A program made the position numbers and the translations under genes. A model generated the notes under the pieces. The model made no database searches, was not told the DNA's origin, and worked only from the letters and a program-made list of their open reading frames with translations. A stretch of DNA of 58,522 bases. Origin: a virus. Each line of letters opens with the position of its first letter. Within the stretch, counting starts at the first letter, position 1. Below are positions 1 through 58,522 of this stretch, piece after piece. The stretch is taken from the IMG/VR virus record IMGVR_UViG_3300029448_000026, positions 1 through 58,522 of that record. The stretch is one strand, 5' to 3'.

Positions 1-1278
1 AACTCTTGGTATCTCTTTAAGTTGTATATCATTTATTTGTTTTACTAGTTCAGGATCTTTAGTTTCATTATATTCTGTTTCTAACTCACCAACCTGGTTT
101 AAAAGCGCTCTTACTTGAAAACTATTTGTCCCTATACTTCCAAATTGCATGGTTAAAGCATTATACTCTTTGGTTAGTTGTTGTAGCCTAGTAAATTTTT
201 GGTTAAAATCTAAGTTTGCTTTGGCTAATGCATTAGCTTTTGCTGCTATTTTTGCTGCTGCAGATCTTGCCCCTATTTCCATTTCTTTAAGTTTAAAACC
301 CATTGCTGTGCCTGCATCTGAACGTGCAACTGCTTCTTCACCCCGTCTAAATCTTTCTGCAGCCCCAGGTATTTGATATGGATCAGCACCTTGTCCTAAT
401 ATATACCGTAACCCTCTGTAGGGATCTTCTGCTTGACGTTGTTCTCTAATTTGTTTCATTAAATCAAAGTACATATTTCCTAAACCACCGCTACCGCTAC
501 CGCCACCTTTTGGCTTATCATTTACTACTTTAACATCCCCGTCTTTATTAAATTCAGAAGGGCTTTCAGGTATTTCATTAATACGCATCATTCTTAAAGG
601 ATCGTATTTTTCAGGTGCTTTTTTTACAATCTCTTCTAAATTAGTAGTTTTTTCACCATCTCCTTCAAGAAGTGTTTCTGTAGTTGCAGGAGCTGTTCTT
701 TCAGCTAAACCAGCAGCTCCTTTAGGTCCGTAAGGATACAAAGGATTGCCTGAATATCTAGGCCCAAAAATTGCTTCGCCAAAAGTTTTATTACGTTTTT
801 CTTTGTCTCTAGTGTTTAATCTTCCAGCAGAGCTGTAACCTATTATACCACCATCAGCTGCAAATTGTGTTCGTTTACGAGGTACACCTGCTACACCCAT
901 AGGCATGGAGGGAGATTTAAACTTAGTTGCATTTTTAACCATATTGTTCATGGCTTTATTTTGAGCCATTTTTCTTTGGTTCATTGTACTAGCAACTTGC
1001 GCTAACTTATCATTTACAGATGACATTTTGGTCTCTAAAACGTCTTCTCCTAATTGGTCGGCTACAGTCTTACCAGTTTGTTCTATTTTAAGCATGTTAT
1101 CTCTTTGCAAAGCAGCTAGTTGTTCTTTTAACTGTTGCAAACTAATTAACTTTATAAGATCAGGTTGGACACCAGATTTAACTTTAGTTTGTTGTTCTAA
1201 AGCTCTAGGATTGTTTCGATAAGCATCTGTTGTTTTTGATACTTGGCTAAGTAAATTATTTATTCCTCCTGGGATCAT
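1..1278 (-). CDS. Large virion-type protein, 3' end cut by window edge
   Basis: The frame is open from the ATG at 1278 to base 1, giving 426 residues and no stop. The ATG overlaps the stop of the upstream gene by one base (TAATG), so the two are probably translationally coupled. The visible part is hydrophilic and helical: a coiled-coil-like stretch at about residues 20-110, a glycine patch (AADGGIIGY) near residue 140, a Gly/Ser-rich linker near residue 260 and an Ala/Lys-rich helix near residue 350. I do not recognise the family. Its place after the tail-hub gene and beside two similar large proteins suggests an internal virion or ejection protein; that is inference from position. Confidence 0.75.
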   Translation of the reverse strand, partial: MIPGGINNLLSQVSKTTDAYRNNPRALEQQTKVKSGVQPDLIKLISLQQLKEQLAALQRDNMLKIEQTGKTVADQLGEDVLETKMSSVNDKLAQVASTMNQRKMAQNKAMNNMVKNATKFKSPSMPMGVAGVPRKRTQFAADGGIIGYSSAGRLNTRDKEKRNKTFGEAIFGPRYSGNPLYPYGPKGAAGLAERTAPATTETLLEGDGEKTTNLEEIVKKAPEKYDPLRMMRINEIPESPSEFNKDGDVKVVNDKPKGGGSGSGGLGNMYFDLMKQIREQRQAEDPYRGLRYILGQGADPYQIPGAAERFRRGEEAVARSDAGTAMGFKLKEMEIGARSAAAKIAAKANALAKANLDFNQKFTRLQQLTKEYNALTMQFGSIGTNSFQVRALLNQVGELETEYNETKDPELVKQINDIQLKEIPRV

Positions 1279-2078
1279 TATTTTTTATCCTCTCCACCTG
1301 GAAATGCATTTAATATTTCCATTAATATACTAGCTCCTGTAGCTCCTTGACCAAACAATCCTGGTTGACTATATATGCTTTCTCTAGCTTCTATTGGTAG
1401 CCCTTGCAATAAAGATTGCATAAATTGCACTTGTTTATAAGGAAACTCAAACTCCTTATCAAATTGAGCCATGTCTGCGTCTATACCTTCTTGCTCAATG
1501 TCTCTTTGTATACCACCCGCGTCTTGTTGTGCTTGTAAAGCATCTAAACCAAAGTTTCTCATTGTATCTTGCATACCCACAGCTTTATCAAACGCTTTTT
1601 GGTAACCTTCACCATATATTTCTGCTATAGAATCTTGTAGCCCTCTGTTACTTTCTGCTTGTAGTACTGCTTGCCTACTACCGCCATATGCTCCTGCTTG
1701 ATTTAATTTAGAAGCGTCACTAACATTTCTTATATTGGCTTGTCTAATAGCTGCATCTACTTGAGGTTGTAGAGCTTGTTCTAAATAAGGATTCATATAG
1801 TTGCCAATAGACTGAGAAGTATAATCTCCCATAAAACTAGAAGGGTTTAAACTAGCTAGTCCTTGAAAAGCTTGTTGTTGAAGACCAGATTCACCTGCTG
1901 TAAGTGGCCCCCCATAACCTGGATATTGTTGGTTGCCTAGAGCTTTGCCTTGGCCCAACATGTCTGTAACATAATCACCCGCATATTCTGCTAGAGTTTC
2001 ATCATAACCTAAATCTTGCCCAACTTGCATACCTGCACTAGTGTTTGTTGTCCCTAACAAGTTATCATCTGTACTCAT
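1278..2078 (-). CDS. Putative internal virion or tail protein (266 aa)
   Basis: This is an Ala/Gln/Gly-rich, mostly helical protein with no signal peptide or membrane helix. The middle (about residues 95-200) is rich in short polar helices containing many Gln and Ala; the end is proline- and glycine-containing (LPIEARES, GLFGQGATG). The start overlaps the stop of the 617-residue gene by one base (TAATG), and its own stop overlaps the next gene the same way. Similar proteins occur, in my recollection, in marine podovirus late operons without a proven role. Function is unknown; a minor virion protein is the most likely reading. Confidence 0.7.
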   Translation of the reverse strand: MSTDDNLLGTTNTSAGMQVGQDLGYDETLAEYAGDYVTDMLGQGKALGNQQYPGYGGPLTAGESGLQQQAFQGLASLNPSSFMGDYTSQSIGNYMNPYLEQALQPQVDAAIRQANIRNVSDASKLNQAGAYGGSRQAVLQAESNRGLQDSIAEIYGEGYQKAFDKAVGMQDTMRNFGLDALQAQQDAGGIQRDIEQEGIDADMAQFDKEFEFPYKQVQFMQSLLQGLPIEARESIYSQPGLFGQGATGASILMEILNAFPGGEDKK

Positions 2079-3931
2079 TATGCTACTCCTATTCCTGCTA
2101 GTCTTGACATGAAGTTTTCAGGATTTATTTGATCCCCCTGATCCTTACCCCCATGTTTTGCACCTCTAACATTTTCTCTAAAGTCATCTAATACTTTTGC
2201 ACCTGCATCAGTGTTACCATTTCCTAACATTGAGACTATTTCTGCATCCATAATATACTCTCCTCCTGACAACATCACAGGATCAGGCCCAACTTGTGCG
2301 GGTAGTGTATCTGTCATACCATCTTCAGAACTTTTTAATAGACCCCCCACATTCATGCCTATACCTTGTTGCCCTCCAACACCCAGTAAATCACCATATG
2401 CTTTTATATCAGCTAAAAATTTGTTTAATTGATCTTTTTTCATAGCAGATAATTGTTGTAAATAAGCTCTTGTATTAGCTGCCATTTGAGGAGAAATACT
2501 AGCTTGGATAGTACCATCAGCAATTTTACTAAAATTATCAATAGCTTCTGCTTGTTTCTTCGGGCTTAAAGATGCGTACTCATTTGAAAGTGAAGTATAA
2601 CTACCAATATTATCCGCGTCTAAATTTAAACCTAGCGCAGACACAGATGCTGGCATATTAGAAGGTATTGATTGTGTAGCTGAACTACTTCCTGTTTGTC
2701 TGTAAGTTCCTTCGCCTGCACCAGAAACAACATTAGTATCAGAAGCTAATTGATCTTTTTTACCATACCCAGCAATCTCCGCTGCCTTTTTAAAATCATC
2801 AAAGGTAAAATTAGGATCACCAAAAGTATAATTTTTAAAAGTATCTAAGTCTGAATAATCCCCTGTATAACCTTTAGTAGTCGGACCCATAGTTTTAATA
2901 TAAGCTTGGGCTTGTTCTGGAGTCATACCCGCAATATTAGGTCTTGCTCCACCTGGAGTGCCTGCTACTGGATCTGGGTCTTTGTCTCCACCAAAAGGAT
3001 CTCTTTGATACGTTCCCATTATTCTTTGTTTGTCATCAAAAGTTAAAGCTTCATAGGCAGCTCTTTGGTCTGCGTCTCCTACTTTCGTAAATCCTTCTTT
3101 GAGGTTTTTCATACTAAACGTAGAAGGATCTAAAATATTACCATAGCCCCCAGTTTTTGCTAAGTCTCCTGTACCATATGCATCTGTATATTTTGTATAA
3201 GACTCATTTTCATTATCTGGTTTGTCTTGAGGTGCAGATAAAGTTACTCCTCCAGGGTATGTGTATTCTGTAGCACCTACAAACTCGTTATCACCAAATA
3301 CACCAGCGATACCATCTGTAATACTCTGTCCCGCTTTTTTTAGTGAAGGCATGTATGTACTGGGGTCGGTTAAATGAAAACCTCCATGTTTGTAGCCTGC
3401 AATACCACCACTAGCTAACCCTTTTTGTCCAGAAAGACCAATAATACCTGAAGATATTGCATCATCTACACCTGGAATTGGTTTAGTTTCGGCCAACTTA
3501 TATGGCCCCATATCAAACTTTTCCGTTTCTTCTGCTGTGACTCCTTCAGCACTTTTCTTAATAGCATCTAATGCGAAAGGCGGGTAGGAATTAAAATTTT
3601 GCAGATTTTGTAAACCCAAATCAGTAGCTTGTTGACTAGCTCCTAACTGTGCCGATTCCATATCCCCACCTTCTGGAACGTAACTTAAGTCAGAGAAATA
3701 ACGTCTGCCACCACTTCCTGGTCTTCTATTTGGTGAATAGGGTATGTTAACAGGTTCTCTTACAGCAGTGTAATTAGGTATACTACCTTGGTAACCTACT
3801 TTAGGTCTATAAGGTTCAAACCCGCCCGACAGGCCAACACCTAAACCTAGAAGACCCGCTACTTTTTGCGTGTCTAATTCTTTTTTATCTCCTGGTTTAT
3901 AAAACAGAAATTCGATTAGATCATTAAGCAT
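2078..3931 (-). CDS. Large virion protein with C-terminal GGEYIMDA-type motif
   Basis: This 617-residue protein is low in hydrophobic content and rich in Gly, Asp, Tyr and Pro, with two glycine patches (ASGGIAGYKHGG near residue 180 and MNVGG near residue 525). The last 63 residues carry a recognisable block starting SGGEYIMDAEIVSMLGNGN followed by DAGAKVLDDF and a lysine/glycine tail. I know this short block from the C-termini of uncharacterised proteins of marine phages; its function is not established. It is coupled on both sides by TAATG overlaps. It is likely a tail or internal virion component ejected with or holding the DNA; this is inferred from position after the tail genes. Confidence 0.7.
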   Translation of the reverse strand: MLNDLIEFLFYKPGDKKELDTQKVAGLLGLGVGLSGGFEPYRPKVGYQGSIPNYTAVREPVNIPYSPNRRPGSGGRRYFSDLSYVPEGGDMESAQLGASQQATDLGLQNLQNFNSYPPFALDAIKKSAEGVTAEETEKFDMGPYKLAETKPIPGVDDAISSGIIGLSGQKGLASGGIAGYKHGGFHLTDPSTYMPSLKKAGQSITDGIAGVFGDNEFVGATEYTYPGGVTLSAPQDKPDNENESYTKYTDAYGTGDLAKTGGYGNILDPSTFSMKNLKEGFTKVGDADQRAAYEALTFDDKQRIMGTYQRDPFGGDKDPDPVAGTPGGARPNIAGMTPEQAQAYIKTMGPTTKGYTGDYSDLDTFKNYTFGDPNFTFDDFKKAAEIAGYGKKDQLASDTNVVSGAGEGTYRQTGSSSATQSIPSNMPASVSALGLNLDADNIGSYTSLSNEYASLSPKKQAEAIDNFSKIADGTIQASISPQMAANTRAYLQQLSAMKKDQLNKFLADIKAYGDLLGVGGQQGIGMNVGGLLKSSEDGMTDTLPAQVGPDPVMLSGGEYIMDAEIVSMLGNGNTDAGAKVLDDFRENVRGAKHGGKDQGDQINPENFMSRLAGIGVA

Positions 3932-6900
3932 TAATCTTCCTCTTCTTCGTCTTTCTCATTTTTAGGGTTTACTATATCTTCATATACACCTTTTTCTCTA
4001 TTTGAAACGTCTGGTATGCCTGTTAAAGGGTTTATAAACTTTGCTTCTTGTTCTGGAGTAGCAAATATACTTTCAAAATCATAGATATAATCAATATCAA
4101 CAGGTGGGGGTACTGTTTCTTTAACAAGCCGTGACGCACCCATTGGCTGTTGTACTTGGTTTTGTTTTGTAGATATGTTATTTAAAACTTCTTGCATACT
4201 TTGTGTCTGTGTTTGGTTTTGCGTCTGCGTTTGCGTTTGAGTCTGCGCCTGCGTATCTGTTTGGGTTTGAGTATCGCCCGTTTGCCCTACCATGTCAACA
4301 TTAACAGTTGAAGATACTTGATTATTTGCTTGAGTCTGAGCCTGTGTATCAGTTGGTCCAAACACGTTTAAAGTTGGAGATATAGTTGTAGTATCTGTTT
4401 GAGATGGCGTTTTTATATCTGCTACAGTTTTTTCATAGTTTGTTTTTACATAATCTTCTACACTCATCTTATCTACATTAAGTGCGGTAGCTATATCATT
4501 ATACATTTGAAATGATATACCAAAATCATCTGTATAGGCTTTAGCTTCTTTAGCAGGTATAAACCCATCATACTGTTTATTAAGATTTTCAAATCTAGAT
4601 ACATATACATTTGGATCATCTACACTTGTATCTATAAGATCTTGTGTTTTAACTATAGATCCTCCTAAATACTCATCTGCTATACGTTGCGCATCATCCA
4701 GACTAACTGCTCCATCTTGCATAAGTATCATATTTATTTCATCTTGAGCAGCTGCTTGACTTGGGTTATAAACAACAGGTTTATCTGCTGGAATAGTATC
4801 ATAATTATAAATACTATCTTCTACTCCTAATATTTTTTTTGTTTCAGGGGTAAGCCCTTTAGAAATTTCAGTAACATATGGACTAGCAGCTGATGCAGCA
4901 ACGCCTGATCCTGCTTCTTTTACTTCTTCAAATCCTCCTTGAACACCTTTTCGACCTATAAATTCTGTAATAGCTCCTTGAATACCATAATCTACTCCTG
5001 AATTAGCCAACACTTGCTCCCCAACTCCAGAAGCAAACTCAGATAAAACTGCTCCAGCAAAACCTGCTGTAGAACTTAAAAACTTGCTACCTGCTATACT
5101 AACAGGTTTAAGTATTAATCTAGCTACCCCCATATCTCCTAAAGAACCCCATACACCTGCGGGCAGTATAGCTATTTTTGCGTTAGCCATCATTTCTGCG
5201 CGAGTTCTTAAATGATTGTTTCCATTTTTTGAAAGTAACCTTTTATATTCGTCTGTATATTTCCCAGTTTTTTCCATCTCAGCAAGTTGTTGAACTACTT
5301 GTTGTTCTATTTCTAAAGCTGCCCCTCCTGCTGCTTCAGCTATATTCAATCCTGCAGATAGTGCAAAACCAAGTGGACCCAAAGATGCTAACCCTACATC
5401 AACAACAGTATCTACAATACCCCCTGTAGCGCTTAAACTTGTACCATATATACTTGGATCTTTTCCTAAACTAACATCAGCTACGTTTACAGGTCTAATT
5501 TGCCAAGCTGCGGGTCCATATTTTTCAAACACAATATCCCCACTTGATACATTATCTTTAAATACTTGGGCATCTTCTGGGGAATAAGATGCAGAAATTT
5601 CATCCATTTTTTCTTGGGTAAGTTCAACAAGTCCTCTATACCCTTTATTAGGTTTAAATACTTCTTTATCTAAAAACTCCATTGTTAGTTCTTTATCTGA
5701 TTTTTGAGTAGGAAATATTGTTTGTATGCCTTGGTCACGTAACTCGGCTATACCTTTAACAACAGAAAGAGGGAGGGATTCAAAACCCCCACTAGTTAAC
5801 TTTTTAAGGTATGCGTTAGGGTTATCAGTAGCTGTTTGAGTTAACATATTAATAATATCAACCGCGTAAGCTTCTCCCCCTAAAACACCTGTCTTTGCTA
5901 AGATTTTTGCTCCTGTCTTAACTACTCCTCCTTTAGGAATACCTATTGGAATTGCACCAGGAAACGCCTCTCCAGTGTTCATGTTTTGACCAGCCTTAAC
6001 TTGTTCTTCAGCAGGGCTATTTTTAAAGATGTTTTCTCCATATCTAGTTAAATCTGTTACATTCATAGTAGACAAATCTATTTTATCTAAAGATGTAATA
6101 TTATCTAAAGTTAGTTTTTTTCCGAACATTAACTTAGCAATATCATCAGCTGTAAGAGTTTCTTCACTAGAAAGAGGTATATCTATCTGTAAATCTGGTG
6201 GAGCTGTTTTATTATGTTCTTTTATTGCTTTTAATTGACCTTCTCCTATTGGAACTCCTTCTTCAAAAGTAATTGGATCAGATACAGTTATGAAAGAGGG
6301 TATGCGTAAAGACTGTACTTTTCTACTTATACCCCCACCAGGTTCAGGAAATATTAAGTTATCTGGGTTTTCCGCGTTATGTTTTATTATTTTTCTTACA
6401 AGGTCTGCGTCTACCTCTTCTCCTAATTTGTATAATCCTCCTTGGTAGTTACTTCTTGGCATACCATAAGGTATATCTAGCCCAGAACCTCCTTTACTTT
6501 CTATTGCGGATAATAATTTAAAATTCAGAGGAGTTTGTTCAATTTCAGCGGAGTAAGGATCTGTAAATGTACGAGTATCAGTAGCTGCATTTATTTTTAC
6601 ATTGCCTAAAAGGTTTTCTAATTTGGGGTAAAATTTGTCTTTTACGCTATAGCCATCTGAAAGTTTTCTAACGGTATCAGCTTGAAACTGATCTACACTT
6701 TGATAAGACCCTAAATCTACACCTGCCTGTACAAAGTCTTGGTTATTTTTAAAACCTGTGCTTATAGAAGATCCATCATCAAATACATAAATGCTCTCTC
6801 CATTTTTTAATGTTTGAAACCCTGCAAACCCATCCCATGTTTGAACTTTTCCATCTTTAGTTACAGCATTCCCATCTTTATTTACAATAACATTGTTAGG

Positions 6901-7758
6901 AGCAACTAACGTACCATCTTTCTTTTCTATAACGCCAAACTCACCTAGAACACCATCAACAACTTTTTCAACAGGGTCTTTAGCTAATTTTGCTAAGTCA
7001 TTAGTTGCACTTTTGTTTAAACTAGCGTAGTACGCATCCTGTACATTTTCACCTTTAACTCCCGCCTCAATAGCTTCAAAAACAGCTAATTCAACGTTTG
7101 GCCCAAATCCTTCTCCTAAATATTTAGTTGTCGTATCCGAAAAAGTTCTGGCCAAGTCTTCGGCTATAACATTAGCTGCAGCTTCTGTTATATTTTTAGC
7201 GTTTCCAAACTGATCTACTGCTTTGTTTACAACAGATTGTATACCTTCAAAGTCTTGCAGAACTTGCCCAGTAAAATCTTTTATAGGGTTTTGTAGCTCT
7301 GTTATAAGGCTTGATAATGCAGCAAAACCAGAATCAGCTCCTTTACCTACTTTCTTTACAGTATTTCCTAGTATGTTTGAAAATGATTCTGCATATGTGG
7401 GGTTAAAATTTATTTCTTCTAGCACGTTATTAGATATATTAGTAGCAGTTGCCCCAATTTTATTAGACGCAGCACTAATTAAAGCTGCTTTAAGTATTTC
7501 CCCGCCACTAGCACCATTTGCTGCTGCTACTCCAGCATTAACAAAGGGTGACAAATGAGGAGCAAGTATACTAGTGCCTACTTGGAGAACGAACTGGACT
7601 GGTTTATCTAAAATAGCATCAAATACATCAGAAATAGAACTTGCTACTGTATTTAAAGAATCTTCAGTATCTTCTAATATATCTGTTACAGAACTTGGAA
7701 TGTCTTCAATTACATCTCTAATTGACGGTAAAAAGTCACCAAAATCTATAAAAGCCAT
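3931..7758 (-). CDS. Very large internal virion or ejection-type protein (1275 aa)
   Basis: This is the longest protein of the window. The N-terminal 100 residues contain amphipathic and hydrophobic helices (FVLQVGTSILAPHL). Alanine- and glycine-rich hydrophobic stretches recur near residues 640-670 and 800-860, which could insert in membranes. About residues 1165-1190 form a low-complexity Gln-Thr track. I see no lytic transglycosylase or peptidase motif I trust. In P22- and T7-like phages the very large proteins encoded after the tail hub are ejection or internal core proteins, and that is the best guess here. The start overlaps the preceding stop (TAATG at 7756-7760). Confidence 0.7.
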   Translation of the reverse strand: MAFIDFGDFLPSIRDVIEDIPSSVTDILEDTEDSLNTVASSISDVFDAILDKPVQFVLQVGTSILAPHLSPFVNAGVAAANGASGGEILKAALISAASNKIGATATNISNNVLEEINFNPTYAESFSNILGNTVKKVGKGADSGFAALSSLITELQNPIKDFTGQVLQDFEGIQSVVNKAVDQFGNAKNITEAAANVIAEDLARTFSDTTTKYLGEGFGPNVELAVFEAIEAGVKGENVQDAYYASLNKSATNDLAKLAKDPVEKVVDGVLGEFGVIEKKDGTLVAPNNVIVNKDGNAVTKDGKVQTWDGFAGFQTLKNGESIYVFDDGSSISTGFKNNQDFVQAGVDLGSYQSVDQFQADTVRKLSDGYSVKDKFYPKLENLLGNVKINAATDTRTFTDPYSAEIEQTPLNFKLLSAIESKGGSGLDIPYGMPRSNYQGGLYKLGEEVDADLVRKIIKHNAENPDNLIFPEPGGGISRKVQSLRIPSFITVSDPITFEEGVPIGEGQLKAIKEHNKTAPPDLQIDIPLSSEETLTADDIAKLMFGKKLTLDNITSLDKIDLSTMNVTDLTRYGENIFKNSPAEEQVKAGQNMNTGEAFPGAIPIGIPKGGVVKTGAKILAKTGVLGGEAYAVDIINMLTQTATDNPNAYLKKLTSGGFESLPLSVVKGIAELRDQGIQTIFPTQKSDKELTMEFLDKEVFKPNKGYRGLVELTQEKMDEISASYSPEDAQVFKDNVSSGDIVFEKYGPAAWQIRPVNVADVSLGKDPSIYGTSLSATGGIVDTVVDVGLASLGPLGFALSAGLNIAEAAGGAALEIEQQVVQQLAEMEKTGKYTDEYKRLLSKNGNNHLRTRAEMMANAKIAILPAGVWGSLGDMGVARLILKPVSIAGSKFLSSTAGFAGAVLSEFASGVGEQVLANSGVDYGIQGAITEFIGRKGVQGGFEEVKEAGSGVAASAASPYVTEISKGLTPETKKILGVEDSIYNYDTIPADKPVVYNPSQAAAQDEINMILMQDGAVSLDDAQRIADEYLGGSIVKTQDLIDTSVDDPNVYVSRFENLNKQYDGFIPAKEAKAYTDDFGISFQMYNDIATALNVDKMSVEDYVKTNYEKTVADIKTPSQTDTTTISPTLNVFGPTDTQAQTQANNQVSSTVNVDMVGQTGDTQTQTDTQAQTQTQTQTQNQTQTQSMQEVLNNISTKQNQVQQPMGASRLVKETVPPPVDIDYIYDFESIFATPEQEAKFINPLTGIPDVSNREKGVYEDIVNPKNEKDEEEED

Positions 7759-8210
7759 TACACACTACCTTCTGCAGAGAAGTCAATAATACACAGTAGA
7801 TTGTCTTTTATCTTCATTATTCTCATGTTTGAACCTAGTTGTTCTTTTACAGCAGAAAAAACATCTATCATATCCTGTTGTATTTTTGAGAATACTATTT
7901 TTTCTATGCCTTCTTGTTCTAATTTTTTAACAGCATTAATAATATTGTTTATATAATTTGCCTTAGTATCTGCATTGAAGGGTATAACCATAGATGTTTT
8001 TGTATCTTGATTAGTTTTAACAACAAACACAGTATTGTTGTTTTGGTATGTTTTTACATCTGGTTGAGATAAAAAACCGTCTAAAACTAAGAATGATTTA
8101 GTTACCTCTTCTTTGCTATCACCTTCTTTTTCCGCTTTTGCAACAATAGCATGACTAAATATTACAGGGTAAGATAACTTTTTTTGTGAACTATCTACTT
8201 CACTTTTCAT
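7758..8210 (-). CDS. Conserved-looking small virion protein, function unknown (150 aa)
   Basis: This soluble mixed alpha/beta protein has alternating hydrophobic strands (VFVVKTNQDTKTSMVIPF, NLLCIIDFSAEG) and a helix around residues 85-120. No motif is recognised. Start ATG at 8210 lies one base after the stop of the next gene upstream, and its own stop shares a base with the start of the 1275-residue gene, so it is in the same translational chain. A minor structural or assembly protein is plausible but unproven. Confidence 0.6.
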   Translation of the reverse strand: MKSEVDSSQKKLSYPVIFSHAIVAKAEKEGDSKEEVTKSFLVLDGFLSQPDVKTYQNNNTVFVVKTNQDTKTSMVIPFNADTKANYINNIINAVKKLEQEGIEKIVFSKIQQDMIDVFSAVKEQLGSNMRIMKIKDNLLCIIDFSAEGSV

Positions 8211-8211
8211 G

Positions 8212-8535
8212 CTAACTTACCTCTAATATACTTACTATTACATGCAATAAATTACCTGCACTTGCTTGGGTTTTTAGTATATCACCTGCTTCTAACACAA
8301 TAGGTGATGTTAGTAACTCTACAGTTGCATTTCCTGCTATCGCTTTAGTCTTAAAAAGATTAAAAACAGCAGACCCACTAGTTGTTATAGTTATTGATAT
8401 GTTTGCTCCTGTATTTGCATCTTCTGTAACTAATATAGATTTGACGATAGCAGTAGCCCCAGTAGGACAAGTGTATACTGTTGTATTGTTTGTATTAGAT
8501 AGATCGGCCTTTGCACTTTTATAATTATTTGCCAT
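8212..8535 (-). CDS. Small beta-rich virion protein (107 aa)
   Basis: The sequence is almost entirely short beta strands with Thr, Ser and Asn turns (SILVTEDANTG, ISITITTSG, LEAGDILKTQASAGN), the look of a small beta-sandwich. Such proteins are common as capsid or tail decoration proteins in marine phages. No signal peptide or catalytic motif is seen. It sits one base downstream of the 62-residue gene within the tail-hub cluster. Assignment as a structural protein is by composition and position. Confidence 0.6.
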   Translation of the reverse strand: MANNYKSAKADLSNTNNTTVYTCPTGATAIVKSILVTEDANTGANISITITTSGSAVFNLFKTKAIAGNATVELLTSPIVLEAGDILKTQASAGNLLHVIVSILEVS

Positions 8536-8724
8536 TTACCCTAAAAACCACGCTGTTGCTTCTGCTTGTTCTTTTAATGTAGTCTTTCTTAACGCATCGT
8601 CTACCTGACTAAAGTAAATACGTAGTATGTTATTCAAGTTACTTTGAGACATAGTACTATACTCTTTTGGGGGTAAAGGTAAAACTGGGGCTTTAAAATT
8701 TATGTCAACATCTGATTCTGGCAT
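8536..8724 (-). CDS. Small helical protein beside the tail hub (62 aa)
   Basis: A short protein with a proline-rich N-terminal half (VLPLPPKEYS) followed by two helices (LNNILRIYFSQVDDALRKTT). Its ATG at 8724 overlaps the stop of the gp10-like gene by one base, so it is coupled to it. Function is unknown; the tight coupling suggests a partner of the tail hub. It is too short for certainty, but the exact overlap and packing support a real gene. Confidence 0.6.
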   Translation of the reverse strand: MPESDVDINFKAPVLPLPPKEYSTMSQSNLNNILRIYFSQVDDALRKTTLKEQAEATAWFLG

Positions 8725-10739
8725 TACCGTCTCCCGTCTGGTCGCATCCTAATTCTTTGTGCGCCTACTTGCCATTGAGTACCTACGTCACTAGAGGTAA
8801 CTTTAAATAATACTTGCCTGCCTCTAAAACGTAAATCTAGTTCTTGTGTATAGTTTTCATACAACCCATAAAGAGTAGGGGGATATGTAGCTGATATTTC
8901 TTGTTTGTAACCTTTTTGTTGGGGATAAGTTGTAGTATTTCCACCTTGAGTTTCTGAGAAGTCTTCTCCTCCTACAGAAGGAGGTTGTGGAGTTACACCT
9001 GAACCTGAATTAGCAAAAGTAATAAACTCAAAGGTTAGTTTTGGAGTTTGTGTCCAGTCAGAACCAGAAAACAAGATATCAGGTAGTAGTTTATCTACAA
9101 ACATAAATCTATCGCCATCGTCTAAATCAAAGAAAGATGAGGTAATTCCTGCATTTATAGAAGAGGAAGTAGAGGTAGATTTATCATCAATACCTTTTTC
9201 ATGAAATAAAAGCCTGCCTGCTGTAGTACCACTATTACCCGTACCACCTGTGACGTAAGCACTGATTGGATAGTCTTGTATACCAGAATCAACCCAAGCA
9301 GTTCTAAAAAAGCTACCATAATACCATATATCATCTACATAGTTATAAATTACATATCTGCCATTATAAAACCACCATACTTCATTAAAGGCTTCGTTTG
9401 TACCCGCATTTATCTGTGGAGTTTGATCTCTATCTACCCCTGCGAATACATATTTTTTTACCTTACAAGGAAGAGGTTTTACTGTACCGTCATAGATGTA
9501 AAACTGATCTTTACCCATCCAAAAAGCTATACCTGATGCATAAACAACCGCATTTTGTGAAATAATTGATATATTGTCACCAACTAATTGTTGCCCCCAT
9601 ACAGCTTGCCCTCCTATATAAGAAAAAGCGTATAAAGAAGAGTCTGTCCAAACTAATATTTCTTGTCTACCTTGTAGAGCAGCTACAATTTCAGAACCTC
9701 TTGCTAAAGGTAACGAACCAGCTTGGTTTTCTGCAGAAGGAGTCCAGTTGGCAGGACCTTCTTGGTCTGACCAACGAACAAGCATTGGGTCTAAAGTTAC
9801 ACTGCCTAACGGGTTTACACCAAAACAAAAAACAAACCTGTTGTCAGACACTAACGATAAGTTTTGTTTAACTGGAGTATTAGAAGCTGCAGGTCTAGAA
9901 GATAATAGAACACCACGATTTGCGTCATTTACACCATTACTTGCATCCCAGTAATATAAAACTCCGCCTTTAAATCCAAAAATTAAATCTTCCCCAAAAT
10001 TAGATTGTGACCATATGCGTATAGCACTAATATCTGTTGATAGGCTTGAATGCCCCCAAGCATCTTCTCCCCATGTACCTGCACTCCAACCATTAATAGC
10101 TTGCGCATTATCTGCACCGATATTTAATTGGTATGTTCCAACTGTAGAACTACCCCCATTACCAGAATCTGAGCCAGTAGCGGATACAGCAGTTCCGTCA
10201 ATATTACCCCCTGCAGTTGTAATATCTCCTATAGCAGATACAGTTCTTGCTTTTATTTTGTATGAATTAGAATTTACGACTTCATGAATTTGATATTCTT
10301 GATTAAGAACAGCAGCCGTAATGTTTCCTCCCAGAGAGGCTGCATCACTAAAAGTAACAAAATCATAAACTGTAGCTCCATGGGCTGTATCGGTAACAGT
10401 TATTATTTCAGAACTATTTGTTGCAGAAAACGTTACATCTCCCGCACTTGTAGTAGCTCTAATAGGGGTAACATCATAATATTTACCCCCCATTTCGATG
10501 TAGAATTTCATTTGGGTTCCTACACCAATAAGCTTTAAACCCCCCAAGGTAGTCCAGTTAGATAGAGATCTACAAGCACCAAGAAAGTACTTTTCAGATA
10601 TGCGTTCCCAACCACCTATTTTTTCAGGAAAACCTTTTCTAAAACGTACATTATATCCATCATACCACCCGCCTTCGGAAGCATACATGGTATTTTCTCT
10701 ATCTATTCCAGGTTTGAAAACTATCTTTTTATAAGGCAT
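8724..10739 (-). CDS. P22 gp10-like tail hub / packaged-DNA stabilisation protein
   Basis: This 671-residue beta-rich protein has repeated aromatic and Asp/Gly blade-like segments (GGVLYYWDASNG, SSLYAFSYIGG, KDQFYIYDGTVK, YNYVDDIWYYG), the pattern of the beta-propeller tail accessory proteins typified by P22 gp10. The N-terminal GIDRENTMYASEGGWYDGYNV is typical of the family as I know it. In P22, gp10 plugs the portal channel after packaging and joins gp4 to the tail needle. An inserted Ser/Thr/Gly-rich stretch at about residues 95-210 is variable-looking. Family assignment is from motif memory and order next to other P22-like neck genes. Confidence 0.7.
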   Translation of the reverse strand: MPYKKIVFKPGIDRENTMYASEGGWYDGYNVRFRKGFPEKIGGWERISEKYFLGACRSLSNWTTLGGLKLIGVGTQMKFYIEMGGKYYDVTPIRATTSAGDVTFSATNSSEIITVTDTAHGATVYDFVTFSDAASLGGNITAAVLNQEYQIHEVVNSNSYKIKARTVSAIGDITTAGGNIDGTAVSATGSDSGNGGSSTVGTYQLNIGADNAQAINGWSAGTWGEDAWGHSSLSTDISAIRIWSQSNFGEDLIFGFKGGVLYYWDASNGVNDANRGVLLSSRPAASNTPVKQNLSLVSDNRFVFCFGVNPLGSVTLDPMLVRWSDQEGPANWTPSAENQAGSLPLARGSEIVAALQGRQEILVWTDSSLYAFSYIGGQAVWGQQLVGDNISIISQNAVVYASGIAFWMGKDQFYIYDGTVKPLPCKVKKYVFAGVDRDQTPQINAGTNEAFNEVWWFYNGRYVIYNYVDDIWYYGSFFRTAWVDSGIQDYPISAYVTGGTGNSGTTAGRLLFHEKGIDDKSTSTSSSINAGITSSFFDLDDGDRFMFVDKLLPDILFSGSDWTQTPKLTFEFITFANSGSGVTPQPPSVGGEDFSETQGGNTTTYPQQKGYKQEISATYPPTLYGLYENYTQELDLRFRGRQVLFKVTSSDVGTQWQVGAQRIRMRPDGRR

Positions 10740-10748
10740 GGTAACATG

Positions 10749-11204
10749 TTACTCTATAATTTCAAAATGAGGTCCATCTATAAAAGGTCTTCGGCCTTGA
10801 CTACGTCTTAGGTCAATATATGAGTTCATAGCATCTTCCATCGTACCGTCCCATTGGCGTATGTCGTCTACACTCCAGGCTGCGCCCCATCTAATAGTTA
10901 CATTATTATTCTTAGCAGCTTGAGCCATAGCATCAGCAATATCATCATAAAGATTCAACTCCCAAGACCCCCTCGACCCAACATAAGCCATGAGATCAAC
11001 TGCATGACCTGTAAGGTGTTTGCTCGACATTGTCTGGCTCGCGCCTTTATCTACAAGCTCGCGTTGTTCTGCTTCCGTTCTCATCCCACAAATCACACCG
11101 AAGTCAATTTTTGAAAGTTTTATGGCATCTTTAACACAGTATATCAAGTCAGGATGTACACCTTTAAGACGGTCTAAAGATCTTTGGCTTAGTTTAAAAC
11201 TCAT
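10749..11204 (-). CDS. M15-type D-Ala-D-Ala / L-Ala-D-Glu peptidase endolysin
   Basis: This is a 151-residue peptidoglycan peptidase. The zinc-site motif SxHxxGxAxD is complete: S61? K, H63, G66 and D70 (SKHLTGHAVD), with the second histidine motif GPHFEI at H146. The length matches single-domain phage M15 endolysins, which have no signal peptide and need a holin to reach the wall. The holin gene starts its stop within four bases of this start (overlap at 11201-11204). It is therefore the lysis enzyme of the late arm. Exact bond cleaved cannot be told from sequence alone. Confidence 0.88.
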   Translation of the reverse strand: MSFKLSQRSLDRLKGVHPDLIYCVKDAIKLSKIDFGVICGMRTEAEQRELVDKGASQTMSSKHLTGHAVDLMAYVGSRGSWELNLYDDIADAMAQAAKNNNVTIRWGAAWSVDDIRQWDGTMEDAMNSYIDLRRSQGRRPFIDGPHFEIIE

Positions 11205-11602
11205 TTTGTTAATCCTTTCTGCTTTTCATACGTTCTCAATCCACCGATTCCCAGCATTCCGCCCAAAACCGTAAGAAGTGTACCCATGTCAAATTTTGGC
11301 AAATCAGGTATATCTGCACCAGTTAATGCAACTATAAAAATAATAACAGGCTGCAAAATAAAATGGTAGCAAAAAGCAACCCCGCAGACCCAACCAACGA
11401 AAGGACGCCAGCCACCTTTAAAAATGCTTCCACTTGCAGCTTCTGCTGCATTAACCTCAATTTGGGCGAGGGCCAGCTGCTGTGCGTGTTTTTCGGACAT
11501 TGTTGCAAGTTCTTGAGCCAATCTTCTTTTTAGATCTTGGTCAGGTATTGCTTTGTCTAGTATCTGCGATACTGGTTGTATAAGACTACTTAGTAAGCTC
11601 AA
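11201..11602 (-). CDS. Three-helix holin of the GTA type
   Basis: This 133-residue protein has an N-terminal amphipathic helix, then FKGGWRPFVGWVCGVAF, a hydrophobic helix (HFILQPVIIFIVAL) and a third hydrophobic segment (LLTVLGGMLGIGGLRTYEK) with a basic tail. The block GGWRPFVGWVCG followed by a QP-containing membrane helix is characteristic of the gene-transfer-agent 3TM holin family. It forms the inner membrane lesion that releases the M15 endolysin. It overlaps that gene by four bases and the upstream EF-hand membrane gene by 17 bases. Confidence 0.85.
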   Translation of the reverse strand: MSLLSSLIQPVSQILDKAIPDQDLKRRLAQELATMSEKHAQQLALAQIEVNAAEAASGSIFKGGWRPFVGWVCGVAFCYHFILQPVIIFIVALTGADIPDLPKFDMGTLLTVLGGMLGIGGLRTYEKQKGLTK

Positions 11603-11936
11603 AATTCTCCCCCTTGCTTCCTCTTCTTGCTAATTGATTAAACCCAATAAAACTGCCAATTATCCCCATATTCGATAATATCCAAATTTCAGCAATTCCA
11701 CTCAAATGGTCAATTCGGTCTATGGGTATAAGGGGGGTCATTAGTACAATAATAAAAACTGTAACTGTTAGTGCAGAGAACCATACAAGCCAGCGTTGTT
11801 GGTCTTCCTTTTTATCTCTATTCTCCAAGAGAACCATACGTTCCCTAATTTCTAATTCTTTATCGCTAACTACACCATCACCATTTGCATCTGCTTTTGC
11901 CCAGACACTGTCTTTTTCTAACTTTTTCTGTGCCAT
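11586..11936 (-). CDS. EF-hand-like membrane protein in lysis cassette (116 aa)
   Basis: Residues 15-26 (DANGDGVVSDKE) match a canonical 12-residue EF-hand calcium loop, with D1, N3, D5, G6, V8 and E12 all present. A charged coiled coil follows (ERMVLLENRDKKED) and then two hydrophobic segments (LVWFSALTVTVFIIVLM and IAEIWILSNMGIIGSFIG). The topology fits a small inner membrane protein. It overlaps the holin start, so it belongs to the lysis unit and might be an antiholin or regulator; calcium dependence is pure inference from the loop. No family name is known to me. Confidence 0.75.
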   Translation of the reverse strand: MAQKKLEKDSVWAKADANGDGVVSDKELEIRERMVLLENRDKKEDQQRWLVWFSALTVTVFIIVLMTPLIPIDRIDHLSGIAEIWILSNMGIIGSFIGFNQLARRGSKGENFELTK

Positions 11937-11943
11937 AATACAC

Positions 11944-12036
11944 CTACTTTATAAATAACCATTTTGGTGGGAAAAATACAGTCCAATACATAGCTGCTAG
12001 TACAATTGCTATAAGTATTAAATCTTCAATCTCCAT
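11944..12036 (-). CDS. 30-aa single-span membrane protein
   Basis: This short gene encodes 30 residues: an acidic start (MEIEDL), one hydrophobic helix (ILIAIVLAAMYWTVFF) and a short tail ending KWLFIK. Its ATG at 12036 lies 11 bases inside the 3' end of the upstream gene, and it ends 7 bases before the EF-hand gene start. A GAGAGTGG element upstream could serve as a weak ribosome binding site. The composition and its place among membrane genes of the lysis cassette support it; shortness limits confidence. Confidence 0.55.
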   Translation of the reverse strand: MEIEDLILIAIVLAAMYWTVFFPPKWLFIK

Positions 12037-12547
12037 TGTACCACTCTCTAAAACTAGGACTGCCACGTTCCATTGCGTTCAATAAAAATGCACCAAATAC
12101 GGTTACGGCTAATCCTGCTACAAGTAATAAACCTATTCCTATTGCTACTACTTCCATTATTTCTTCTTGCTTGGCCTTCCTCGCTTTCGCTTCTGCTTTT
12201 GCTTGCTCTTTGGCCTCTTGAATACGTTTAGCACGTAAATCCACGATAGACTTAAACGTACCATGTCCAAAACGTTGGTCAATAAGAACCGACATTTCAT
12301 AACGCTGCTCTGCAGCAATTTTTGCATCAATAACTTCATGGGCAACACTCTTTATTCCTAGTTGATCTTTTAAGTTTACTCCGTCTTTCTTAGCTCTTCT
12401 TGCATTAATCTCTTGCTCTCCATCAAGTAAATCATCTATCGCACCTACTATATCGTTTACATCCCTTGCGGTGCTGATAGTTGATTTTATAAAGTCTACA
12501 CTCTGCCTGACAAGGTTGATACCAGTTACTATATCTCCTAACACCAT
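12026..12547 (-). CDS. Coiled-coil protein with C-terminal membrane helix (173 aa)
   Basis: The first 125 residues are helical and highly charged, ending in a Lys/Ala/Glu-rich coiled coil (about residues 108-128), followed by one strong membrane helix (VVAIGIGLLLVAGLAVTVFGAFLL, about residues 132-155) and a short tail. It lies in the lysis cassette between two tiny membrane proteins. I know similar proteins from marine phages only as hypothetical. A spanin-like or holin-accessory role is conceivable but there is no lipobox or outer-membrane partner visible. Confidence 0.65.
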   Translation of the reverse strand: MVLGDIVTGINLVRQSVDFIKSTISTARDVNDIVGAIDDLLDGEQEINARRAKKDGVNLKDQLGIKSVAHEVIDAKIAAEQRYEMSVLIDQRFGHGTFKSIVDLRAKRIQEAKEQAKAEAKARKAKQEEIMEVVAIGIGLLLVAGLAVTVFGAFLLNAMERGSPSFREWYNGD

Positions 12548-12550
12548 ACA

Positions 12551-12712
12551 TCATGCCTTAATTACTAGCGAGATTAATAACACTATTGTTGTACCACTCG
12601 CTCCTATAAGTATCATTTCTAGTCTTTTGACACGGCCTAGTATAACAACCCACCGTTCTTCACTAACAGCTTTATGTACTTCAAATTCTGTTCTTAATTG
12701 ATCCAATTTCAT
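12551..12712 (-). CDS. 53-aa XhlA-like small membrane protein
   Basis: The 53-residue protein has a charged helix (about residues 4-33) with the ending ILGRVKRLEMIL and then one hydrophobic helix (GTTIVLLISLVI) and a short basic end. The layout, amphipathic helix then a single span, recalls XhlA-type hemolysin/holin partners, but the resemblance is only general. TAAGGA lies immediately before the ATG and a TTAGG slightly upstream. The gene fills the gap between the fibre-assembly-like gene and the coiled-coil membrane gene exactly. Confidence 0.55.
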   Translation of the reverse strand: MKLDQLRTEFEVHKAVSEERWVVILGRVKRLEMILIGASGTTIVLLISLVIKA

Positions 12713-12719
12713 TCCTTAC

Positions 12720-13202
12720 CTAACTAGGTTTTGTAGGCCAATCACTGTTTTCCAGATTGGGCCAATTACTGTGGGTAGGCAAATCACGTAAAGCTTGCCT
12801 ATAAGTTTTCATAGTATCAGACATTGTAACATCTGATAAGGCATAGAAATCTGTTTCTGTTAAAAGATTATTTCTTATTGCCCTGTTTGTATCTGCTTTT
12901 ATAGTATCTATTTGAGTTTGGTATTCAGCATCTTTAGTAGCTTTATCTGTACCACTATACCTATCTTCTTCTTTCCATTTAACAACCCAATCGCCATTTG
13001 AATTTTTCTCTATACCATCTTTAGATACTACCTTAGTAATTGCAGAAGGTGCAGGAGCAGGAGTTTCAAATATAGCTTTGTACCCCAAATTCTCTATAAT
13101 CACAGCTGTAGGTACAGTAGGAAAAGACGTATTAGGGTTATCTGCTTTAATACCACTCCATGTTTTAGTGACTTTATTTGTTTCATGATAATATTCTGCC
13201 AT
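12720..13202 (-). CDS. Tail-fibre assembly-like protein, paralogue 1 (160 aa)
   Basis: The start at 13202 is chosen because AGGAG lies just upstream; an upstream in-frame start would add a Tyr/Ile-rich stretch without an SD. The C-terminal third (TYRQALRDLPTHSNWPNLE) matches the end of tail fibre assembly/chaperone-like proteins, and is nearly repeated in the gene at 17479-17850. The N-terminal half (AEYYHETNKVTKTW) is variable. It directly follows the large fibre gene. Such proteins assist folding of the adjacent fibre or form part of it; the family link is from memory. Confidence 0.7.
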   Translation of the reverse strand: MAEYYHETNKVTKTWSGIKADNPNTSFPTVPTAVIIENLGYKAIFETPAPAPSAITKVVSKDGIEKNSNGDWVVKWKEEDRYSGTDKATKDAEYQTQIDTIKADTNRAIRNNLLTETDFYALSDVTMSDTMKTYRQALRDLPTHSNWPNLENSDWPTKPS

Positions 13203-13210
13203 ATCGACTC

Positions 13211-15382
13211 CTATGAAAAAGCTATAAATATATATGTACAAGTTGCAGCGGTGCTAACTATTTTAAACCCACTACTATAAGGTTGTATGAGTCCTGACTG
13301 ACCATTTGATGACGACCCCGCATGATCGTAATTAATAGCAAGATAGTCATCGCTACCTGTTGTTATGCCTTGTACCGAACTAAACATATACCACTGTACA
13401 TTTGAAATAGTGCCAGCCCTACTTCCATCCCTCATTAAAACATACCTTGCACCACTTGAAAATCCACAGTCTACATTAGAAGCATTGCCATTTGTATGCG
13501 TAATACTGCCTACCTTACTAACTCCTGCTTTCGTAGCAAAACATATAGCTGCGTAGTCTATTGCAGTAACATTTTGTCCAGCATTATTAGCTAATCCTAT
13601 TGCACCGCTTGAAAGGTCGCCTGCAAAACATAATTGGTTATTCCAATCACTTCCAACAGTAAACACAGAAGAAGTTGGAGCAGGGTACGACCCCCAAGAT
13701 AAATCATCTGCCCAAGAAGCTCCACTATTACCAGGTAAACCATTCAAAGAAACTACTTTACTATTGTCTTTAAGCCAATTACTATAAAACCCTACCATCC
13801 TTTTATTAGAATCATTTGCTTCAAGTGCTTGAAAAATAATTGCTTCAGGAGCAACTCCTAAATTATGTTCTACATTACGAGTGTTAGTCGCATCACCTCT
13901 ATAATATGTAACATCTAATGTTTCTGGGTATGTGCGAAACATCCAATTTATAAAATTTACTCCATAATTAGCATATCCACTAGCACCCGTACCTCCATCT
14001 AGTCCTGTTGGAGAGTATATTGTACGGTTAGATATATCACCTAAATCCCTAGTTTCATCTAACTGGTTGACAAGATAGCCTCTAGTTTCACCTTGGGACC
14101 CCCTACAAAATCTATACAGGAACATATTCTGACCGCCTGTACCAGTTGTTAGGCTAAAATTACTTCTACTTATAGCCCAGTCTACAGGCCATCCAGTAAA
14201 GAAACTTGTCAACCACTCACTCCAAGTATCCAAGGATGTATCTGCTAAATTTGATTTTTGCCCATAATAAACTTGAGTTCCCGCTGTTGGGGTCTTCATT
14301 GGACCTTTCCTAATAGCAACTCCTACTATTGGGTAATAATGCTCGTGGTAAAGTTTTTTTCCTCCGTTAAAAAAATCTAATTTAGAAGTACTATCCGTTG
14401 TTCCAGCAAAACCTCTATCAACTGCCCAGCTCCTACCACCTCTCCCAAAACCTAGTTGTTGGTCTTGTAAAAACCAATTCTCAGTAGTTGAATCATTTCT
14501 TTTAGTTAAAACCCATTGAGGCATCCATCCAAGATCTTGGTAAGGGTGTGTTCCTGAAGGCCAAGTACCACTGTTGGTAGCTAAACTAAAACATTGAACA
14601 AGCCCTGTAGAAGAGGTGTCATGATTCCAAGCTGATATTACGTAGTTACCTGTGGCAAGTGCTGTACTAAGTGTTACCGTATTATTACTAACTGAAATAA
14701 CAGTGCTAGTAAAAGGAAAGTTATTTGTATTTAATTTTGCCAACTTGCCTGCTGCAAATCCCCTATGCCAACACCAAGAATCTACACTTGAGGAGAGATC
14801 ATAAGATTTAACTACAACAAACCCTGGGTTTTCTAGATCTAATGTAACCGTTGTAGGAGAAGAATTATTATGATTTACTGTTCTAATATCGAAAAATTTA
14901 GGATGTCTCCTGAAAGTATACATATTGTAGTTTCTTCTGGTGGTGTTATAAGCCCTAGCAGCCCCATGATTAAAATCTACATAATTACCACTCGCATCTT
15001 GGGGATAATTACCATAACTAGGGTCTCCTGCTGGCTGACCTACCAAAATACCACTATTACTAAAGTCTATGGAGTTTGCTAAAGTTTGTTGGGCGTAGTT
15101 ATTTTCACTTACATATAAAGCTTTATCTGCCCCACGTTCTGTATCAAACCAACATTCAGGTTGAGAACTATGGTCATAATAAAGAGTTCCGCCAGATCGT
15201 ATCCATACCATACCTCCGTAGTCTAACATACGTATACCGTTAGGTATTGTTCTATCAGAACCTGCTGAACTAGAAGCATAGTTTCCACCATACGCATCTA
15301 AGGCAAAAACATCTTCTATATCTGGCTGTAGTTCAGACCCGCCCGCTGCAGCCATTAAGATTTTTTGTGATAAAGTACTCAT
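13211..15382 (-). CDS. Tail fibre or receptor-binding protein (723 aa)
   Basis: A 723-residue beta-rich protein with many Asn, Ser, Gly and aromatic residues. The blocks MVWIRSGG, WCWHRGFAAGK, CWFDTERGADK and YTFRRHPKFF are like the repeated domains of large cyanophage and pelagiphage fibre proteins (sometimes classed as DUF7483). A fibre assembly-like gene lies directly downstream, which supports a fibre role. Its start overlaps the preceding stop by one base (TAATG). It probably contacts the host surface; the receptor cannot be inferred. Confidence 0.75.
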   Translation of the reverse strand: MSTLSQKILMAAAGGSELQPDIEDVFALDAYGGNYASSSAGSDRTIPNGIRMLDYGGMVWIRSGGTLYYDHSSQPECWFDTERGADKALYVSENNYAQQTLANSIDFSNSGILVGQPAGDPSYGNYPQDASGNYVDFNHGAARAYNTTRRNYNMYTFRRHPKFFDIRTVNHNNSSPTTVTLDLENPGFVVVKSYDLSSSVDSWCWHRGFAAGKLAKLNTNNFPFTSTVISVSNNTVTLSTALATGNYVISAWNHDTSSTGLVQCFSLATNSGTWPSGTHPYQDLGWMPQWVLTKRNDSTTENWFLQDQQLGFGRGGRSWAVDRGFAGTTDSTSKLDFFNGGKKLYHEHYYPIVGVAIRKGPMKTPTAGTQVYYGQKSNLADTSLDTWSEWLTSFFTGWPVDWAISRSNFSLTTGTGGQNMFLYRFCRGSQGETRGYLVNQLDETRDLGDISNRTIYSPTGLDGGTGASGYANYGVNFINWMFRTYPETLDVTYYRGDATNTRNVEHNLGVAPEAIIFQALEANDSNKRMVGFYSNWLKDNSKVVSLNGLPGNSGASWADDLSWGSYPAPTSSVFTVGSDWNNQLCFAGDLSSGAIGLANNAGQNVTAIDYAAICFATKAGVSKVGSITHTNGNASNVDCGFSSGARYVLMRDGSRAGTISNVQWYMFSSVQGITTGSDDYLAINYDHAGSSSNGQSGLIQPYSSGFKIVSTAATCTYIFIAFS

Positions 15383-16560
15383 TAGCCTAGTCTTTTACCT
15401 GCTGTAAACCCATAGTATGTTGTACCCCCGTCAGTGGTAAAAAAGGTAAACACGTCTACTTCACCTGCAGTTGTAGAAAGTGAAGGGGTAGCCCCTAAAG
15501 GCCAGTCAACAGAACCAGGCCATGTAGGTAATTTACTTCCTCCTGAACCTTGAGTAATTTTTAATGTAAATCCGTAAGCTGTGCCACTGGCAGGTGGGTT
15601 AGAGAATGTGTAAGTTACGTTACCTGTAAGAGTATGTTCAAACACGTTACCAGTTGATAGGTCAATGGTTTTTGTACCTGTAACCGTTGTGTCAGGGGCA
15701 GGTCTAGTTTCTTGGTAAGTTAACGGTTTAACACTGCCCGTAAATGTAGTTGCTGTACCGCCTGTAGGCACTGCCATAACAATAGCATCTGCATCGTTCT
15801 TTATTGTTACATCATTAACAGCTCCTTGCCCTGTGAGAATTAATCCTTCATCACTTGTATAACCCATAGCAGCTATATCGCCTGATGACGTGTCTCCAAG
15901 AGGTTTAACAGTTCCTAAAACAGTTATATCAGTTTGACCTGTAAGTACTTTTAATACTTCGTTACCTTCATCATTTTTTATAGTTACATCGTTATCAGAT
16001 CCTTGACCTGTAAGAATTAGACCTTGTGCAGATGTATACCCCATTGCTGCGTTATCGTCAGCTGCGGTAGCACCAGTAGCTTCTATTTTTCCACCTGTAA
16101 CACTTCCAGAAGCAGTAACTGTTTTAGGAGTAAGAGTTACAGTATTTAACACATCATAAACAATCGCACCCGCACCACCACCGTCAGTTGCCACTACTTT
16201 TACACTAGAAGCAGGGATAGCAACTGAAGCCCCCCCTCCTGAACCTTGTTTAATAGTTAAGGCGTAAGAAGTAGAATTTTTTATAATCCAGACTTTACTA
16301 ACGCTATCTGGGGCTAAAGTAACTATACAGGCTTGTCCTCCTCCAGTAAGGTCAAGAAACATAGCTCTTGTTTCCCCATTTGTATCAGTTGCATCAGGCA
16401 TGGTTAAAGTAACAGTTGCAGCGTTACCGATTGCCTTAGTTCGTCTTCCTAAAGCCTTTCCCAATAGAGATAAGTTAGTATTCGTAGCTGTACCCCAAGT
16501 ACCAGATCTTTCACCTGTACCTATCTCTTCCAATCTTAAAGCATTATCATATGTACTCAT
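15382..16560 (-). CDS. Tail fibre protein with duplicated domain (392 aa)
   Basis: The N-terminus (LEEIGTGERSGTWGTATN) is a typical fibre attachment region in phages. Residues about 165-275 contain a duplicated unit: AAMGYTSAQGLILTGQG and AAMGYTSDEGLILTGQG, each followed by DVTIKND and a TVKPL-like ending. The C-terminal domain (TLTGNVTYTFSNPPASG) resembles fibre tip segments of other phages. Upstream is a 57-base gap containing an 8-base inverted repeat and an AAGGAAC ribosome binding site. The protein is probably a trimeric fibre shaft or adaptor. Confidence 0.75.
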   Translation of the reverse strand: MSTYDNALRLEEIGTGERSGTWGTATNTNLSLLGKALGRRTKAIGNAATVTLTMPDATDTNGETRAMFLDLTGGGQACIVTLAPDSVSKVWIIKNSTSYALTIKQGSGGGASVAIPASSVKVVATDGGGAGAIVYDVLNTVTLTPKTVTASGSVTGGKIEATGATAADDNAAMGYTSAQGLILTGQGSDNDVTIKNDEGNEVLKVLTGQTDITVLGTVKPLGDTSSGDIAAMGYTSDEGLILTGQGAVNDVTIKNDADAIVMAVPTGGTATTFTGSVKPLTYQETRPAPDTTVTGTKTIDLSTGNVFEHTLTGNVTYTFSNPPASGTAYGFTLKITQGSGGSKLPTWPGSVDWPLGATPSLSTTAGEVDVFTFFTTDGGTTYYGFTAGKRLG

Positions 16561-16576
16561 ATCGTGTTCCTTTGTG

Positions 16577-16612
16577 TCTAGATACTATACTAAATAAACA
16601 AAATTATCTAGA
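16577..16612 (-). promoter_or_regulatory. Inverted repeat in the leader of the duplicated-domain fibre gene
   Basis: TCTAGATA at 16577-16584 pairs perfectly with TATCTAGA at 16605-16612 across a 20-base AT-rich loop. It lies in the only gap of note between the fibre genes, 17 bases upstream of the minus-strand ATG at 16560. It could be an RNA hairpin or a protein site; no T-tract follows, so it is not an obvious terminator. Confidence 0.4.
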
Positions 16613-16616
16613 ATAT

Positions 16617-17474
16617 TTATGCTGCTTCTAATTCATTAATCCAATTTGGTGTTTGACTAGGAGTTACTGGGTTAAAAGTATTTGCTATTGCAACAGGGGG
16701 TTGAGTTACATATCCAGGAGTCTGATTTGGTAATACATCAGACCACATAAATAGTTGCCCTGCTGTACCTATAGCTTCTGCCCCAGTAGGATATACGTTT
16801 GCTTTACCTGTTACACTGCTTAACGCGTGAGTAGAACTTGTCATAGCAGACATAGCAGATAATGTTATGGTTACACTTATGCTTATAGAAATAGTACCCA
16901 TAGCAGAAGTCATGGCACTTGTAGTATTTAACGTTTGAAAAGTGTCTCCGATAGAAGATGTAAGTGCTGAAGGGGCAGATAAAGTTAAGTTTGCGTCTCC
17001 AGATACAGTAGTCCCACTACCTATAGCTGTAGTACCCTGCACTCCCGTAAGAGTCTCAAATACGTTTCCTAGTGTAGATGTAAGCCCTGCCATTGCAGAA
17101 AGCGTTACATTGGCATCTCCTGATGTAGTTACTCCATTTATACTAGTGGTAGCTTCTATTCCTGTAAGGTTGACTACTACATCAATAACAACGGTTAGAG
17201 TACCCACATTAGAAGTTGCTTGAGTGCTGTTTAGAGTTTCAAAAATATTACCTAATGAGGTTGTCATCAAGTAAGTAGGAGCTTCTATAATAGCAAAACC
17301 TGTACCAGACACTTCGCCTACGTGACTAGTAGCTTGTATACCTGTAAGAGTAGTTAAGAAGTTCGGGCTTATTGATGTAGTAGCTTCTATACCCGTAACG
17401 GCTACATCTATATTTGCCCCTCTAGCTAAACCTGAAAATGGGGCAGATGAAAAAGGATTAGCTGCGTAACTCAA
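16617..17474 (-). CDS. Short-repeat beta protein, virion surface type (285 aa)
   Basis: The body is at least six imperfect repeats of about 25-35 residues with cores such as VTGIEATTSIS, LTGIQATSHVG, LTGIEATTSIN and LTGVQGTTAIG. Each looks like a beta-hairpin pair. The last 60 residues (GQLFMWSDVLPNQTPGYV) are aromatic and proline-rich. The same repeat core appears once in the zinc-ribbon protein at 24011-24502. I read it as a virion decoration or fibre component. Exact role is unknown. Confidence 0.65.
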   Translation of the reverse strand: MSYAANPFSSAPFSGLARGANIDVAVTGIEATTSISPNFLTTLTGIQATSHVGEVSGTGFAIIEAPTYLMTTSLGNIFETLNSTQATSNVGTLTVVIDVVVNLTGIEATTSINGVTTSGDANVTLSAMAGLTSTLGNVFETLTGVQGTTAIGSGTTVSGDANLTLSAPSALTSSIGDTFQTLNTTSAMTSAMGTISISISVTITLSAMSAMTSSTHALSSVTGKANVYPTGAEAIGTAGQLFMWSDVLPNQTPGYVTQPPVAIANTFNPVTPSQTPNWINELEAA

Positions 17475-17478
17475 TTAT

Positions 17479-17850
17479 TTATACCCTCGGTCCAAATCTT
17501 TCTCTATTCCATTTTTCATTTTTGCCAGGTTCATTAGGAAAATCATCATCCTCTAGATTAGGCCAATTTTTATGGGTTGGTAAGTCTCTAAGAGTTTGTC
17601 TATAAGTTTTCCACTCATCAGAAACACTACCTCCAGTCTCATTAGCAACCGAAACAACATAGTCACTTTTTTCTAACGCTTCATTACGCATCTGTCTCCA
17701 CACAGTTGCCTTGTCTTTTTCTATTGCTTCTTTAATTTGTTCTTCTGTAGGTGGCTCAACCCAATCAGGACTGTCCTCATCAATAGTTACTTTTGTCATT
17801 GTTCCATCTACTGCAATAACTGTACCTGTCTGTGTTCTTTTTTCTGTCAT
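17479..17850 (-). CDS. Tail-fibre assembly-like protein, paralogue 2 (123 aa)
   Basis: The end of this protein (TYRQTLRDLPTHKNWPNLE) is almost the same as in the gene at 12720-13202, so the two are paralogues in the C-terminal domain. The N-terminal part (TGTVIAVDGTMTKVTIDED) differs. It sits immediately downstream of the 1020-residue fibre gene, in the same relation as its paralogue to the 723-residue fibre. This suggests one assembly factor per fibre. The domain is known to me from phage tail fibre assembly proteins. Confidence 0.7.
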   Translation of the reverse strand: MTEKRTQTGTVIAVDGTMTKVTIDEDSPDWVEPPTEEQIKEAIEKDKATVWRQMRNEALEKSDYVVSVANETGGSVSDEWKTYRQTLRDLPTHKNWPNLEDDDFPNEPGKNEKWNRERFGPRV

Positions 17851-17859
17851 TGTAATTCC

Positions 17860-20800
17860 CTATATATCCTTTAATCGCATAATCCTAAATTTACCATAGA
17901 ACTGACTGTTGGTGTATTGCAGAGTTTCTACTCTAATTTTATTTATAAAAGTAGCATCAGTTGAAGACCCTGATGTTCCATCAACTGAAAGTCTCTGAAT
18001 CCCAAATTCTCTTCTGTAGTTATTAGTAAATTCAATTTTAAATATGGGGTTATTCGTACCACCACTACTACCCAGTCTTGCAGGTTGATAATATTCTATA
18101 TTACCATAGGAAGAGCTATAACCACTGCCAGTATCACCCATTCCACTAATACTATACCAACCTGTTGAGCCAGAACTATTATCAGCATCTCTTTCTGCAC
18201 TTCCATTATAGGAAGATTGGTCACTGCCCCCAGTATAATGCCAACCAGCCCAACCATGTCCAGTTATGTAATTATTATTATGGTCTTTCTGTAAACCATT
18301 AGTATAATTGTTAAACCTGAAATTCCAATTTTTTGAACTACTATTATTTATCATTACATCCCAAAAATAAATTTTATAATAATATCCTCTTGCCACAGTA
18401 ACTTCAAAATATAAATCAGTACCATCTCCTTCATATGTAGTAACGTGTTCCCACCCTGATCCTCCTGCATCTGCCCAAGTTGGTGCGGTAGCATTTCCTT
18501 GAGAAGTTAGAACTTGCCCAGATGTTCCTGGGTTACTGTTACTCCCAAAAGAAGAACCACTGTTATTTCCACCAAAACTCATAGGGCCAGTGAACCAGTT
18601 TCCAGTATCAGAAATTCTAGCGTATTCAGTTGTACCAGAAGTGCTAGTTGTTGACCCAGGGCCACTGTACATTCTGATCCATCTTGACTTTAAATTCATG
18701 TCATCGTGAGATCGTAGGGTAAGGTCATTTGAATATTGATTAATTGAACAGTTTGCTTGACCACCAAATTGTATAACATCCATATTTGAGGCACTTGCAG
18801 GATTAACTAAATAAGAACTACTATCAATATCAACAAATTGAGTTGCATAAATTGAGCTTTGTGAATAGACCTGTCCTGTTCCAGTAATCCTAAATTTTTC
18901 TACACCACCTCCAACTACACGAAATGCATAACTAGCACCACCTGATACACGTATATCTTGTCCATATTCAGTTGCACTACCATTGCTTTTATTTACAATA
19001 AGCCCCCAATCATTATTGTTAGTAGCAGTTACATATAAAGTAGCGTCAGTACCATTGTTTGATGTTCCACCATCTATAGAAACTCCTGCACCAGTACCAG
19101 ATACAGTTAAAAAATTATCTACAGTTACAGCACCATTAAGATAAGTAGTTCCATTGTTGTAAAAGTCATAGCTTGTGTTTGTTGCTCCAACATACATACC
19201 TGCAGCTTGAATATCGCCAAGAATGTCTAGATTGCCATTTTGATGAAGTATAAACTCATCACTGCCCCCACTATTATCAATTCTGAAAGTGTCATCAGTA
19301 TGATTATACAAAATCCATGTAGTAGCTTGATCGTCAGTTGTTCTTAGTCTTAAATGTTTATTGATAAGAACATCACCCTCAAAATAAGCATGATTTGAAC
19401 TATCAATGGTTACTGCTAGAGTTGAACTATCTCCATCAACTGCACCTGTAAAAAATTCTATAACACCATTTGACCCTCTAATTTCAAGATCATTTCCTGC
19501 AAGCCTCATGTTTGCTTTGTAATCATTTCCATTAGAGTGGTCATAAAATAATTCTATTATAGGTTGGGCGTTATTCCCACCTACTACAAGATTATTGCCT
19601 CCTATAGTTACATCAGTTGCAAAAGTAGACATTGATGCATCTACACTTAATTTTGCAACACCCCCTGCAGGTCTTACCTGAAAAGTATTTCCTTCTGCAC
19701 TAATCCCTGCAGCTCCATTATTATCAATCATTTGTATTTCTGCTACACTGTCAGTACTTGTAAATGTAGCGACTGTGTTAGTGCCACCAGAGTTGAAGGA
19801 TGAAGCAGCACCACTGGCAACTATGTTGTTAGCAGTTACAGCACCAGTAATAGTAACACCAGAAGATGTTGTTTCTAGTTTCTTAGCGTTATTATGATAA
19901 AGCTCTACAGCAAGATCATTATCCATGTATATGTGAGTATCACCTGATTGAGAAACAAGTTTAAGGTCATTTGTATTAGTATTAACTAAGCCTTGTGAAC
20001 CAACTCCAGTGTAAAAGTTTGGCGCACGAAAAAACGTAGCTGCATCCACTCCACCTGCAAAAGTAGAATTTTGAGAGCCATCTAGTGTTAATGCCGTTGC
20101 ATTCGCACCAGTTTTAAAAACCATAGAACCCGTGTAACTAATGTTACCGTGATCTGGATCACCACTATGCCCCATATTTATTTGAGCAAGAGTGCCATTA
20201 CCATTAGAATTACCAATATTAAGTACGCCAGTTGTTGCTCCAGAACCATGATTGATTGTTACGTCACCCTTAAAAGTAGCCGTATTGCCACTTAGTATAA
20301 GAACATCTGCTTCTGAGGTACTTGCATTTAGAGTTTTAAAATGTATAGCTCCAGTAGGTGTACTAGCTGCTACATTTACTATTTTTGACTCAATAGACGT
20401 ATAATTTCTAGCAGTGCTACCATCATCTTCACCACGAAAGTCTATTCTACCTATAGAATCTGCATTTGCAACTTGTGAAGAATCACGCCATAGAACTAAG
20501 TCGGGAGCTGCACTTGTACCTGTATTTGTATTTTTTATAAGTACTTGGTCAGTGGCATTATCGGATGTAAAAGTAACATCGCCATTGATTTCTAAATCAT
20601 CAGTTAGGTTCATATGAACAGATTTAGTAGCAGGAGTCGTAACAAAGACTTCTACAGCAGCAGTAAAGTTTATAGCACTAGTATTCCCAGCTGAATTAGA
20701 AAGGATTTGATTTCTGGCTAAAGTAGGACCTGAAGTAGTAAATGTACCTTCTCCAACTTCCCATAGATTATTAGCTAAGTCTTGAATAGCATAGTAAGTA

Positions 20801-20922
20801 CTATTATTGTTTCCAATAGCTGCAAAGGTTTGATACCCAAGTTCAGCTGAACCAAGAGTTACATTCCCAGTACCAGGTGCAGCTGCTGTAACTTTAATTC
20901 GATCTTTTACAACAAGTGCCAT
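17860..20922 (-). CDS. Long tail fibre protein (1020 aa)
   Basis: The N-terminal 70 residues (RIKVTAAAPGTGNVTLGSAE, QILSNSAGNTSAINF) match the attachment domain of cyanophage-type fibres. The long middle has many repeated beta segments of the form DVTFTSDN, GDVTINHGSG and LTLDGSQNSTFAGGV, typical of a triple-helical shaft. The last 180 residues are rich in Tyr, Trp, Ser and Gly (GHGWAGWHYTGGSDQ) and probably form the receptor-binding tip. I see no intramolecular chaperone dyad. It is followed by a fibre-assembly-like gene. Confidence 0.8.
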   Translation of the reverse strand: MALVVKDRIKVTAAAPGTGNVTLGSAELGYQTFAAIGNNNSTYYAIQDLANNLWEVGEGTFTTSGPTLARNQILSNSAGNTSAINFTAAVEVFVTTPATKSVHMNLTDDLEINGDVTFTSDNATDQVLIKNTNTGTSAAPDLVLWRDSSQVANADSIGRIDFRGEDDGSTARNYTSIESKIVNVAASTPTGAIHFKTLNASTSEADVLILSGNTATFKGDVTINHGSGATTGVLNIGNSNGNGTLAQINMGHSGDPDHGNISYTGSMVFKTGANATALTLDGSQNSTFAGGVDAATFFRAPNFYTGVGSQGLVNTNTNDLKLVSQSGDTHIYMDNDLAVELYHNNAKKLETTSSGVTITGAVTANNIVASGAASSFNSGGTNTVATFTSTDSVAEIQMIDNNGAAGISAEGNTFQVRPAGGVAKLSVDASMSTFATDVTIGGNNLVVGGNNAQPIIELFYDHSNGNDYKANMRLAGNDLEIRGSNGVIEFFTGAVDGDSSTLAVTIDSSNHAYFEGDVLINKHLRLRTTDDQATTWILYNHTDDTFRIDNSGGSDEFILHQNGNLDILGDIQAAGMYVGATNTSYDFYNNGTTYLNGAVTVDNFLTVSGTGAGVSIDGGTSNNGTDATLYVTATNNNDWGLIVNKSNGSATEYGQDIRVSGGASYAFRVVGGGVEKFRITGTGQVYSQSSIYATQFVDIDSSSYLVNPASASNMDVIQFGGQANCSINQYSNDLTLRSHDDMNLKSRWIRMYSGPGSTTSTSGTTEYARISDTGNWFTGPMSFGGNNSGSSFGSNSNPGTSGQVLTSQGNATAPTWADAGGSGWEHVTTYEGDGTDLYFEVTVARGYYYKIYFWDVMINNSSSKNWNFRFNNYTNGLQKDHNNNYITGHGWAGWHYTGGSDQSSYNGSAERDADNSSGSTGWYSISGMGDTGSGYSSSYGNIEYYQPARLGSSGGTNNPIFKIEFTNNYRREFGIQRLSVDGTSGSSTDATFINKIRVETLQYTNSQFYGKFRIMRLKDI

Positions 20923-20942
20923 ATTTTTTTACCCTACTAGTG

Positions 20943-21416
20943 TTATGCAATCCTTATGATTGCGTTAGACGCGTTGTTAGTAGGAAATACTATTTGAAAA
21001 TCTCCTGCTGATGCAGCTTTATCTGCTCCAAAATCTAGAATAGCTACTGCTTTATTAGACGAGTTAGTATTGTAAATTATAGCTCCTCTTGCGCCTGTTA
21101 TAGTAACAGTACTAAAAGTAAGGGGTTGAAAACTAGCTGTTGCAGTTGTACCTCCCCCAGGTGCTGTAGGAGTTATATTAGTTAACGCGTTCCCCCCTGC
21201 AGAGTAATTTGTACCAGTAACTTGGTTGTTATCAGAATACGTAGTGATACTACCATTCATAGTACTCCCAGACCCACCAAAAGATCCTTGAGTAGGTTCA
21301 GCACTATTAGTAAACATAGCTAGTTTAAAAGCGTGTTGCCCAGTTGTAAAATTATGCGTACCCTTCATCAGATCTATTTTGAATTGGGTAGATAAAAAGT
21401 TCCCATTAAAGGCCAT
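20943..21416 (-). CDS. Virion-associated protein near fibre genes (157 aa)
   Basis: The opening (MAFNGNFLSTQFKIDLMKG) and the pattern FKLAMFTNSA are familiar from small virion proteins encoded just before fibres in marine podoviruses and myoviruses. The rest is beta strands with Gly/Thr turns, and the end (FGADKAASAGDFQIVFPTN) is also conserved in that group. No catalytic motif is visible. A fibre connector or baseplate-like component is likely; the exact place in the virion is not known. Confidence 0.65.
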   Translation of the reverse strand: MAFNGNFLSTQFKIDLMKGTHNFTTGQHAFKLAMFTNSAEPTQGSFGGSGSTMNGSITTYSDNNQVTGTNYSAGGNALTNITPTAPGGGTTATASFQPLTFSTVTITGARGAIIYNTNSSNKAVAILDFGADKAASAGDFQIVFPTNNASNAIIRIA

Positions 21417-21417
21417 A

Positions 21418-21711
21418 TCAAAGTCTCCTTATTAGTTCAGCCAGTTTAGGATGCCCTGCATCCGTTATCGCATTATATACAGTAGTTCTATCACTTCCGA
21501 TAGCTTCTTTTATATAATGCGTTATTATTTTTGCCAAGTTGTTTTTATATTCTATCGCCTGTTCTTTTATTGCAGGGGGTGCTGTATCAGAGATTTGTAC
21601 TATCTGAGCAACACATTGATTGGCAACTTCCTCTGGAGTAAACCCCCTATTATTAGTTACATTTACCTGTACCTGAAAGTCAGTAGGCATTGATAAAGAT
21701 CCTGTTAACAT
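21418..21711 (-). CDS. Small conserved late protein (97 aa)
   Basis: After a short strand-forming N-terminus the protein is helical (EEVANQCVAQIVQISDTAPPAIKEQA, split by a proline pair, and KNNLAKIITHYIKEA). The ATG at 21711 is preceded by GAGGGAAC, a good ribosome binding site, which decides against the internal ATG. Similar short proteins lie beside fibre genes in marine phages and have no known role. Confidence 0.65.
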   Translation of the reverse strand: MLTGSLSMPTDFQVQVNVTNNRGFTPEEVANQCVAQIVQISDTAPPAIKEQAIEYKNNLAKIITHYIKEAIGSDRTTVYNAITDAGHPKLAELIRRL

Positions 21712-21720
21712 GTTCCCTCT

Positions 21721-22353
21721 TTATTTTGGTTTTATACTGTATTGCCCTGATCGGTAAGCATCTTGCCTTAACTTGCCATCAGAAAGGTTTTTAAGTAACT
21801 GTATAGATTGAGCAAATTCTTTATCATATAGAGTTACTATATCTGGCTCCGCTTTCATAAACCGAGCAGCTTCAATTAAAGCTCCGTTTAGTAATGCGGA
21901 ATCAAATTCTGCTCCTAGCCAAGGAGTAGTGCCTGCTGTTACTATGGATTCAGGATAGTACCCATAGTGCAGATCTGTTGTATGATTACTGTTTGGGGTA
22001 GGGCCTATTATTATATATTCATCGCTAAAATAAGCGTAATGCTTGGGGAACCCTGTAGTAGCAGATTTAGGATAAGCTTCCCGTATAAAATTTTGGTCTT
22101 TCTGTATTAAGTAATTAACGTTACCATCAGTGTCCGTAACAGATAAACTATAACTATATAAAAAATCTGGAGGTATGGCTAAATACTGGTTTGCATTAGT
22201 TAACGTACCTGCAACATTCCTTCTAATAGCTGGTAATTGAACTATATTATATATTTTTTGTTCAGCCTGTTGGGTAAACAAAGCAAGCTGGTCATCTGAA
22301 AAAGAATGTTCAGCTATTTCTTTTATATTAGTTTTTAGCGATGCGTAATTCAT
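21721..22353 (-). CDS. Phage adaptor-type neck protein (210 aa)
   Basis: The protein resembles head-tail adaptor proteins of the SU10 type: an N-terminal helical part (LKTNIKEIAEHSFSDDQL, EQKIYNIVQLPAIRR), a beta part with the frequent segment YLAIPPDFLY, and a C-terminal helix pair (ALIEAARFMKAEPDIVTLYDKEF). These proteins bind the portal ring and extend the neck. A second neck protein (gp4-like) lies at 24831-25517. Assignment is from remembered sequence pattern. Confidence 0.65.
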   Translation of the reverse strand: MNYASLKTNIKEIAEHSFSDDQLALFTQQAEQKIYNIVQLPAIRRNVAGTLTNANQYLAIPPDFLYSYSLSVTDTDGNVNYLIQKDQNFIREAYPKSATTGFPKHYAYFSDEYIIIGPTPNSNHTTDLHYGYYPESIVTAGTTPWLGAEFDSALLNGALIEAARFMKAEPDIVTLYDKEFAQSIQLLKNLSDGKLRQDAYRSGQYSIKPK

Positions 22354-22356
22354 AGG

Positions 22357-22644
22357 TTATCTCATTTTTGCTGGTCTTACACCTTTTTTAACTATACCTG
22401 CGCCACGAACTTTACCACCTTTTGTACCGCCTTTGGTCTTACCGCCCGTAGCGTAACCTTTTTTCATAGCTCCGCCCATAGCATAACTTTTTTTCTTCAT
22501 CATGCCACCTTTGCTCATAAAACCCATATTATTACGAACATCTTTAGGTAAAGAAGCTGCTCCCTTATTTGGTGCTGGTTTTAAACCGCCTGCAGCCATA
22601 CCTTTCTTCATTTTACCGCCCATCATGTAACCTTTTTTCTTCAT
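22357..22644 (-). CDS. Lys/Gly-rich basic protein with RGAGI...RP.KMR tail (95 aa)
   Basis: The sequence is a run of Lys, Gly and Met repeats (KKKGYMMGG, MKKKSYAMGG, MKKGYATGG) and ends in VRGAGIVKKGVRPAKMR. The same ending, VRGAGIAQRGVRPVKMR, closes the protein at 24506-24820. It overlaps the upstream gene by four bases (ATGA). The high charge suggests DNA or RNA binding, or an unstructured capsid-interior peptide. I do not know a proven function for this group. Confidence 0.65.
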   Translation of the reverse strand: MKKKGYMMGGKMKKGMAAGGLKPAPNKGAASLPKDVRNNMGFMSKGGMMKKKSYAMGGAMKKGYATGGKTKGGTKGGKVRGAGIVKKGVRPAKMR

Positions 22645-23321
22645 TTGTCTGTCTCCTTATATAAGTTATTGAAGACTCGACCAATATCCCAAATATAGTC
22701 TATATCTTCTTTAGAATTATAGATATATTGATTTGGTTTAAAATCTGGTGCGCCTTGACCTGTTTCAAACCACGCAGGGTGTGTAACCCGAACTCTATTG
22801 TTGGGTAAAGCAACAATATTACCAGTATACTCTCCTGCGTCTAATAATTCAAGTACATGACTTTGTTTGTGTTGTGCAGGATCATCAGCTACTTCACTAT
22901 CAGTGTAATCCACTGTAAAATAATACTTTGCAGGGAAGAACTCCCCATCAACTTTAGCTATCCAAGGGGCAGGTGAAGCTCTTTCTATTTTATAAACAGA
23001 ATGATTATGAGACATACAATCCCAAGGTTGCGCTAAGTATGGTGGTAACTCTGTAGGCCACTCATCATAGGGAGTATCAGCTACGAGGGCTGTAAGGGGC
23101 ATTCTAGCCCACATAGCTCCACCATGTACGTTAGGATCATCCGTATTATCTGACTCACACCCAGTAAATATAACTTGGAAACTGAGAGTCCTGTTCGGCA
23201 TTGATGTGACTGCTACTACCATTGCGTGTAAAAATTCTCCATGATATTTTTCAAAATTACAGGTGTATTCCCTTCTTACCCATGCCTTGAAATAGGGTAT
23301 ATTGCTTTGTAAGTACGCCAT
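22641..23321 (-). CDS. Conserved phage virion-type protein (226 aa)
   Basis: A soluble, aromatic-rich alpha/beta protein (NIPYFKAWVRREYTCNFEKYHGEF, broken here for length; WPTELPPYLAQPWDC; KYYFTVDYTDSEVADDP). I recognise the pattern from uncharacterised structural-region proteins of marine phages but no named domain. Its start has no nearby overlap; a 32-base gap precedes it. Its stop overlaps the basic 95-residue gene. Function unknown. Confidence 0.6.
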   Translation of the reverse strand: MAYLQSNIPYFKAWVRREYTCNFEKYHGEFLHAMVVAVTSMPNRTLSFQVIFTGCESDNTDDPNVHGGAMWARMPLTALVADTPYDEWPTELPPYLAQPWDCMSHNHSVYKIERASPAPWIAKVDGEFFPAKYYFTVDYTDSEVADDPAQHKQSHVLELLDAGEYTGNIVALPNNRVRVTHPAWFETGQGAPDFKPNQYIYNSKEDIDYIWDIGRVFNNLYKETDK

Positions 23322-23353
23322 TTATATCTCTCGCTTTTATTTTTATCATTGTT

Positions 23354-24007
23354 TTATACTATTGTTATGTTTCCAACCATACTACTATGGCTTGTACATT
23401 GATACACCAAAGATGTATCGGAGGGTTCGTGAGGCACGATGAACTGTGTCAGTCCTGTAGTTGAATTGTAATTATCTGTAACACCCGTAGTAAAAGCAGA
23501 ACCACCGTTAGATGTTCTTATCTGCAAGGGATGGCTCCCTACGTTTGAAGTATTATCAATTAAATAAGTGTGTCCCTTATAGAAGGTAAAGTTTGGATTA
23601 TTACCAGATGTAGCCCCAGGACCTGTAAACGTGTAAGCAGATGATCCGTTTGTTCCTGCGGTATATTTAGTTACGGGGCCAGTTGTCTCATCATTAACTC
23701 TAATCCATGCCCCTCCATGAGCAAAATATAACCCACCAGTCGCATGAACATGAGCTACGGCTCCATGATATGTACTTGCGCTGGGCAGATCACTTAAAGC
23801 CCCGTAGTAAAAAACGATTTTGTTTGCCCCAGAACTAACGTCTATGACACCATTAGCGTCTATTATGTCAGTCAATACACTAGAACTATTTCCTAGAGCA
23901 GCGTAAATTTCGTTAAAATTATCATTTATTTTATCTGCGCCTGCTCGTAAAGTATCACCTGTACCGTCATTTGCACTGCTACCTATGCCTACTGCTTGTT
24001 TTGCCAT
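23354..24007 (-). CDS. Virion protein with cupredoxin-like C-terminal domain (217 aa)
   Basis: Residues 1-40 (GIGSSANDGTGDTLRAGADK, INDNFNEIY) are the common N-terminal segment of phage fibre-associated proteins. Residues about 115-217 look like a small cupredoxin fold: a strand, FYKGHTYLIDN, then HPLQI, and the terminal YQCTSHSSM. The four ligands of a type 1 copper site are present in order: H159, C204, H207 and M210, with C-x2-H-x2-M spacing as in amicyanin. Many marine phage virion proteins carry this fold; copper binding is not demonstrated. It lies between neck and fibre genes. Confidence 0.7.
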   Translation of the reverse strand: MAKQAVGIGSSANDGTGDTLRAGADKINDNFNEIYAALGNSSSVLTDIIDANGVIDVSSGANKIVFYYGALSDLPSASTYHGAVAHVHATGGLYFAHGGAWIRVNDETTGPVTKYTAGTNGSSAYTFTGPGATSGNNPNFTFYKGHTYLIDNTSNVGSHPLQIRTSNGGSAFTTGVTDNYNSTTGLTQFIVPHEPSDTSLVYQCTSHSSMVGNITIV

Positions 24008-24010
24008 TTC

Positions 24011-24502
24011 TTACCCTTCATCAAATGTGTCTGTTGTGGAGTCTAACGTAACTGCTGTACTATCAAAAGAAGGAATTGCGCCTGTAATAGTTACTGAACC
24101 GACTGAACTCGTTGCTGATACACCTGTAAGACTAACACCATCTAAACTAGTATCTGTTACTACAGTTACAACTCCTACAGAAGTTAAAGCTTTTAAATTA
24201 TTAGGTTGACTAAGTGCTTCATCACTACCACCCCCAACAGGGTCCCATCCCCATTGAATATTTCTGCTTGATACCAGTTCTGCAAAGTCAGATCTAGGAT
24301 TTTGTATAGCTTGTGGATCACTTACAGGAAACCTACCTAGTTCATTTTGTGGGTGATCTGGCTCCCAACACTCAGGACAAGCTAAAATATTGGTTGTACG
24401 CCCTCTAACCGTAGTCGATCTTAGTTCATTTAGCTGGTACTGAAACCCACAAACATCGCATATAGCAATAGCTCTGGCACTAGATGCAAACCTATTTGTC
24501 AT
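24011..24502 (-). CDS. Zinc-ribbon protein with one fibre-type beta repeat (163 aa)
   Basis: The N-terminal 45 residues contain two Cys pairs, CDVC and CPEC, about 25 residues apart, which would form a zinc ribbon. The middle is polar (SDPQAIQNPRSDF). The C-terminal part carries VSLTGVSATSSVGSVTI, the same repeat core as in the 285-residue protein at 16617-17474. The combination suggests a virion protein that joins a structural zinc finger to a decoration repeat. No named family is known to me. Confidence 0.65.
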   Translation of the reverse strand: MTNRFASSARAIAICDVCGFQYQLNELRSTTVRGRTTNILACPECWEPDHPQNELGRFPVSDPQAIQNPRSDFAELVSSRNIQWGWDPVGGGSDEALSQPNNLKALTSVGVVTVVTDTSLDGVSLTGVSATSSVGSVTITGAIPSFDSTAVTLDSTTDTFDEG

Positions 24503-24505
24503 TCA

Positions 24506-24820
24506 CTACCTCATTTTAACAGGGCGTACACCTCTTTGGGCTATACCTGCTCCACGAACTTGACCACCTGTTTTCATACCGTCTGTACCCTGCCTTCTGC
24601 CACCTTTAAGTGTACGTTTTTTCTTTCTAAATCCTTTTGGCCCTGCCCTGTCAATAAAATCAGTACCATGCATTCTTAGAAACTCTGCTTCTTCCTTTGG
24701 GGTCATCTTATCGTCTGGGTAAAATATACCCCCACCTTTACGGTCTGGATCGGACATACCAATATCTAACTCGTTAAAAGTAGGACGTTCTATAACTTTT
24801 GGATCTTTTGGTCCTGCCAT
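24506..24820 (-). CDS. Basic protein with RGAGI...RP.KMR tail (104 aa)
   Basis: The N-terminal half is acidic and polar (ERPTFNELDIGMSDPDRK); the second half is very basic (GFRKKKRTLKGGRRQG) and ends VRGAGIAQRGVRPVKMR, nearly identical to the end of the gene at 22357-22644. The shared tail, not the body, links the two. It may be a binding peptide for DNA or another virion protein. Function unknown. Confidence 0.65.
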   Translation of the reverse strand: MAGPKDPKVIERPTFNELDIGMSDPDRKGGGIFYPDDKMTPKEEAEFLRMHGTDFIDRAGPKGFRKKKRTLKGGRRQGTDGMKTGGQVRGAGIAQRGVRPVKMR

Positions 24821-24830
24821 ATTATATCTC

Positions 24831-25517
24831 CTATATCCTATTTACTCTTGGCACGAAATGTTCCGATGTTTTCTCCCTATCTTCACCTGCTGCTAAACTA
24901 TACTGTTCATCATAAGCCTGTTTTAATATAGGTACTCTAGCTATAAGGTCAGGATCTTTCATAGCAATGTGGTAAGCTAATCCTGCTACTAAGCAAGGTA
25001 AAAACCTAAAATTCATATCTGCTGTTTCCACACCGCTACCAGCGTCTTCTACTCTTCGCATACGCCAGTAAACTAACGTATAACTATTATTGTCTGGTAC
25101 AGGCCATAAGTTTACTCTAGGAGCATCTCTTAGACGCTCTATCCATATTTGTATAGGTCTACCCTGTGATAACTTGTTTGGAATAGACGCGTAAGTACTT
25201 ACACCTATACGACTTATGGTGAGATCAGATTGTGTTGTAGAATTGCCAGCGTTTGTGCGTATTACGTGATCGAGTAAGTCTATTGTATCAGATAGTAATG
25301 TATATTGAGAAGTCCCAGCTGTAAGGGCTTGAGTTTTCTGATCTATTGTCCATAGGTTCAAACCTCTGTTCTGCCACTCAATAGTCATCAGATTCATAGA
25401 TCTGCGGGCAGTTCTTAAATCATAACCTGAACGCATCTCCCTACCAGCACGTTCCCACGCTTCTTCAGCAATCTCTGTGAAGTCCATGTCAAAAGCTGTA
25501 GTTCCTGATGTAGCCAT
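24831..25517 (-). CDS. P22 gp4-like neck / head completion protein (228 aa)
   Basis: The segment IAEEAWERAGREMRSGYDL followed by RTARRSMNLMTIEWQNRGLN is the hallmark N-terminal helix pair of P22 gp4-type tail accessory proteins in marine phages. The rest has beta segments (PIQIWIERLRDAP, VNLWPVPDN) and a terminal helical part. In P22, gp4 binds the portal ring after packaging and is the platform for gp10. The gp10-like gene at 8724-10739 and a P22-like portal support this. Confidence 0.75.
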   Translation of the reverse strand: MATSGTTAFDMDFTEIAEEAWERAGREMRSGYDLRTARRSMNLMTIEWQNRGLNLWTIDQKTQALTAGTSQYTLLSDTIDLLDHVIRTNAGNSTTQSDLTISRIGVSTYASIPNKLSQGRPIQIWIERLRDAPRVNLWPVPDNNSYTLVYWRMRRVEDAGSGVETADMNFRFLPCLVAGLAYHIAMKDPDLIARVPILKQAYDEQYSLAAGEDREKTSEHFVPRVNRI

Positions 25518-25526
25518 ATTTATCCT

Positions 25527-25748
25527 CTATGTGTACAAGGTTTGTTTCCTTCTACCTTCCATTACTTTACCACAGCCTCTAGCTATGGAACGTTTACGTC
25601 TAGCTAAACCCCCACCAAACTTTTTACTTTCTACCCCTTTATTTTTAGGGTTAAAACCTTTTGAAAGTAAAAACTGATCTAAACTCATTTGGTCAGATGC
25701 AGGTCCATCAAAGTATTCTTCTCTAAGCTGTTTCTCTTCTTCTGTCAT
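25527..25748 (-). CDS. Small basic protein with GGGLARRKR and RGCGKVME (73 aa)
   Basis: The start is set at the ATG at 25748, which overlaps the upstream stop as ATGA; a longer reading would need a TTG. The N-terminal half is acidic and helical (TEEEKQLREEYFDG); the C-terminal half is basic with GGGLARRKRSIARGCGKVMEGRRK. The GGGLARRKR core recurs in the protein at 25960-26232. I know this type from marine phages without assigned function. Confidence 0.65.
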   Translation of the reverse strand: MTEEEKQLREEYFDGPASDQMSLDQFLLSKGFNPKNKGVESKKFGGGLARRKRSIARGCGKVMEGRRKQTLYT

Positions 25749-25963
25749 GCCCAAGGTCCTTTCCCAGCACCTTTTGTAGCTGCCCCCATACCACGTACTA
25801 AACCGCCACCAGCTTTCTTTTCTGGTTTTTTAATGTCTGGTTGGGGTGAGGGTATTTTTAAGGTCTTTGGGGCTTTAGTTCTCCCCATCGCCATATTTCT
25901 AGAGCCAACCATTTTGTCTCTTGCGTTACCAGTCATAAGTCTTTGGAAATTTGATTTATTCAT
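25745..25963 (-). CDS. Small basic protein with GGGLVRGMGAATKG (72 aa)
   Basis: A hydrophilic protein rich in Lys, Arg and Pro (KAPKTLKIPSPQPDIKKPE) ending with GGGLVRGMGAATKGAGKGPWA-like glycine/basic sequence, a variant of the RGxG tails of its neighbours. Both ends overlap the adjacent genes by four bases (ATGA), so it is translated in a chain with them. Function is unknown. Confidence 0.65.
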   Translation of the reverse strand: MNKSNFQRLMTGNARDKMVGSRNMAMGRTKAPKTLKIPSPQPDIKKPEKKAGGGLVRGMGAATKGAGKGPWA

Positions 25964-26232
25964 TTTCTTTTTCTCCTAGCTAATCCACCATGACGAAATT
26001 TTACTTTTGCCTTTGGCGTATTCGACACCACAGTTTTACCTTTTGAACCAGCCCTCTTCTTTTTCTTGGCTGTCGAAGACCTTTCGCCTTTAGATAAGGA
26101 CTGGGCTTTAGAACGAGGTAGACACCTATCAGGGTTTTTCTTATCTTTTGAAGTACCGCACTTACCTTTGATGTTACCATCAGTGCCTATTCTAACCCAA
26201 TCCTGGTTTACCCAATCTTTAAGCTGGCCCAT
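25960..26232 (-). CDS. DUF5872-like basic protein (90 aa)
   Basis: The N-terminus (LKDWVNQDWVRIGTDGNIKG, then KCGTSKDKKNPDRCLP) is the pattern of a small family I know as DUF5872, with two conserved cysteines, found in phages and giant viruses. The remainder is Lys-rich and the end is FRHGGLARRKRK, sharing GGLARRKR with the gene at 25527-25748. Starts and stops overlap neighbours (TAATG upstream, ATGA downstream). A nucleic-acid-binding role is plausible only from charge. Confidence 0.7.
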   Translation of the reverse strand: MGQLKDWVNQDWVRIGTDGNIKGKCGTSKDKKNPDRCLPRSKAQSLSKGERSSTAKKKKRAGSKGKTVVSNTPKAKVKFRHGGLARRKRK

Positions 26233-26390
26233 TATTTTTTCTTCTTACTACCTTTTGCATAACTGGGGTCTTTACAATACTTAGACGCTGCCATGTTAGC
26301 ATAAGCTGAAGGATAAGTGTCAAAGGTTCGTTTTGCCCAAGCCTTTCCAGAAGGGCAAATCTTACCTCCGTTTTTATAGTATCTACGCAT
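26232..26390 (-). CDS. Small conserved basic protein with two cysteines (52 aa)
   Basis: The start at 26390 is chosen because it overlaps the upstream stop as TGATG; a longer reading has an unlikely Phe/Arg-rich lead. The protein (KICPSGKAWAKRTFDTYPSA, continuing YANMAASKYCKDP) belongs to a short family I recall from cyanophages and other marine phages, with a Lys-rich end. The two cysteines might bind a metal or each other. Function unknown. Confidence 0.65.
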   Translation of the reverse strand: MRRYYKNGGKICPSGKAWAKRTFDTYPSAYANMAASKYCKDPSYAKGSKKKK

Positions 26391-26683
26391 CAGCCGAAAA
26401 AACCTGTAAAAGAATCTACTGCTGTTAATGTAACGTGGCATTCATTCTTGAACAAAATACCTGCTCCAGGAAGGTTCATATAAAAGTCATCACTTTGATT
26501 AAAAGACATATCTAATAGAGTCGCCCCTGTAGAACTATCTTTTAATACAATTTGAGGGCTTCCAGAACCTGCAGATTTTAGGGCTAATGTTTTTAAACGA
26601 GTACGACCTTGTTTGACCGTACCCGTAGCAGTTACAGTGACCGCTTCTATGTCGGAGTCACCTGTGGATGTCAAATGAGCCAT
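26390..26683 (-). CDS. Small beta-rich virion protein after capsid genes (97 aa)
   Basis: A short beta-sandwich-like protein (VTVTATGTVKQGRTRLKTLAL, shortened to its core; PQIVLKDSSTGATLLDM; CHVTLTAVDSF). Composition and place two genes after the major capsid gene suggest a decoration or neck-associated virion protein. Its stop overlaps the next start. No named family. Confidence 0.65.
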   Translation of the reverse strand: MAHLTSTGDSDIEAVTVTATGTVKQGRTRLKTLALKSAGSGSPQIVLKDSSTGATLLDMSFNQSDDFYMNLPGAGILFKNECHVTLTAVDSFTGFFG

Positions 26684-26695
26684 ATGTGTCTCCTA

Positions 26696-27178
26696 CTACG
26701 CTACGAGGTTACTTGCTTGTTGATACAAAACAGTCGCTCTAATTTCACCAGCTTGAGTAGCACCTGTTGTTGTCCAAGTAAGTCGGATATCAGCTGTATT
26801 TGAAGTTTCCGCCCAAGATAAGGCAGCTCCAGCTTCTGAACCAGGATATTTACGCCCAGCGTTACCCGCACCTGTTGCACAAGTAAATTGGTTAATCAGT
26901 GTTGCGTTTCCGCCTACAGTATCGCCAATACTAAGAACAGCAGCTGCATTTGTAATAGCTGTTGCTACATCAAGAACAATGTCTATGATTTGTGATTTTG
27001 CTGGTATTACAACGTCTGTAACGTTTGCTGCAGATGCGCCAGCTGCTAATGATCCTGTTGTAAAAGATTGAGCCATAACAACTTGACCTGTATTTTTAAT
27101 ATCAGAGCCAACAGTCGTACCCGTAGTTTCTTTAATTGTACCAGCCTTTATCGGGCCAGAAAAAGTAGTAGTTCCCAT
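26696..27178 (-). CDS. Beta-rich virion protein downstream of major capsid (160 aa)
   Basis: The protein is alternating Thr/Ala/Gly beta strands (FTTGSLAAGASAANVTDVVIP; IIDIVLDVATAITNAAAVLS given in part) with a C-terminal ATVLYQQASNLVA. It is probably a decoration or minor capsid protein. The leader between it and the capsid gene is 129 bases, the longest gap in the minus arm, and holds a terminator followed by a nested stem-loop ending next to the GGAG ribosome binding site, so its expression may be set separately from the capsid gene. Confidence 0.65.
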   Translation of the reverse strand: MGTTTFSGPIKAGTIKETTGTTVGSDIKNTGQVVMAQSFTTGSLAAGASAANVTDVVIPAKSQIIDIVLDVATAITNAAAVLSIGDTVGGNATLINQFTCATGAGNAGRKYPGSEAGAALSWAETSNTADIRLTWTTTGATQAGEIRATVLYQQASNLVA

Positions 27179-27188
27179 ATCTATCTCC

Positions 27189-27247
27189 TCTGTCGTTTAA
27201 GTCAACTACACTGTGTAGTTGTCAGGGATAATTTACTATACGACAGA
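27189..27247 (-). promoter_or_regulatory. Nested stem-loop leader upstream of decoration-type gene
   Basis: On the minus strand TCTGTCGT (27247-27240) can pair with ACGACAGA (27196-27189), eight of eight bases, enclosing an inner hairpin CAACTACA / TGTAGTTG (27221-27203) with a three-base loop. The outer stem ends directly against GGAG of the ribosome binding site of the gene at 26696-27178. This looks like an RNA element controlling translation or processing; no known riboswitch family is matched. Confidence 0.5.
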
Positions 27248-27284
27248 AAAAATAAAAAAGAAAGGGTGATTTTCACCACCCCTT
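27246..27284 (-). terminator. Rho-independent terminator after major capsid gene
   Basis: On the minus strand AAGGGGTG (27284-27277) pairs with CACCCTTT (27268-27261), eight pairs with one G-T, and is followed by TCTTTTTTATTTTTT. It lies 24 bases past the capsid stop. It would end or attenuate transcription from the left-running late operon after the most abundant product. Confidence 0.75.
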
Positions 27285-27307
27285 CTAGTTCCTAAGATTT
27301 TTAGACT

Positions 27308-28216
27308 TTACGCTCCAGGTGAGCCAAAGATACCTAGCGGATCGGATACACCAAAAGAGTATCTTTCTCTAGCTTTATATCTTGAATTACCTGTATCAAA
27401 GTCAGCATCCATAGATGTTGCCATTGGACTACGTGTAAAGTGTTTTAGGCCATTAGGTACGTCTGTCATGAGGAACCAAGCATCTGTATCGGTTAGATAA
27501 TGGTTGATAGAGTATCCTTCAGGTATAGAACCATTGTTACGTAGTGCGTTGAGATCATTGTCTGCTGTACCTACACGACCTTCTGTTTCTAACAATCTTG
27601 TAGCAATAAACTGTAGTGCTGGTGGGATTATTAGTTTTCTTGGTCGAGAAGCTATTAGTAGACCTCTCTCATCTGTCCAACCTGCGATCTGAATAACAGC
27701 TGCTTCTAATGAAGTTTCGTTAAGATCAGCTGCAACGGCTGGTTCGTTTGAGTTAACACCACCTGATACGAGTGGGTGATCGGTAGCACAAAGTGATTTA
27801 CCGTCTCCGTAGGTAGTGCCTCCAGCAAAAGCATTATTTAGAATTGTAGCTGCTTTTACTTGTTTTGTGTACGCCATAGCGCGAGCTAGAGCTTTGGTAT
27901 AACGAGATGATAGAGAATCATACAAGTTATCTTCAATCGCCTCTTCAGTGATTGAAAAACCCATAGCCACTGTCTCATGGTTATAGCGTGAAGTGAATGC
28001 TTCTTGTGCATTGTCATACTCGATGGCAGAACCCTCGTTTTTGACAGGTGCAGCTGAGAAGCCACTTAGTTTGGTCTCTTCTTCAAAAGAACGATCAGAA
28101 CTTTCAGACTCGAAAATTTCTGCATGTTCCTCACCGTACTTAGCATACTCTAAACCGAATAATGCATTCAAGCCAGGGAGTAGTTCTTTAAGAAGTTGGG
28201 CGCGTGAAATAGCCAT
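27308..28216 (-). CDS. Major capsid protein, Mu gpT-like HK97 fold (302 aa)
   Basis: Residues 1-50 (LLKELLPGLNALFGLEYAKY, EEHAEIFESESSDRSFEE) and the core ALARAMAYTKQVKAATILNN with SRPRKLIIPPALQFIATRLL are typical of Mu gpT-type major head subunits. The end FGVSDPLGIFGSPGA is also familiar. Length about 300 residues fits. Just upstream come a small virion protein, a conserved late protein and the scaffold, the usual head order; a strong terminator follows. There is no sign of a long cleaved scaffold domain, consistent with the separate scaffold gene. Confidence 0.85.
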   Translation of the reverse strand: MAISRAQLLKELLPGLNALFGLEYAKYGEEHAEIFESESSDRSFEEETKLSGFSAAPVKNEGSAIEYDNAQEAFTSRYNHETVAMGFSITEEAIEDNLYDSLSSRYTKALARAMAYTKQVKAATILNNAFAGGTTYGDGKSLCATDHPLVSGGVNSNEPAVAADLNETSLEAAVIQIAGWTDERGLLIASRPRKLIIPPALQFIATRLLETEGRVGTADNDLNALRNNGSIPEGYSINHYLTDTDAWFLMTDVPNGLKHFTRSPMATSMDADFDTGNSRYKARERYSFGVSDPLGIFGSPGA

Positions 28217-28219
28217 TTT

Positions 28220-28822
28220 CTATACTCCTAACGCTTTATCGTACTGGTGCATTCCGAAGTTCCACTTCACAATAAATTCTACAAAATTGCCATTTGCCAA
28301 CTTAGTATCATGTACAACATCAATAATCCGCATTGGGAAAGTATTTGTTGTATTGACAGCTGAGTCCATAGCAACTGTTGAATTACCAGTTACAGTTGAG
28401 CCAGTATTATTCACTAGCTTTATATTATTACCTAACGCAGTTTGTCCAACAGCAGTTACTGTTGTTCCACCCGCTGTACAGGAAACTACTTTAAATAAAG
28501 CATTTGGATCGTCACAGACGTATGCTTTAATATCAGAAGCTGCTGTATTAGCAGGATAATACTGTCTAAAGGTAAGTTGTTGAGTTCCAGGGTCTGTATA
28601 AGTACAGCCTAGGAATACGCCAACTGTGTTGGTAGTAGCCGTTGTTATTGCGTCTCTCTCAAGAAAACCCGTGTTCACTAATTTTACAACGTCACCATTA
28701 AAAATGTTTGTATTGTAACCAGAAGCGATAGCGAATTGTCGAGTAGATCCAGCAAAAGGCGTACCACCAGTCAAGTTGACTGGTTTTAGCCCGTAAGGGG
28801 CATCTATTGTAGGCCAAGCCAT
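28220..28822 (-). CDS. Head decoration or minor capsid protein (200 aa)
   Basis: This beta-rich protein (YGLKPVNLTGGTPFAGSTRQ; NIFNGDVVKLVNTGF; VGVFLGCTYTDPGTQQLTF) is of a kind commonly encoded next to the major capsid gene of marine podoviruses and siphoviruses. It is separated from the capsid gene by three bases. It probably sits on the capsid surface. It has no catalytic motif. Confidence 0.7.
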   Translation of the reverse strand: MAWPTIDAPYGLKPVNLTGGTPFAGSTRQFAIASGYNTNIFNGDVVKLVNTGFLERDAITTATTNTVGVFLGCTYTDPGTQQLTFRQYYPANTAASDIKAYVCDDPNALFKVVSCTAGGTTVTAVGQTALGNNIKLVNNTGSTVTGNSTVAMDSAVNTTNTFPMRIIDVVHDTKLANGNFVEFIVKWNFGMHQYDKALGV

Positions 28823-28845
28823 GTTTTAGTCTCCTATAACTAAAA

Positions 28846-29295
28846 TTAATTGCCAGTTCCAAAAGTGACCTTAGATTTGCGATCATGAAATAATGGCATT
28901 CTAGGATCATTTTCTCTCATAAGGTTGTTGTCAACAGATTGTATTTGTCCGTCCGTTTGTTCTTGATAATGTGCGGTACGTTCATTTACAAGCTCTTGTG
29001 GGGCTTTACAAAGCATTAAACCACCAATAACTACATTGTCCCTAAATTTTTCATTTTCAATGGAAACAACAGTAATTTCTGGATGGTCGCTTGCCTTTAC
29101 AGGCTCCCAACCTTCACGTAATTTTGAAGAAACATTGGTTGGATCTACTTGTCCTTGTGTCGCTACACGAACCCATCGGAACGCATATCCTGGCTCTGGA
29201 TCAGGGGAAGGTAAAACTTCTGGTCTGGTCCATGCTCTTTTACGTACTACTTTTTCTCGTGTTGTAGCTTCACGGTTTATTCGATTTTCAACCAT
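28846..29295 (-). CDS. Conserved head-region protein (149 aa)
   Basis: A charged protein with RKRAWTRPEVLPSPDPEPGY, a core FRWVRVATQGQVDPTNVSSK with LREGWEPV, and a tail NDPRMPLFHDRKSKVTFG. I recognise this as a protein regularly found between scaffold and capsid genes in marine phages, without named function. It starts with a TAATG overlap on the scaffold stop. A head assembly or minor head role is likely. Confidence 0.65.
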   Translation of the reverse strand: MVENRINREATTREKVVRKRAWTRPEVLPSPDPEPGYAFRWVRVATQGQVDPTNVSSKLREGWEPVKASDHPEITVVSIENEKFRDNVVIGGLMLCKAPQELVNERTAHYQEQTDGQIQSVDNNLMRENDPRMPLFHDRKSKVTFGTGN

Positions 29296-30302
29296 TATGA
29301 CTTCCTCATTTCTTCTGCAACCTTTTGGGCGTATAGTTCTAGCGGTACTCCAAGTTTCTTAGCAAGGGCAACCTGTGTTTGCGATAGCCTAATCTTTTTA
29401 GGTGCTACGCTCCGCGCTGCGGGTGCAACCACATTGGTCTGCTTTTTCGACTCTTCGACCTCTGGTTCGTTAGCGTCCTCAAATTTATTTGGGAACACTT
29501 CTCGCATACGAGTATTTATTGCCTCGTAGTATTCATCGCTCTGCAAGTCTACACCTTGTTTGTGTAACCTTGCATGGACTCCCATGGCAAGACTTGTCAT
29601 CTCATCGTCTGTACCAAACCAAGGATTCTTCTTTGACCATTGCAAAGCCTTATCATCGACTTTTGGTGCAGTAGGAGCCGTATCTACATTCTGTTTTACA
29701 TCAGAATCTTGTTCCTGTAAAGGAGGTATTTTAATATCTTTTAATTTGTCAGCTCTTATCTTGTTATGCGTAAGGGCTTCTTGAGCTGCTACAACAGCAT
29801 CTGTATCTCCTGCTTCATAAGCTTTTTTATACGCTTCTTTAGCATTCAATAGTTCAGTATCAACACTTTGCTGTGCTTGTTTTAACAAGGCTTCTTGATT
29901 TTTATTTAAATCGCCCTTTAACTTATCATTCTCTTGCATAAGCTGTTTTGTAAGACGTTCTAGTTCTTGGCCTTCACGTATAGACTGTTCTTTAGCCCTT
30001 CTTTCATCATGATAGCCTTTGCTGAAGTGCCTTATACGTTTTTGTACTTGCTCAGAATACTTAGTAAGTTCTTCATCTGTAACGTCTTCAGGGGGTTCAG
30101 AAGGTTTACGGTTTCTATCAGCCTTTGGAGTATCATCAACAACTTCGATTTCTACTTCATCTTTCTTAGGCTCTTCTACCTCGACCTTTACTTCTTCTTT
30201 TTTGGGGTTTAAATCTATTTCCACAGCAGAAGAGGATTCAATTTCTATATCTTTCTCTTCGCCTTCATGTGGAAAACTGTATTCTACTTTCTCTATTGCC
30301 AT
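29295..30302 (-). CDS. Head scaffolding protein (335 aa)
   Basis: The protein is strongly acidic at the N-terminus, with Glu/Val/Lys repeats to residue 60, then a long coiled coil (about residues 85-190, ELERLTKQLMQENDKLKGDL) and a basic C-terminus (RLSQTQVALAKKLGVP). This arrangement, with position immediately before the capsid genes, is that of phage scaffolding proteins such as P22 gp8, which copolymerise with the capsid subunit and leave before or during packaging. The basic C-terminal helix would contact the capsid shell. Confidence 0.75.
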   Translation of the reverse strand: MAIEKVEYSFPHEGEEKDIEIESSSAVEIDLNPKKEEVKVEVEEPKKDEVEIEVVDDTPKADRNRKPSEPPEDVTDEELTKYSEQVQKRIRHFSKGYHDERRAKEQSIREGQELERLTKQLMQENDKLKGDLNKNQEALLKQAQQSVDTELLNAKEAYKKAYEAGDTDAVVAAQEALTHNKIRADKLKDIKIPPLQEQDSDVKQNVDTAPTAPKVDDKALQWSKKNPWFGTDDEMTSLAMGVHARLHKQGVDLQSDEYYEAINTRMREVFPNKFEDANEPEVEESKKQTNVVAPAARSVAPKKIRLSQTQVALAKKLGVPLELYAQKVAEEMRKS

Positions 30303-30311
30303 CTTTATCTC

Positions 30312-30743
30312 CTATATTGCTCTCGATACACCGCGAGGATCGGCTACTACTGCTTCGATAGAATCATCATTCATTAAACGATACTCTACACCTGCTACTT
30401 TGAATCGTGTACCTGTATTAGCACGAAACATTACATAATCACCTACCTTACACCAAGGCGTGGTAAAACGTTCTTTGTCTTTATAAGCTTCTTCACCCAT
30501 ATCAAGCACAACGCCTATAATAGACATTATATGCTCATTATGTTTATGCGAATCAGTTTTTAGTACTTTTGTACCATCAAAAGTTTCTCCAACTTCTGGC
30601 ATGGCTACTAACAGCCTGTATCCTACAGGTTTGGGTAATTGTAGTTCTAAGTCAGCATCGCTAAGTTGGGTTTTTGCCGTTGTAGTCATCATTTCTAAGT
30701 CGGCATTGTTAATTTTAACAGTCTCTATATTTGTTTCACTCAT
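30312..30743 (-). CDS. GroES-like co-chaperonin (143 aa)
   Basis: After about 30 polar residues the protein has LPKPVGYRLLVAMPEVGETF, a variable polar loop (KTDSHKHNEH) and then GVVLDMG, GDYVMFRANTGTRFKVAGVEY and SIEAVVADP. This is the order of the GroES/Cpn10 beta-barrel: first strand, mobile loop, roof, and the core with the final strand. Phage co-chaperonins such as T4 gp31 replace host GroES so that the capsid protein can fold. The gene lies between portal and scaffold, supporting that job. The start at 30743 is taken because GGAAG then has proper spacing; an ATG six bases upstream does not. Confidence 0.75.
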   Translation of the reverse strand: MSETNIETVKINNADLEMMTTTAKTQLSDADLELQLPKPVGYRLLVAMPEVGETFDGTKVLKTDSHKHNEHIMSIIGVVLDMGEEAYKDKERFTTPWCKVGDYVMFRANTGTRFKVAGVEYRLMNDDSIEAVVADPRGVSRAI

Positions 30744-30933
30744 CTTCATCTTCCATTTGGTTGCGCAAGAGGTCTTCCATGTGTGATATACTGATTTCTA
30801 GACCCCGTATAAAACCAGTCACACTTTTGTATTGAGAGAAGTCTTTTGCTCCTCCACTACTAAGAAATTCTATTGATCCATTTTTTTCCTCTATTAATTT
30901 ACTCTTAAGCACGTCAAAGACGGTTTGTACCAT
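30736..30933 (-). CDS. Conserved small late protein (65 aa)
   Basis: The ATG at 30933 is preceded by TTAGGAGAGAAC, so it is preferred to the longer reading from 30954. The protein (MVQTVFDVLKSKLIEEKNG, FLSSGGAKDFSQYKSV, GFIRGLEISISHMEDLL) is a helical family I know from many marine phages beside the portal gene, ending in an acidic MEDEDE-like tail. It overlaps the GroES-like gene by eight bases. Role unknown. Confidence 0.7.
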   Translation of the reverse strand: MVQTVFDVLKSKLIEEKNGSIEFLSSGGAKDFSQYKSVTGFIRGLEISISHMEDLLRNQMEDEDE

Positions 30934-30941
30934 GTTCTCTC

Positions 30942-31223
30942 CTAACAGTTCCATTTCCGCAAAGACTTATTTATCCTAGAGTTCGGATCTTTAGCGGTCT
31001 TTGCACTCGTTCTCCTTTTCTTCATTCCTTCCATTCTAGCGCAGAAAGACTTTCTTCTATTTGCTGCTTTAGAACCTTTCTTTAGCTTTGAAGGTTTAGT
31101 TGTAACCGCTGTCTTTAACTTAGATCCTGGATTAGCTTTTCTATATGAAGCGACTCCTTTTGCATTAAGTCCTCCACTCTTAGATTTACCTTCTTTCCTT
31201 TGCCATGCAGGTGACTTAGCCAT
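30942..31223 (-). CDS. DUF6321-like basic protein (93 aa)
   Basis: The beginning (SPAWQRKEGKSKSGGLNAKG, ASYRKANPG) and the end (KSFCARMEGMKKRRTSAKTA, DPNSRINKSLRKWNC) are strongly conserved in a phage family I recall as DUF6321. Nearly a third of residues are basic. Its start overlaps the portal stop as TAATG. It is perhaps a nucleic-acid-binding or head-assembly protein; not proven. Confidence 0.75.
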   Translation of the reverse strand: MAKSPAWQRKEGKSKSGGLNAKGVASYRKANPGSKLKTAVTTKPSKLKKGSKAANRRKSFCARMEGMKKRRTSAKTAKDPNSRINKSLRKWNC

Positions 31224-33610
31224 TATTGCTTTCCTTTCATGGTTTTTATTATATCTAAGTTAAGTTTGTTATCAGACTCTACCTTCTCTTTAGCTAACTT
31301 AACTCCTTTTTCCTTCGCGTCAATCTCTACTTTAGTTTTTTCTATTTCCACCTTCTCTTTATCAATAGCTGCGTCAGCAGCATCTTTCTGAGCTTTACGT
31401 TGTACTTCAGCTTGTTTAATGCCTAGTTCTTGCTGTTGCATCTGTACAACAGGATCTTGCGCTTTTGCCATGGCTTGCTGTTGGGCAACCATTTTTGCAT
31501 TCTTCTGTTGTAACTGCGCTCCTGCTTTGGCTACTAGCTGTGACAAGCTTACTTCTATGTCTTCTGGTAACTCCTCACCAGGTGCTGGTAGAGGTGCGCC
31601 AAGCTCCATCTCTATCTGTTTACGATACTTAAATCCAAGATGTTCAGCTATATGTGATTGTAAAGCTGCCATGATACGTTTTGCTTGTGGATTCTGTCCT
31701 ATCATTTGAGCCATCGTAGGATCTTGTAAGAATGATACATGAGATGCAATATGTGCATCGTGATCCTGATAAAGAAAAGCTTTCATCGGTTTACCTGTAA
31801 GAGCGTTCATATTCTCACTGACAGGATCTGTTGGTTTTATATCATCTTTTGTTGGAACAAGTTTGTCTGCGTTCTTTACCCCTAACACTTCTATCATCTG
31901 TCTGTGTAGTTGTGGTAAGTCGTATATTTGCGGTGCTTGCTGTGCCATTTGAAGAACTGCCTGATACTGTACCACTCTTTGCGCCATTGTAGAGCTATTT
32001 GGGTCTGACACAGGAATAACATCTGTCATCATGTAGTCAGCTTGCTTCGCGCTTGTTTGTCCTCTGTGTGGTTGGTATGTGTACTCTACAGGGGCGTATT
32101 CAGTCATAATAGCCTTGAGTAACTTAAACTCCTGTTTCATAGCATAGTGTACGCGAGCCTGTACTGCTGCCATGGGTTTAAGTGTTCTCTCTAACAAGGC
32201 AAGAGTTGTACCCACAGGAGCGTTAGCTGACATATCAGATATGTTCATATCGCTGATAGCCCCTAACCTTCTACCTTCAGTCGTAATCTGATTTAGTAAA
32301 GCTAAGAGAGTTTGGCTTGGCTCTTTATATGGTAGAGCCATAATATTATCACGAATACTGCCAGACGGTACATCTACATCTTTCCATTCACCTGGTTCAA
32401 TAGGCGCATCATCTCCTTTAATACGCAATCCACGAGATTTAAGGCCCCCTGGGAGATTAGAGAGAGTACCAGCATCAACAAGTTGACGAATGATTGAAGT
32501 TCCTGCACGAGCATATCCTCCTATAATGTGAATAAGTCCAAGACCGTAAAAACCAAACCCTGGTACATATACATAATGTACGAAATGCTGGCGTTTTAAC
32601 ATCAGCTCATCATCAGGGTTCCAGTTTCTTCTAATAGCCAATATTTCATTAGACCCACGTTCTATGGTGACCACGTAAGGTTTTGCTATCTCGTTATCAG
32701 ACTCATCAATCCCATCAATAACAAGATCTGCGTGAACTTCATACAACGCGTATCTATCATCATCTGTAAGGGAGTAACCCCCTTCTTCTGCTTTTCTTTC
32801 TTCTATATCAGTATGAAAAGATTGTGGGTCTCCTAAGTCTATATCACGGTAAAACCCATTAGCTTGCAGTTTCTTTAACTCATTCTTTGTTTTTCGCATG
32901 ATGTGCGTTACACGCTCTGCTGCCTCTATGTTAGAAGCTCCATAAGGCACGATTACGTCTTCAGCGGGTATATACATAGCGCACTGTCTGCCTATGTTAG
33001 GGTCATAGTATACCTTTTTGAAAGCTGAACCAGCTAGACCTAAACTGTACAATAATCTTTCATGCTCTGGCCTGTACTCCACCATATTCTCTGTCAACTG
33101 ATAGTTCATATCAGCTTTTACACGAGCAGCAGCTTCTTCCTTCTCTTTTGTTTCTTCACCAAGTATTTTTGTCTTAACAGGTCCAGCTGCAGGAAAAGTT
33201 TCACTCATTGTTTCCGCTTGGAACCGTATAGCAGCCTCCGCAAGCACTGTAGAGTAAACTCCACACGCACCCTCCCAAGGTTCGGTACGTTCTTCATATT
33301 TAAACCCCAGAACGTCCAGCCCCTTTACAAACGTGTCTGCCCAGTCTTTTCGACTATCCACGTCAGAATCTACCATCTCAACAATATCTGAAGCCAGAAT
33401 TTTGAGATCGTTCTCCTCCATTACATCGGCTAAGTTTTCATCAAACTCACCTGTACCTGACACATCTGCTTCAGGTATAATCGTAACCTCTACACTTCCA
33501 TCATTCAAAGTGACCATTTCTGGATCTACGATATCTATTTCTAGACCTTCACCTTCTGGCATTGGTGGGACACCCTCTGGTGCTTGGTATAAGCTCTTCT
33601 CAATAGCCAT
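31223..33610 (-). CDS. Portal protein, P22-like (795 aa)
   Basis: The protein has the sequence character of P22-type portals: an N-terminal acidic lead of about 65 residues, ILASDIVEMVDSDVDSRKDW, WEGACGVYSTVLAEAAIRFQ, ERLLYSLGLAGSAFKKVYYD, a long helical stem region (about residues 370-480, RAGTSIIRQLVDAG, PVGTTLALLERTLKPM) and a Gln/Lys-rich C-terminal coiled coil (about residues 660-780) like the P22 barrel. The dodecameric portal forms the DNA channel and binds the terminase. Length is similar to P22 (725). Upstream genes are the packaging genes. Confidence 0.85.
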   Translation of the reverse strand: MAIEKSLYQAPEGVPPMPEGEGLEIDIVDPEMVTLNDGSVEVTIIPEADVSGTGEFDENLADVMEENDLKILASDIVEMVDSDVDSRKDWADTFVKGLDVLGFKYEERTEPWEGACGVYSTVLAEAAIRFQAETMSETFPAAGPVKTKILGEETKEKEEAAARVKADMNYQLTENMVEYRPEHERLLYSLGLAGSAFKKVYYDPNIGRQCAMYIPAEDVIVPYGASNIEAAERVTHIMRKTKNELKKLQANGFYRDIDLGDPQSFHTDIEERKAEEGGYSLTDDDRYALYEVHADLVIDGIDESDNEIAKPYVVTIERGSNEILAIRRNWNPDDELMLKRQHFVHYVYVPGFGFYGLGLIHIIGGYARAGTSIIRQLVDAGTLSNLPGGLKSRGLRIKGDDAPIEPGEWKDVDVPSGSIRDNIMALPYKEPSQTLLALLNQITTEGRRLGAISDMNISDMSANAPVGTTLALLERTLKPMAAVQARVHYAMKQEFKLLKAIMTEYAPVEYTYQPHRGQTSAKQADYMMTDVIPVSDPNSSTMAQRVVQYQAVLQMAQQAPQIYDLPQLHRQMIEVLGVKNADKLVPTKDDIKPTDPVSENMNALTGKPMKAFLYQDHDAHIASHVSFLQDPTMAQMIGQNPQAKRIMAALQSHIAEHLGFKYRKQIEMELGAPLPAPGEELPEDIEVSLSQLVAKAGAQLQQKNAKMVAQQQAMAKAQDPVVQMQQQELGIKQAEVQRKAQKDAADAAIDKEKVEIEKTKVEIDAKEKGVKLAKEKVESDNKLNLDIIKTMKGKQ

Positions 33611-34754
33611 CGGTAACTTTCTCCTTTATATACCCAAAAGGGTAGTTTTCTATAATCAGTTCTGCGAGTTCGTTAGCAGTTAAAGTATGCCTTTTCATCA
33701 TGTCTACCATTTTATCACTATTTTCCAAAAAATTAGTTACATCAAACCCATATCGTTCTGATTTGTAATCATTAATTCTTTTAATTCTTTTATTTGCAGC
33801 GTCTATCTCTTCTTGAGTATTGTCGGGGTTACTCTCTTTTGTGTATACAGGAGAATCTAGGTAATGTCTTCCAAATCCAACTCGCATACTCGCACCTACA
33901 TGTCTATTAAAAATATCGTCTAATATTTGTTCTTCGGGGCTTTTTTCTATAGACTCTTCGGGGTTTTTTTCTATAGACCCAGTAGGAGAGGCTTTGGCTT
34001 CGTCTCTTTGCGCGACTAGTTCAGTCAACTTACTACTCCAGTTCCCTTTCCCAAGTCTTTTTTGTTCTGCATTTATTTCAGCTTGTATATCTTTTACAGT
34101 CCTGCTTACTTTCTTTTTTTCTTCAGGTTCAAGTATTGTTCTAGGTATTTTACCATACTTTTGATTACGCCCATAATGGTCATCCATTGTATGTATAGCA
34201 GTGTGAGCTAAATCAGAATCCCCAAGTCCACCTACAAATTTACCCATCATTTGATAATCATTAGCTAGTGAAGGTGGTATAACTCCAGCTCTTATAAGAT
34301 CTTTTGTTATAAATTCGCCTATATGACTTAATTCATGGAAAACGGTTCGATCTCTTCTTTCTGGATCATAACCTCCTTCCTCTAGGTCTTCCAAAGATCT
34401 TAACATTACTTGGTGGTAATTCCCTCCTGATGTATTATATGGAGAGCCTGCTGGTACAGCACTCCCAAAAGCAGTAGTATCAGGTTGAAACATAAGAGAA
34501 GCTAGTCCTCCTGGAACTTCTGATCTATACTTGTCCATGTAACGTGCGCCTAGTTCTACTTGTGGTTGTTCCATAGTTCTTTGCGCATTGTATATGTCAG
34601 CTAACAATTCTGTATCACCAAATTCCTCCATTAACTTTTTCTGTTTTTCACGGTCTAGAGGTGGCTGGGTCGTGCCAGGTTCTTTAATAGTATCATAACC
34701 CATTTCAGGGCTACCCATACCAAGTAAACCTAACAATTTTTCTAGAAAGTCCAT
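33600..34754 (-). CDS. HExxH-containing protein between terminase and portal (384 aa)
   Basis: The start at 34754 overlaps the preceding stop as TGATG. Residues 139-147 read FHELSHIGE, a full HExxHxxxE zinc-peptidase signature (H140, E141, H144, E147) with helix-favouring surroundings. A charged linker at about residues 245-265 contains a small duplication, SIEKNPEE and SIEKSPEE. The C-terminal region is helical. No other head maturation protease is visible and such a protease is usually encoded near the portal, so that role is possible. It could equally be a virion protein with a toxin-like peptidase. Confidence 0.65.
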   Translation of the reverse strand: MDFLEKLLGLLGMGSPEMGYDTIKEPGTTQPPLDREKQKKLMEEFGDTELLADIYNAQRTMEQPQVELGARYMDKYRSEVPGGLASLMFQPDTTAFGSAVPAGSPYNTSGGNYHQVMLRSLEDLEEGGYDPERRDRTVFHELSHIGEFITKDLIRAGVIPPSLANDYQMMGKFVGGLGDSDLAHTAIHTMDDHYGRNQKYGKIPRTILEPEEKKKVSRTVKDIQAEINAEQKRLGKGNWSSKLTELVAQRDEAKASPTGSIEKNPEESIEKSPEEQILDDIFNRHVGASMRVGFGRHYLDSPVYTKESNPDNTQEEIDAANKRIKRINDYKSERYGFDVTNFLENSDKMVDMMKRHTLTANELAELIIENYPFGYIKEKVTDGY

Positions 34755-36223
34755 CAATCTTCCTCAAAATCAAGTTCTAGTTGTTTGTACGAGTCATCTG
34801 GGTTGACAAGCATCTCGTCATAGATAACATAATTTAATTTATCTTTGTCTGCCTCTGAAATACCCCCAAAATTTTGGCCAGGTCTAAGCTTTATACCGTG
34901 CAAACCATTTTTTGCCAACATATCTTCTATAAAAGAGGGTGCAAATATTTTATTTTTAAGTGCGTCTACCTTAGCATTCTTCGGGGGTACACGCCCCGTA
35001 ACGCTATAACCAATACCACCAGTTCGCATAGCATCAAGTGCTAATTCTTTAGCGAGGTCTTTCCAGTTGTTAATTATCTGCCCTACATCGCGACTAAAAA
35101 ACCCAGGCATCCCTACCTTAAATATTTTTCCTTCTTTTCTAGAAGGGGGAAACAATTTCTTTTGTATTTCATTTATCTTTGCAACTTGGTTAGGTAAGAG
35201 TACTTTTATTTCTTCAAATACTTTATTAAGATCCTCACCAGTTTTTCTGAAAGCACTTTGAATTTCTTTACTCTGTATTGTAATAGGACTATTCCAATGG
35301 GCCATTCTTTCTTTTAATGCTTTTGAAGTTACTTCTTTAACCGCCCCAAAACCGTCTCTAAGCTTATCTCCATGCATACTTAAAAACTCAGCTACTTTTC
35401 GCCTTCGTATTTTTTTATTAGGGTGAGATGCAAACCTTTTTGCTGCCTCTATAAAATCTACCCCATCAACTTTTTCAAAAGCTTCGTTTGCAAATTTAGG
35501 ATCATTATAAGCTTTTTTGAAAACCCCATGAATCCTATAAAAATCTGTAACATCATCTAAAGTACCAAAATAATGTCCATCGCTAAAAGCCTGACTTCCC
35601 TGCCCACTACTCATATATGATTTGTCAAAATAATCAAAAGTAGGTTCTTCAGGTGTCCCAAACCCAGTTCCGTGTTTTAAGTCCCCAATTTCCCCTTTTT
35701 CCCTTAGAAACCCAGGCCCTATAGTTCTTTCCGTAATTTCATCTTTAAAATCTGTATATAACTTCTTTTTAAAATAGGGAAAAAAATTAATCCCCTCTAT
35801 TATCTCATCAAGGTTATCTTTAACATTCGCTCCTGTAACCCCCAATTTATCTATCGCTGCCTGAGCTATAGGTGTTCCCGCCTCCTCTACTACTTTGGAG
35901 CTTAGACCAGGTACTAGAGAATATAACGCAGCTGTAGTAAGATCCATACCTCTGCCTGCGGTTCCCATGTCTATATTCCCAGATAATATGTCATCTGTTA
36001 CATCCTTACCAGCATCTAATACCTCTTGCTTATCTGCAGCAGATACTATTTCAGGTAAAAGGTTTCCTAACTTACCATAAAATTCACCAAACCCTGGTAC
36101 TCTAGCAATAGCTTCGTCAATTTTACCAAACTGTTTTCTTATGGGCTTTGTAAGCTCAAACCTTTCTTCGGGAGTATCAATCTTACCGATTGTACTTTTA
36201 TAAAGTTCGTCTAACCCAGCCAT
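34754..36223 (-). CDS. ADP-ribosyltransferase-like protein after terminase (489 aa)
   Basis: Residues 183-222 read KHGTGFG, then FDYFDKSYMSSGQGSQAFSD and GHYFGT. This follows the layout of PARP/polyvalent-protein ADP-ribosyltransferase-like domains: first-strand His (H184) with G-T, then G-x-Y-F (Y218). A final strand YVIYDEM (residues 465-471) could give the third motif with E470. The N-terminal 170 residues and the middle are helical. Such domains in large phage proteins are thought to modify host targets on entry. Catalysis is not shown. It is coupled to terminase by a TGATG overlap. Confidence 0.65.
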   Translation of the reverse strand: MAGLDELYKSTIGKIDTPEERFELTKPIRKQFGKIDEAIARVPGFGEFYGKLGNLLPEIVSAADKQEVLDAGKDVTDDILSGNIDMGTAGRGMDLTTAALYSLVPGLSSKVVEEAGTPIAQAAIDKLGVTGANVKDNLDEIIEGINFFPYFKKKLYTDFKDEITERTIGPGFLREKGEIGDLKHGTGFGTPEEPTFDYFDKSYMSSGQGSQAFSDGHYFGTLDDVTDFYRIHGVFKKAYNDPKFANEAFEKVDGVDFIEAAKRFASHPNKKIRRRKVAEFLSMHGDKLRDGFGAVKEVTSKALKERMAHWNSPITIQSKEIQSAFRKTGEDLNKVFEEIKVLLPNQVAKINEIQKKLFPPSRKEGKIFKVGMPGFFSRDVGQIINNWKDLAKELALDAMRTGGIGYSVTGRVPPKNAKVDALKNKIFAPSFIEDMLAKNGLHGIKLRPGQNFGGISEADKDKLNYVIYDEMLVNPDDSYKQLELDFEED

Positions 36224-37782
36224 CAGTAATAACCACTTCCTCTACGTTTAAAATACCTTATCTCATCTGGTTCGTCATTTGGCAATCTAATAAACCCTCC
36301 TTGCCTAAACCGCATAAGAGCCATCACCATAGAATCCACAAGGTCATCATGACTCATAAATGGAAATCCTGCAACTTCTTCTACCAATTCTTCCGCCCAT
36401 CTTGTTTCTGGAACCCATACCATTCCAGATGATACCATATCCGTTACAGAATTTAAACGGGCTAATTTATCTCCCGACCCTCTATGAGGAGTATATTCCT
36501 GTACAGGAATACCCATCCTGCGCATTTCTTGGTAAACTGCTGTACCTGCGCTCTTTTTCTCCACAATAAACGAATCAGGTTCCCACTCATCATGCTCTTC
36601 TAAAGCCAAGGCTTTTAGTTCAGGAAACTCCAAACGCTTTTTTATACTGTTAAGAAGTATGATATGATGCTCTCCTGCATCTTCATTCAAGAACACACCC
36701 CATGTTGTCAAGGCTGTAAAGTCTGCTCTGTTGTGTGTTTCAGCAGCTGCGTCCAATGACATGATAATATATTCACAGGGCGGTGGCCGTTCTACTTTCC
36801 ATTTCTGCCACCACTCCCGTTTGATGATCGAGGCTTCTTCAGCAGTGGGTTGCTGTTGGTACTGTGCGTTCCATTGAAACACAGGCATGGAAGCTTTTGT
36901 ACGATAGAGAGCTTCTAAATCAAAAAAAGCAGGCCAAAGTGGTTTTTCTACTTCTTTCTTAGTCTCTGTACCCTCTATCTTTAGTATCGCGGGGAACTCT
37001 ACGATCTCATACTGATCCGACTGTTTGTTGTTTGACATATCCTTAGTAACACGTCCTGTCAGGTCATCCATGTGCCAACGTGTTTGTATGATAGCTACAC
37101 GCCCACCAGGCATAAGGCGTGTTCTAGCACCGAAAGTGAACCAGTCGTATGCCTTTTCAAAAACTTCAAAGTTACCGTTTATAACATCCTGTTCAGAATG
37201 AGGATCGTCAACAAGCAACAGATCAGCGCCACGACCAGCGATAGAGGAACCGATTCCACAAGCATAATATTCTCCTCCCATGTTTGTATTCCATCTTCCT
37301 GCTGATTTAGAGTCAACAGCTAACTCAACAGTAGGAAATATTTGTTTATATTCTTCAGTAGCGATCAAGTTACGTACTTTTCTACCGAAATCGACAGCCA
37401 AATCAGTCGTATGAGAGACCATCATGACTTTTTTATTCGGGTTACGCCCCAAAAACCACGCGGGAAACATAATAGACACTAACTGAGATTTTCCATGTCT
37501 AGGGGGTATATTAACACAGATACGGTCTTTTTTACCCTGTTCTATGTCCATTAACATACCTGCAAGGAGCCTATGATGCCGTCCTGCTATGTAATCTTTT
37601 TGCATATGTTGACAAAAAGCGATCAAATCACTGTAAGCCTGCTCATTTTTCTTACGAGTATTGAGTTCATTGACCAATTTATCAATCTCTTGCACCTCAT
37701 CAGCGTCAAAAGTGTCTAAATTAGCCAACATTTGCTGTATTTCTGACTCAGAAAAGTCAAAAGACTGTTCAGTTGTCGTCAT
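36223..37782 (-). CDS. terL: Terminase large subunit (519 aa)
   Basis: ATPase motifs are clear: a phage-type Walker A PPRHGKSQ at residues 93-100, Walker B DLLLVDDPHSEQD at about 187-199, and motif III-like IIQTRWHMDDL. The C-terminal nuclease has IIMSLDAA (about residue 340) as first acidic strand and a final HDDLVDS, which fits the RNase H-like site. It packages DNA into the prohead through the portal. The preceding gene overlaps by 14 bases and is the presumed small subunit. Confidence 0.93.
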   Translation of the reverse strand: MTTTEQSFDFSESEIQQMLANLDTFDADEVQEIDKLVNELNTRKKNEQAYSDLIAFCQHMQKDYIAGRHHRLLAGMLMDIEQGKKDRICVNIPPRHGKSQLVSIMFPAWFLGRNPNKKVMMVSHTTDLAVDFGRKVRNLIATEEYKQIFPTVELAVDSKSAGRWNTNMGGEYYACGIGSSIAGRGADLLLVDDPHSEQDVINGNFEVFEKAYDWFTFGARTRLMPGGRVAIIQTRWHMDDLTGRVTKDMSNNKQSDQYEIVEFPAILKIEGTETKKEVEKPLWPAFFDLEALYRTKASMPVFQWNAQYQQQPTAEEASIIKREWWQKWKVERPPPCEYIIMSLDAAAETHNRADFTALTTWGVFLNEDAGEHHIILLNSIKKRLEFPELKALALEEHDEWEPDSFIVEKKSAGTAVYQEMRRMGIPVQEYTPHRGSGDKLARLNSVTDMVSSGMVWVPETRWAEELVEEVAGFPFMSHDDLVDSMVMALMRFRQGGFIRLPNDEPDEIRYFKRRGSGYY

Positions 37783-38374
37783 TTTTATCCTTTAACCCTA
37801 ATTCTTCGTCAACATCTATAGATTCACCGTCAATTAGGACTGCATCTTCGATTTCTTCCTCTGGATTTACCAGTTTTGTTAGTTTTTCACGTAATCTCTC
37901 GCGTAAATCATCTGTAGACTGGTGCGTTACCGTTATTTCAGACTTCTCAGAGAACAGCCCCACGTCAGAGATCTTACCCAGAAGCTCTAATGCACGTATA
38001 CGCACCCTTGGATCTGGGTTTTCACTCTCAATCAACAGTTTATTAGTGACCAAATCGCGGATTTGCTTAGAACTTTCAACTACAGAACGCCCAAACTCCT
38101 TTAAAATGTTGTTTGTCATAACGATTGATGCGGGGGTAACTGTAGACAACTTCTTATTTGTTACTTTCTTTGACGTAGTCTCTGGGTCTCCAGAGTAAGC
38201 CGTAGATAATTTAGCTGTAACATCCTTATCCTCTTGCGTAAGTTCAAGACTTAGCCCGTGGATTTCTAACTCTTCTGCTGTATTAGCTGCAGCTTCTACC
38301 CGATCTTTTAAATCAATAGGTAAAGGACTGTTCTCCAGCTTTACCCCCATTTCAGGTTCTACTCTAATAGCCAT
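37769..38374 (-). CDS. Probable terminase small subunit (201 aa)
   Basis: The first gene of the minus arm lies directly before the large terminase subunit and overlaps it. The middle is helical; DPRVRIRALELLGKISDVGL followed by TVTHQSTDDLRERLREKLTK is a pattern I know from proteins annotated as small terminase in marine phages. The C-terminus is acidic. The ATG at 38374 has CAGGTG upstream; an in-frame GTG at 38380 is an alternative start. It would bind DNA near the packaging site and recruit the large subunit. Confidence 0.65.
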   Translation of the reverse strand: MAIRVEPEMGVKLENSPLPIDLKDRVEAAANTAEELEIHGLSLELTQEDKDVTAKLSTAYSGDPETTSKKVTNKKLSTVTPASIVMTNNILKEFGRSVVESSKQIRDLVTNKLLIESENPDPRVRIRALELLGKISDVGLFSEKSEITVTHQSTDDLRERLREKLTKLVNPEEEIEDAVLIDGESIDVDEELGLKDKNDDN

Positions 38375-38459
38375 GGACACCTGCAGGTTGTTAACTGTTG
38401 GTGCGCAACCCTGTGAATTAAAAACGATTCCCTCTCATTTTTATAAGGCTGCGCAAAAT

Positions 38460-38489
38460 ATTATATAGACAAAAAAATTTTTTTGTAAA
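38460..38489 (-). promoter_or_regulatory. Sigma70-type promoter candidate for the late arm
   Basis: Read on the minus strand: TTTACA (38489-38484), 18 bases of A/T-tract spacer, then TATAAT (38465-38460), giving a start near 38453 and an untranslated leader of about 80 bases before the small terminase gene. The -10 box is perfect and the -35 matches five of six. Late timing would still need a control factor. Confidence 0.55.
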
Positions 38490-38650
38490 GTAGTTTGGGA
38501 CTCCTATAGGGGGGGCCTTCCTATATAGAGGGTGTACCCCTCCAACTCAGACAAAACGAAAATATTCGTCTAAAATAGTATATATAGAGATGTAGGTACT
38601 GACATATATCAAGTGGTGGTAGGGGGTAGGGTATGGTTACAGTGAGTCCA

Positions 38651-38667
38651 GTTAGTGATTAACTAAC
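38651..38667. promoter_or_regulatory. Palindrome copy 1, GTTAGT-N5-ACTAAC
   Basis: Spacer GATTA; arms extend to seven bases (A/T outside). It lies in the divergent control region, upstream of the gene at 38772, with a further half-site ACTAAC at 38679-38684. Confidence 0.8.
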
Positions 38668-38771
38668 TAAAACGCTTTACTAACTATATCTATACTTGTT
38701 TATATATGCTTATATTAACTTATCAAGACGCAATCATGCTCTTGTTAAATCAACTAAATGGAGGTGTCACC

Positions 38772-39470
38772 ATGACACAACAAGTAAATACGACTACACC
38801 AACCGAGCATCAACTTCCTAACGGAGCATTGGCAGATCAAAAGGTCAATGCCGTAGATGATAACGTAGGTATAGTTAAAGAAGCTATTGGCTACGCTATC
38901 AAGATAGATGAAACTAAGGAAGAGGGTAAGCAAGCAAGAGGTATGCTTGAGGATATGTCGAACGTGTTTAAGGATGTTGGGATATCCGCCTTTCACTTCT
39001 GCACTCCTAAACTTGCCCATGTGGTCAAGCTGGAAGATGGTACATTCAAGATTACCGAGAATGTAAAGAACCCCCAGCATTTACCTGTGGAGGAGTTAGA
39101 GGTCAGAGGTGAGGGATGTACGGCATCACCTGCTGAGGCTATTGCTATCAGGCAAGCTTACTTTGATAGTTGTGATCCATCTGGGCTTATGACTGAGATA
39201 TTCAATACCCCACAGGATCAACGGAAGAATAAGCATAAGCTTCATGACCGACATATCTTTGATAGCTATAACAAGCAAAGAGATAAGAAGCTTGCCACAG
39301 TATTCAATGCTTTGAAGCCTAAGCAACCCCCAGAGAAAAAGACACCAAAGCAGAAAGTAATCATACATCTGGATAATGTTGCTAAAGCTTTGGAAAAATT
39401 GGATGCTGATACCATGGATATTGATAAGCAAATCCTAGCTTTAAAAGCACGGGTAATCAAACTAAAATAA
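38772..39470 (+). CDS. First early gene, function unknown (232 aa)
   Basis: The start at 38772 is chosen because GGAGGTG lies at 38760-38766; the longer reading would begin in an unsupported hydrophobic lead. The protein is hydrophilic with an N-terminal polar part, a middle with PVEELEVRGEGCTASPAEA and a basic C-terminal coiled coil (about residues 180-232, ending in ALKARVIKLK). No motif is recognised. It is followed by a strong terminator and so is a single-gene unit next to the divergent control region, a place where phages often keep a first-acting host-takeover or regulatory protein. Confidence 0.75.
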   Translation: MTQQVNTTTPTEHQLPNGALADQKVNAVDDNVGIVKEAIGYAIKIDETKEEGKQARGMLEDMSNVFKDVGISAFHFCTPKLAHVVKLEDGTFKITENVKNPQHLPVEELEVRGEGCTASPAEAIAIRQAYFDSCDPSGLMTEIFNTPQDQRKNKHKLHDRHIFDSYNKQRDKKLATVFNALKPKQPPEKKTPKQKVIIHLDNVAKALEKLDADTMDIDKQILALKARVIKLK

Positions 39471-39476
39471 TATATG

Positions 39477-39503
39477 GGGCGACCTTCGGGTCGCCCTTTT
39501 TTT
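39477..39503 (+). terminator. Rho-independent terminator with TTCG loop
   Basis: GGGCGACC at 39477-39484, loop TTCG, then GGTCGCCC at 39489-39496 and seven T. A perfect eight-pair GC-rich stem with an extra-stable tetraloop; it isolates the 38772 gene from the downstream early operon. Confidence 0.95.
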
Positions 39504-39658
39504 GTGCCTAAAGATACCAGTTCTCTCAGTAGCAGTGTGGCGTTTCGACTTAACACGTCTGGGTAGTAGACGTACCATGGCTGCCCGTCTATTAACACGT
39601 CACCACGTACATACCTTTGCCACCCTTGCCACCCAAATGGTAAAAGTTTTGAAAAACA

Positions 39659-39675
39659 GTTAGTCACACACTAAC
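39659..39675. promoter_or_regulatory. Palindrome copy 2, GTTAGT-N5-ACTAAC
   Basis: Spacer CACAC. It lies in the non-coding control region about 150 bases past the terminator. Confidence 0.8.
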
Positions 39676-39717
39676 AAGTTTGAAGCCAGTTCTCATTGTA
39701 GCAGACCGTCTCAGTGT

Positions 39718-40051
39718 AATGTTCCATAATGTTACCATAATGTTCCATAATGTTCCCTTTTTTTTGGGCAAAAAGTAACATTTGATTTTAATTGCAAAAG
39801 GTATCACAAGGTGTCACACGATTGTATCTACTGCATAGAATTTATACTGTATATATATATATATATATAATGTTCCTTTTTTTAAAAAGTATTTAACAAC
39901 TATTCGACCCCCATCTCTTGCTATTCCATTTCAGTTAGTCATTCACTAACCGACCTTTAATTCCTTTCCGTTTGGAACATTGGAACATTCCTTTATTATC
40001 AATAACTTATTTGGAACATTATCAGGACACTATAAGACAATAGGGAACATT
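39718..40051. repeat. AATGTTCC box array around a TA tract
   Basis: Forward boxes AATGTTCC at 39718, 39739, 39749 and 39869, with one variant (AATGTTACC) at 39728; the first four are spaced about ten bases, one helical turn. Inverted boxes GGAACATT start at 39974, 39982, 40013 and 40044. The TA repeat lies between the two groups. This fits iterons plus an unwinding element of an origin; a repressor-binding array is the alternative. Confidence 0.6.
39934..39950. promoter_or_regulatory. Palindrome copy 3, GTTAGT-N5-ACTAAC
   Basis: Spacer CATTC. It lies between the TA tract and the inverted AATGTTCC boxes of the control region. Confidence 0.8.
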
Positions 40052-40118
40052 ACACTGTATGACGTCTTATGATATACTATGACACCAACAAGCCGCTTCT
40101 GTAGTTCGTTGACGTTGG

Positions 40119-40147
40119 TTGACACAGCAGTACACCTATGCTATACT
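40119..40147 (+). promoter_or_regulatory. Strong sigma70-type early promoter
   Basis: TTGACA at 40119-40124, a 17-base spacer, and TATACT at 40142-40147: a perfect -35, optimal spacing and five of six in the -10. Start is expected near 40154, about 40 bases before the gene at 40195. This is the best promoter in the window and presumably drives the early operon with host RNA polymerase. Confidence 0.85.
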
Positions 40148-40194
40148 GTAAGGACAATCTAAAAGTATGTCTAGCAAACAAAGGAGAACACGTT

Positions 40195-41118
40195 ATGACA
40201 GAAGAAACAAACACAGAGAAAGACAAAACAGTTAGTGACATACTAACTGACGAGAATGATATATCTATCTCCACTAGTGCAATGTTGGTAGAGGTCAATA
40301 TATCTAAGTGGACTGGTCGCAAGTTTGATAAGTCAGCAAGCGAGTACGTAGAGACCGCAAACAAAGCACACGTTGGTATGGCTAACGTACATAAGAAGTT
40401 ACTTGGTGACTGTCCTCAACTCAGTGCCATACATAAACACGTTGGTAACAGTTACAACATACATCGCAGTAGTACATTGCCATGGTCTGACAGTGGACTA
40501 CGTCTTGTGCCAACTGTTCACTATTTTAAATACAATCAGCAAATGACAGAACTCAGAAATCACTTCTTTCAACTGTGTGACGATTTCTATGGTGTCTATG
40601 ACTTTGCAATCCAAGAAGCCAAGGTCACACTTGGCGATCTGTTTCAAGCAGACAACTACCCCTCCATTGACACAATCAAATCTAAATTTGCGTGGCGAAT
40701 GAGTTACACCGAAGTACCTCAAGGTGACTTTCGTGTAGACATTGGCAACGAGGGTTTGCGTCAAGTCAAAGAACAGTTCAAGCGGTTCTCAGATACCCAA
40801 CTCAAACGAGCGATGGGTGACGCATGGCAAAGAACGCATGACGTGTTATCACGTATGTCTGACCGCCTAGATTATTCAGGGAGCGAAGACAAGAAAGTAT
40901 TTCGTGATACGATAGTCACTAACGTCACTGACCTTGTCGATCTACTTGATGGGTTCAACCTCACCAACGATCCTGCAATGAAGACAATGCAGAAGAAACT
41001 AGAAAAGACTTTCCGTGGCATCACACCAGATGCACTACGTGAAGACGATATCTTACGGCTCGACACTAAGAAGGCCGTAGATGAAGCCATCAAGGCATTA
41101 CCTAGTCTTGATATATAG
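40195..41118 (+). CDS. MoxR/VWA-associated protein, DUF3150-like (307 aa)
   Basis: The start at 40195 follows AAAGGAGAACACGTT; the longer reading lacks a site. After a polar 35-residue N-terminus come VEVNISKWTGRKFDKSASEY, HRSSTLPWSDSG, NYPSIDTIKSKF and VPQGDFRV, then a helical C-terminal half. This layout is that of a phage protein repeatedly found beside MoxR ATPase and VWA genes and sometimes classed as DUF3150; the class name is from memory. It is the first gene after the early promoter. A palindrome copy lies inside it (codons 13-18). A shared complex with the AAA+ and VWA proteins is inferred. Confidence 0.7.
   Translation: MTEETNTEKDKTVSDILTDENDISISTSAMLVEVNISKWTGRKFDKSASEYVETANKAHVGMANVHKKLLGDCPQLSAIHKHVGNSYNIHRSSTLPWSDSGLRLVPTVHYFKYNQQMTELRNHFFQLCDDFYGVYDFAIQEAKVTLGDLFQADNYPSIDTIKSKFAWRMSYTEVPQGDFRVDIGNEGLRQVKEQFKRFSDTQLKRAMGDAWQRTHDVLSRMSDRLDYSGSEDKKVFRDTIVTNVTDLVDLLDGFNLTNDPAMKTMQKKLEKTFRGITPDALREDDILRLDTKKAVDEAIKALPSLDI
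40231..40247. promoter_or_regulatory. Palindrome copy 4, inside the DUF3150-like gene
   Basis: Spacer GACAT; symmetry extends to eight-base arms (CAGTTAGT / ACTAACTG). It is within the coding sequence, 36 bases after the start codon, where it is read as VSDILT, and about 75 bases downstream of the expected transcription start. Confidence 0.8.
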
Positions 41119-41123
41119 AAACT

Positions 41124-41140
41124 GTTAGTCACACACTAAC
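41124..41140. promoter_or_regulatory. Palindrome copy 5, directly before a ribosome binding site
   Basis: Spacer CACAC. It fills the gap between the stop at 41118 and the GGAGA (41146-41150) of the next gene, six bases from it. Confidence 0.8.
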
Positions 41141-41157
41141 TAAAAGGAGAACATATT

Positions 41158-41472
41158 ATGGTACAGAAAAGAAAAAGCAGATTGATGGGCTTTGAAGAGT
41201 TCATGCAACTTTCAGAAAAAACAGAAAAGGAGAACGCGGAGAAGGCAGAGTTAGGGAAATTCCTAGAAGAGCATAACAGATTACACGCACTTCATACAGA
41301 TAAGGAGAAGGATTTTCTTATTAATGAGCAACTATTAAAAACAGAAAAGGAGAACGCGGAGAAGGCAGAGTTCTTTCAACATCTAAACAATGTGATGGCT
41401 AACAAGTTACTCAAGCCAAGTATTATAATGGAATATGTCAATCAATATAACATCAGTATGGGAGAAGAATAA
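41158..41472 (+). CDS. Charged coiled-coil protein with internal duplication (104 aa)
   Basis: AAAAGGAGAACATATT precedes the ATG. The protein is almost fully helical and very charged. The peptide KTEKENAEKAE occurs twice, 40 residues apart, encoded by an exact 36-base repeat. It ends one base inside the start of the MoxR gene, so the two are coupled. Probably an accessory subunit of the MoxR/VWA module; no named family. Confidence 0.7.
   Translation: MVQKRKSRLMGFEEFMQLSEKTEKENAEKAELGKFLEEHNRLHALHTDKEKDFLINEQLLKTEKENAEKAEFFQHLNNVMANKLLKPSIIMEYVNQYNISMGEE
41217..41372 (+). repeat. Exact 36-base in-frame direct repeat
   Basis: Copies at 41217-41252 and 41337-41372 are identical, with a period of 120 bases, so the reading frame is kept. 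The repeat contains AAAAGGAGAACG, which resembles the ribosome binding sites used in this arm. Recent duplication or recombination is implied by perfect identity. Confidence 0.9.
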
Positions 41473-42569
41473 TGGCAAACTCAGCTATAAATATGTACGA
41501 ACTATCACTCGACCAATGTGTATCAGCTATCATTGCAGGTGGTAATAAAAGAACTGTACTTATGCAAGGTCACATGGGTACAGGTAAATCAGCAACACTT
41601 ACAATGCTTGATAACAAGTTACCAGAACACAAGGCTTGTTACTTTGATTGTACCACCAAAGACTTGGGTGACTTGTTGATACCTAAACTCAAAGACGTAG
41701 ACGGTAACGACTATGTTACATTTGCAACCAACGAAGAACTTGGGTTACATCTTGCAAACACTCCGATCATACTAATGGTTGATGAGATTGGTAAGGCAAA
41801 CCCTTCCGTATTCAATGGTATGCTACGATTGATATATGAAAGAAAGATTGGTTCTTATACTATGCATCCAGAAAGTATATTGTTTGCAACTACTAATCTT
41901 GGGGCAGAGGGTGTTGGTGATATCATACCCCCACATGGGCTCAATCGTATTACTGTGGTCAAGGTACGCAAACCAGAACACATGGAGCTTATCGAATATG
42001 GTATTAACAACAACTGGGATAGTAGTGTACTTGGTTGGATCAAGGACAATCCATCTTTGTTGCAGACCTTTGAAGATGTAAAGAACCCAGACGACAACCC
42101 ACACATATACCACCCACAATCTAACCAAACATCTTTTGTTACACCTAGATCATTAGAGTGTGCAAGCGACTGGTTGCAGGTACGGGATCAGTTTGATGAC
42201 CACACGTTAACAGGTTTACTCATGGGTACGATAGGTGAACGCGGGGCAATGGACTTGATGGCCTTTGTCAAACTTGCAGATGATCTACCTAAACTTGAAG
42301 AGGTCAAGAACGATCCTAAGAATGCCAAAGTACCTACGAGTGCTAGTGCAGTATGCATGGTGGTCTATCGTACTCTTGCCAACTTGGAAAGGGATTGGAT
42401 CAATGCATGGATGGATTACATGGTGCGTCTTGACAAGGAAGCACAAGGTCTATTCGCCAATGGTGTTCGGTCAGAGAAGTATGCCAAGCGATCTATGGTT
42501 ATGACGAATAAGAAGTTCACCGATTGGGCTATGGAAAACAACTACATGTTCGTAGCAGATAAGAAGTAG
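41472..42569 (+). CDS. MoxR-type AAA+ ATPase (365 aa)
   Basis: Walker A is GHMGTGKS at residues 33-40, Walker B is ILMVDEIGKANP at about 100-111 (D104, E105), sensor 1 is FATTN at 138-142, and the finger region is GLNRITVV (R159). The segment NGMLRLIYERKIG is typical of MoxR ATPases. MoxR proteins act as chaperone-like ATPases that work with VWA-domain partners to remodel target proteins. A VWA partner lies two genes downstream. Phage copies are sometimes called CobS, but there is no cobalamin pathway here. Start ATG overlaps the preceding stop. Confidence 0.85.
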   Translation: MANSAINMYELSLDQCVSAIIAGGNKRTVLMQGHMGTGKSATLTMLDNKLPEHKACYFDCTTKDLGDLLIPKLKDVDGNDYVTFATNEELGLHLANTPIILMVDEIGKANPSVFNGMLRLIYERKIGSYTMHPESILFATTNLGAEGVGDIIPPHGLNRITVVKVRKPEHMELIEYGINNNWDSSVLGWIKDNPSLLQTFEDVKNPDDNPHIYHPQSNQTSFVTPRSLECASDWLQVRDQFDDHTLTGLLMGTIGERGAMDLMAFVKLADDLPKLEEVKNDPKNAKVPTSASAVCMVVYRTLANLERDWINAWMDYMVRLDKEAQGLFANGVRSEKYAKRSMVMTNKKFTDWAMENNYMFVADKK

Positions 42570-42577
42570 GAGATAAC

Positions 42578-42865
42578 ATGTTACACAAAGACACTAAGAA
42601 AAGACAGACCCAACGAGAAAGGCTCTATGCTATTCGTAGGAAGAAACAAGTTATGATGGATAAAGGATCAACGTTTGCTATCTGTGAGATCCTTGAAGCA
42701 CTAGAGAAACATCTTGACGCAAATGGTTTCAAGTCAGAATGGCGATCTGTTCTCGGTCAAGATACTAACCATAATCCTATTTGGAATTTGAACATCTATG
42801 TAGAGGTGGACAAGAAACAATGGGGCAAAGCAGTTAGTAATACACTAACCAAAAATAGGAGATAA
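42578..42865 (+). CDS. Small basic protein between MoxR and VWA genes (95 aa)
   Basis: TAGGAGATAAC precedes the ATG. The N-terminal 30 residues are strongly basic (KKRQTQRERLYAIRRKKQ), followed by an alpha/beta part (FAICEILEALEKHLDANGF, PIWNLNIYVEVDKKQWGKAV). The 3' end contains a palindrome copy, read as VSNTLT. No family is recognised; position implies a role in the MoxR/VWA module. Confidence 0.65.
   Translation: MLHKDTKKRQTQRERLYAIRRKKQVMMDKGSTFAICEILEALEKHLDANGFKSEWRSVLGQDTNHNPIWNLNIYVEVDKKQWGKAVSNTLTKNRR
42833..42849. promoter_or_regulatory. Palindrome copy 6, before the VWA gene
   Basis: Spacer AATAC. It lies in the last codons of the 95-residue gene and ends eight bases before the AGGAGA of the VWA gene. 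Confidence 0.8.
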
Positions 42866-42866
42866 C

Positions 42867-44126
42867 ATGTTACAGATAGGAAAACAACTCACACCTGAGC
42901 AACGATTGTCTAAAGCAGTTGTCGATGCTATGGGTCACAGTAGGTACATGCGATTGGCGAGTGTACTTATGATTGGTAATAGATCAATCGAAGATGGTAT
43001 ACCAACGGCTTGCACTGATGGTAGGAACGAGTGGTATGGCAGAGAGTTTATTACCAAACTCAATGACGCAGAACTACGGTTCCTCGTATTGCATGAGTGC
43101 TACCACAAGTTATACAGACACTTATTTGTTTGGGAACACTTGGTCAAAGACGATCCACACCTTGCCAACGTAGCTATGGATATGGTTATCAATACTAAAC
43201 TTGTCACTGAGAATGAGAAAGACTTGTTTGCTACAATGACAGGTGAACTATCAATCGGTTGCTATGACAAAAAGTATGAGGGTTGGGATACTGCAATGGT
43301 GTATCACGACCTCAAGAAGAATGGTCTACCCAAGCAAAAGGGCCTACCAGGCAATGGAGATGGTACACCTACAAACACGTCATCAGGTGATGGTACTACT
43401 ACCACCGTACAGGGGCATGGTGGGTTCGATACACACGACCATGAGAATGCCAAGGTTATGAGTGAGAAAGAAAAGAAAGACCTTGCCAAAGATATTGATG
43501 AAGCGATACGTCAGGGTGCTATGATTGCAGGTAAGATGGGCAGTGGTGGTGACCGAGACTTTGACGAACTACTCAAAGCAAAGATAGATTGGAAACAAGT
43601 ACTACGTGATTTCATTACCACTACTTGTAAGGGTAAGGACTTCTCGACTTGGAACAGACCCAATCGTAGGTTCATTGGTCAGGGTATATACATGCCTAGT
43701 GGTATATCTGAGAAGGTCGGTGAACTTGTCATTGCCATTGACACGTCAGGTAGTATCGGTGACCACGAACTACAAGCATTTCTTTCAGAGGTCAAAGGTA
43801 TCGTTGACAACGTACACCCAGACAAAGTGCGTATGTTGTATTGGGATACCAAGGTATGCAAAGAAGAAATTTATGAGACGCAGGAAGTTGACAAACTCAT
43901 TCAATCCACAAAGCCAGAAGGTGGTGGTGGTACTACGATCGAGTGTGTCCCAGAACATCTTGCGGAGCATAACGTGTCACCACAAGCGACTATCATTCTT
44001 ACTGATGGTTACCTTGGTGGCTCTTGGGGTCAATGGACTTGCCCCACCCTGTGGTGCATTATCGACAATGCATCTGCACAACCAGATGTGGGCAAGTGTG
44101 TTCACATCAATTCACATGAACTGTAA
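42867..44126 (+). CDS. VWA protein with HExxH N-terminal domain (419 aa)
   Basis: The N-terminal domain has LHECYHKLYRH, an HExxH motif with H76, E77 and H80, the mark of the putative metallopeptidase domain found with VWA-like domains (DUF2201 type). A Gly/Thr-rich linker runs from about 155 to 190. The C-terminal VWA domain starts at LVIAIDTSGSIGDHE, with MIDAS residues D292, S294 and S296, and continues with a TDGYLGG acidic loop near residue 388. With the MoxR ATPase it forms the classic ATPase plus VWA adaptor pair. AATAGGAGATAAC gives its ribosome binding site. Whether the HExxH site is active is unknown. Confidence 0.82.
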   Translation: MLQIGKQLTPEQRLSKAVVDAMGHSRYMRLASVLMIGNRSIEDGIPTACTDGRNEWYGREFITKLNDAELRFLVLHECYHKLYRHLFVWEHLVKDDPHLANVAMDMVINTKLVTENEKDLFATMTGELSIGCYDKKYEGWDTAMVYHDLKKNGLPKQKGLPGNGDGTPTNTSSGDGTTTTVQGHGGFDTHDHENAKVMSEKEKKDLAKDIDEAIRQGAMIAGKMGSGGDRDFDELLKAKIDWKQVLRDFITTTCKGKDFSTWNRPNRRFIGQGIYMPSGISEKVGELVIAIDTSGSIGDHELQAFLSEVKGIVDNVHPDKVRMLYWDTKVCKEEIYETQEVDKLIQSTKPEGGGGTTIECVPEHLAEHNVSPQATIILTDGYLGGSWGQWTCPTLWCIIDNASAQPDVGKCVHINSHEL

Positions 44127-44128
44127 TT

Positions 44129-44145
44129 GTTAGTCACGCACTAAC
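44129..44145. promoter_or_regulatory. Palindrome copy 7, directly before a ribosome binding site
   Basis: Spacer CACGC. It fills the gap after the VWA stop and ends seven bases before the AAGGAGA region of the next gene. Confidence 0.8.
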
Positions 44146-44163
44146 TAAACAAGGAGAAACTAA

Positions 44164-45240
44164 ATGTCATATAGATATCATTCAACAAACCTTAATACCT
44201 TTGCTGAAGTTGCTGAGTTATACAACACAGTAAAACCTGTGGTCAGTAAGAACCACCGTAGAGAAGATGACCTTAGACCGATAGGTGTTCGCACTAGAAA
44301 GAATGAACGCATCATCAAAGTAAGTGATAACAAGTATATACTTAATGATGGGGAGTGCGATCCAATACCATTCTGGCATGGTTACAACCACAACAATGCT
44401 ACTAGATTACCAACCATGAAAGAGGTCGAGGCACTCGCACCGATAGTGTGGTCTATTGATCGTAAGGGTAACGAGGTTATCAAGATACGTAATGGGTCTG
44501 GTAAAGGGTCACACCAAACACGATACGCATTCCTTCAACATACCCTACCAGAGAATATGGGGCTTCTTATTGATAGTGGTAAGCAGTACATTCAACTTAT
44601 ACGACACTACAATCATGAGGCTGAACATAAAAACTTCTTCCTACCAAAGAGTGAATATAATTGGAAAGATGGAGATTCAAAAGATGATGGTAGGCAGTTG
44701 TACTTTACCAGACCCATAAATCATAAGAACCCCCATACCCCTTGGAGTATCAAGGGTAACACGTTTACATTTAGCCCACCAAGGAAGAGGATAGATCTAG
44801 AACGTAAGGCTAGGGTCAAACCTCTGTGCGATAAGTTCTATGAGTACATACTAGCCATGTATCCATTGGTCGAGTTAAAAGATAGTGGTTGGCATTGGTC
44901 TGTATACCAAGACAAGCTGTCTTCTTTGCAAGAACACTTTGAGATCTTCTCAGGTACACTTGTGAAGGAAGGAAACCAACACCCTTACACACATTGGGAC
45001 TGGGATAATAAGCACGACTTCGTTGAACATGTACTAAAGAAAGAGGATCACCCATGTAGGGTCGTACTTCTAGAGTTGTTTATCATTGACAGTGAGTTGC
45101 ACCAGATCAAGGTAGGGAACTCTCATGTACCTGATGACAAGTTATCAAGTGTCATACGCAACCAATGGAACAGATGGGTCAACAAAATATTTGATCTTGA
45201 GTATGTACATACTAAGGCAACCATAGCGAGGGTGAAGTAA
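44164..45240 (+). CDS. Uncharacterised early protein (358 aa)
   Basis: AAGGAGAAACTAA precedes the ATG. The protein is soluble, rich in His, Asn, Lys and Trp (FWHGYNHNNATRLPT, SGWHWSVYQDKL, HTHWDWDNKHD-like), with a helical C-terminal third. I recognise no domain. Its stop overlaps the next start by one base. Membership in the palindrome-marked cassette suggests expression with the MoxR/VWA genes. Confidence 0.7.
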   Translation: MSYRYHSTNLNTFAEVAELYNTVKPVVSKNHRREDDLRPIGVRTRKNERIIKVSDNKYILNDGECDPIPFWHGYNHNNATRLPTMKEVEALAPIVWSIDRKGNEVIKIRNGSGKGSHQTRYAFLQHTLPENMGLLIDSGKQYIQLIRHYNHEAEHKNFFLPKSEYNWKDGDSKDDGRQLYFTRPINHKNPHTPWSIKGNTFTFSPPRKRIDLERKARVKPLCDKFYEYILAMYPLVELKDSGWHWSVYQDKLSSLQEHFEIFSGTLVKEGNQHPYTHWDWDNKHDFVEHVLKKEDHPCRVVLLELFIIDSELHQIKVGNSHVPDDKLSSVIRNQWNRWVNKIFDLEYVHTKATIARVK

Positions 45241-45737
45241 TGGGTTACCGTAGCGATGTAGTCATTGCACACTCTTTCATTTCTAAGAGCCACATGGAAG
45301 AGGTGCTTACCGTACTGACATTGGATAAGAGGTTTGCTGAGTACAAATTGGCAGACCACGTCTACACCAGCGAGGAGTACATACCACATGAAGACAAGTA
45401 TATGTTTAACCTTGTGGTGGTTGGCGAACAATGGAAGTGGTATGAGGAAAGCCAATTTGGTGGGTATGAGGATGTAGCTTGCATTAATTCCTTACTTACA
45501 ATCTGCCAAGATTTTAACACAGAAAGGGGTGTACCATACGCATACAAGTTTCTACGTATTGGTGAAGACGTGACCGATGAAGAGATGCGTGAGAAGGCAA
45601 GTGATTGTCAACATGGGGAATGGCTTGGAGAGATGCAAGATCGGGTCATGTTTATAAACAGAACAATAGAAAACGACTTCGCTAACTTACAATCAGTTAG
45701 TGGGTCACTAACCGAAAAGGAGAATGACAATGAGTGA
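45240..45737 (+). CDS. MGYRSDV-type small phage protein (165 aa)
   Basis: The N-terminus MGYRSDVVIA is shared by many uncharacterised phage proteins. An alpha/beta body follows (MFNLVVVGEQWKWYEES, YAYKFLRIGED). The acidic C-terminus contains a palindrome copy, read as VSGSLT. Its ATG overlaps the previous stop (TAATG) and its end overlaps the next gene by eight bases. Function unknown. Confidence 0.7.
   Translation: MGYRSDVVIAHSFISKSHMEEVLTVLTLDKRFAEYKLADHVYTSEEYIPHEDKYMFNLVVVGEQWKWYEESQFGGYEDVACINSLLTICQDFNTERGVPYAYKFLRIGEDVTDEEMREKASDCQHGEWLGEMQDRVMFINRTIENDFANLQSVSGSLTEKENDNE
45696..45712. promoter_or_regulatory. Palindrome copy 8, before the 341-aa gene
   Basis: Spacer GGGTC. It lies in the last codons of the 165-residue gene and ends seven bases before GGAGA at 45719-45723. 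Confidence 0.8.
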
Positions 45738-46755
45738 TAGTAGATTTTTAGATAGCAACTATAAGAAGGAAAGCCTAGAGAAGTTACACTCAGTGACTAG
45801 GAGTAAGAAATGTATTGTCAAAGGTGAGACCTTGAGAAACCTTCCTGTCATTAATGATGAGACAGAGATTAGTGAGGTGTTTGTTGATGTGTCAGGGGAG
45901 GCTCTATTTGGTGACAAATACAATGTAAACTTCCCACAATTATTACACCACAGTACGACATATAAAGCTATTGTATTCGCCAAGGAGTTAGCACACAAGA
46001 TCAGAGGTGTTGACTTTGCAGTGTGTTCGATAAAAAGGACTAAGAGTGTATTTTGGGTATTCATGGAGGAACAAGTTTATACGATGGGTCAGATTGGCTA
46101 TGGGGATTTCTATACAACAACTACCCCTGCCCAGTACGAGTACATGGTTAGTTCCTACCCTATACAAAACTACAAGTATGATTCGTATTCTGAGCAACAC
46201 TACATGGCTAGGTCTATGCATATAGACAAGGCTATAAAGAATGCGAGTTCTTATTTGCGTAACCCTGCACCGAAAGACGTAGCGATATTAAATGCATTCA
46301 AGGCTAAACGAGAGTTCACTGATATTGGTGATAATATAGAATACAAGGTAAGGAGTAGTGCCAAAGAGGTTTTGAACGATGAAGTTATGTTGATAAGAGA
46401 GTTGAGAAATCTTTTGGACACAGATCATAAGTTCATACATGATGTTTTCCGTAGTAATGTTGAAAGATGGATACATGATACAGACGAGCTGGCCGATAGG
46501 AAACGTAAGGCACTCAACCTATATCACGTTAGGGTGTACATGGAAGAGGATGTACAGACCTTCGATGTCATACCTATGGACAACGTACAAGGAGATGTAC
46601 ACAAATCTGTCGGAGACCTTGTAACATATACTGTAGACAATGTACCAGAATATATAGTTGGTAAGGTGTCCGTATTATCCATGGTCAATGCTGAAACTTT
46701 TGTTGATGATGTGGGGTACAGAGATGAAGCAGGTTGTTTCTACATTACACGATGA
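45730..46755 (+). CDS. Uncharacterised early protein (341 aa)
   Basis: The ATG at 45730 has AAAAGGAGA at ideal distance; the ATG six bases upstream is too close. The protein is alpha/beta with FAVCSIKRTKSVFWVFMEEQ, a tyrosine-rich middle (YPIQNYKYDSYSEQHYM) and a helical part before a beta-rich C-terminus. I know similar proteins from phages only as hypothetical. It lies in the palindrome-marked cassette. Confidence 0.7.
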   Translation: MSDSRFLDSNYKKESLEKLHSVTRSKKCIVKGETLRNLPVINDETEISEVFVDVSGEALFGDKYNVNFPQLLHHSTTYKAIVFAKELAHKIRGVDFAVCSIKRTKSVFWVFMEEQVYTMGQIGYGDFYTTTTPAQYEYMVSSYPIQNYKYDSYSEQHYMARSMHIDKAIKNASSYLRNPAPKDVAILNAFKAKREFTDIGDNIEYKVRSSAKEVLNDEVMLIRELRNLLDTDHKFIHDVFRSNVERWIHDTDELADRKRKALNLYHVRVYMEEDVQTFDVIPMDNVQGDVHKSVGDLVTYTVDNVPEYIVGKVSVLSMVNAETFVDDVGYRDEAGCFYITR

Positions 46756-46996
46756 CTTGTTATCTAGTGACAGGGTATACCGTGTACAGATACCGATAGA
46801 TAGGAAATACATAACTGTGATATGTATTGGCATAGAATGTATTGACAAGGAATTAAAGAATTGCTACCATTCGATTAATGACTTACCAAATTGGTTGCAG
46901 GGCAAGATAGCGGTGCTTATGCTCTGTGACTTTAACGAGGAGATAAGGGGAGTTGGTCGGAGAGTGCGAGAGGATTTATTCTACATATTTGGTTAG
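46724..46996 (+). CDS. Small uncharacterised early protein (90 aa)
   Basis: The frame overlaps the end of the previous gene by 32 bases. The start is uncertain: ATG at 46724 or 46709, neither with a strong ribosome binding site. The core is YITVICIGIECIDKELKNCY followed by DLPNWLQGKIAVLMLCDFNE, a mixed alpha/beta fold with four cysteines. Function unknown. Confidence 0.6.
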   Translation: MKQVVSTLHDDLLSSDRVYRVQIPIDRKYITVICIGIECIDKELKNCYHSINDLPNWLQGKIAVLMLCDFNEEIRGVGRRVREDLFYIFG

Positions 46997-47008
46997 TGCG
47001 TTACTAAC
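46992..47008. promoter_or_regulatory. Palindrome copy 9, after the 90-aa gene
   Basis: Spacer GCGTT. It begins in the last codons of the 90-residue gene and is followed at once by a hairpin at 47015-47040. Confidence 0.8.
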
Positions 47009-47014
47009 TGATTG

Positions 47015-47040
47015 ACCCACTTGGCTACGGCTGAGTGGGT
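47015..47040 (+). terminator. Weak terminator-like hairpin
   Basis: ACCCACT at 47015-47021 pairs with AGTGGGT at 47034-47040, loop 12 bases, followed only by TT. The short T run makes it a weak terminator or an RNA processing site. Confidence 0.4.
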
Positions 47041-47074
47041 TTGATGCCAGTTCCACCACTATTAGGGAGAAACG

Positions 47075-47227
47075 ATGAAGACAGAAGATTTACCAACTGA
47101 TTTAACTTTGTTCCTGAGAGAGATGGGATTAATTGAGGACATGGCTTTACCAAATAAAACGGTTAGTGCTACACTAACTTACAAGGTGTGGTTACCAACA
47201 AATAAAGAAGAGGAGATACCGTTTTGA
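47075..47227 (+). CDS. 50-aa protein coupled to the VRR-NUC gene
   Basis: AGGGAGAAACG precedes the ATG. The protein is acidic at the front (MKTEDLPTDLTLFLREMG) and ends in PTNKEEEIPF. Its stop TGA overlaps the TTG start of the nuclease gene (TTGA), which explains that unusual start. A palindrome copy lies within it, read as VSATLT. Function unknown. Confidence 0.6.
   Translation: MKTEDLPTDLTLFLREMGLIEDMALPNKTVSATLTYKVWLPTNKEEEIPF
47162..47178. promoter_or_regulatory. Palindrome copy 10, inside the 50-aa gene
   Basis: Spacer GCTAC. It is 46 bases before the nuclease start and is the last copy found; none was seen from here to the right end. Confidence 0.8.
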
Positions 47228-47565
47228 AACCAGAAGCTAAAGTTAAACGTACAGTAACAAGTTATTTAAAGAACATGGGTGCATACTATTTTTACCCAGT
47301 AACAGGTGGGTATGGGGGTAGCGGAGTACCAGATATCATAGCCTGTTACGAGGGTAAATTTATAGCTATCGAATGTAAAGCAGGTAGCAACAAGCCCACA
47401 CCATTACAAGAAAAAAATATTAGGGATATAAAAAACTGCGAGGGATTGGCATTAGTCATTAATGAAGAGAGTATGCATACTGTTGTTGATAAAATAGTGA
47501 GGTTCACTGCAAAAGTAGAGAGCAAAGAAATAGATATGAACAACATCTATAAGATGATGCAATGA
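47224..47565 (+). CDS. VRR-NUC nuclease (113 aa)
   Basis: The start is a TTG, supported by GAGGAGATACC and by overlap with the preceding stop; the first internal ATG would remove the first helix. Motifs are those of the VRR-NUC domain of the PD-(D/E)XK superfamily: GGSGVPDIIACYEGKFIAIE with C-K after it (D39, E50, K52 by my count), and a Q in TPLQEKN. Stand-alone phage VRR-NUC proteins act as structure-specific nucleases, probably Holliday junction or replication intermediate resolvases. Confidence 0.85.
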   Translation: MKPEAKVKRTVTSYLKNMGAYYFYPVTGGYGGSGVPDIIACYEGKFIAIECKAGSNKPTPLQEKNIRDIKNCEGLALVINEESMHTVVDKIVRFTAKVESKEIDMNNIYKMMQ

Positions 47566-47574
47566 GTTTTGTTG

Positions 47575-47740
47575 TCGGTGTTTTTTTGAGTTTGACACCG
47601 AGTAAGACAAGCAGTGAGAGTCTTACGACATGGAATATCCACTGCAACAAGAGGTAGTCTTAGTGTTAATGATGCACCTCCAACTACTGATCTTGTCGAG
47701 TAGGGTACGTAAAATCTAGCCCCCTACTGTAATAGGGGGC
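47575..47740 (+). ncRNA. Structured non-coding region, candidate RNA element
   Basis: The 195-base gap 47566-47760 has no ORF but folds densely: H1 TCGGTGT/ACACCGA (47575-47601), H2 GTAAGAC/GTCTTAC (47602-47626) abutting it, GCAGTG in the H2 loop complementary to CACTGC at 47640-47645 (pseudoknot), H3 ACAAGAGGTAGT with ACTACT and TCTTGT (47647-47696), and H4 GCCCCCTA/TAGGGGGC (47719-47740). AGTAGGG at 47699-47705 can compete for CCCTACT of H4. H4 ends shortly before the ribosome binding site of the next gene. No known RNA family is matched. Confidence 0.5.
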
Positions 47741-47760
47741 GACTAAAAAAGGAGAACGAT

Positions 47761-48105
47761 ATGAGTATAGCTGACGAATTTAAACTTAGAGAAATACCAA
47801 AAACAAAGGGTTGGTACGCACCAAATAGGCGTAGACTGGTTAAGACAAAGTCTGGCAAGGTGCAGGTCCGAAAAGTAGCCGTAAAGATTGGGCTTAAAAC
47901 GAATAATGTAGCAAAAGAAAGAGCTGAACGATTGAACAAAAGAAAAGAAAAGTATGAAGCCTACACGAAGAAGAGTGAGGAAATTAAGCTCTGGACTCTA
48001 CGCGAGTTACTAATATTCTTGGAGGGGCGCGATCCCAAGAAGTCTGCCACTGTTTCTAACATTGTGAATGATATAGTTAGAGGTAAGTATAATGACGAGG
48101 GATGA
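47761..48105 (+). CDS. Basic helical protein (114 aa)
   Basis: AAAAAAGGAGAACGAT precedes the ATG. The N-terminal part is beta-like and basic (WYAPNRRRLVKTKSGKVQ), then a long basic coiled coil (about residues 50-78) and a C-terminal helix bundle. DNA or RNA binding is suggested by charge. It follows the folded intergenic region, so that region would be its leader. No named family. Confidence 0.65.
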   Translation: MSIADEFKLREIPKTKGWYAPNRRRLVKTKSGKVQVRKVAVKIGLKTNNVAKERAERLNKRKEKYEAYTKKSEEIKLWTLRELLIFLEGRDPKKSATVSNIVNDIVRGKYNDEG

Positions 48106-48370
48106 GATATTACGAGAAGCAATGCGCCTCATAAATAACGACAGGGCAAAGGATTATGGTGATGCTTATATCAACCATGACCGTATAGCCAAGCTATGGT
48201 CCGTTATCATAGACAAAGAGATAACAGTAAAAGATGTTATGATGTGTATGTTGTGTGTGAAACTAGCTCGTTTGATCCATGCAGATAAGGCCGATAGTTG
48301 GGTAGACATATGTGGTTACGCAGGATTAGGAGGGGAGTTGAGTGGGAAAACAAATGACGATATGCCCTAG
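48092..48370 (+). CDS. DUF6378-like protein (92 aa)
   Basis: The pattern RAKDYGDAYINHDRIAKLWS followed by DVMMCMLCVKLARLIH and DSWVDICGYAGL is the signature of a small phage family I know as DUF6378, predicted to be an all-helical, MazG-like fold. Its start overlaps the previous gene by 14 bases. A nucleotide-related role is a guess from fold resemblance only. Confidence 0.75.
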   Translation: MTRDEILREAMRLINNDRAKDYGDAYINHDRIAKLWSVIIDKEITVKDVMMCMLCVKLARLIHADKADSWVDICGYAGLGGELSGKTNDDMP

Positions 48371-48503
48371 ATGTGGGCAAGAAACTACTATGATACCTGT
48401 GCATGGACACTACCAATGTATACTATGTATGAGTGTTGTTGACGATTGCTGTAATGGTTTAACTTGTCAAAAACCAAAGGAGGAAGAGGAAGATGAGCAA
48501 TGA
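48354..48503 (+). CDS. 49-aa zinc-ribbon protein
   Basis: The protein has two Cys pairs, C4-x2-C7 (CPRC) and C22-x2-C25 (CILC), with HGHYQC between, and a further CC and C before an acidic tail. The segment HGHYQC..C is known to me in short phage proteins. It overlaps both neighbours: 17 bases with the upstream gene and ATGA with the DNA polymerase start. A zinc-binding accessory to replication is plausible. Confidence 0.65.
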   Translation: MTICPRCGQETTMIPVHGHYQCILCMSVVDDCCNGLTCQKPKEEEEDEQ

Positions 48504-50326
48504 GTATGAATTTAATTACATTAGACTTTGAAACATACTATGACAAAGATTACTCGTTGAAGAAGGTTACAACCGAAGAGTATATACGCAGTCAAGATTT
48601 TGAAGTTATAGGTGTTGGTGTAAAGCTAAACGAAGAAGAAACCCAATGGGCGAGTGGTACACACAAACAAGTTAAGGAGTACTTACTTACCTTCCCCTGG
48701 TGCAACAGTGTGCTAAATGCGCATAACACTATGTTCGATGGGAGTATTCTTAATTGGGTCTTTGATATAAAACCAAAATTGTTTGCAGATACATTGTGTA
48801 TGGCTAGAGGTATACATGGTGTAGATAAGAGTGCTAGTCTGGATGCTTTGACTAAACGATACGACATAGGTGTTAAAGGTAAAGAAGTGCTAAACACTTT
48901 AGGTAAGCGAAGAGAAGATTTTACCAAAGAAGAACTGTCTAGATTTGGTGACTATTGTGTTAATGATGTAGACCTTACGTTTGAGTTGTTTAAACTTATG
49001 GGTAAGAATTTCCCCAAGAAAGAATTTAAGTTAGTCGATTTAACTTTACGTATGTTTATAGAACCTACCTTGGACTTGGACGTGATATGGTTAGAGAATC
49101 ATCTTAGAGAAACACGTCAACGTAAAGATAAGATGTTGGTAGATGCAGGGTGTAGCAAAGAAGATTTGATGAGTAACCCCAAGTTTGCAGAACTACTGAA
49201 AGGGTTTGGTGTTGAGCCTCCCACAAAGACAAGCCTTACAACTGGCAATAAAACTTTAGCACTTGCCAAGTCTGATGAGGGTTTTAAGAAACTCATACAT
49301 CACCCCAACGAAGAGGTTAAAAAACTAGTGGGGGCTAGGCTTGAACTAAAAAGCACCTTAGAAGAAACAAGAACTGAGAGATTCATAAACATAGGTAAAC
49401 GTGGTCTACTGCCTGTCCCAGTAAAATACTACGCGGCACACACTGGTAGATGGGGTGGTGATGACAAGATAAACTTACAGAACCTACCAAGCAGAGGGGA
49501 TCACGCAAAAAGATTAAAGTCCAGTATTGTTGCTCCGCGTGGTTGCACGTTGATTGATGCCGACTCTTCTCAAATAGAAGCAAGGGTATTAGCGTGGCTT
49601 GCGGAACAAACTGAGCTTACAGAAGCGTTTAAAAATGACGAAGATGTATATAAGAAGATGGCATCAGCTATATATAATGTAGGAGAAGATAGTGTAACTA
49701 AAGACCAACGGTTCGTGGGTAAGACTACTATACTTGGCGCAGGTTATGGTATGGGTGCGTTGAAGTTCCAGAACCAACTCCAAACATTTGGTTTTAGTAT
49801 GGGTATAGACGAGGCTAGGCACGTCATTAAAATATACAGAGATACTAACGACAATATAAACAAGTTGTGGCGTGATGCCCAACGATTCCTCCAAGGTGCT
49901 GTAAATGGAGACGATAATCAATTTGGGTTGCGCGGTGTTCTAAAAGTAGAGAAGGGTAGAATAAAATTACCTTCTGGTCTTTATATATCTTATGATGGAT
50001 TGGAAGCTACTCAAACAGACTTGGGGTTTGAGTATAGCTACATGACACGTAATGGTAAGACACGAATCTATGGCGGAAAGATAATAGAAAATGTATGTCA
50101 GGCCATAGCACGTTGCATTATAGGCGAACAAATGATAAAGATAGCTAATAAATATAAGGTAGTTCTGACTGTCCACGATAGCATCGTTTGTTGTGTAAGA
50201 GATAAAGAAGCAGAAGAGGCACAACAATACATAGAAGAATGTATGCGTTGGACACCAGAATGGGCAGGCGGACTCCCAGTTAATTGTGAGAGTGGAAAAG
50301 GTAAATCATATGGAGATTGCGAGTGA
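48500..50326 (+). CDS. Family A DNA polymerase with proofreading domain (608 aa)
   Basis: The N-terminal 3'-5' exonuclease has all three motifs: LDFET (D9, E11), HNTMFD near residue 80, and YCVND near 153. The polymerase part has motif A LIDADSSQIEARVLAWLA, motif B RFVGKTTILGAGYG and motif C VHDS. No 5'-3' exonuclease is present, as usual in phages. In motif B the position matching E. coli Pol I 762 is Leu (codon 412, bases 49733-49735). GAGGAAGAGGAAG serves as ribosome binding site and the start overlaps the zinc-ribbon stop. It is the replicative polymerase. Confidence 0.93.
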   Translation: MSMNLITLDFETYYDKDYSLKKVTTEEYIRSQDFEVIGVGVKLNEEETQWASGTHKQVKEYLLTFPWCNSVLNAHNTMFDGSILNWVFDIKPKLFADTLCMARGIHGVDKSASLDALTKRYDIGVKGKEVLNTLGKRREDFTKEELSRFGDYCVNDVDLTFELFKLMGKNFPKKEFKLVDLTLRMFIEPTLDLDVIWLENHLRETRQRKDKMLVDAGCSKEDLMSNPKFAELLKGFGVEPPTKTSLTTGNKTLALAKSDEGFKKLIHHPNEEVKKLVGARLELKSTLEETRTERFINIGKRGLLPVPVKYYAAHTGRWGGDDKINLQNLPSRGDHAKRLKSSIVAPRGCTLIDADSSQIEARVLAWLAEQTELTEAFKNDEDVYKKMASAIYNVGEDSVTKDQRFVGKTTILGAGYGMGALKFQNQLQTFGFSMGIDEARHVIKIYRDTNDNINKLWRDAQRFLQGAVNGDDNQFGLRGVLKVEKGRIKLPSGLYISYDGLEATQTDLGFEYSYMTRNGKTRIYGGKIIENVCQAIARCIIGEQMIKIANKYKVVLTVHDSIVCCVRDKEAEEAQQYIEECMRWTPEWAGGLPVNCESGKGKSYGDCE

Positions 50327-50991
50327 GCATAACCCCTTGGTCTTTTAGTAGACTTAAGTCTTTTGAGCAGTGTCCTAAACAGTTCTTCCATTTAAAGATG
50401 GTAAAGGATTATGAGGATAAAGTGTCAGAAGCTATGATGTATGGAACTAAGGCACACTTGATTGCTGAAGAATACATACGTGATGGTAAGCCGATACCAA
50501 AACCCTTTGCTTACATGGAGGGACCTCTTAAGGCTCTTAACAATAAGCGTGGTAACAAGTTTACAGAAATGAAGTTAGGCTTAACCGAAGAGCTGAAGCC
50601 TTGTAAGTTTAATTCTAAAGACGCTTGGTTCAGGGGTATTGTTGACTTGGTTATTATCAAAGATTATAAGGCATGGATCATAGATTATAAGACTGGAAAG
50701 AATCCACAAAATGCAGATAAAGGCCAACTTGAATTGATGGCTTTAGCTATATTTAAGTACTTTCCTTTTATAGAAAACATCAGTGCAGGTTTGCTATTCA
50801 CAGTTAAAAAAGTATTTATAACATCTAAGTATCATGTAGATGATAGCGAAACTCTTTGGAAAAACTGGAGGGAAAGGCATGATAGAATGAAGATGGCTGT
50901 AACATCGAATGTATGGAACCCGAACCCAAGCGGTCTTTGCTATCGCCACTGTCCTGTGGTAGAATGTGTGTATAATGGAGCGAATAGATAA
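50323..50991 (+). CDS. Cas4/AddB-like PD-(D/E)XK nuclease (222 aa)
   Basis: The GTG at 50323 overlaps the polymerase stop as GTGA and has GGAG in place. The nuclease core is WFRGIVDLVI and AWIIDYKTGK with a following QLELMAL, the D, D-x-K and Q motifs of the RecB/Cas4 group. Four cysteines, C17 and C206, C210, C215, are placed as in the iron-sulfur staple of Cas4, AddB and Dna2, though the spacing (CxxxC, x4, C) is slightly different. It probably processes DNA ends in replication or recombination. Confidence 0.82.
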   Translation: MSITPWSFSRLKSFEQCPKQFFHLKMVKDYEDKVSEAMMYGTKAHLIAEEYIRDGKPIPKPFAYMEGPLKALNNKRGNKFTEMKLGLTEELKPCKFNSKDAWFRGIVDLVIIKDYKAWIIDYKTGKNPQNADKGQLELMALAIFKYFPFIENISAGLLFTVKKVFITSKYHVDDSETLWKNWRERHDRMKMAVTSNVWNPNPSGLCYRHCPVVECVYNGANR

Positions 50992-51197
50992 TGTTAGTAG
51001 ATTTAGAAGAAAAACAAATACAGCTACTTATTTTAGCTACTAATTATTACTTAGATGAAAAGTCTTTCTCGCGCTTCATAAACTTAAAATACGAGACACA
51101 TGAAGAAGAAGATAAACTAGACAAAGACTATAAGTTATTAAGTGACGCACAAATGAAATTGTACGAAGCAGTACAACGGTATAAAAAAAGAGGATGA
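50991..51197 (+). CDS. Small helical protein in replication operon (68 aa)
   Basis: An acidic, helical protein (LVDLEEKQIQLLILATNYYL, KLYEAVQRYKKRG at the end). It starts on the previous stop (TAATG) and its own stop overlaps a tiny membrane gene. No family is recognised. The compact coupling supports a real gene. Confidence 0.65.
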   Translation: MLVDLEEKQIQLLILATNYYLDEKSFSRFINLKYETHEEEDKLDKDYKLLSDAQMKLYEAVQRYKKRG

Positions 51198-51292
51198 TAT
51201 GGTTTTTTATATTGTCCCTAGCAGTAGCACTAACTTTCGTACTAACAGGTTTAGTATGGATATTGAAAAACAAAAATGGGAGTAAGTACTAA
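51194..51292 (+). CDS. 32-aa single-span membrane protein
   Basis: The peptide is one hydrophobic helix (IWFFILSLAVALTFVLTGLV) with a basic end (KNKNGSKY). The ATG overlaps the preceding stop (ATGA), AAAGAGG gives a ribosome binding site, and its stop overlaps the next start (TAATG). These exact overlaps on both sides argue for a true gene. A membrane role during replication is unexplained. Confidence 0.6.
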   Translation: MIWFFILSLAVALTFVLTGLVWILKNKNGSKY

Positions 51293-51540
51293 TGCCCTAC
51301 ACTAAGTCACCAAGACCTTATAAAAAAGAATATAAGAAACAAAAAGAAAGAGGGGAACACCCTGATAGGATGGAACGTCAAAGAGCTAGGCGCAAGTATG
51401 ATAAGAAGGGGATAAGTCGTAAAGGTAAAGATGTATCCCACAATAAAATGTTAAGTCGAGGGGGATCTAACAAAGATGGTACAAAATTAGAAAGTCCATC
51501 AAAGAATAGGAGTAGGAACGGCAAAAAGCCGAAGAAGTAG
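51292..51540 (+). CDS. Small basic HNH-like protein (82 aa)
   Basis: More than a third of residues are basic. The C-terminal half, KDVSHNKMLSRGGSNKDGTK followed by NRSRNG, resembles the His-containing hairpin and helix of HNH nucleases (DxxH, then N-R), but most metal ligands are not evident, so it may be degenerate or only DNA-binding. It is coupled to the upstream membrane gene. Confidence 0.6.
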   Translation: MPYTKSPRPYKKEYKKQKERGEHPDRMERQRARRKYDKKGISRKGKDVSHNKMLSRGGSNKDGTKLESPSKNRSRNGKKPKK

Positions 51541-51551
51541 AGGAGAACGAA

Positions 51552-53084
51552 ATGCAAATAGTGGACAACGAGAGTGTCTTATTACGCCTGCGTAATCCAG
51601 CAAGGGTTATGAAACATTTAGATACTGCCAAACATAGTGGTGCTAATGGGGTCACTGTAGATTGGAATCTAAGAGAAACTACAATATTAAATGCGTTAAA
51701 CATTTACGTGCCATCACCCATATATGGACAGTACGCGTGGCCTGGGAAGGTTCCGTTTGAACACCAAAAGAAAACAGCTTCTTTTCTTACATTACATAGA
51801 AAAGCATTTTGCTTTAACGAACAAGGTACAGGTAAAACAGCAAGTGCCATATGGGCATCAGACTATCTGATAGACTTGGGGATGGTAAGACGTGTGTTAG
51901 TTATATGCCCACTCTCGATAATGGATAGCGCATGGCGCACTGACTTGTTTACATTTGCACCTCATAGAAAAGTGGCTATAGCTTATGGTTCAGCGAACAA
52001 AAGAAAAGAAATTATAAAGTCAGACGCTGAGTTTGTTATTATAAACTATGATGGAGTATCCATTGTAGTAGATGAAATAGCTAAAGGCGATTTTGATTTA
52101 ATCATTGTAGACGAAGCAACACATTACAAGAACGCGCAAACTACAAGATGGAAGAAACTAAAGAAGATTATGAAAGATGATACATGGTTGTGGATGATGA
52201 CAGGCACACCCGCGTCTCAAAGTCCAGTGGATGCCTATGGCCTAGCTAAGTTGGTAAACCCTTCTGGTGTACCCATGTTTTTTAGTACGTTCAAAGACAA
52301 AGTTCTGTATAGAGTTTCACAGTTTACATGGAAGCCAAGAGATAATGCTATAAATACAGTATACTATGCTTTACAACCTGCAATACGTTATAAGAAGGAA
52401 CAGTGTTTAGATTTACCAGACATGGTATATACAAAAAGAAAGGTGGAACTAACACCGCAACAAAGTAAATATTACAAGAAACTAAAAGACCAGATGACTA
52501 TGGAGGTTGTAGGAGAGGAGATCACCGCAGTCAATGCAGCTGTACATCTAAACAAGTTACTACAGATATCAGCAGGGGCAGTATATACTGACAGTGGTCA
52601 AGCACTTGAGTTTGATATAAAGAATAGATACAAAGTTCTAAAAGAAGTAATAGATGAATCTAGTCAAAAGGTATTAGTGTTTGTCCCTTTCAAACATTCT
52701 ATACGAATACTAACAAACGCTTTAAACGAAGATAATATATCTACAGAAATAATAGATGGGTCTGTACCTGTCCATAAAAGAACTGACATATTCAAGAAGT
52801 TTCAGACTACTGCTGACCCACAGGTACTCGTGATACAACCTCAAGCAGCTGCACATGGTGTCACGTTAACACGCGCTAATACAATAGTGTGGTGGGCGCC
52901 TGTGAGTAGCTTAGAAACATACTCTCAAGCCAATGCACGTATACACAGGAGTGGGCAGACCCATAAATGTACAGTGGTGCAGTTGCAAGGATCTGATGCT
53001 GAGAAACATGTTTACAGACTTCTTGATAACAGAATACACATACACACAAAAATTATAGATTTATACAAAGAAATACTTGACTAA
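51552..53084 (+). CDS. SNF2-type helicase/ATPase (510 aa)
   Basis: Superfamily 2 motifs are in order: FNEQGTGKTAS (Walker A, K95), VICPLSIMDSAW (Ia), IIVDEATHYKN (DEAT box, D187-T190), MMTGTPAS (III, about 216-222), VFVPFKHSI (IV), and ANARIHRSGQTHK (VI, near 465). The HRxGQ form is specific for SNF2-like proteins. Length is short, with only the two ATPase lobes. In phages such proteins act as replication or recombination helicases or translocases. AGGAGAACGAA precedes the ATG. Confidence 0.88.
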   Translation: MQIVDNESVLLRLRNPARVMKHLDTAKHSGANGVTVDWNLRETTILNALNIYVPSPIYGQYAWPGKVPFEHQKKTASFLTLHRKAFCFNEQGTGKTASAIWASDYLIDLGMVRRVLVICPLSIMDSAWRTDLFTFAPHRKVAIAYGSANKRKEIIKSDAEFVIINYDGVSIVVDEIAKGDFDLIIVDEATHYKNAQTTRWKKLKKIMKDDTWLWMMTGTPASQSPVDAYGLAKLVNPSGVPMFFSTFKDKVLYRVSQFTWKPRDNAINTVYYALQPAIRYKKEQCLDLPDMVYTKRKVELTPQQSKYYKKLKDQMTMEVVGEEITAVNAAVHLNKLLQISAGAVYTDSGQALEFDIKNRYKVLKEVIDESSQKVLVFVPFKHSIRILTNALNEDNISTEIIDGSVPVHKRTDIFKKFQTTADPQVLVIQPQAAAHGVTLTRANTIVWWAPVSSLETYSQANARIHRSGQTHKCTVVQLQGSDAEKHVYRLLDNRIHIHTKIIDLYKEILD

Positions 53085-53105
53085 AGTATTTTATGACACT
53101 ATATG
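53077..53105 (+). promoter_or_regulatory. Possible internal sigma70-type promoter
   Basis: TTGACT at 53077-53082, a 17-base spacer, and TATATG at 53100-53105 lie in the only gap after the helicase gene. Five of six and four of six matches; a start near 53112 would serve the gene at 53134, the HTH gene and SSB. Confidence 0.4.
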
Positions 53106-53133
53106 TTAAGTATAGAGAGTGAGGAATCTATAA

Positions 53134-53529
53134 ATGGATATAAGTAAACTAATAAAAACCTATATAAAAATACGAGACCAACGTTCCGTATTGAAATCAG
53201 ACTATGCCGACAAAGACTCCACTTTACTGAAACAACAAGACACTATTAAAGAAGCTATCAATGAGTATGCTGACATGAATAAGGTCGATAGAGCAGGAAC
53301 AAGTGAGGGTATGTTTTATAGGACTACAAAAACCAGATACTGGACAAGTGATTGGGAGTCTATGTACAAGTTTGTTGTAGAAAATAAAACACCAGAGTTC
53401 TTTGACAAACGTCTAAATCAAAAAAATGTAAGGGAGTATTTAGACGAGAACCCAGACAAACTTCCAGAAGGATTAAACGTAGATACGGAGTATGTCATAT
53501 CTGTTAGGAAAAATAAAAATGATAAGTGA
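53134..53529 (+). CDS. Conserved phage replication-region protein (131 aa)
   Basis: A helical N-terminal part (LIKTYIKIRDQRSVLKSDYA) is followed by GTSEGMFYRTTKTRYWTSDW and NPDKLPEGLNVDTEYVISVR. I know the pattern from small proteins in marine phage replication operons; no function is assigned. GTGAGG upstream is a weak ribosome binding site. It overlaps the HTH gene by 11 bases. Confidence 0.65.
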   Translation: MDISKLIKTYIKIRDQRSVLKSDYADKDSTLLKQQDTIKEAINEYADMNKVDRAGTSEGMFYRTTKTRYWTSDWESMYKFVVENKTPEFFDKRLNQKNVREYLDENPDKLPEGLNVDTEYVISVRKNKNDK

Positions 53530-53761
53530 AGAACCTTTTGTTACAATAGATAATGTTGCAAAACATTTTTCTGTTTCAAAATCTACGGTACGTGGTTGGG
53601 TAAGAGAGAACCGTATACCGAAAGATACCTATATACGTATAGGTAATACACTACGATTTAAGATTAGTGGTGTAAGCGAAGCCCTAATTCAGTTTTCAAA
53701 AGATACTTTGAGTACAGTTGATATGGATGACGAATTAGATTTACTTGATGAAGATAATTAA
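53519..53761 (+). CDS. Excisionase-type helix-turn-helix protein (80 aa)
   Basis: The start at 53519 is preferred over a longer reading inside the previous gene. FVTIDNVAKHFSVSKSTVRG followed by WVRENRIP and YIRIGNTLRFKIS is the winged HTH_17/MerR-Xis pattern. An acidic tail follows. With no integrase in the window, it is more likely a regulator or origin-binding protein than a true excisionase. It is the only clear HTH protein seen, so it is a candidate to bind one of the repeated sites; that is speculation. Confidence 0.75.
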   Translation: MISEEPFVTIDNVAKHFSVSKSTVRGWVRENRIPKDTYIRIGNTLRFKISGVSEALIQFSKDTLSTVDMDDELDLLDEDN

Positions 53762-53776
53762 TAGTTGGAGAACGAC

Positions 53777-54460
53777 ATGAGCGAGAGCTACAAAATAGAG
53801 AACGTTGAGGCTTTATGGCCTAAGATAAATACTACCTATAGATTTGACAGTACCGAAAACAGATCTGTACCTTGCAGTGCTTTGGATGATAATTCAGAGT
53901 ACAGCTTACAATTTAAAATGGATGAAGCGACTGCTCAAGCTTTATATAAGCCAATGAGTTCAGCCTATAAAGCAAAAAAGCAGAAAGGTTGGGAGGACAA
54001 GTTACCTTTACCTTTTGAAAAGGATGAAGAAGGTATGTACATTGGTAAGGCACGTCTAAAGGGTGCATACGGTGCAGACCCCACTAGAAAGCCATCACAA
54101 TATGATGCGAAAGGTAATAGACTTGATTCCGATTTTAAACTTACCACTGGCAGTAAGATAAATGTGCTTGTTGGTTTTTATCCTTGGAATATGGGGGGAA
54201 GATCTGGCGTATCGTTAAGATTAAAAGCAGTGCAAGTTGTTAAATATATACCTATGGAGGAGTCTTCTCCTTTTGATGAGGTAGAGGGATTCAATTCTTC
54301 TTCTGAAATGGATCAAGTATTTTCGGATACTACGACTGAGAAAGAAGAGGTCATTGAAGAACCAAAGAAACTAACTCCGAAACCTGATAAAAAAGAAGTA
54401 AAGACACCCCAACAGGCAACGAGTGAGTTAAGTGATATTGTTGATAGTTGGGATGACTAG
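53777..54460 (+). CDS. Single-stranded DNA-binding-like protein (227 aa)
   Basis: The ATG at 53777 follows TTGGAGAACGAC; the in-frame TTG upstream is not needed. Residues 1-165 are a beta-rich domain with SLQFKMDEATAQALYKPM, IGKARLKGAYG and VLVGFYPWNMGGRSGVSLRL, like DUF2815/gp2.5-type phage SSBs. The C-terminal 60 residues are disordered and end in IVDSWDD, an acidic tail with aromatic residue typical of SSBs that recruit replication partners. It lies between polymerase and primase-helicase genes. Confidence 0.72.
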   Translation: MSESYKIENVEALWPKINTTYRFDSTENRSVPCSALDDNSEYSLQFKMDEATAQALYKPMSSAYKAKKQKGWEDKLPLPFEKDEEGMYIGKARLKGAYGADPTRKPSQYDAKGNRLDSDFKLTTGSKINVLVGFYPWNMGGRSGVSLRLKAVQVVKYIPMEESSPFDEVEGFNSSSEMDQVFSDTTTEKEEVIEEPKKLTPKPDKKEVKTPQQATSELSDIVDSWDD

Positions 54461-54475
54461 TAAGCAATAGAACTT

Positions 54476-54535
54476 CACTGTGGCTAGGGCATTGCGCCCC
54501 GAAAAGAGTATAATGCAAATACTCCTGCCACGGTG
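54476..54535 (+). ncRNA. Three-way-junction RNA element in primase-helicase leader
   Basis: P1 CACTGTGGC (54476-54484) pairs with GCCACGGTG (54527-54535), nine pairs with one G-U. P2 is GGGC/GCCC (54487-54499) with loop ATTGC; P3 is GAGTAT/ATACTC (54506-54524) with loop AATGCAA. TTGC of loop 2 and GCAA of loop 3 are perfect complements, so the loops could kiss. It fills the gap between SSB and primase-helicase genes, 20 bases before the start codon. The topology recalls purine riboswitches but the junction bases do not match that family. Confidence 0.55.
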
Positions 54536-54555
54536 TCTTTATTAGGGGTGGTATT

Positions 54556-57342
54556 ATGGAAACAAAACAATTTTTACAGAGCGTAGTAGCTTCAGAAGGT
54601 TACTACTGCGTATGGGGTTTTAAAGGTGACCGACTCGTAACCAAGTTTTACGACTCCATTGATAAGGTCATAGATACAGCTACAAAACTAGACAGCAATG
54701 GATACAATGCTTTCTTTGCATTGGCGACATTTGAAAAGTCTGGCTCTAGAAAAGTAGAGAATGCCAAACAATATAAGTCTTTCTTTCTTGATTTAGATTG
54801 TGGCGATAAGAAAGATTACCCAACTCAACAGGATGCTTTGACAGCCCTCCGTGGGTTTTGTAAGAAGAATACTTTACCTAAACCTGTTATAGTGAGTTCT
54901 GGTAATGGGGTACATTGTTACTGGCCTTTGGAAACTCCTATTATATATAGTGATTGGTTTCCTGTGGCTGAAAGGTTAAAGGCTCTTTGCGCAGAACACA
55001 ATCTACTAGCAGACCCTGCTGTTACATCGGACGGTGCTAGGGTACTAAGAGTACCAGAAACACATAACCACAAAGGTGATACACCTATAAGAGTTCACGC
55101 AATAAGTAGTAATATAACAACCATACCTTTCCACGAATTTTCAGAGTTAATTGGCGAGATAATACCTGCACCTAAAACTCTTCCTATGAACCAAGTTGAT
55201 AGTAAAGTTGCTGATAGTACAGAAGCATGGTTTGTGGACATAATAAGAAAGACAAAAGAAGGTAGAGGGTGTGAACAGATAAAGAATATCATTATAAATC
55301 AAAAAGATATAAGCGAACCTTTATGGAGAGGGGGGCTATCTATAACAAAGTTCTGTGTTGATTCTGAAGAAGCGTCTAAAATAATATCCGAAAAGCACTT
55401 AGAATACTCAGAAGAAAAAACACAAGAGAAATTAGACCTTATAAAGGGGCCTTATTGGTGTACTACATTTGACGAACATAACCCAGATGTATGTCCGAAT
55501 TGTCCTAACTGGAAGAAGGTAAAAAGCCCGATTGTTCTGGGGAATAGAATTATAGAATCAGAAGAGGACATAAAGAAGGCACTGGCTATGGATCTGCCAG
55601 AAGATGAAGAGATGGATTATAAAGTACCATCAAAATACCCTTCGCCCTACTTTAGAGGATCTAATGGCGGTGTATACATGAGGTATAAAAACGCTGATGG
55701 TGACCCAGAAGATAAGTTAATATATCACAACGATCTATATGTTGTGAATCGTATTACAGATGCAGAAACTGGAGAAGGTGTCGTGATGCGTCTACACTTA
55801 CCCAGAGATGGGGTAAGAGAATTTACAGTTCCTTTAACTGCTGTAACATCAAAAGAAGATTTTAGAAAACAACTGTCCATGCAAGGTGTGGCAGTTCCAA
55901 AAATGGATGACCTTATGAAATACACTACAACATGGGTAAACGAGTTACAGGTGCAAGAAATGGCAGATATAGCTCATAAACAGTTTGGTTGGACTAATGA
56001 TGAATGTGGTTCATTCATACTAGGTAACAAAGAGATATCAAAAGATAGTGTCAAGTTTAATGCACCATCTTTGCAAACAGCTAGTTTCTTTCCTTATTTT
56101 GAACCTAAAGGTGAGCTTGAAAAGTGGAAAGAGATGATAAATTTTTACGATAGAGATGATTTTGAACTACACCAATTTGTTGTCGCAACTTCTTTTGGTT
56201 CCCCTTTGATGCAATTTTTGCCCATACACTGCGCTACTTTACATCTGCATGGAGATACAGGCATAGGTAAAACAACTGTCCAGATGGCCGCAGTGTCGGT
56301 TTGGGGCAATCCATCACAACTTATATGTTCAGAAAATGATACAGTTAATACAAAGATGAATAGGGGCGAGGTGTACCGTAACTTACCGTTATATATTGAC
56401 GAGTTAACAAATGAGAAGCCTAAAGACCTAAGTGATCTAGCCTATAGACTTACTGGTGGTAGGCAAAGAAATAGAATGTCTGCTGGTTCTAACGTGGAAA
56501 GATATCGGGGTGAACCTTGGAGACTATTAGCAGTAACTAGTGCTAATGCAAGTATTGTAGAAATGATAAGTATGATAAAGATAATGCCGAAAGCAGAAGC
56601 GCAAAGGATATTGGAATGTAAGACAAAAGAGATGAGGTTTGATACAAAAGAGGAGACAGATGCGTTTAGTTTACTCCTCACCCATAACTATGGTCACGCG
56701 GGTAGGATATATCTTAAATCTATACTGAATGATATAGAAGGCGTTAAGAAATTATTAAAAGAAGTCCAGATTAAGATAGATACCACAGCAGGTCTTACAG
56801 CGAAAAATAGATTTTGGTCTGCTTTAACTGCATGTTCATTGACAGGTATTATATTGGCTAAGAAAGCAGGGCTTGTAAACTATGATGTAAAGAACCTTTT
56901 TAAATGGACTGTGGGTCAGTTGAAACGTAACTTACATATGTCTAATGACATGTCTGCCTCTGTAGAAGAAGTTATAAATGATTACATACATGAACACTGG
57001 AGTAATGTCCTTTGGATAAAAAGTACAGATGATCTCAGGGGTAAGGAAGGTGATGAGATATCTACACTTGTTGTACCAGAAGCTGTACCCAGAGGTAAGT
57101 TAGTAGCAAGGTATGAAACCGATTTAAAGAAAGCTTATCTCCTACCTAAACCGCTAAAGAAGTGGTGTGTAGAACAACAGATAAATTATACTTCTTTTAT
57201 TCAAGATTTAAAACTTAAACTAAATGGCAAGAAAGGTAAGGTGAGACTTAGCAAAGGTACGCACATGAACTTACCGCCTACTCATGTTATTATAATAGAT
57301 TGCACTATACAAAATGAGACAGGAAGTACTGAAGAACTTTGA
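54556..57342 (+). CDS. Primase-helicase: AEP primase domain fused to DUF927-type helicase (928 aa)
   Basis: Residues 70-180 have the archaeo-eukaryotic primase motifs: SFFLDLDCG (D79, D81), SSGNGVHCYW (115-123) and PAVTSDGARVLRVPET. A cysteine cluster, CTTFDE then CPNC near residue 320, suggests a zinc-binding segment. The helicase part has Walker A GDTGIGKTT (G566, K572), followed by LYIDELTN as Walker B and LLAVTSAN as sensor motif, as in DUF927/SF3-like phage helicases. It would both prime and unwind at the fork. Its leader contains the three-way-junction element. AGGGGTGG is the ribosome binding site. Confidence 0.85.
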   Translation: METKQFLQSVVASEGYYCVWGFKGDRLVTKFYDSIDKVIDTATKLDSNGYNAFFALATFEKSGSRKVENAKQYKSFFLDLDCGDKKDYPTQQDALTALRGFCKKNTLPKPVIVSSGNGVHCYWPLETPIIYSDWFPVAERLKALCAEHNLLADPAVTSDGARVLRVPETHNHKGDTPIRVHAISSNITTIPFHEFSELIGEIIPAPKTLPMNQVDSKVADSTEAWFVDIIRKTKEGRGCEQIKNIIINQKDISEPLWRGGLSITKFCVDSEEASKIISEKHLEYSEEKTQEKLDLIKGPYWCTTFDEHNPDVCPNCPNWKKVKSPIVLGNRIIESEEDIKKALAMDLPEDEEMDYKVPSKYPSPYFRGSNGGVYMRYKNADGDPEDKLIYHNDLYVVNRITDAETGEGVVMRLHLPRDGVREFTVPLTAVTSKEDFRKQLSMQGVAVPKMDDLMKYTTTWVNELQVQEMADIAHKQFGWTNDECGSFILGNKEISKDSVKFNAPSLQTASFFPYFEPKGELEKWKEMINFYDRDDFELHQFVVATSFGSPLMQFLPIHCATLHLHGDTGIGKTTVQMAAVSVWGNPSQLICSENDTVNTKMNRGEVYRNLPLYIDELTNEKPKDLSDLAYRLTGGRQRNRMSAGSNVERYRGEPWRLLAVTSANASIVEMISMIKIMPKAEAQRILECKTKEMRFDTKEETDAFSLLLTHNYGHAGRIYLKSILNDIEGVKKLLKEVQIKIDTTAGLTAKNRFWSALTACSLTGIILAKKAGLVNYDVKNLFKWTVGQLKRNLHMSNDMSASVEEVINDYIHEHWSNVLWIKSTDDLRGKEGDEISTLVVPEAVPRGKLVARYETDLKKAYLLPKPLKKWCVEQQINYTSFIQDLKLKLNGKKGKVRLSKGTHMNLPPTHVIIIDCTIQNETGSTEEL

Positions 57343-57541
57343 TTTAGACCCAGACCATGTTAGAATTATTGTAAATTGGGGCAAGATGGTCGTAAATGCA
57401 TCGGTGTTTGTACCTTGTGTAAACACTCAAAAGGCCACACAACAAGCAAAAACTATAGCTAAAGAGAAAAGCTGGGAGTTCAAAATACATGTTCGTATAG
57501 AGGATAACAAACTTGGAATCCGTATATGGAGGTTATTGTGA
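57314..57541 (+). CDS. Small uncharacterised protein (75 aa)
   Basis: The frame overlaps the end of the primase-helicase gene by 29 bases. There is no clear ribosome binding site, so the start is uncertain. The body has VRIIVNWGKMVVNASVFVPC and FKIHVRIEDNKLGIRIWRLL, a small alpha/beta fold. The stop overlaps the next start (TGATG). No family recognised. Confidence 0.55.
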   Translation: MRQEVLKNFDLDPDHVRIIVNWGKMVVNASVFVPCVNTQKATQQAKTIAKEKSWEFKIHVRIEDNKLGIRIWRLL

Positions 57542-57657
57542 TGTGGCAAGGTAACATATTTAGGTATGTAAATTATTGGTTAGGCACAAGGAGAATGCCT
57601 ATTATTAGATTAAAACATAAAGTGAGAAACAGAAAATGGTTATCGAGAGTGCATTAA
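57541..57657 (+). CDS. 38-aa basic protein
   Basis: A short, Arg/Lys- and Trp-rich peptide (WLGTRRMPIIRLKHKVRNRK). Its ATG overlaps the previous stop (TGATG), and its 3' end overlaps the next gene by 22 bases. Coupling and position support it, but shortness leaves doubt. Confidence 0.45.
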   Translation: MWQGNIFRYVNYWLGTRRMPIIRLKHKVRNRKWLSRVH

Positions 57658-58034
57658 TTTGTTTAGCTATGAACATCTACCATGAGGCTAGAAGTGAACC
57701 CGTAGATGGTAGGGTTGCAGTTGCAGAAGTTACTTTGAATAGGGTTGAATCAAAATACTACCCAGATACTGTATGTTCTGTAGTCTACCAGAAAGGTAAA
57801 AAAGCATGTGCCTTTAGTTGGACTTGCGATGGAATTTCAGACACGCCATACGAAGAAAAAGAGTTTAACAGCGCAAAAAGATTGGCAAGAATGATAATGT
57901 TAAACAGAGAAAGCGTACACGAAGTCGGCAAAAATGCAACACATTACCATAATAAACGTGTAAAACCCTACTGGTTAACAGACGTAGAGCTAATAAAACA
58001 GGTAGGTAACCATATTTTTTACAAAAGAAAGTAG
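57636..58034 (+). CDS. SleB-type cell wall hydrolase (132 aa)
   Basis: LICLAMNIYHEARSEPVDGR followed by VAVAEVTLNRV, YPDTVCSVVYQ and CAFSWTCDG is the clear pattern of the Hydrolase_2 (SleB) family, with the catalytic Glu in YHEARSE (E16). These enzymes cleave peptidoglycan glycan strands. The N-terminal segment VIESALICLAMNIY is not a proper signal peptide. It is the last gene of the early arm, far from the lysis cassette, which already has an M15 peptidase. Confidence 0.85.
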   Translation: MVIESALICLAMNIYHEARSEPVDGRVAVAEVTLNRVESKYYPDTVCSVVYQKGKKACAFSWTCDGISDTPYEEKEFNSAKRLARMIMLNRESVHEVGKNATHYHNKRVKPYWLTDVELIKQVGNHIFYKRK

Positions 58035-58102
58035 TCAAACTATATATTGGTGTGGTACATTGTGCGTGGCAGTATCCTCGCACTGTCGTTCTCCCTCCTA
58101 AA

Positions 58103-58130
58103 CTCCCCCTTTAATTAGGGGGGGTTTTTT
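58103..58130 (+). terminator. Rho-independent terminator closing the early arm
   Basis: CTCCCCCT at 58103-58110, loop TTAATT, AGGGGGGG at 58117-58124 (one G-T), then six T. It lies between the converging SleB gene and the minus-strand gene ending at 58129. Confidence 0.9.
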
Positions 58131-58522
58131 ATTTAATATTCAGAGGGGGAAACAACCCAGATTCTTCTAGTATGTCAAAAGTAGAAAGCATTTCATTAAT
58201 TGCATCTCTATTCTTTTCTGTTAGCAGTACACCAAACTTCATTTTTTGAGATGTTTCTACGAATTTTTTACGTGATCTAAGTAACGTTTTCATATCTATA
58301 ACATTGAATGGGTGTTTAAGATTAAAATCCATCATGGCTGACTCTGTTTCTATCCGCATAAGTATATCCCCATTTAATATAGAGTTATTCCACATACGTA
58401 GTAGCTTTGACCTTTTCGCATTTATAGCTGTATCTAACTGTTTTGAAACTCTAGCCTTTGTCTGTGCTTGTGTTAACCTGTTAAACCCAAAACCAAAACC
58501 AGTAATAGATTTTTCAAAGAGG
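58129..58522 (-). CDS. C-terminal end of a minus-strand gene cut by window edge
   Basis: The frame is open from the stop at 58129 to the window end (130 codons), so the start lies outside. The visible part is helical and basic (AQTKARVSKQLDTAINAKRS, LLRMWNNSILNGDIL, MKFGVLLTEKNRDAINEM). It resembles the end of a large late virion protein but no domain is recognised. It converges with the early arm and probably ends the late operon that leaves the window at base 1, if the genome is circular or circularly permuted. Confidence 0.65.
   Translation of the reverse strand, partial: LFEKSITGFGFGFNRLTQAQTKARVSKQLDTAINAKRSKLLRMWNNSILNGDILMRIETESAMMDFNLKHPFNVIDMKTLLRSRKKFVETSQKMKFGVLLTEKNRDAINEMLSTFDILEESGLFPPLNIK

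Follow-up and report, generated by a model that had tools for sequence, protein, structure and literature searches.

The temperate Streptomyces phage phiC31, which carries a serine integrase, encodes a repressor that binds symmetric inverted repeats, each about 17 bp long, at numerous loci of the phage's early region. The virion RNA polymerase of N4-type phages uses hairpin promoters, which are likewise inverted repeats lying before early genes. The temperate Cluster A mycobacteriophages L5 and Bxb1 have a repressor-stoperator system; the L5 sites are asymmetric, direction-dependent 13-mers distributed genome-wide, and the L5 repressor acts as a monomer with a helix-turn-helix (HTH) and a stoperator domain (PMC9283540, PMC6550527). 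The temperate phage SPbeta pairs a single repressor, MrpR, which has a tyrosine recombinase fold, with a repeated 15-bp element, SPBRE, present in many intergenic and promoter regions (PMC10516654).

The viral DNA analysed here (the window) is 58,522 nt long and corresponds to positions 1 to 58,522 of IMG/VR record IMGVR_UViG_3300029448_000026. It contains ten exact copies of the palindrome GTTAGT-N5-ACTAAC, against 0.03 expected from 100 dinucleotide shuffles, none of which held more than one. Allowing one or two mismatches revealed no additional sites, and the remainder of the 64,123-base record contains none. The original prediction of ten palindromes with identical arms and five-base spacers, confined to the early cassette and lying wholly or partly in coding sequence in five cases, is correct in its coordinates, its count and its confinement, and the five coding-sequence sites are those at 40231, 42833, 45696, 46992 and 47162. 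The expectation that the arms would be conserved while the spacers drift also held in the close relative L014, which lacks a counterpart of site 42833; the nine sites that are orthologous show 1 difference from the window in 108 arm positions and 16 differences in 45 spacer positions. Statistics, placement and comparative genomics all support the proposal of a multi-site operator or stoperator system marking one regulon, and the ten palindromes are most likely operators for a DNA-binding protein encoded by the first early gene of the phage.

Site 1 (38651..38667, spacer gatta) is found roughly 100 nt ahead of this first early gene (38772..39470, plus strand), within the divergent region, and most relatives that have this region carry a counterpart at the same position. 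The gene encodes a 232-aa protein, the proposed operator-binding regulator, which has a profile match described below. Directly behind it lies an intrinsic terminator with a 9-bp stem and a U tract (39476..39503, plus strand), so the regulator gene is probably transcribed separately. Site 2 (39659..39675, spacer cacac) marks the left edge of a non-coding repeat region and site 3 (39934..39950, spacer cattc) lies inside it; the conserved repeat array at 39718-40051 resembles a replication origin. A strong sigma-70-like promoter, TTGACA-17-TATACT with an extended -10 (40119..40147, plus strand, 11/12 consensus matches), precedes a DUF3150-like gene (40195..41118, plus strand, named from its MinM2 homologue), the first of the proposed regulated operon. 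Site 4 (40231..40247, spacer gacat) falls 36 nt inside this gene, at about +77 relative to the expected start point of the promoter.

Downstream of the DUF3150-like gene, the proposed regulated arm includes genes for a MoxR-like AAA ATPase (41472..42569, plus strand) and a DUF2201/VWA-like protein (42867..44126, plus strand). Four sites here end 17 to 18 nt before an ATG, directly 5' of a Shine-Dalgarno sequence, a regularity that the original prediction had missed: site 5 (41124..41140, spacer cacac, 17 nt before the ATG at 41158), site 6 (42833..42849, spacer aatac, 17 nt before 42867 and in the 3' end of the upstream gene), site 7 (44129..44145, spacer cacgc, 18 nt before 44164) and site 8 (45696..45712, spacer gggtc, 17 nt before 45730, again in the 3' end of the upstream gene). 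Site 9 (46992..47008, spacer gcgtt) overlaps a stop codon and lies downstream of a promoter-like TTGACA-17-TACCAT sequence at 46842-46870, and site 10 (47162..47178, spacer gctac) is located within a 50-aa open reading frame (47075-47227), 45 nt before the start of a VRR-NUC gene at 47224.

The window belongs to a phage group of at least 588 IMG/VR contigs carrying the DUF3150 marker, and sites of this kind occur in hundreds of environmental relatives: almost all related contigs that cover enough sequence have a palindrome family of their own in the same region. The palindrome sequence varies among these phages, a point also missed at first, with about 25 operator types across the group, all symmetric and 15-21 bp long. 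Examples are GTTAGTG (G001/L016), GTTATACG (L169), GTTAGGC (L172) and GTTAGGGA (L199). G003 has lost most of its sites, and a search there for a replacement motif found none. Ten long records have their sites in the early arm only, apart from one before a SNF2 helicase gene in three of them, and in those long relatives that were checked the structural arm contained no palindromes. The palindrome family is also absent from the cultured Pelagibacter phages HTVC023P and HTVC027P, despite common terminase ancestry. A megablast search of phage records with this region gave no match, no prophage relatives were present in GTDB genomes, and literature searches for MinM2-type palindromes, DUF3150 phages or such elements returned nothing relevant.

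This variation bears on whether the sites act in DNA or in RNA. As transcribed, the window sites would give a 6-bp stem with a 5-nt loop immediately 5' of Shine-Dalgarno sequences, as might be expected of hairpins in 5' leaders serving as translational operators or as processing or stability elements. However, in relatives the spacer can be 0, 1 or 2 nt long (TTAGGGAA-N0, CCTTACAG-N0, CCTAACA-N1 and GTTAGGGA-N2), and their conserved inner pairs could not form in a hairpin. Furthermore, a T three bases outside the arm and its mirror-image A are each kept in 30 of 33 MinM2 sites, but complementarity at the two positions between the arm and this T/A is limited to 17/33 and 5/33, and the four one-mismatch sites of G009 would produce three A.C and one G.U apposition in the transcript. 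RNA hairpins are therefore very improbable, and the palindromes look like protein operators.

Which protein would bind them is indicated by covariation. Among 62 non-redundant relatives, one helix of the first-gene protein tracks the operator sequence: a partial Mantel test gave 0.634 for the helix (0 of 2000 permutations; relatedness is not fully corrected) and -0.13 for the remainder of the protein. The six columns with the most concentrated mutual information fall at residues 95-101, within one helix. Across 124 contigs, the operator was predictable from the protein motif with few exceptions. Against the coupling, L150 pairs the operator GTTAGTG with an atypical helix. The first-gene proteins of L169 and L172, whose operators differ, are 80% identical outside residues 90-103 (G001 numbering). 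With the helix taken into account, the DUF3150, TerS-like and AAA proteins show little or no tracking of the operator; for the TerS-like protein, disfavoured as a binder, the partial r is then 0.21.

The original prediction had offered the 38772 product, an HTH protein and host regulators as candidate binders, and these fared differently. The HTH protein (53492-53761, HTH_17/CI-like) is the sole early-arm protein with a clear HTH Pfam match and is found in several relatives, but its recognition-helix region, VSxSTxRxWxR, is near-invariant in G000, G003, G002, G009 and G012, whose operators are wholly different, making it a most unlikely cognate repressor. Some phages do use host repressors, and operator differences could then reflect host differences. 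Yet operators differ between phages that are about 94-96% identical in DNA and have identical DUF3150 proteins, and the operator is predicted by a phage-encoded helix, so recruitment of a host regulator is the least credible of the readings considered. The 38772 product is favoured because a helix of its positional orthologues covaries with the operator and its own family aligns, if weakly, to that helix.

In that alignment, YNKQRDKKLATVFNALKPK of the window protein falls on the relatives' specificity helix, a weak profile match (E 3.6e-4, probability 37%), whereas other window proteins compared with the same profile gave E>=0.3. The match is between the window family and a broad profile, and the aligned segment is a predicted helix; comparison with a narrower family profile was not significant, and single-sequence comparison failed to align the window protein with the main family. 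G001 has an operator near-identical to that of the window, but its first gene is unalignable to the window's in single-sequence searches, and the family profile gave no match to the first-gene proteins from MinM2, G005 and L202. A viral contig scan with the window protein alone gave no match, and one with its three-member alignment recovered only L013 and the L014 contig. We infer the family membership of the window protein from its position, its exclusive operator pairing (3/3 phages) and the weak profile match. No relatives of the first-gene family were found among 50,697 phage records, and it matched nothing in Pfam, PHROG, NCBIfam or PDB sequences. AlphaFold models of a first-gene protein of the family reached a pLDDT of 41 with 4 sequences and 85 with 42 sequences; the modelled regulator is predicted to be all-helical, and Foldseek of a modelled relative against PDB and BFVD returned nothing at E<=0.001.

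The positions of the sites suggest how such a regulator might act. A Shine-Dalgarno sequence and start codon follow 8-32 nt downstream of 36% of 457 sites, compared with 4.8% for random positions and 0.2% when the opposite direction is considered, but many sites are not near a start codon. Near-consensus promoters number 72 on the arm strand, none on the opposite strand and 4 in shuffles, and no site covers the core of any of the 72. Classical operators covering promoter cores were rejected because no sigma-70 -10 element was found immediately upstream of gene-proximal sites; the promoters are located further upstream. Site geometry instead suggests a promoter-proximal transcription roadblock on the early genes. 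We consider it probable that the first-gene protein binds the palindromes as a dimer, roadblocks host RNA polymerase and shuts off the early genes, its helix and the operators changing together. Made from what is probably a separate transcription unit (38772-39470), the regulator would dock some tens of nucleotides past strong host-type promoters and immediately 5' of ribosome-binding sites, along an early arm comprising the DUF3150-like, AAA, VWA and later genes and the VRR nuclease. There it would stall host RNA polymerase, so that the early genes would be turned off once it accumulates. Physical binding, dimerisation, roadblock repression and this timing are all inferred.

A less likely reading, still to be taken seriously, is that the palindromes are bound by the first-gene product, but in the service of partition, replication control, DNA compaction or activation and not to block transcription. 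Two sites flank or lie within the origin-like array (39718-40051), and in several relatives site 1 is about 30-55 nt upstream of the likely -35 of the first gene, an activator-like position. Site 1 lies upstream of the promoter that probably serves the first gene, and a roadblock acting rightward would have no effect from there. Against the alternative functions, the sites cluster on one strand only, before gene starts and downstream of promoters, which replication or partition would not need, a ParA-type ATPase was not found in 14 records, some possibly incomplete, and activation from +40 to +80 is unlikely.

Read as a roadblock repressor, the system resembles L5/Bxb1 in having many copies of one short site per genome, near gene boundaries and in short intergenic spaces, in a phage-type-specific motif that diverges along with the regulator, and in a geometry suited to blocking elongation. 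Unlike those of L5, the sites are symmetric, 15-21 bp long and, in the records checked, restricted to the early arm, and the regulator has no HTH or fold match. Fourteen records, some possibly incomplete, gave no matches to PF00589, PF00239 or PF13614, so that no integrase or plasmid partition gene was recognised, in contrast to temperate L5. The pairing of one phage regulator with one repeated short element recalls SPbeta, but MrpR is distinguished by its fold, given the all-helical model and the absence of a Phage_integrase match (0/14 records). Symmetric inverted repeats at many early-region loci recall phiC31, but no Resolvase match was found here. An AAA/VWA gene pair resembles, by annotation, N4 gp24/gp25. 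However, the sites here are centred on 0-5 nt and follow consensus sigma-70-like promoters, the N4-like relatives L025 and L026 have no such palindrome family, and a search for a T7-type RNA polymerase (PF00940) gave no match, although its control was also silent. Together these comparisons suggest a system that is stoperator-like, yet palindromic, served by a new protein and carried by phages without recognised integrases.

Near-identical phages (about 94-96% DNA identity) can differ in the first gene and several dispersed operators together. In the pairs L209/L210 and L150/L154, DUF3150 is identical but operators and first genes are different, and old-type sites remain in L210 and L154. Because sites change in step with the helix, with about 25 operator types as the apparent outcome, the system has the appearance of a new off-switch family for early genes, one that quickly re-targets itself. 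More tentatively, and with the balance of probability against it, these phages, in which no integrase is recognised, may use a rapidly re-targeting roadblock repressor for superinfection immunity against competitors of the same specificity, competition driving repeated, concerted switching of the helix and 5-15 dispersed operators in genomes that are otherwise nearly identical; an infecting phage would then silence the early genes of any such competitor. The group would represent an undescribed family of putative sequence-specific DNA-binding proteins in abundant uncultivated phages, and its many natural protein-operator pairs may allow the recognition code of one helix to be read from sequence alone and, if orthogonal, would serve synthetic gene control. 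Phages apparently caught mid-switch, with new operators beside old ones, make the concerted change in specificity of a regulator and its dispersed sites directly testable.

The window contains exactly ten copies of GTTAGT-N5-ACTAAC, starting at 38651, 39659, 39934, 40231, 41124, 42833, 44129, 45696, 46992 and 47162 (sites 1 to 10), as originally predicted; 0.03 would be expected by chance. No near-misses with one or two mismatches were found in the window, and no copies in the record's other 5.6 kb. As had also been claimed, five of the ten sites overlap coding sequence. Across nine orthologous sites in the window and the close relative L014, arms are kept while spacers drift (1 of 108 arm positions changed and 16 of 45 spacer positions).

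The window has a leftward structural arm, including terminase (36223-37782) and portal (31223-33610), and a rightward early/replication arm, with site 1 in the divergent region between them. Directly after the first rightward gene (38772-39470) comes a strong terminator (39476-39497 plus a U tract). Sites 2 and 3 lie within a 0.7-kb noncoding region, and downstream of a near-perfect promoter, TTGACA-17-TATACT with an extended -10 (40119-40147), come genes for a DUF3150-like protein, a MoxR-like AAA ATPase, a DUF2201/VWA protein and more. The 3' ends of sites 5 to 8 fall exactly 17 to 18 nt ahead of the following ATG. The DUF3150-like/MoxR-like AAA/DUF2201-VWA cluster spans 40195-44126, and its AAA and VWA genes are common to many phages, N4-likes included. 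The noncoding stretch 39718-40051, carrying four AATGTTCC and then four inverted GGAACATT around an AT-rich run, is likely to be a replication origin with iterons, adjoining operator sites 2 and 3. Most of the relatives examined (L014, G009, L016, L140, L168 and L203) keep these repeats as AATGTTC[CG]; they were not seen in G001.

Relatives collected by searches with the window's VWA and DUF3150-like proteins have palindrome families at the equivalent location, often of different sequence, and by this comparison the system extends through the group and has many SPECIFICITIES. The types include GTTAGTG-N3, GTTAGGGA-N1/N2, TTAGGGAA-N0, GTTATAG-N3/5, GTTATACG-N1/3, GTTAGGC-N3, TGTAGTGA-N1, GTAGTCC-N2, TCCCGTC-N3, CCTGAC-N4, CCTTACA-N1 and CCTAACA-N1, and others exist. 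Palindrome scans scored 10 to 71 across 76 loci, against at most 5.4 for shuffled sequence, about 4 to 6 for five of six structural arms and 5 to 8 for four cultured phages with related terminases. The sixth structural arm (G005) scored 16 owing to a tandem repeat: bases 1048-1700 of its record, L035, in the structural half, hold eight TAGTG-N6-CACTA copies whose spacings are multiples of 54 nt (from position 48 to 696 of the stretch beginning at record base 1). Across ten long records, sites occurred only in the early arm, save one extra site 5' of the SNF2 helicase gene in G009, G013 and G018; the exceptional G003 has three remnant sites only. IMG/VR contigs are possibly incomplete.

Such palindromes might be RNA hairpins rather than DNA sites. 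The hairpin reading fails because centers of zero, one or two bases with conserved inner symmetric bases cannot form hairpins. Moreover, in the cultured Synechococcus phage MinM2 (L022), a T and an A three bases beyond the arms are conserved (30 of 33 sites each), but pairing across the two positions that separate them from the arms is possible in just 17 and 5 of 33. The center bases of the L010 and G005 palindromes are A or T in every case, as a DNA-shape constraint would give. These sequence patterns argue that the palindromes act as DNA.

Among relatives that include the region around site 1, most have a gene for a protein of about 160 to 300 amino acids as the first early gene after that site; a profile built from four such proteins matched 80 loci. 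This protein is the likely candidate for the operator binder. Contig by contig, the operator is followed by one motif in the first-gene protein: QQQIGA[RK]x[NGKA]D pairs with GTTAGTG in 76 of 77 contigs (the one exception is L081, whose sequence stops shortly past the gene), SKxKD with GTTAGGGA in 21 of 22, QQ[KR]IGxRMGDI with GTTATAG (8/8), TGAKLVKV with GTTATAC (5/5), GSRL[NS][RK]V with GTTAGGC (4/6; the remaining L196 and L198 have the consensus TGTTAGnCG), GRLSDY with TGTAGTGA (3/3), and the window's KKLATxxNAL with GTTAGT-N5 (3/3). The discordant SKxKD contig, L180, matches that pattern outside the helix and itself belongs to the GRLSDY class. The SKxKD-GGGA pairing holds in the distant proteins L010, L183 and L197 and across differing spacers. 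AlphaFold2 (42-sequence alignment, pLDDT 85) predicted an all-helical protein in which residues 80-109 form one long helix that includes the motif. Residues 95, 96, 98, 99, 100 and 101 (G001 numbering) were among the top mutual-information columns of the whole alignment. With the rest of the protein controlled for, operator similarity followed helix 86-105 (partial Mantel 0.634, 0 of 2,000 permutations); with the helix controlled for, it did not follow the rest (-0.13). The best 10-column window was 91-100. Once the helix is accounted for, DUF3150 (0.04), AAA (-0.04) and the TerS-like protein (0.21) showed little or no association with the operator. Shared ancestry is incompletely removed in these permutation tests, of which the near-identical phage pairs described below are independent. 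The window's own first-gene protein gave no blastp or phmmer alignment to the main family and no significant match in a first profile comparison; with a broad 62-sequence profile the predicted helix aligned, at E = 3.6e-4 and a probability of 37%, against E of at least 0.3 for eight other window proteins and 0.12 to 0.6 for shuffles. On these results membership is likely but not proven. The small HTH_17/CI-like protein (53492-53761), put forward in the original prediction as a possible binder, is an unlikely one, since its recognition helix, strongly conserved across the group, is nearly constant whatever the operator.

At least 25 changes of operator core were counted on the DUF3150 tree, which is an upper-end figure since certain labels are told apart only by an ambiguous position. 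Within each of the pairs L209/L210 and L150/L154, DUF3150 proteins are identical and aligned DNA is about 94 to 96% identical, yet first genes and operators differ. Between L209 and L210 the early sites are converted from TGTTAGGCG to the TGTAGTC type with conserved flanks, and a distal site in L210 remains old-type; in L154, converted sites stand beside intermediate ones and one or more of the old type. Replacement of the regulator first, followed by stepwise updating of operators, would leave such mixed sites. In G003, which has lost most sites, the first gene is unlike the others.

A Shine-Dalgarno-preceded start lies 8 to 32 nt downstream of 36% of 457 sites (74 loci); random positions gave 4.8%, and the reverse direction gave 0.2%. 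Promoters close to consensus (17-nt spacer and at least 11 of 12 matches) were counted 72 times on the arm strand; the opposite strand had none, and shuffled DNA had 4. The nearest site usually begins 60 to 180 nt downstream of the start of the -35 (65 to 100 nt in 32 of the 72), and none of the 72 has a site over its core. Because sites lie 3' of promoters and never overlap their cores, roadblock-type action is suggested, in which bound protein would halt elongating polymerase, not obstruct promoter binding. Roadblocking is possible for slowly dissociating proteins such as LacI; that by lambda CI is not strong (reviewed in PMC10310618).

The known systems nearest in function are the Cluster A stoperators (PMC9283540, PMC6550527) and SPbeta SPBRE/MrpR (PMC10516654). 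Judged on sequence, which makes up the whole case for a regulator-operator system, the window-type system would work like these yet is not a member, because its sites are symmetric, its protein showed no relationship in any test applied, and 14 records yielded no lysogeny genes (neither a tyrosine or serine integrase nor a ParA-type ATPase). The G001 first-gene protein had no tblastn match in 50,697 phage records, the family profile found no relative in GTDB genomes, and the family matched nothing in Pfam, PHROG, NCBIfam, PDB sequences or folds.

Two cultured phages carry comparable repeats. The whole MinM2 record (OQ594354) has about 33 copies of the 15-bp GGTTCAG-N-CTGAACC with at most one mismatch, many preceding gene starts; its first-gene protein did not match the family profile. 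Being cultured, MinM2 is a possible test system. The phage records OQ594354, OL906435 and PP438419 agree in length (exactly 65,014 bases), match scores and GC (69%), and are listed under three different cyanobacterial hosts, assignments worth checking. Rhizobium phage RHph_TM27A (L024/L045, MN988461), which has a similar replication arm, carries 26 TTACC-N6-GGTAA copies across its whole genome, some of them within genes and some in the opposite arm; this genome-wide set is stoperator-like.
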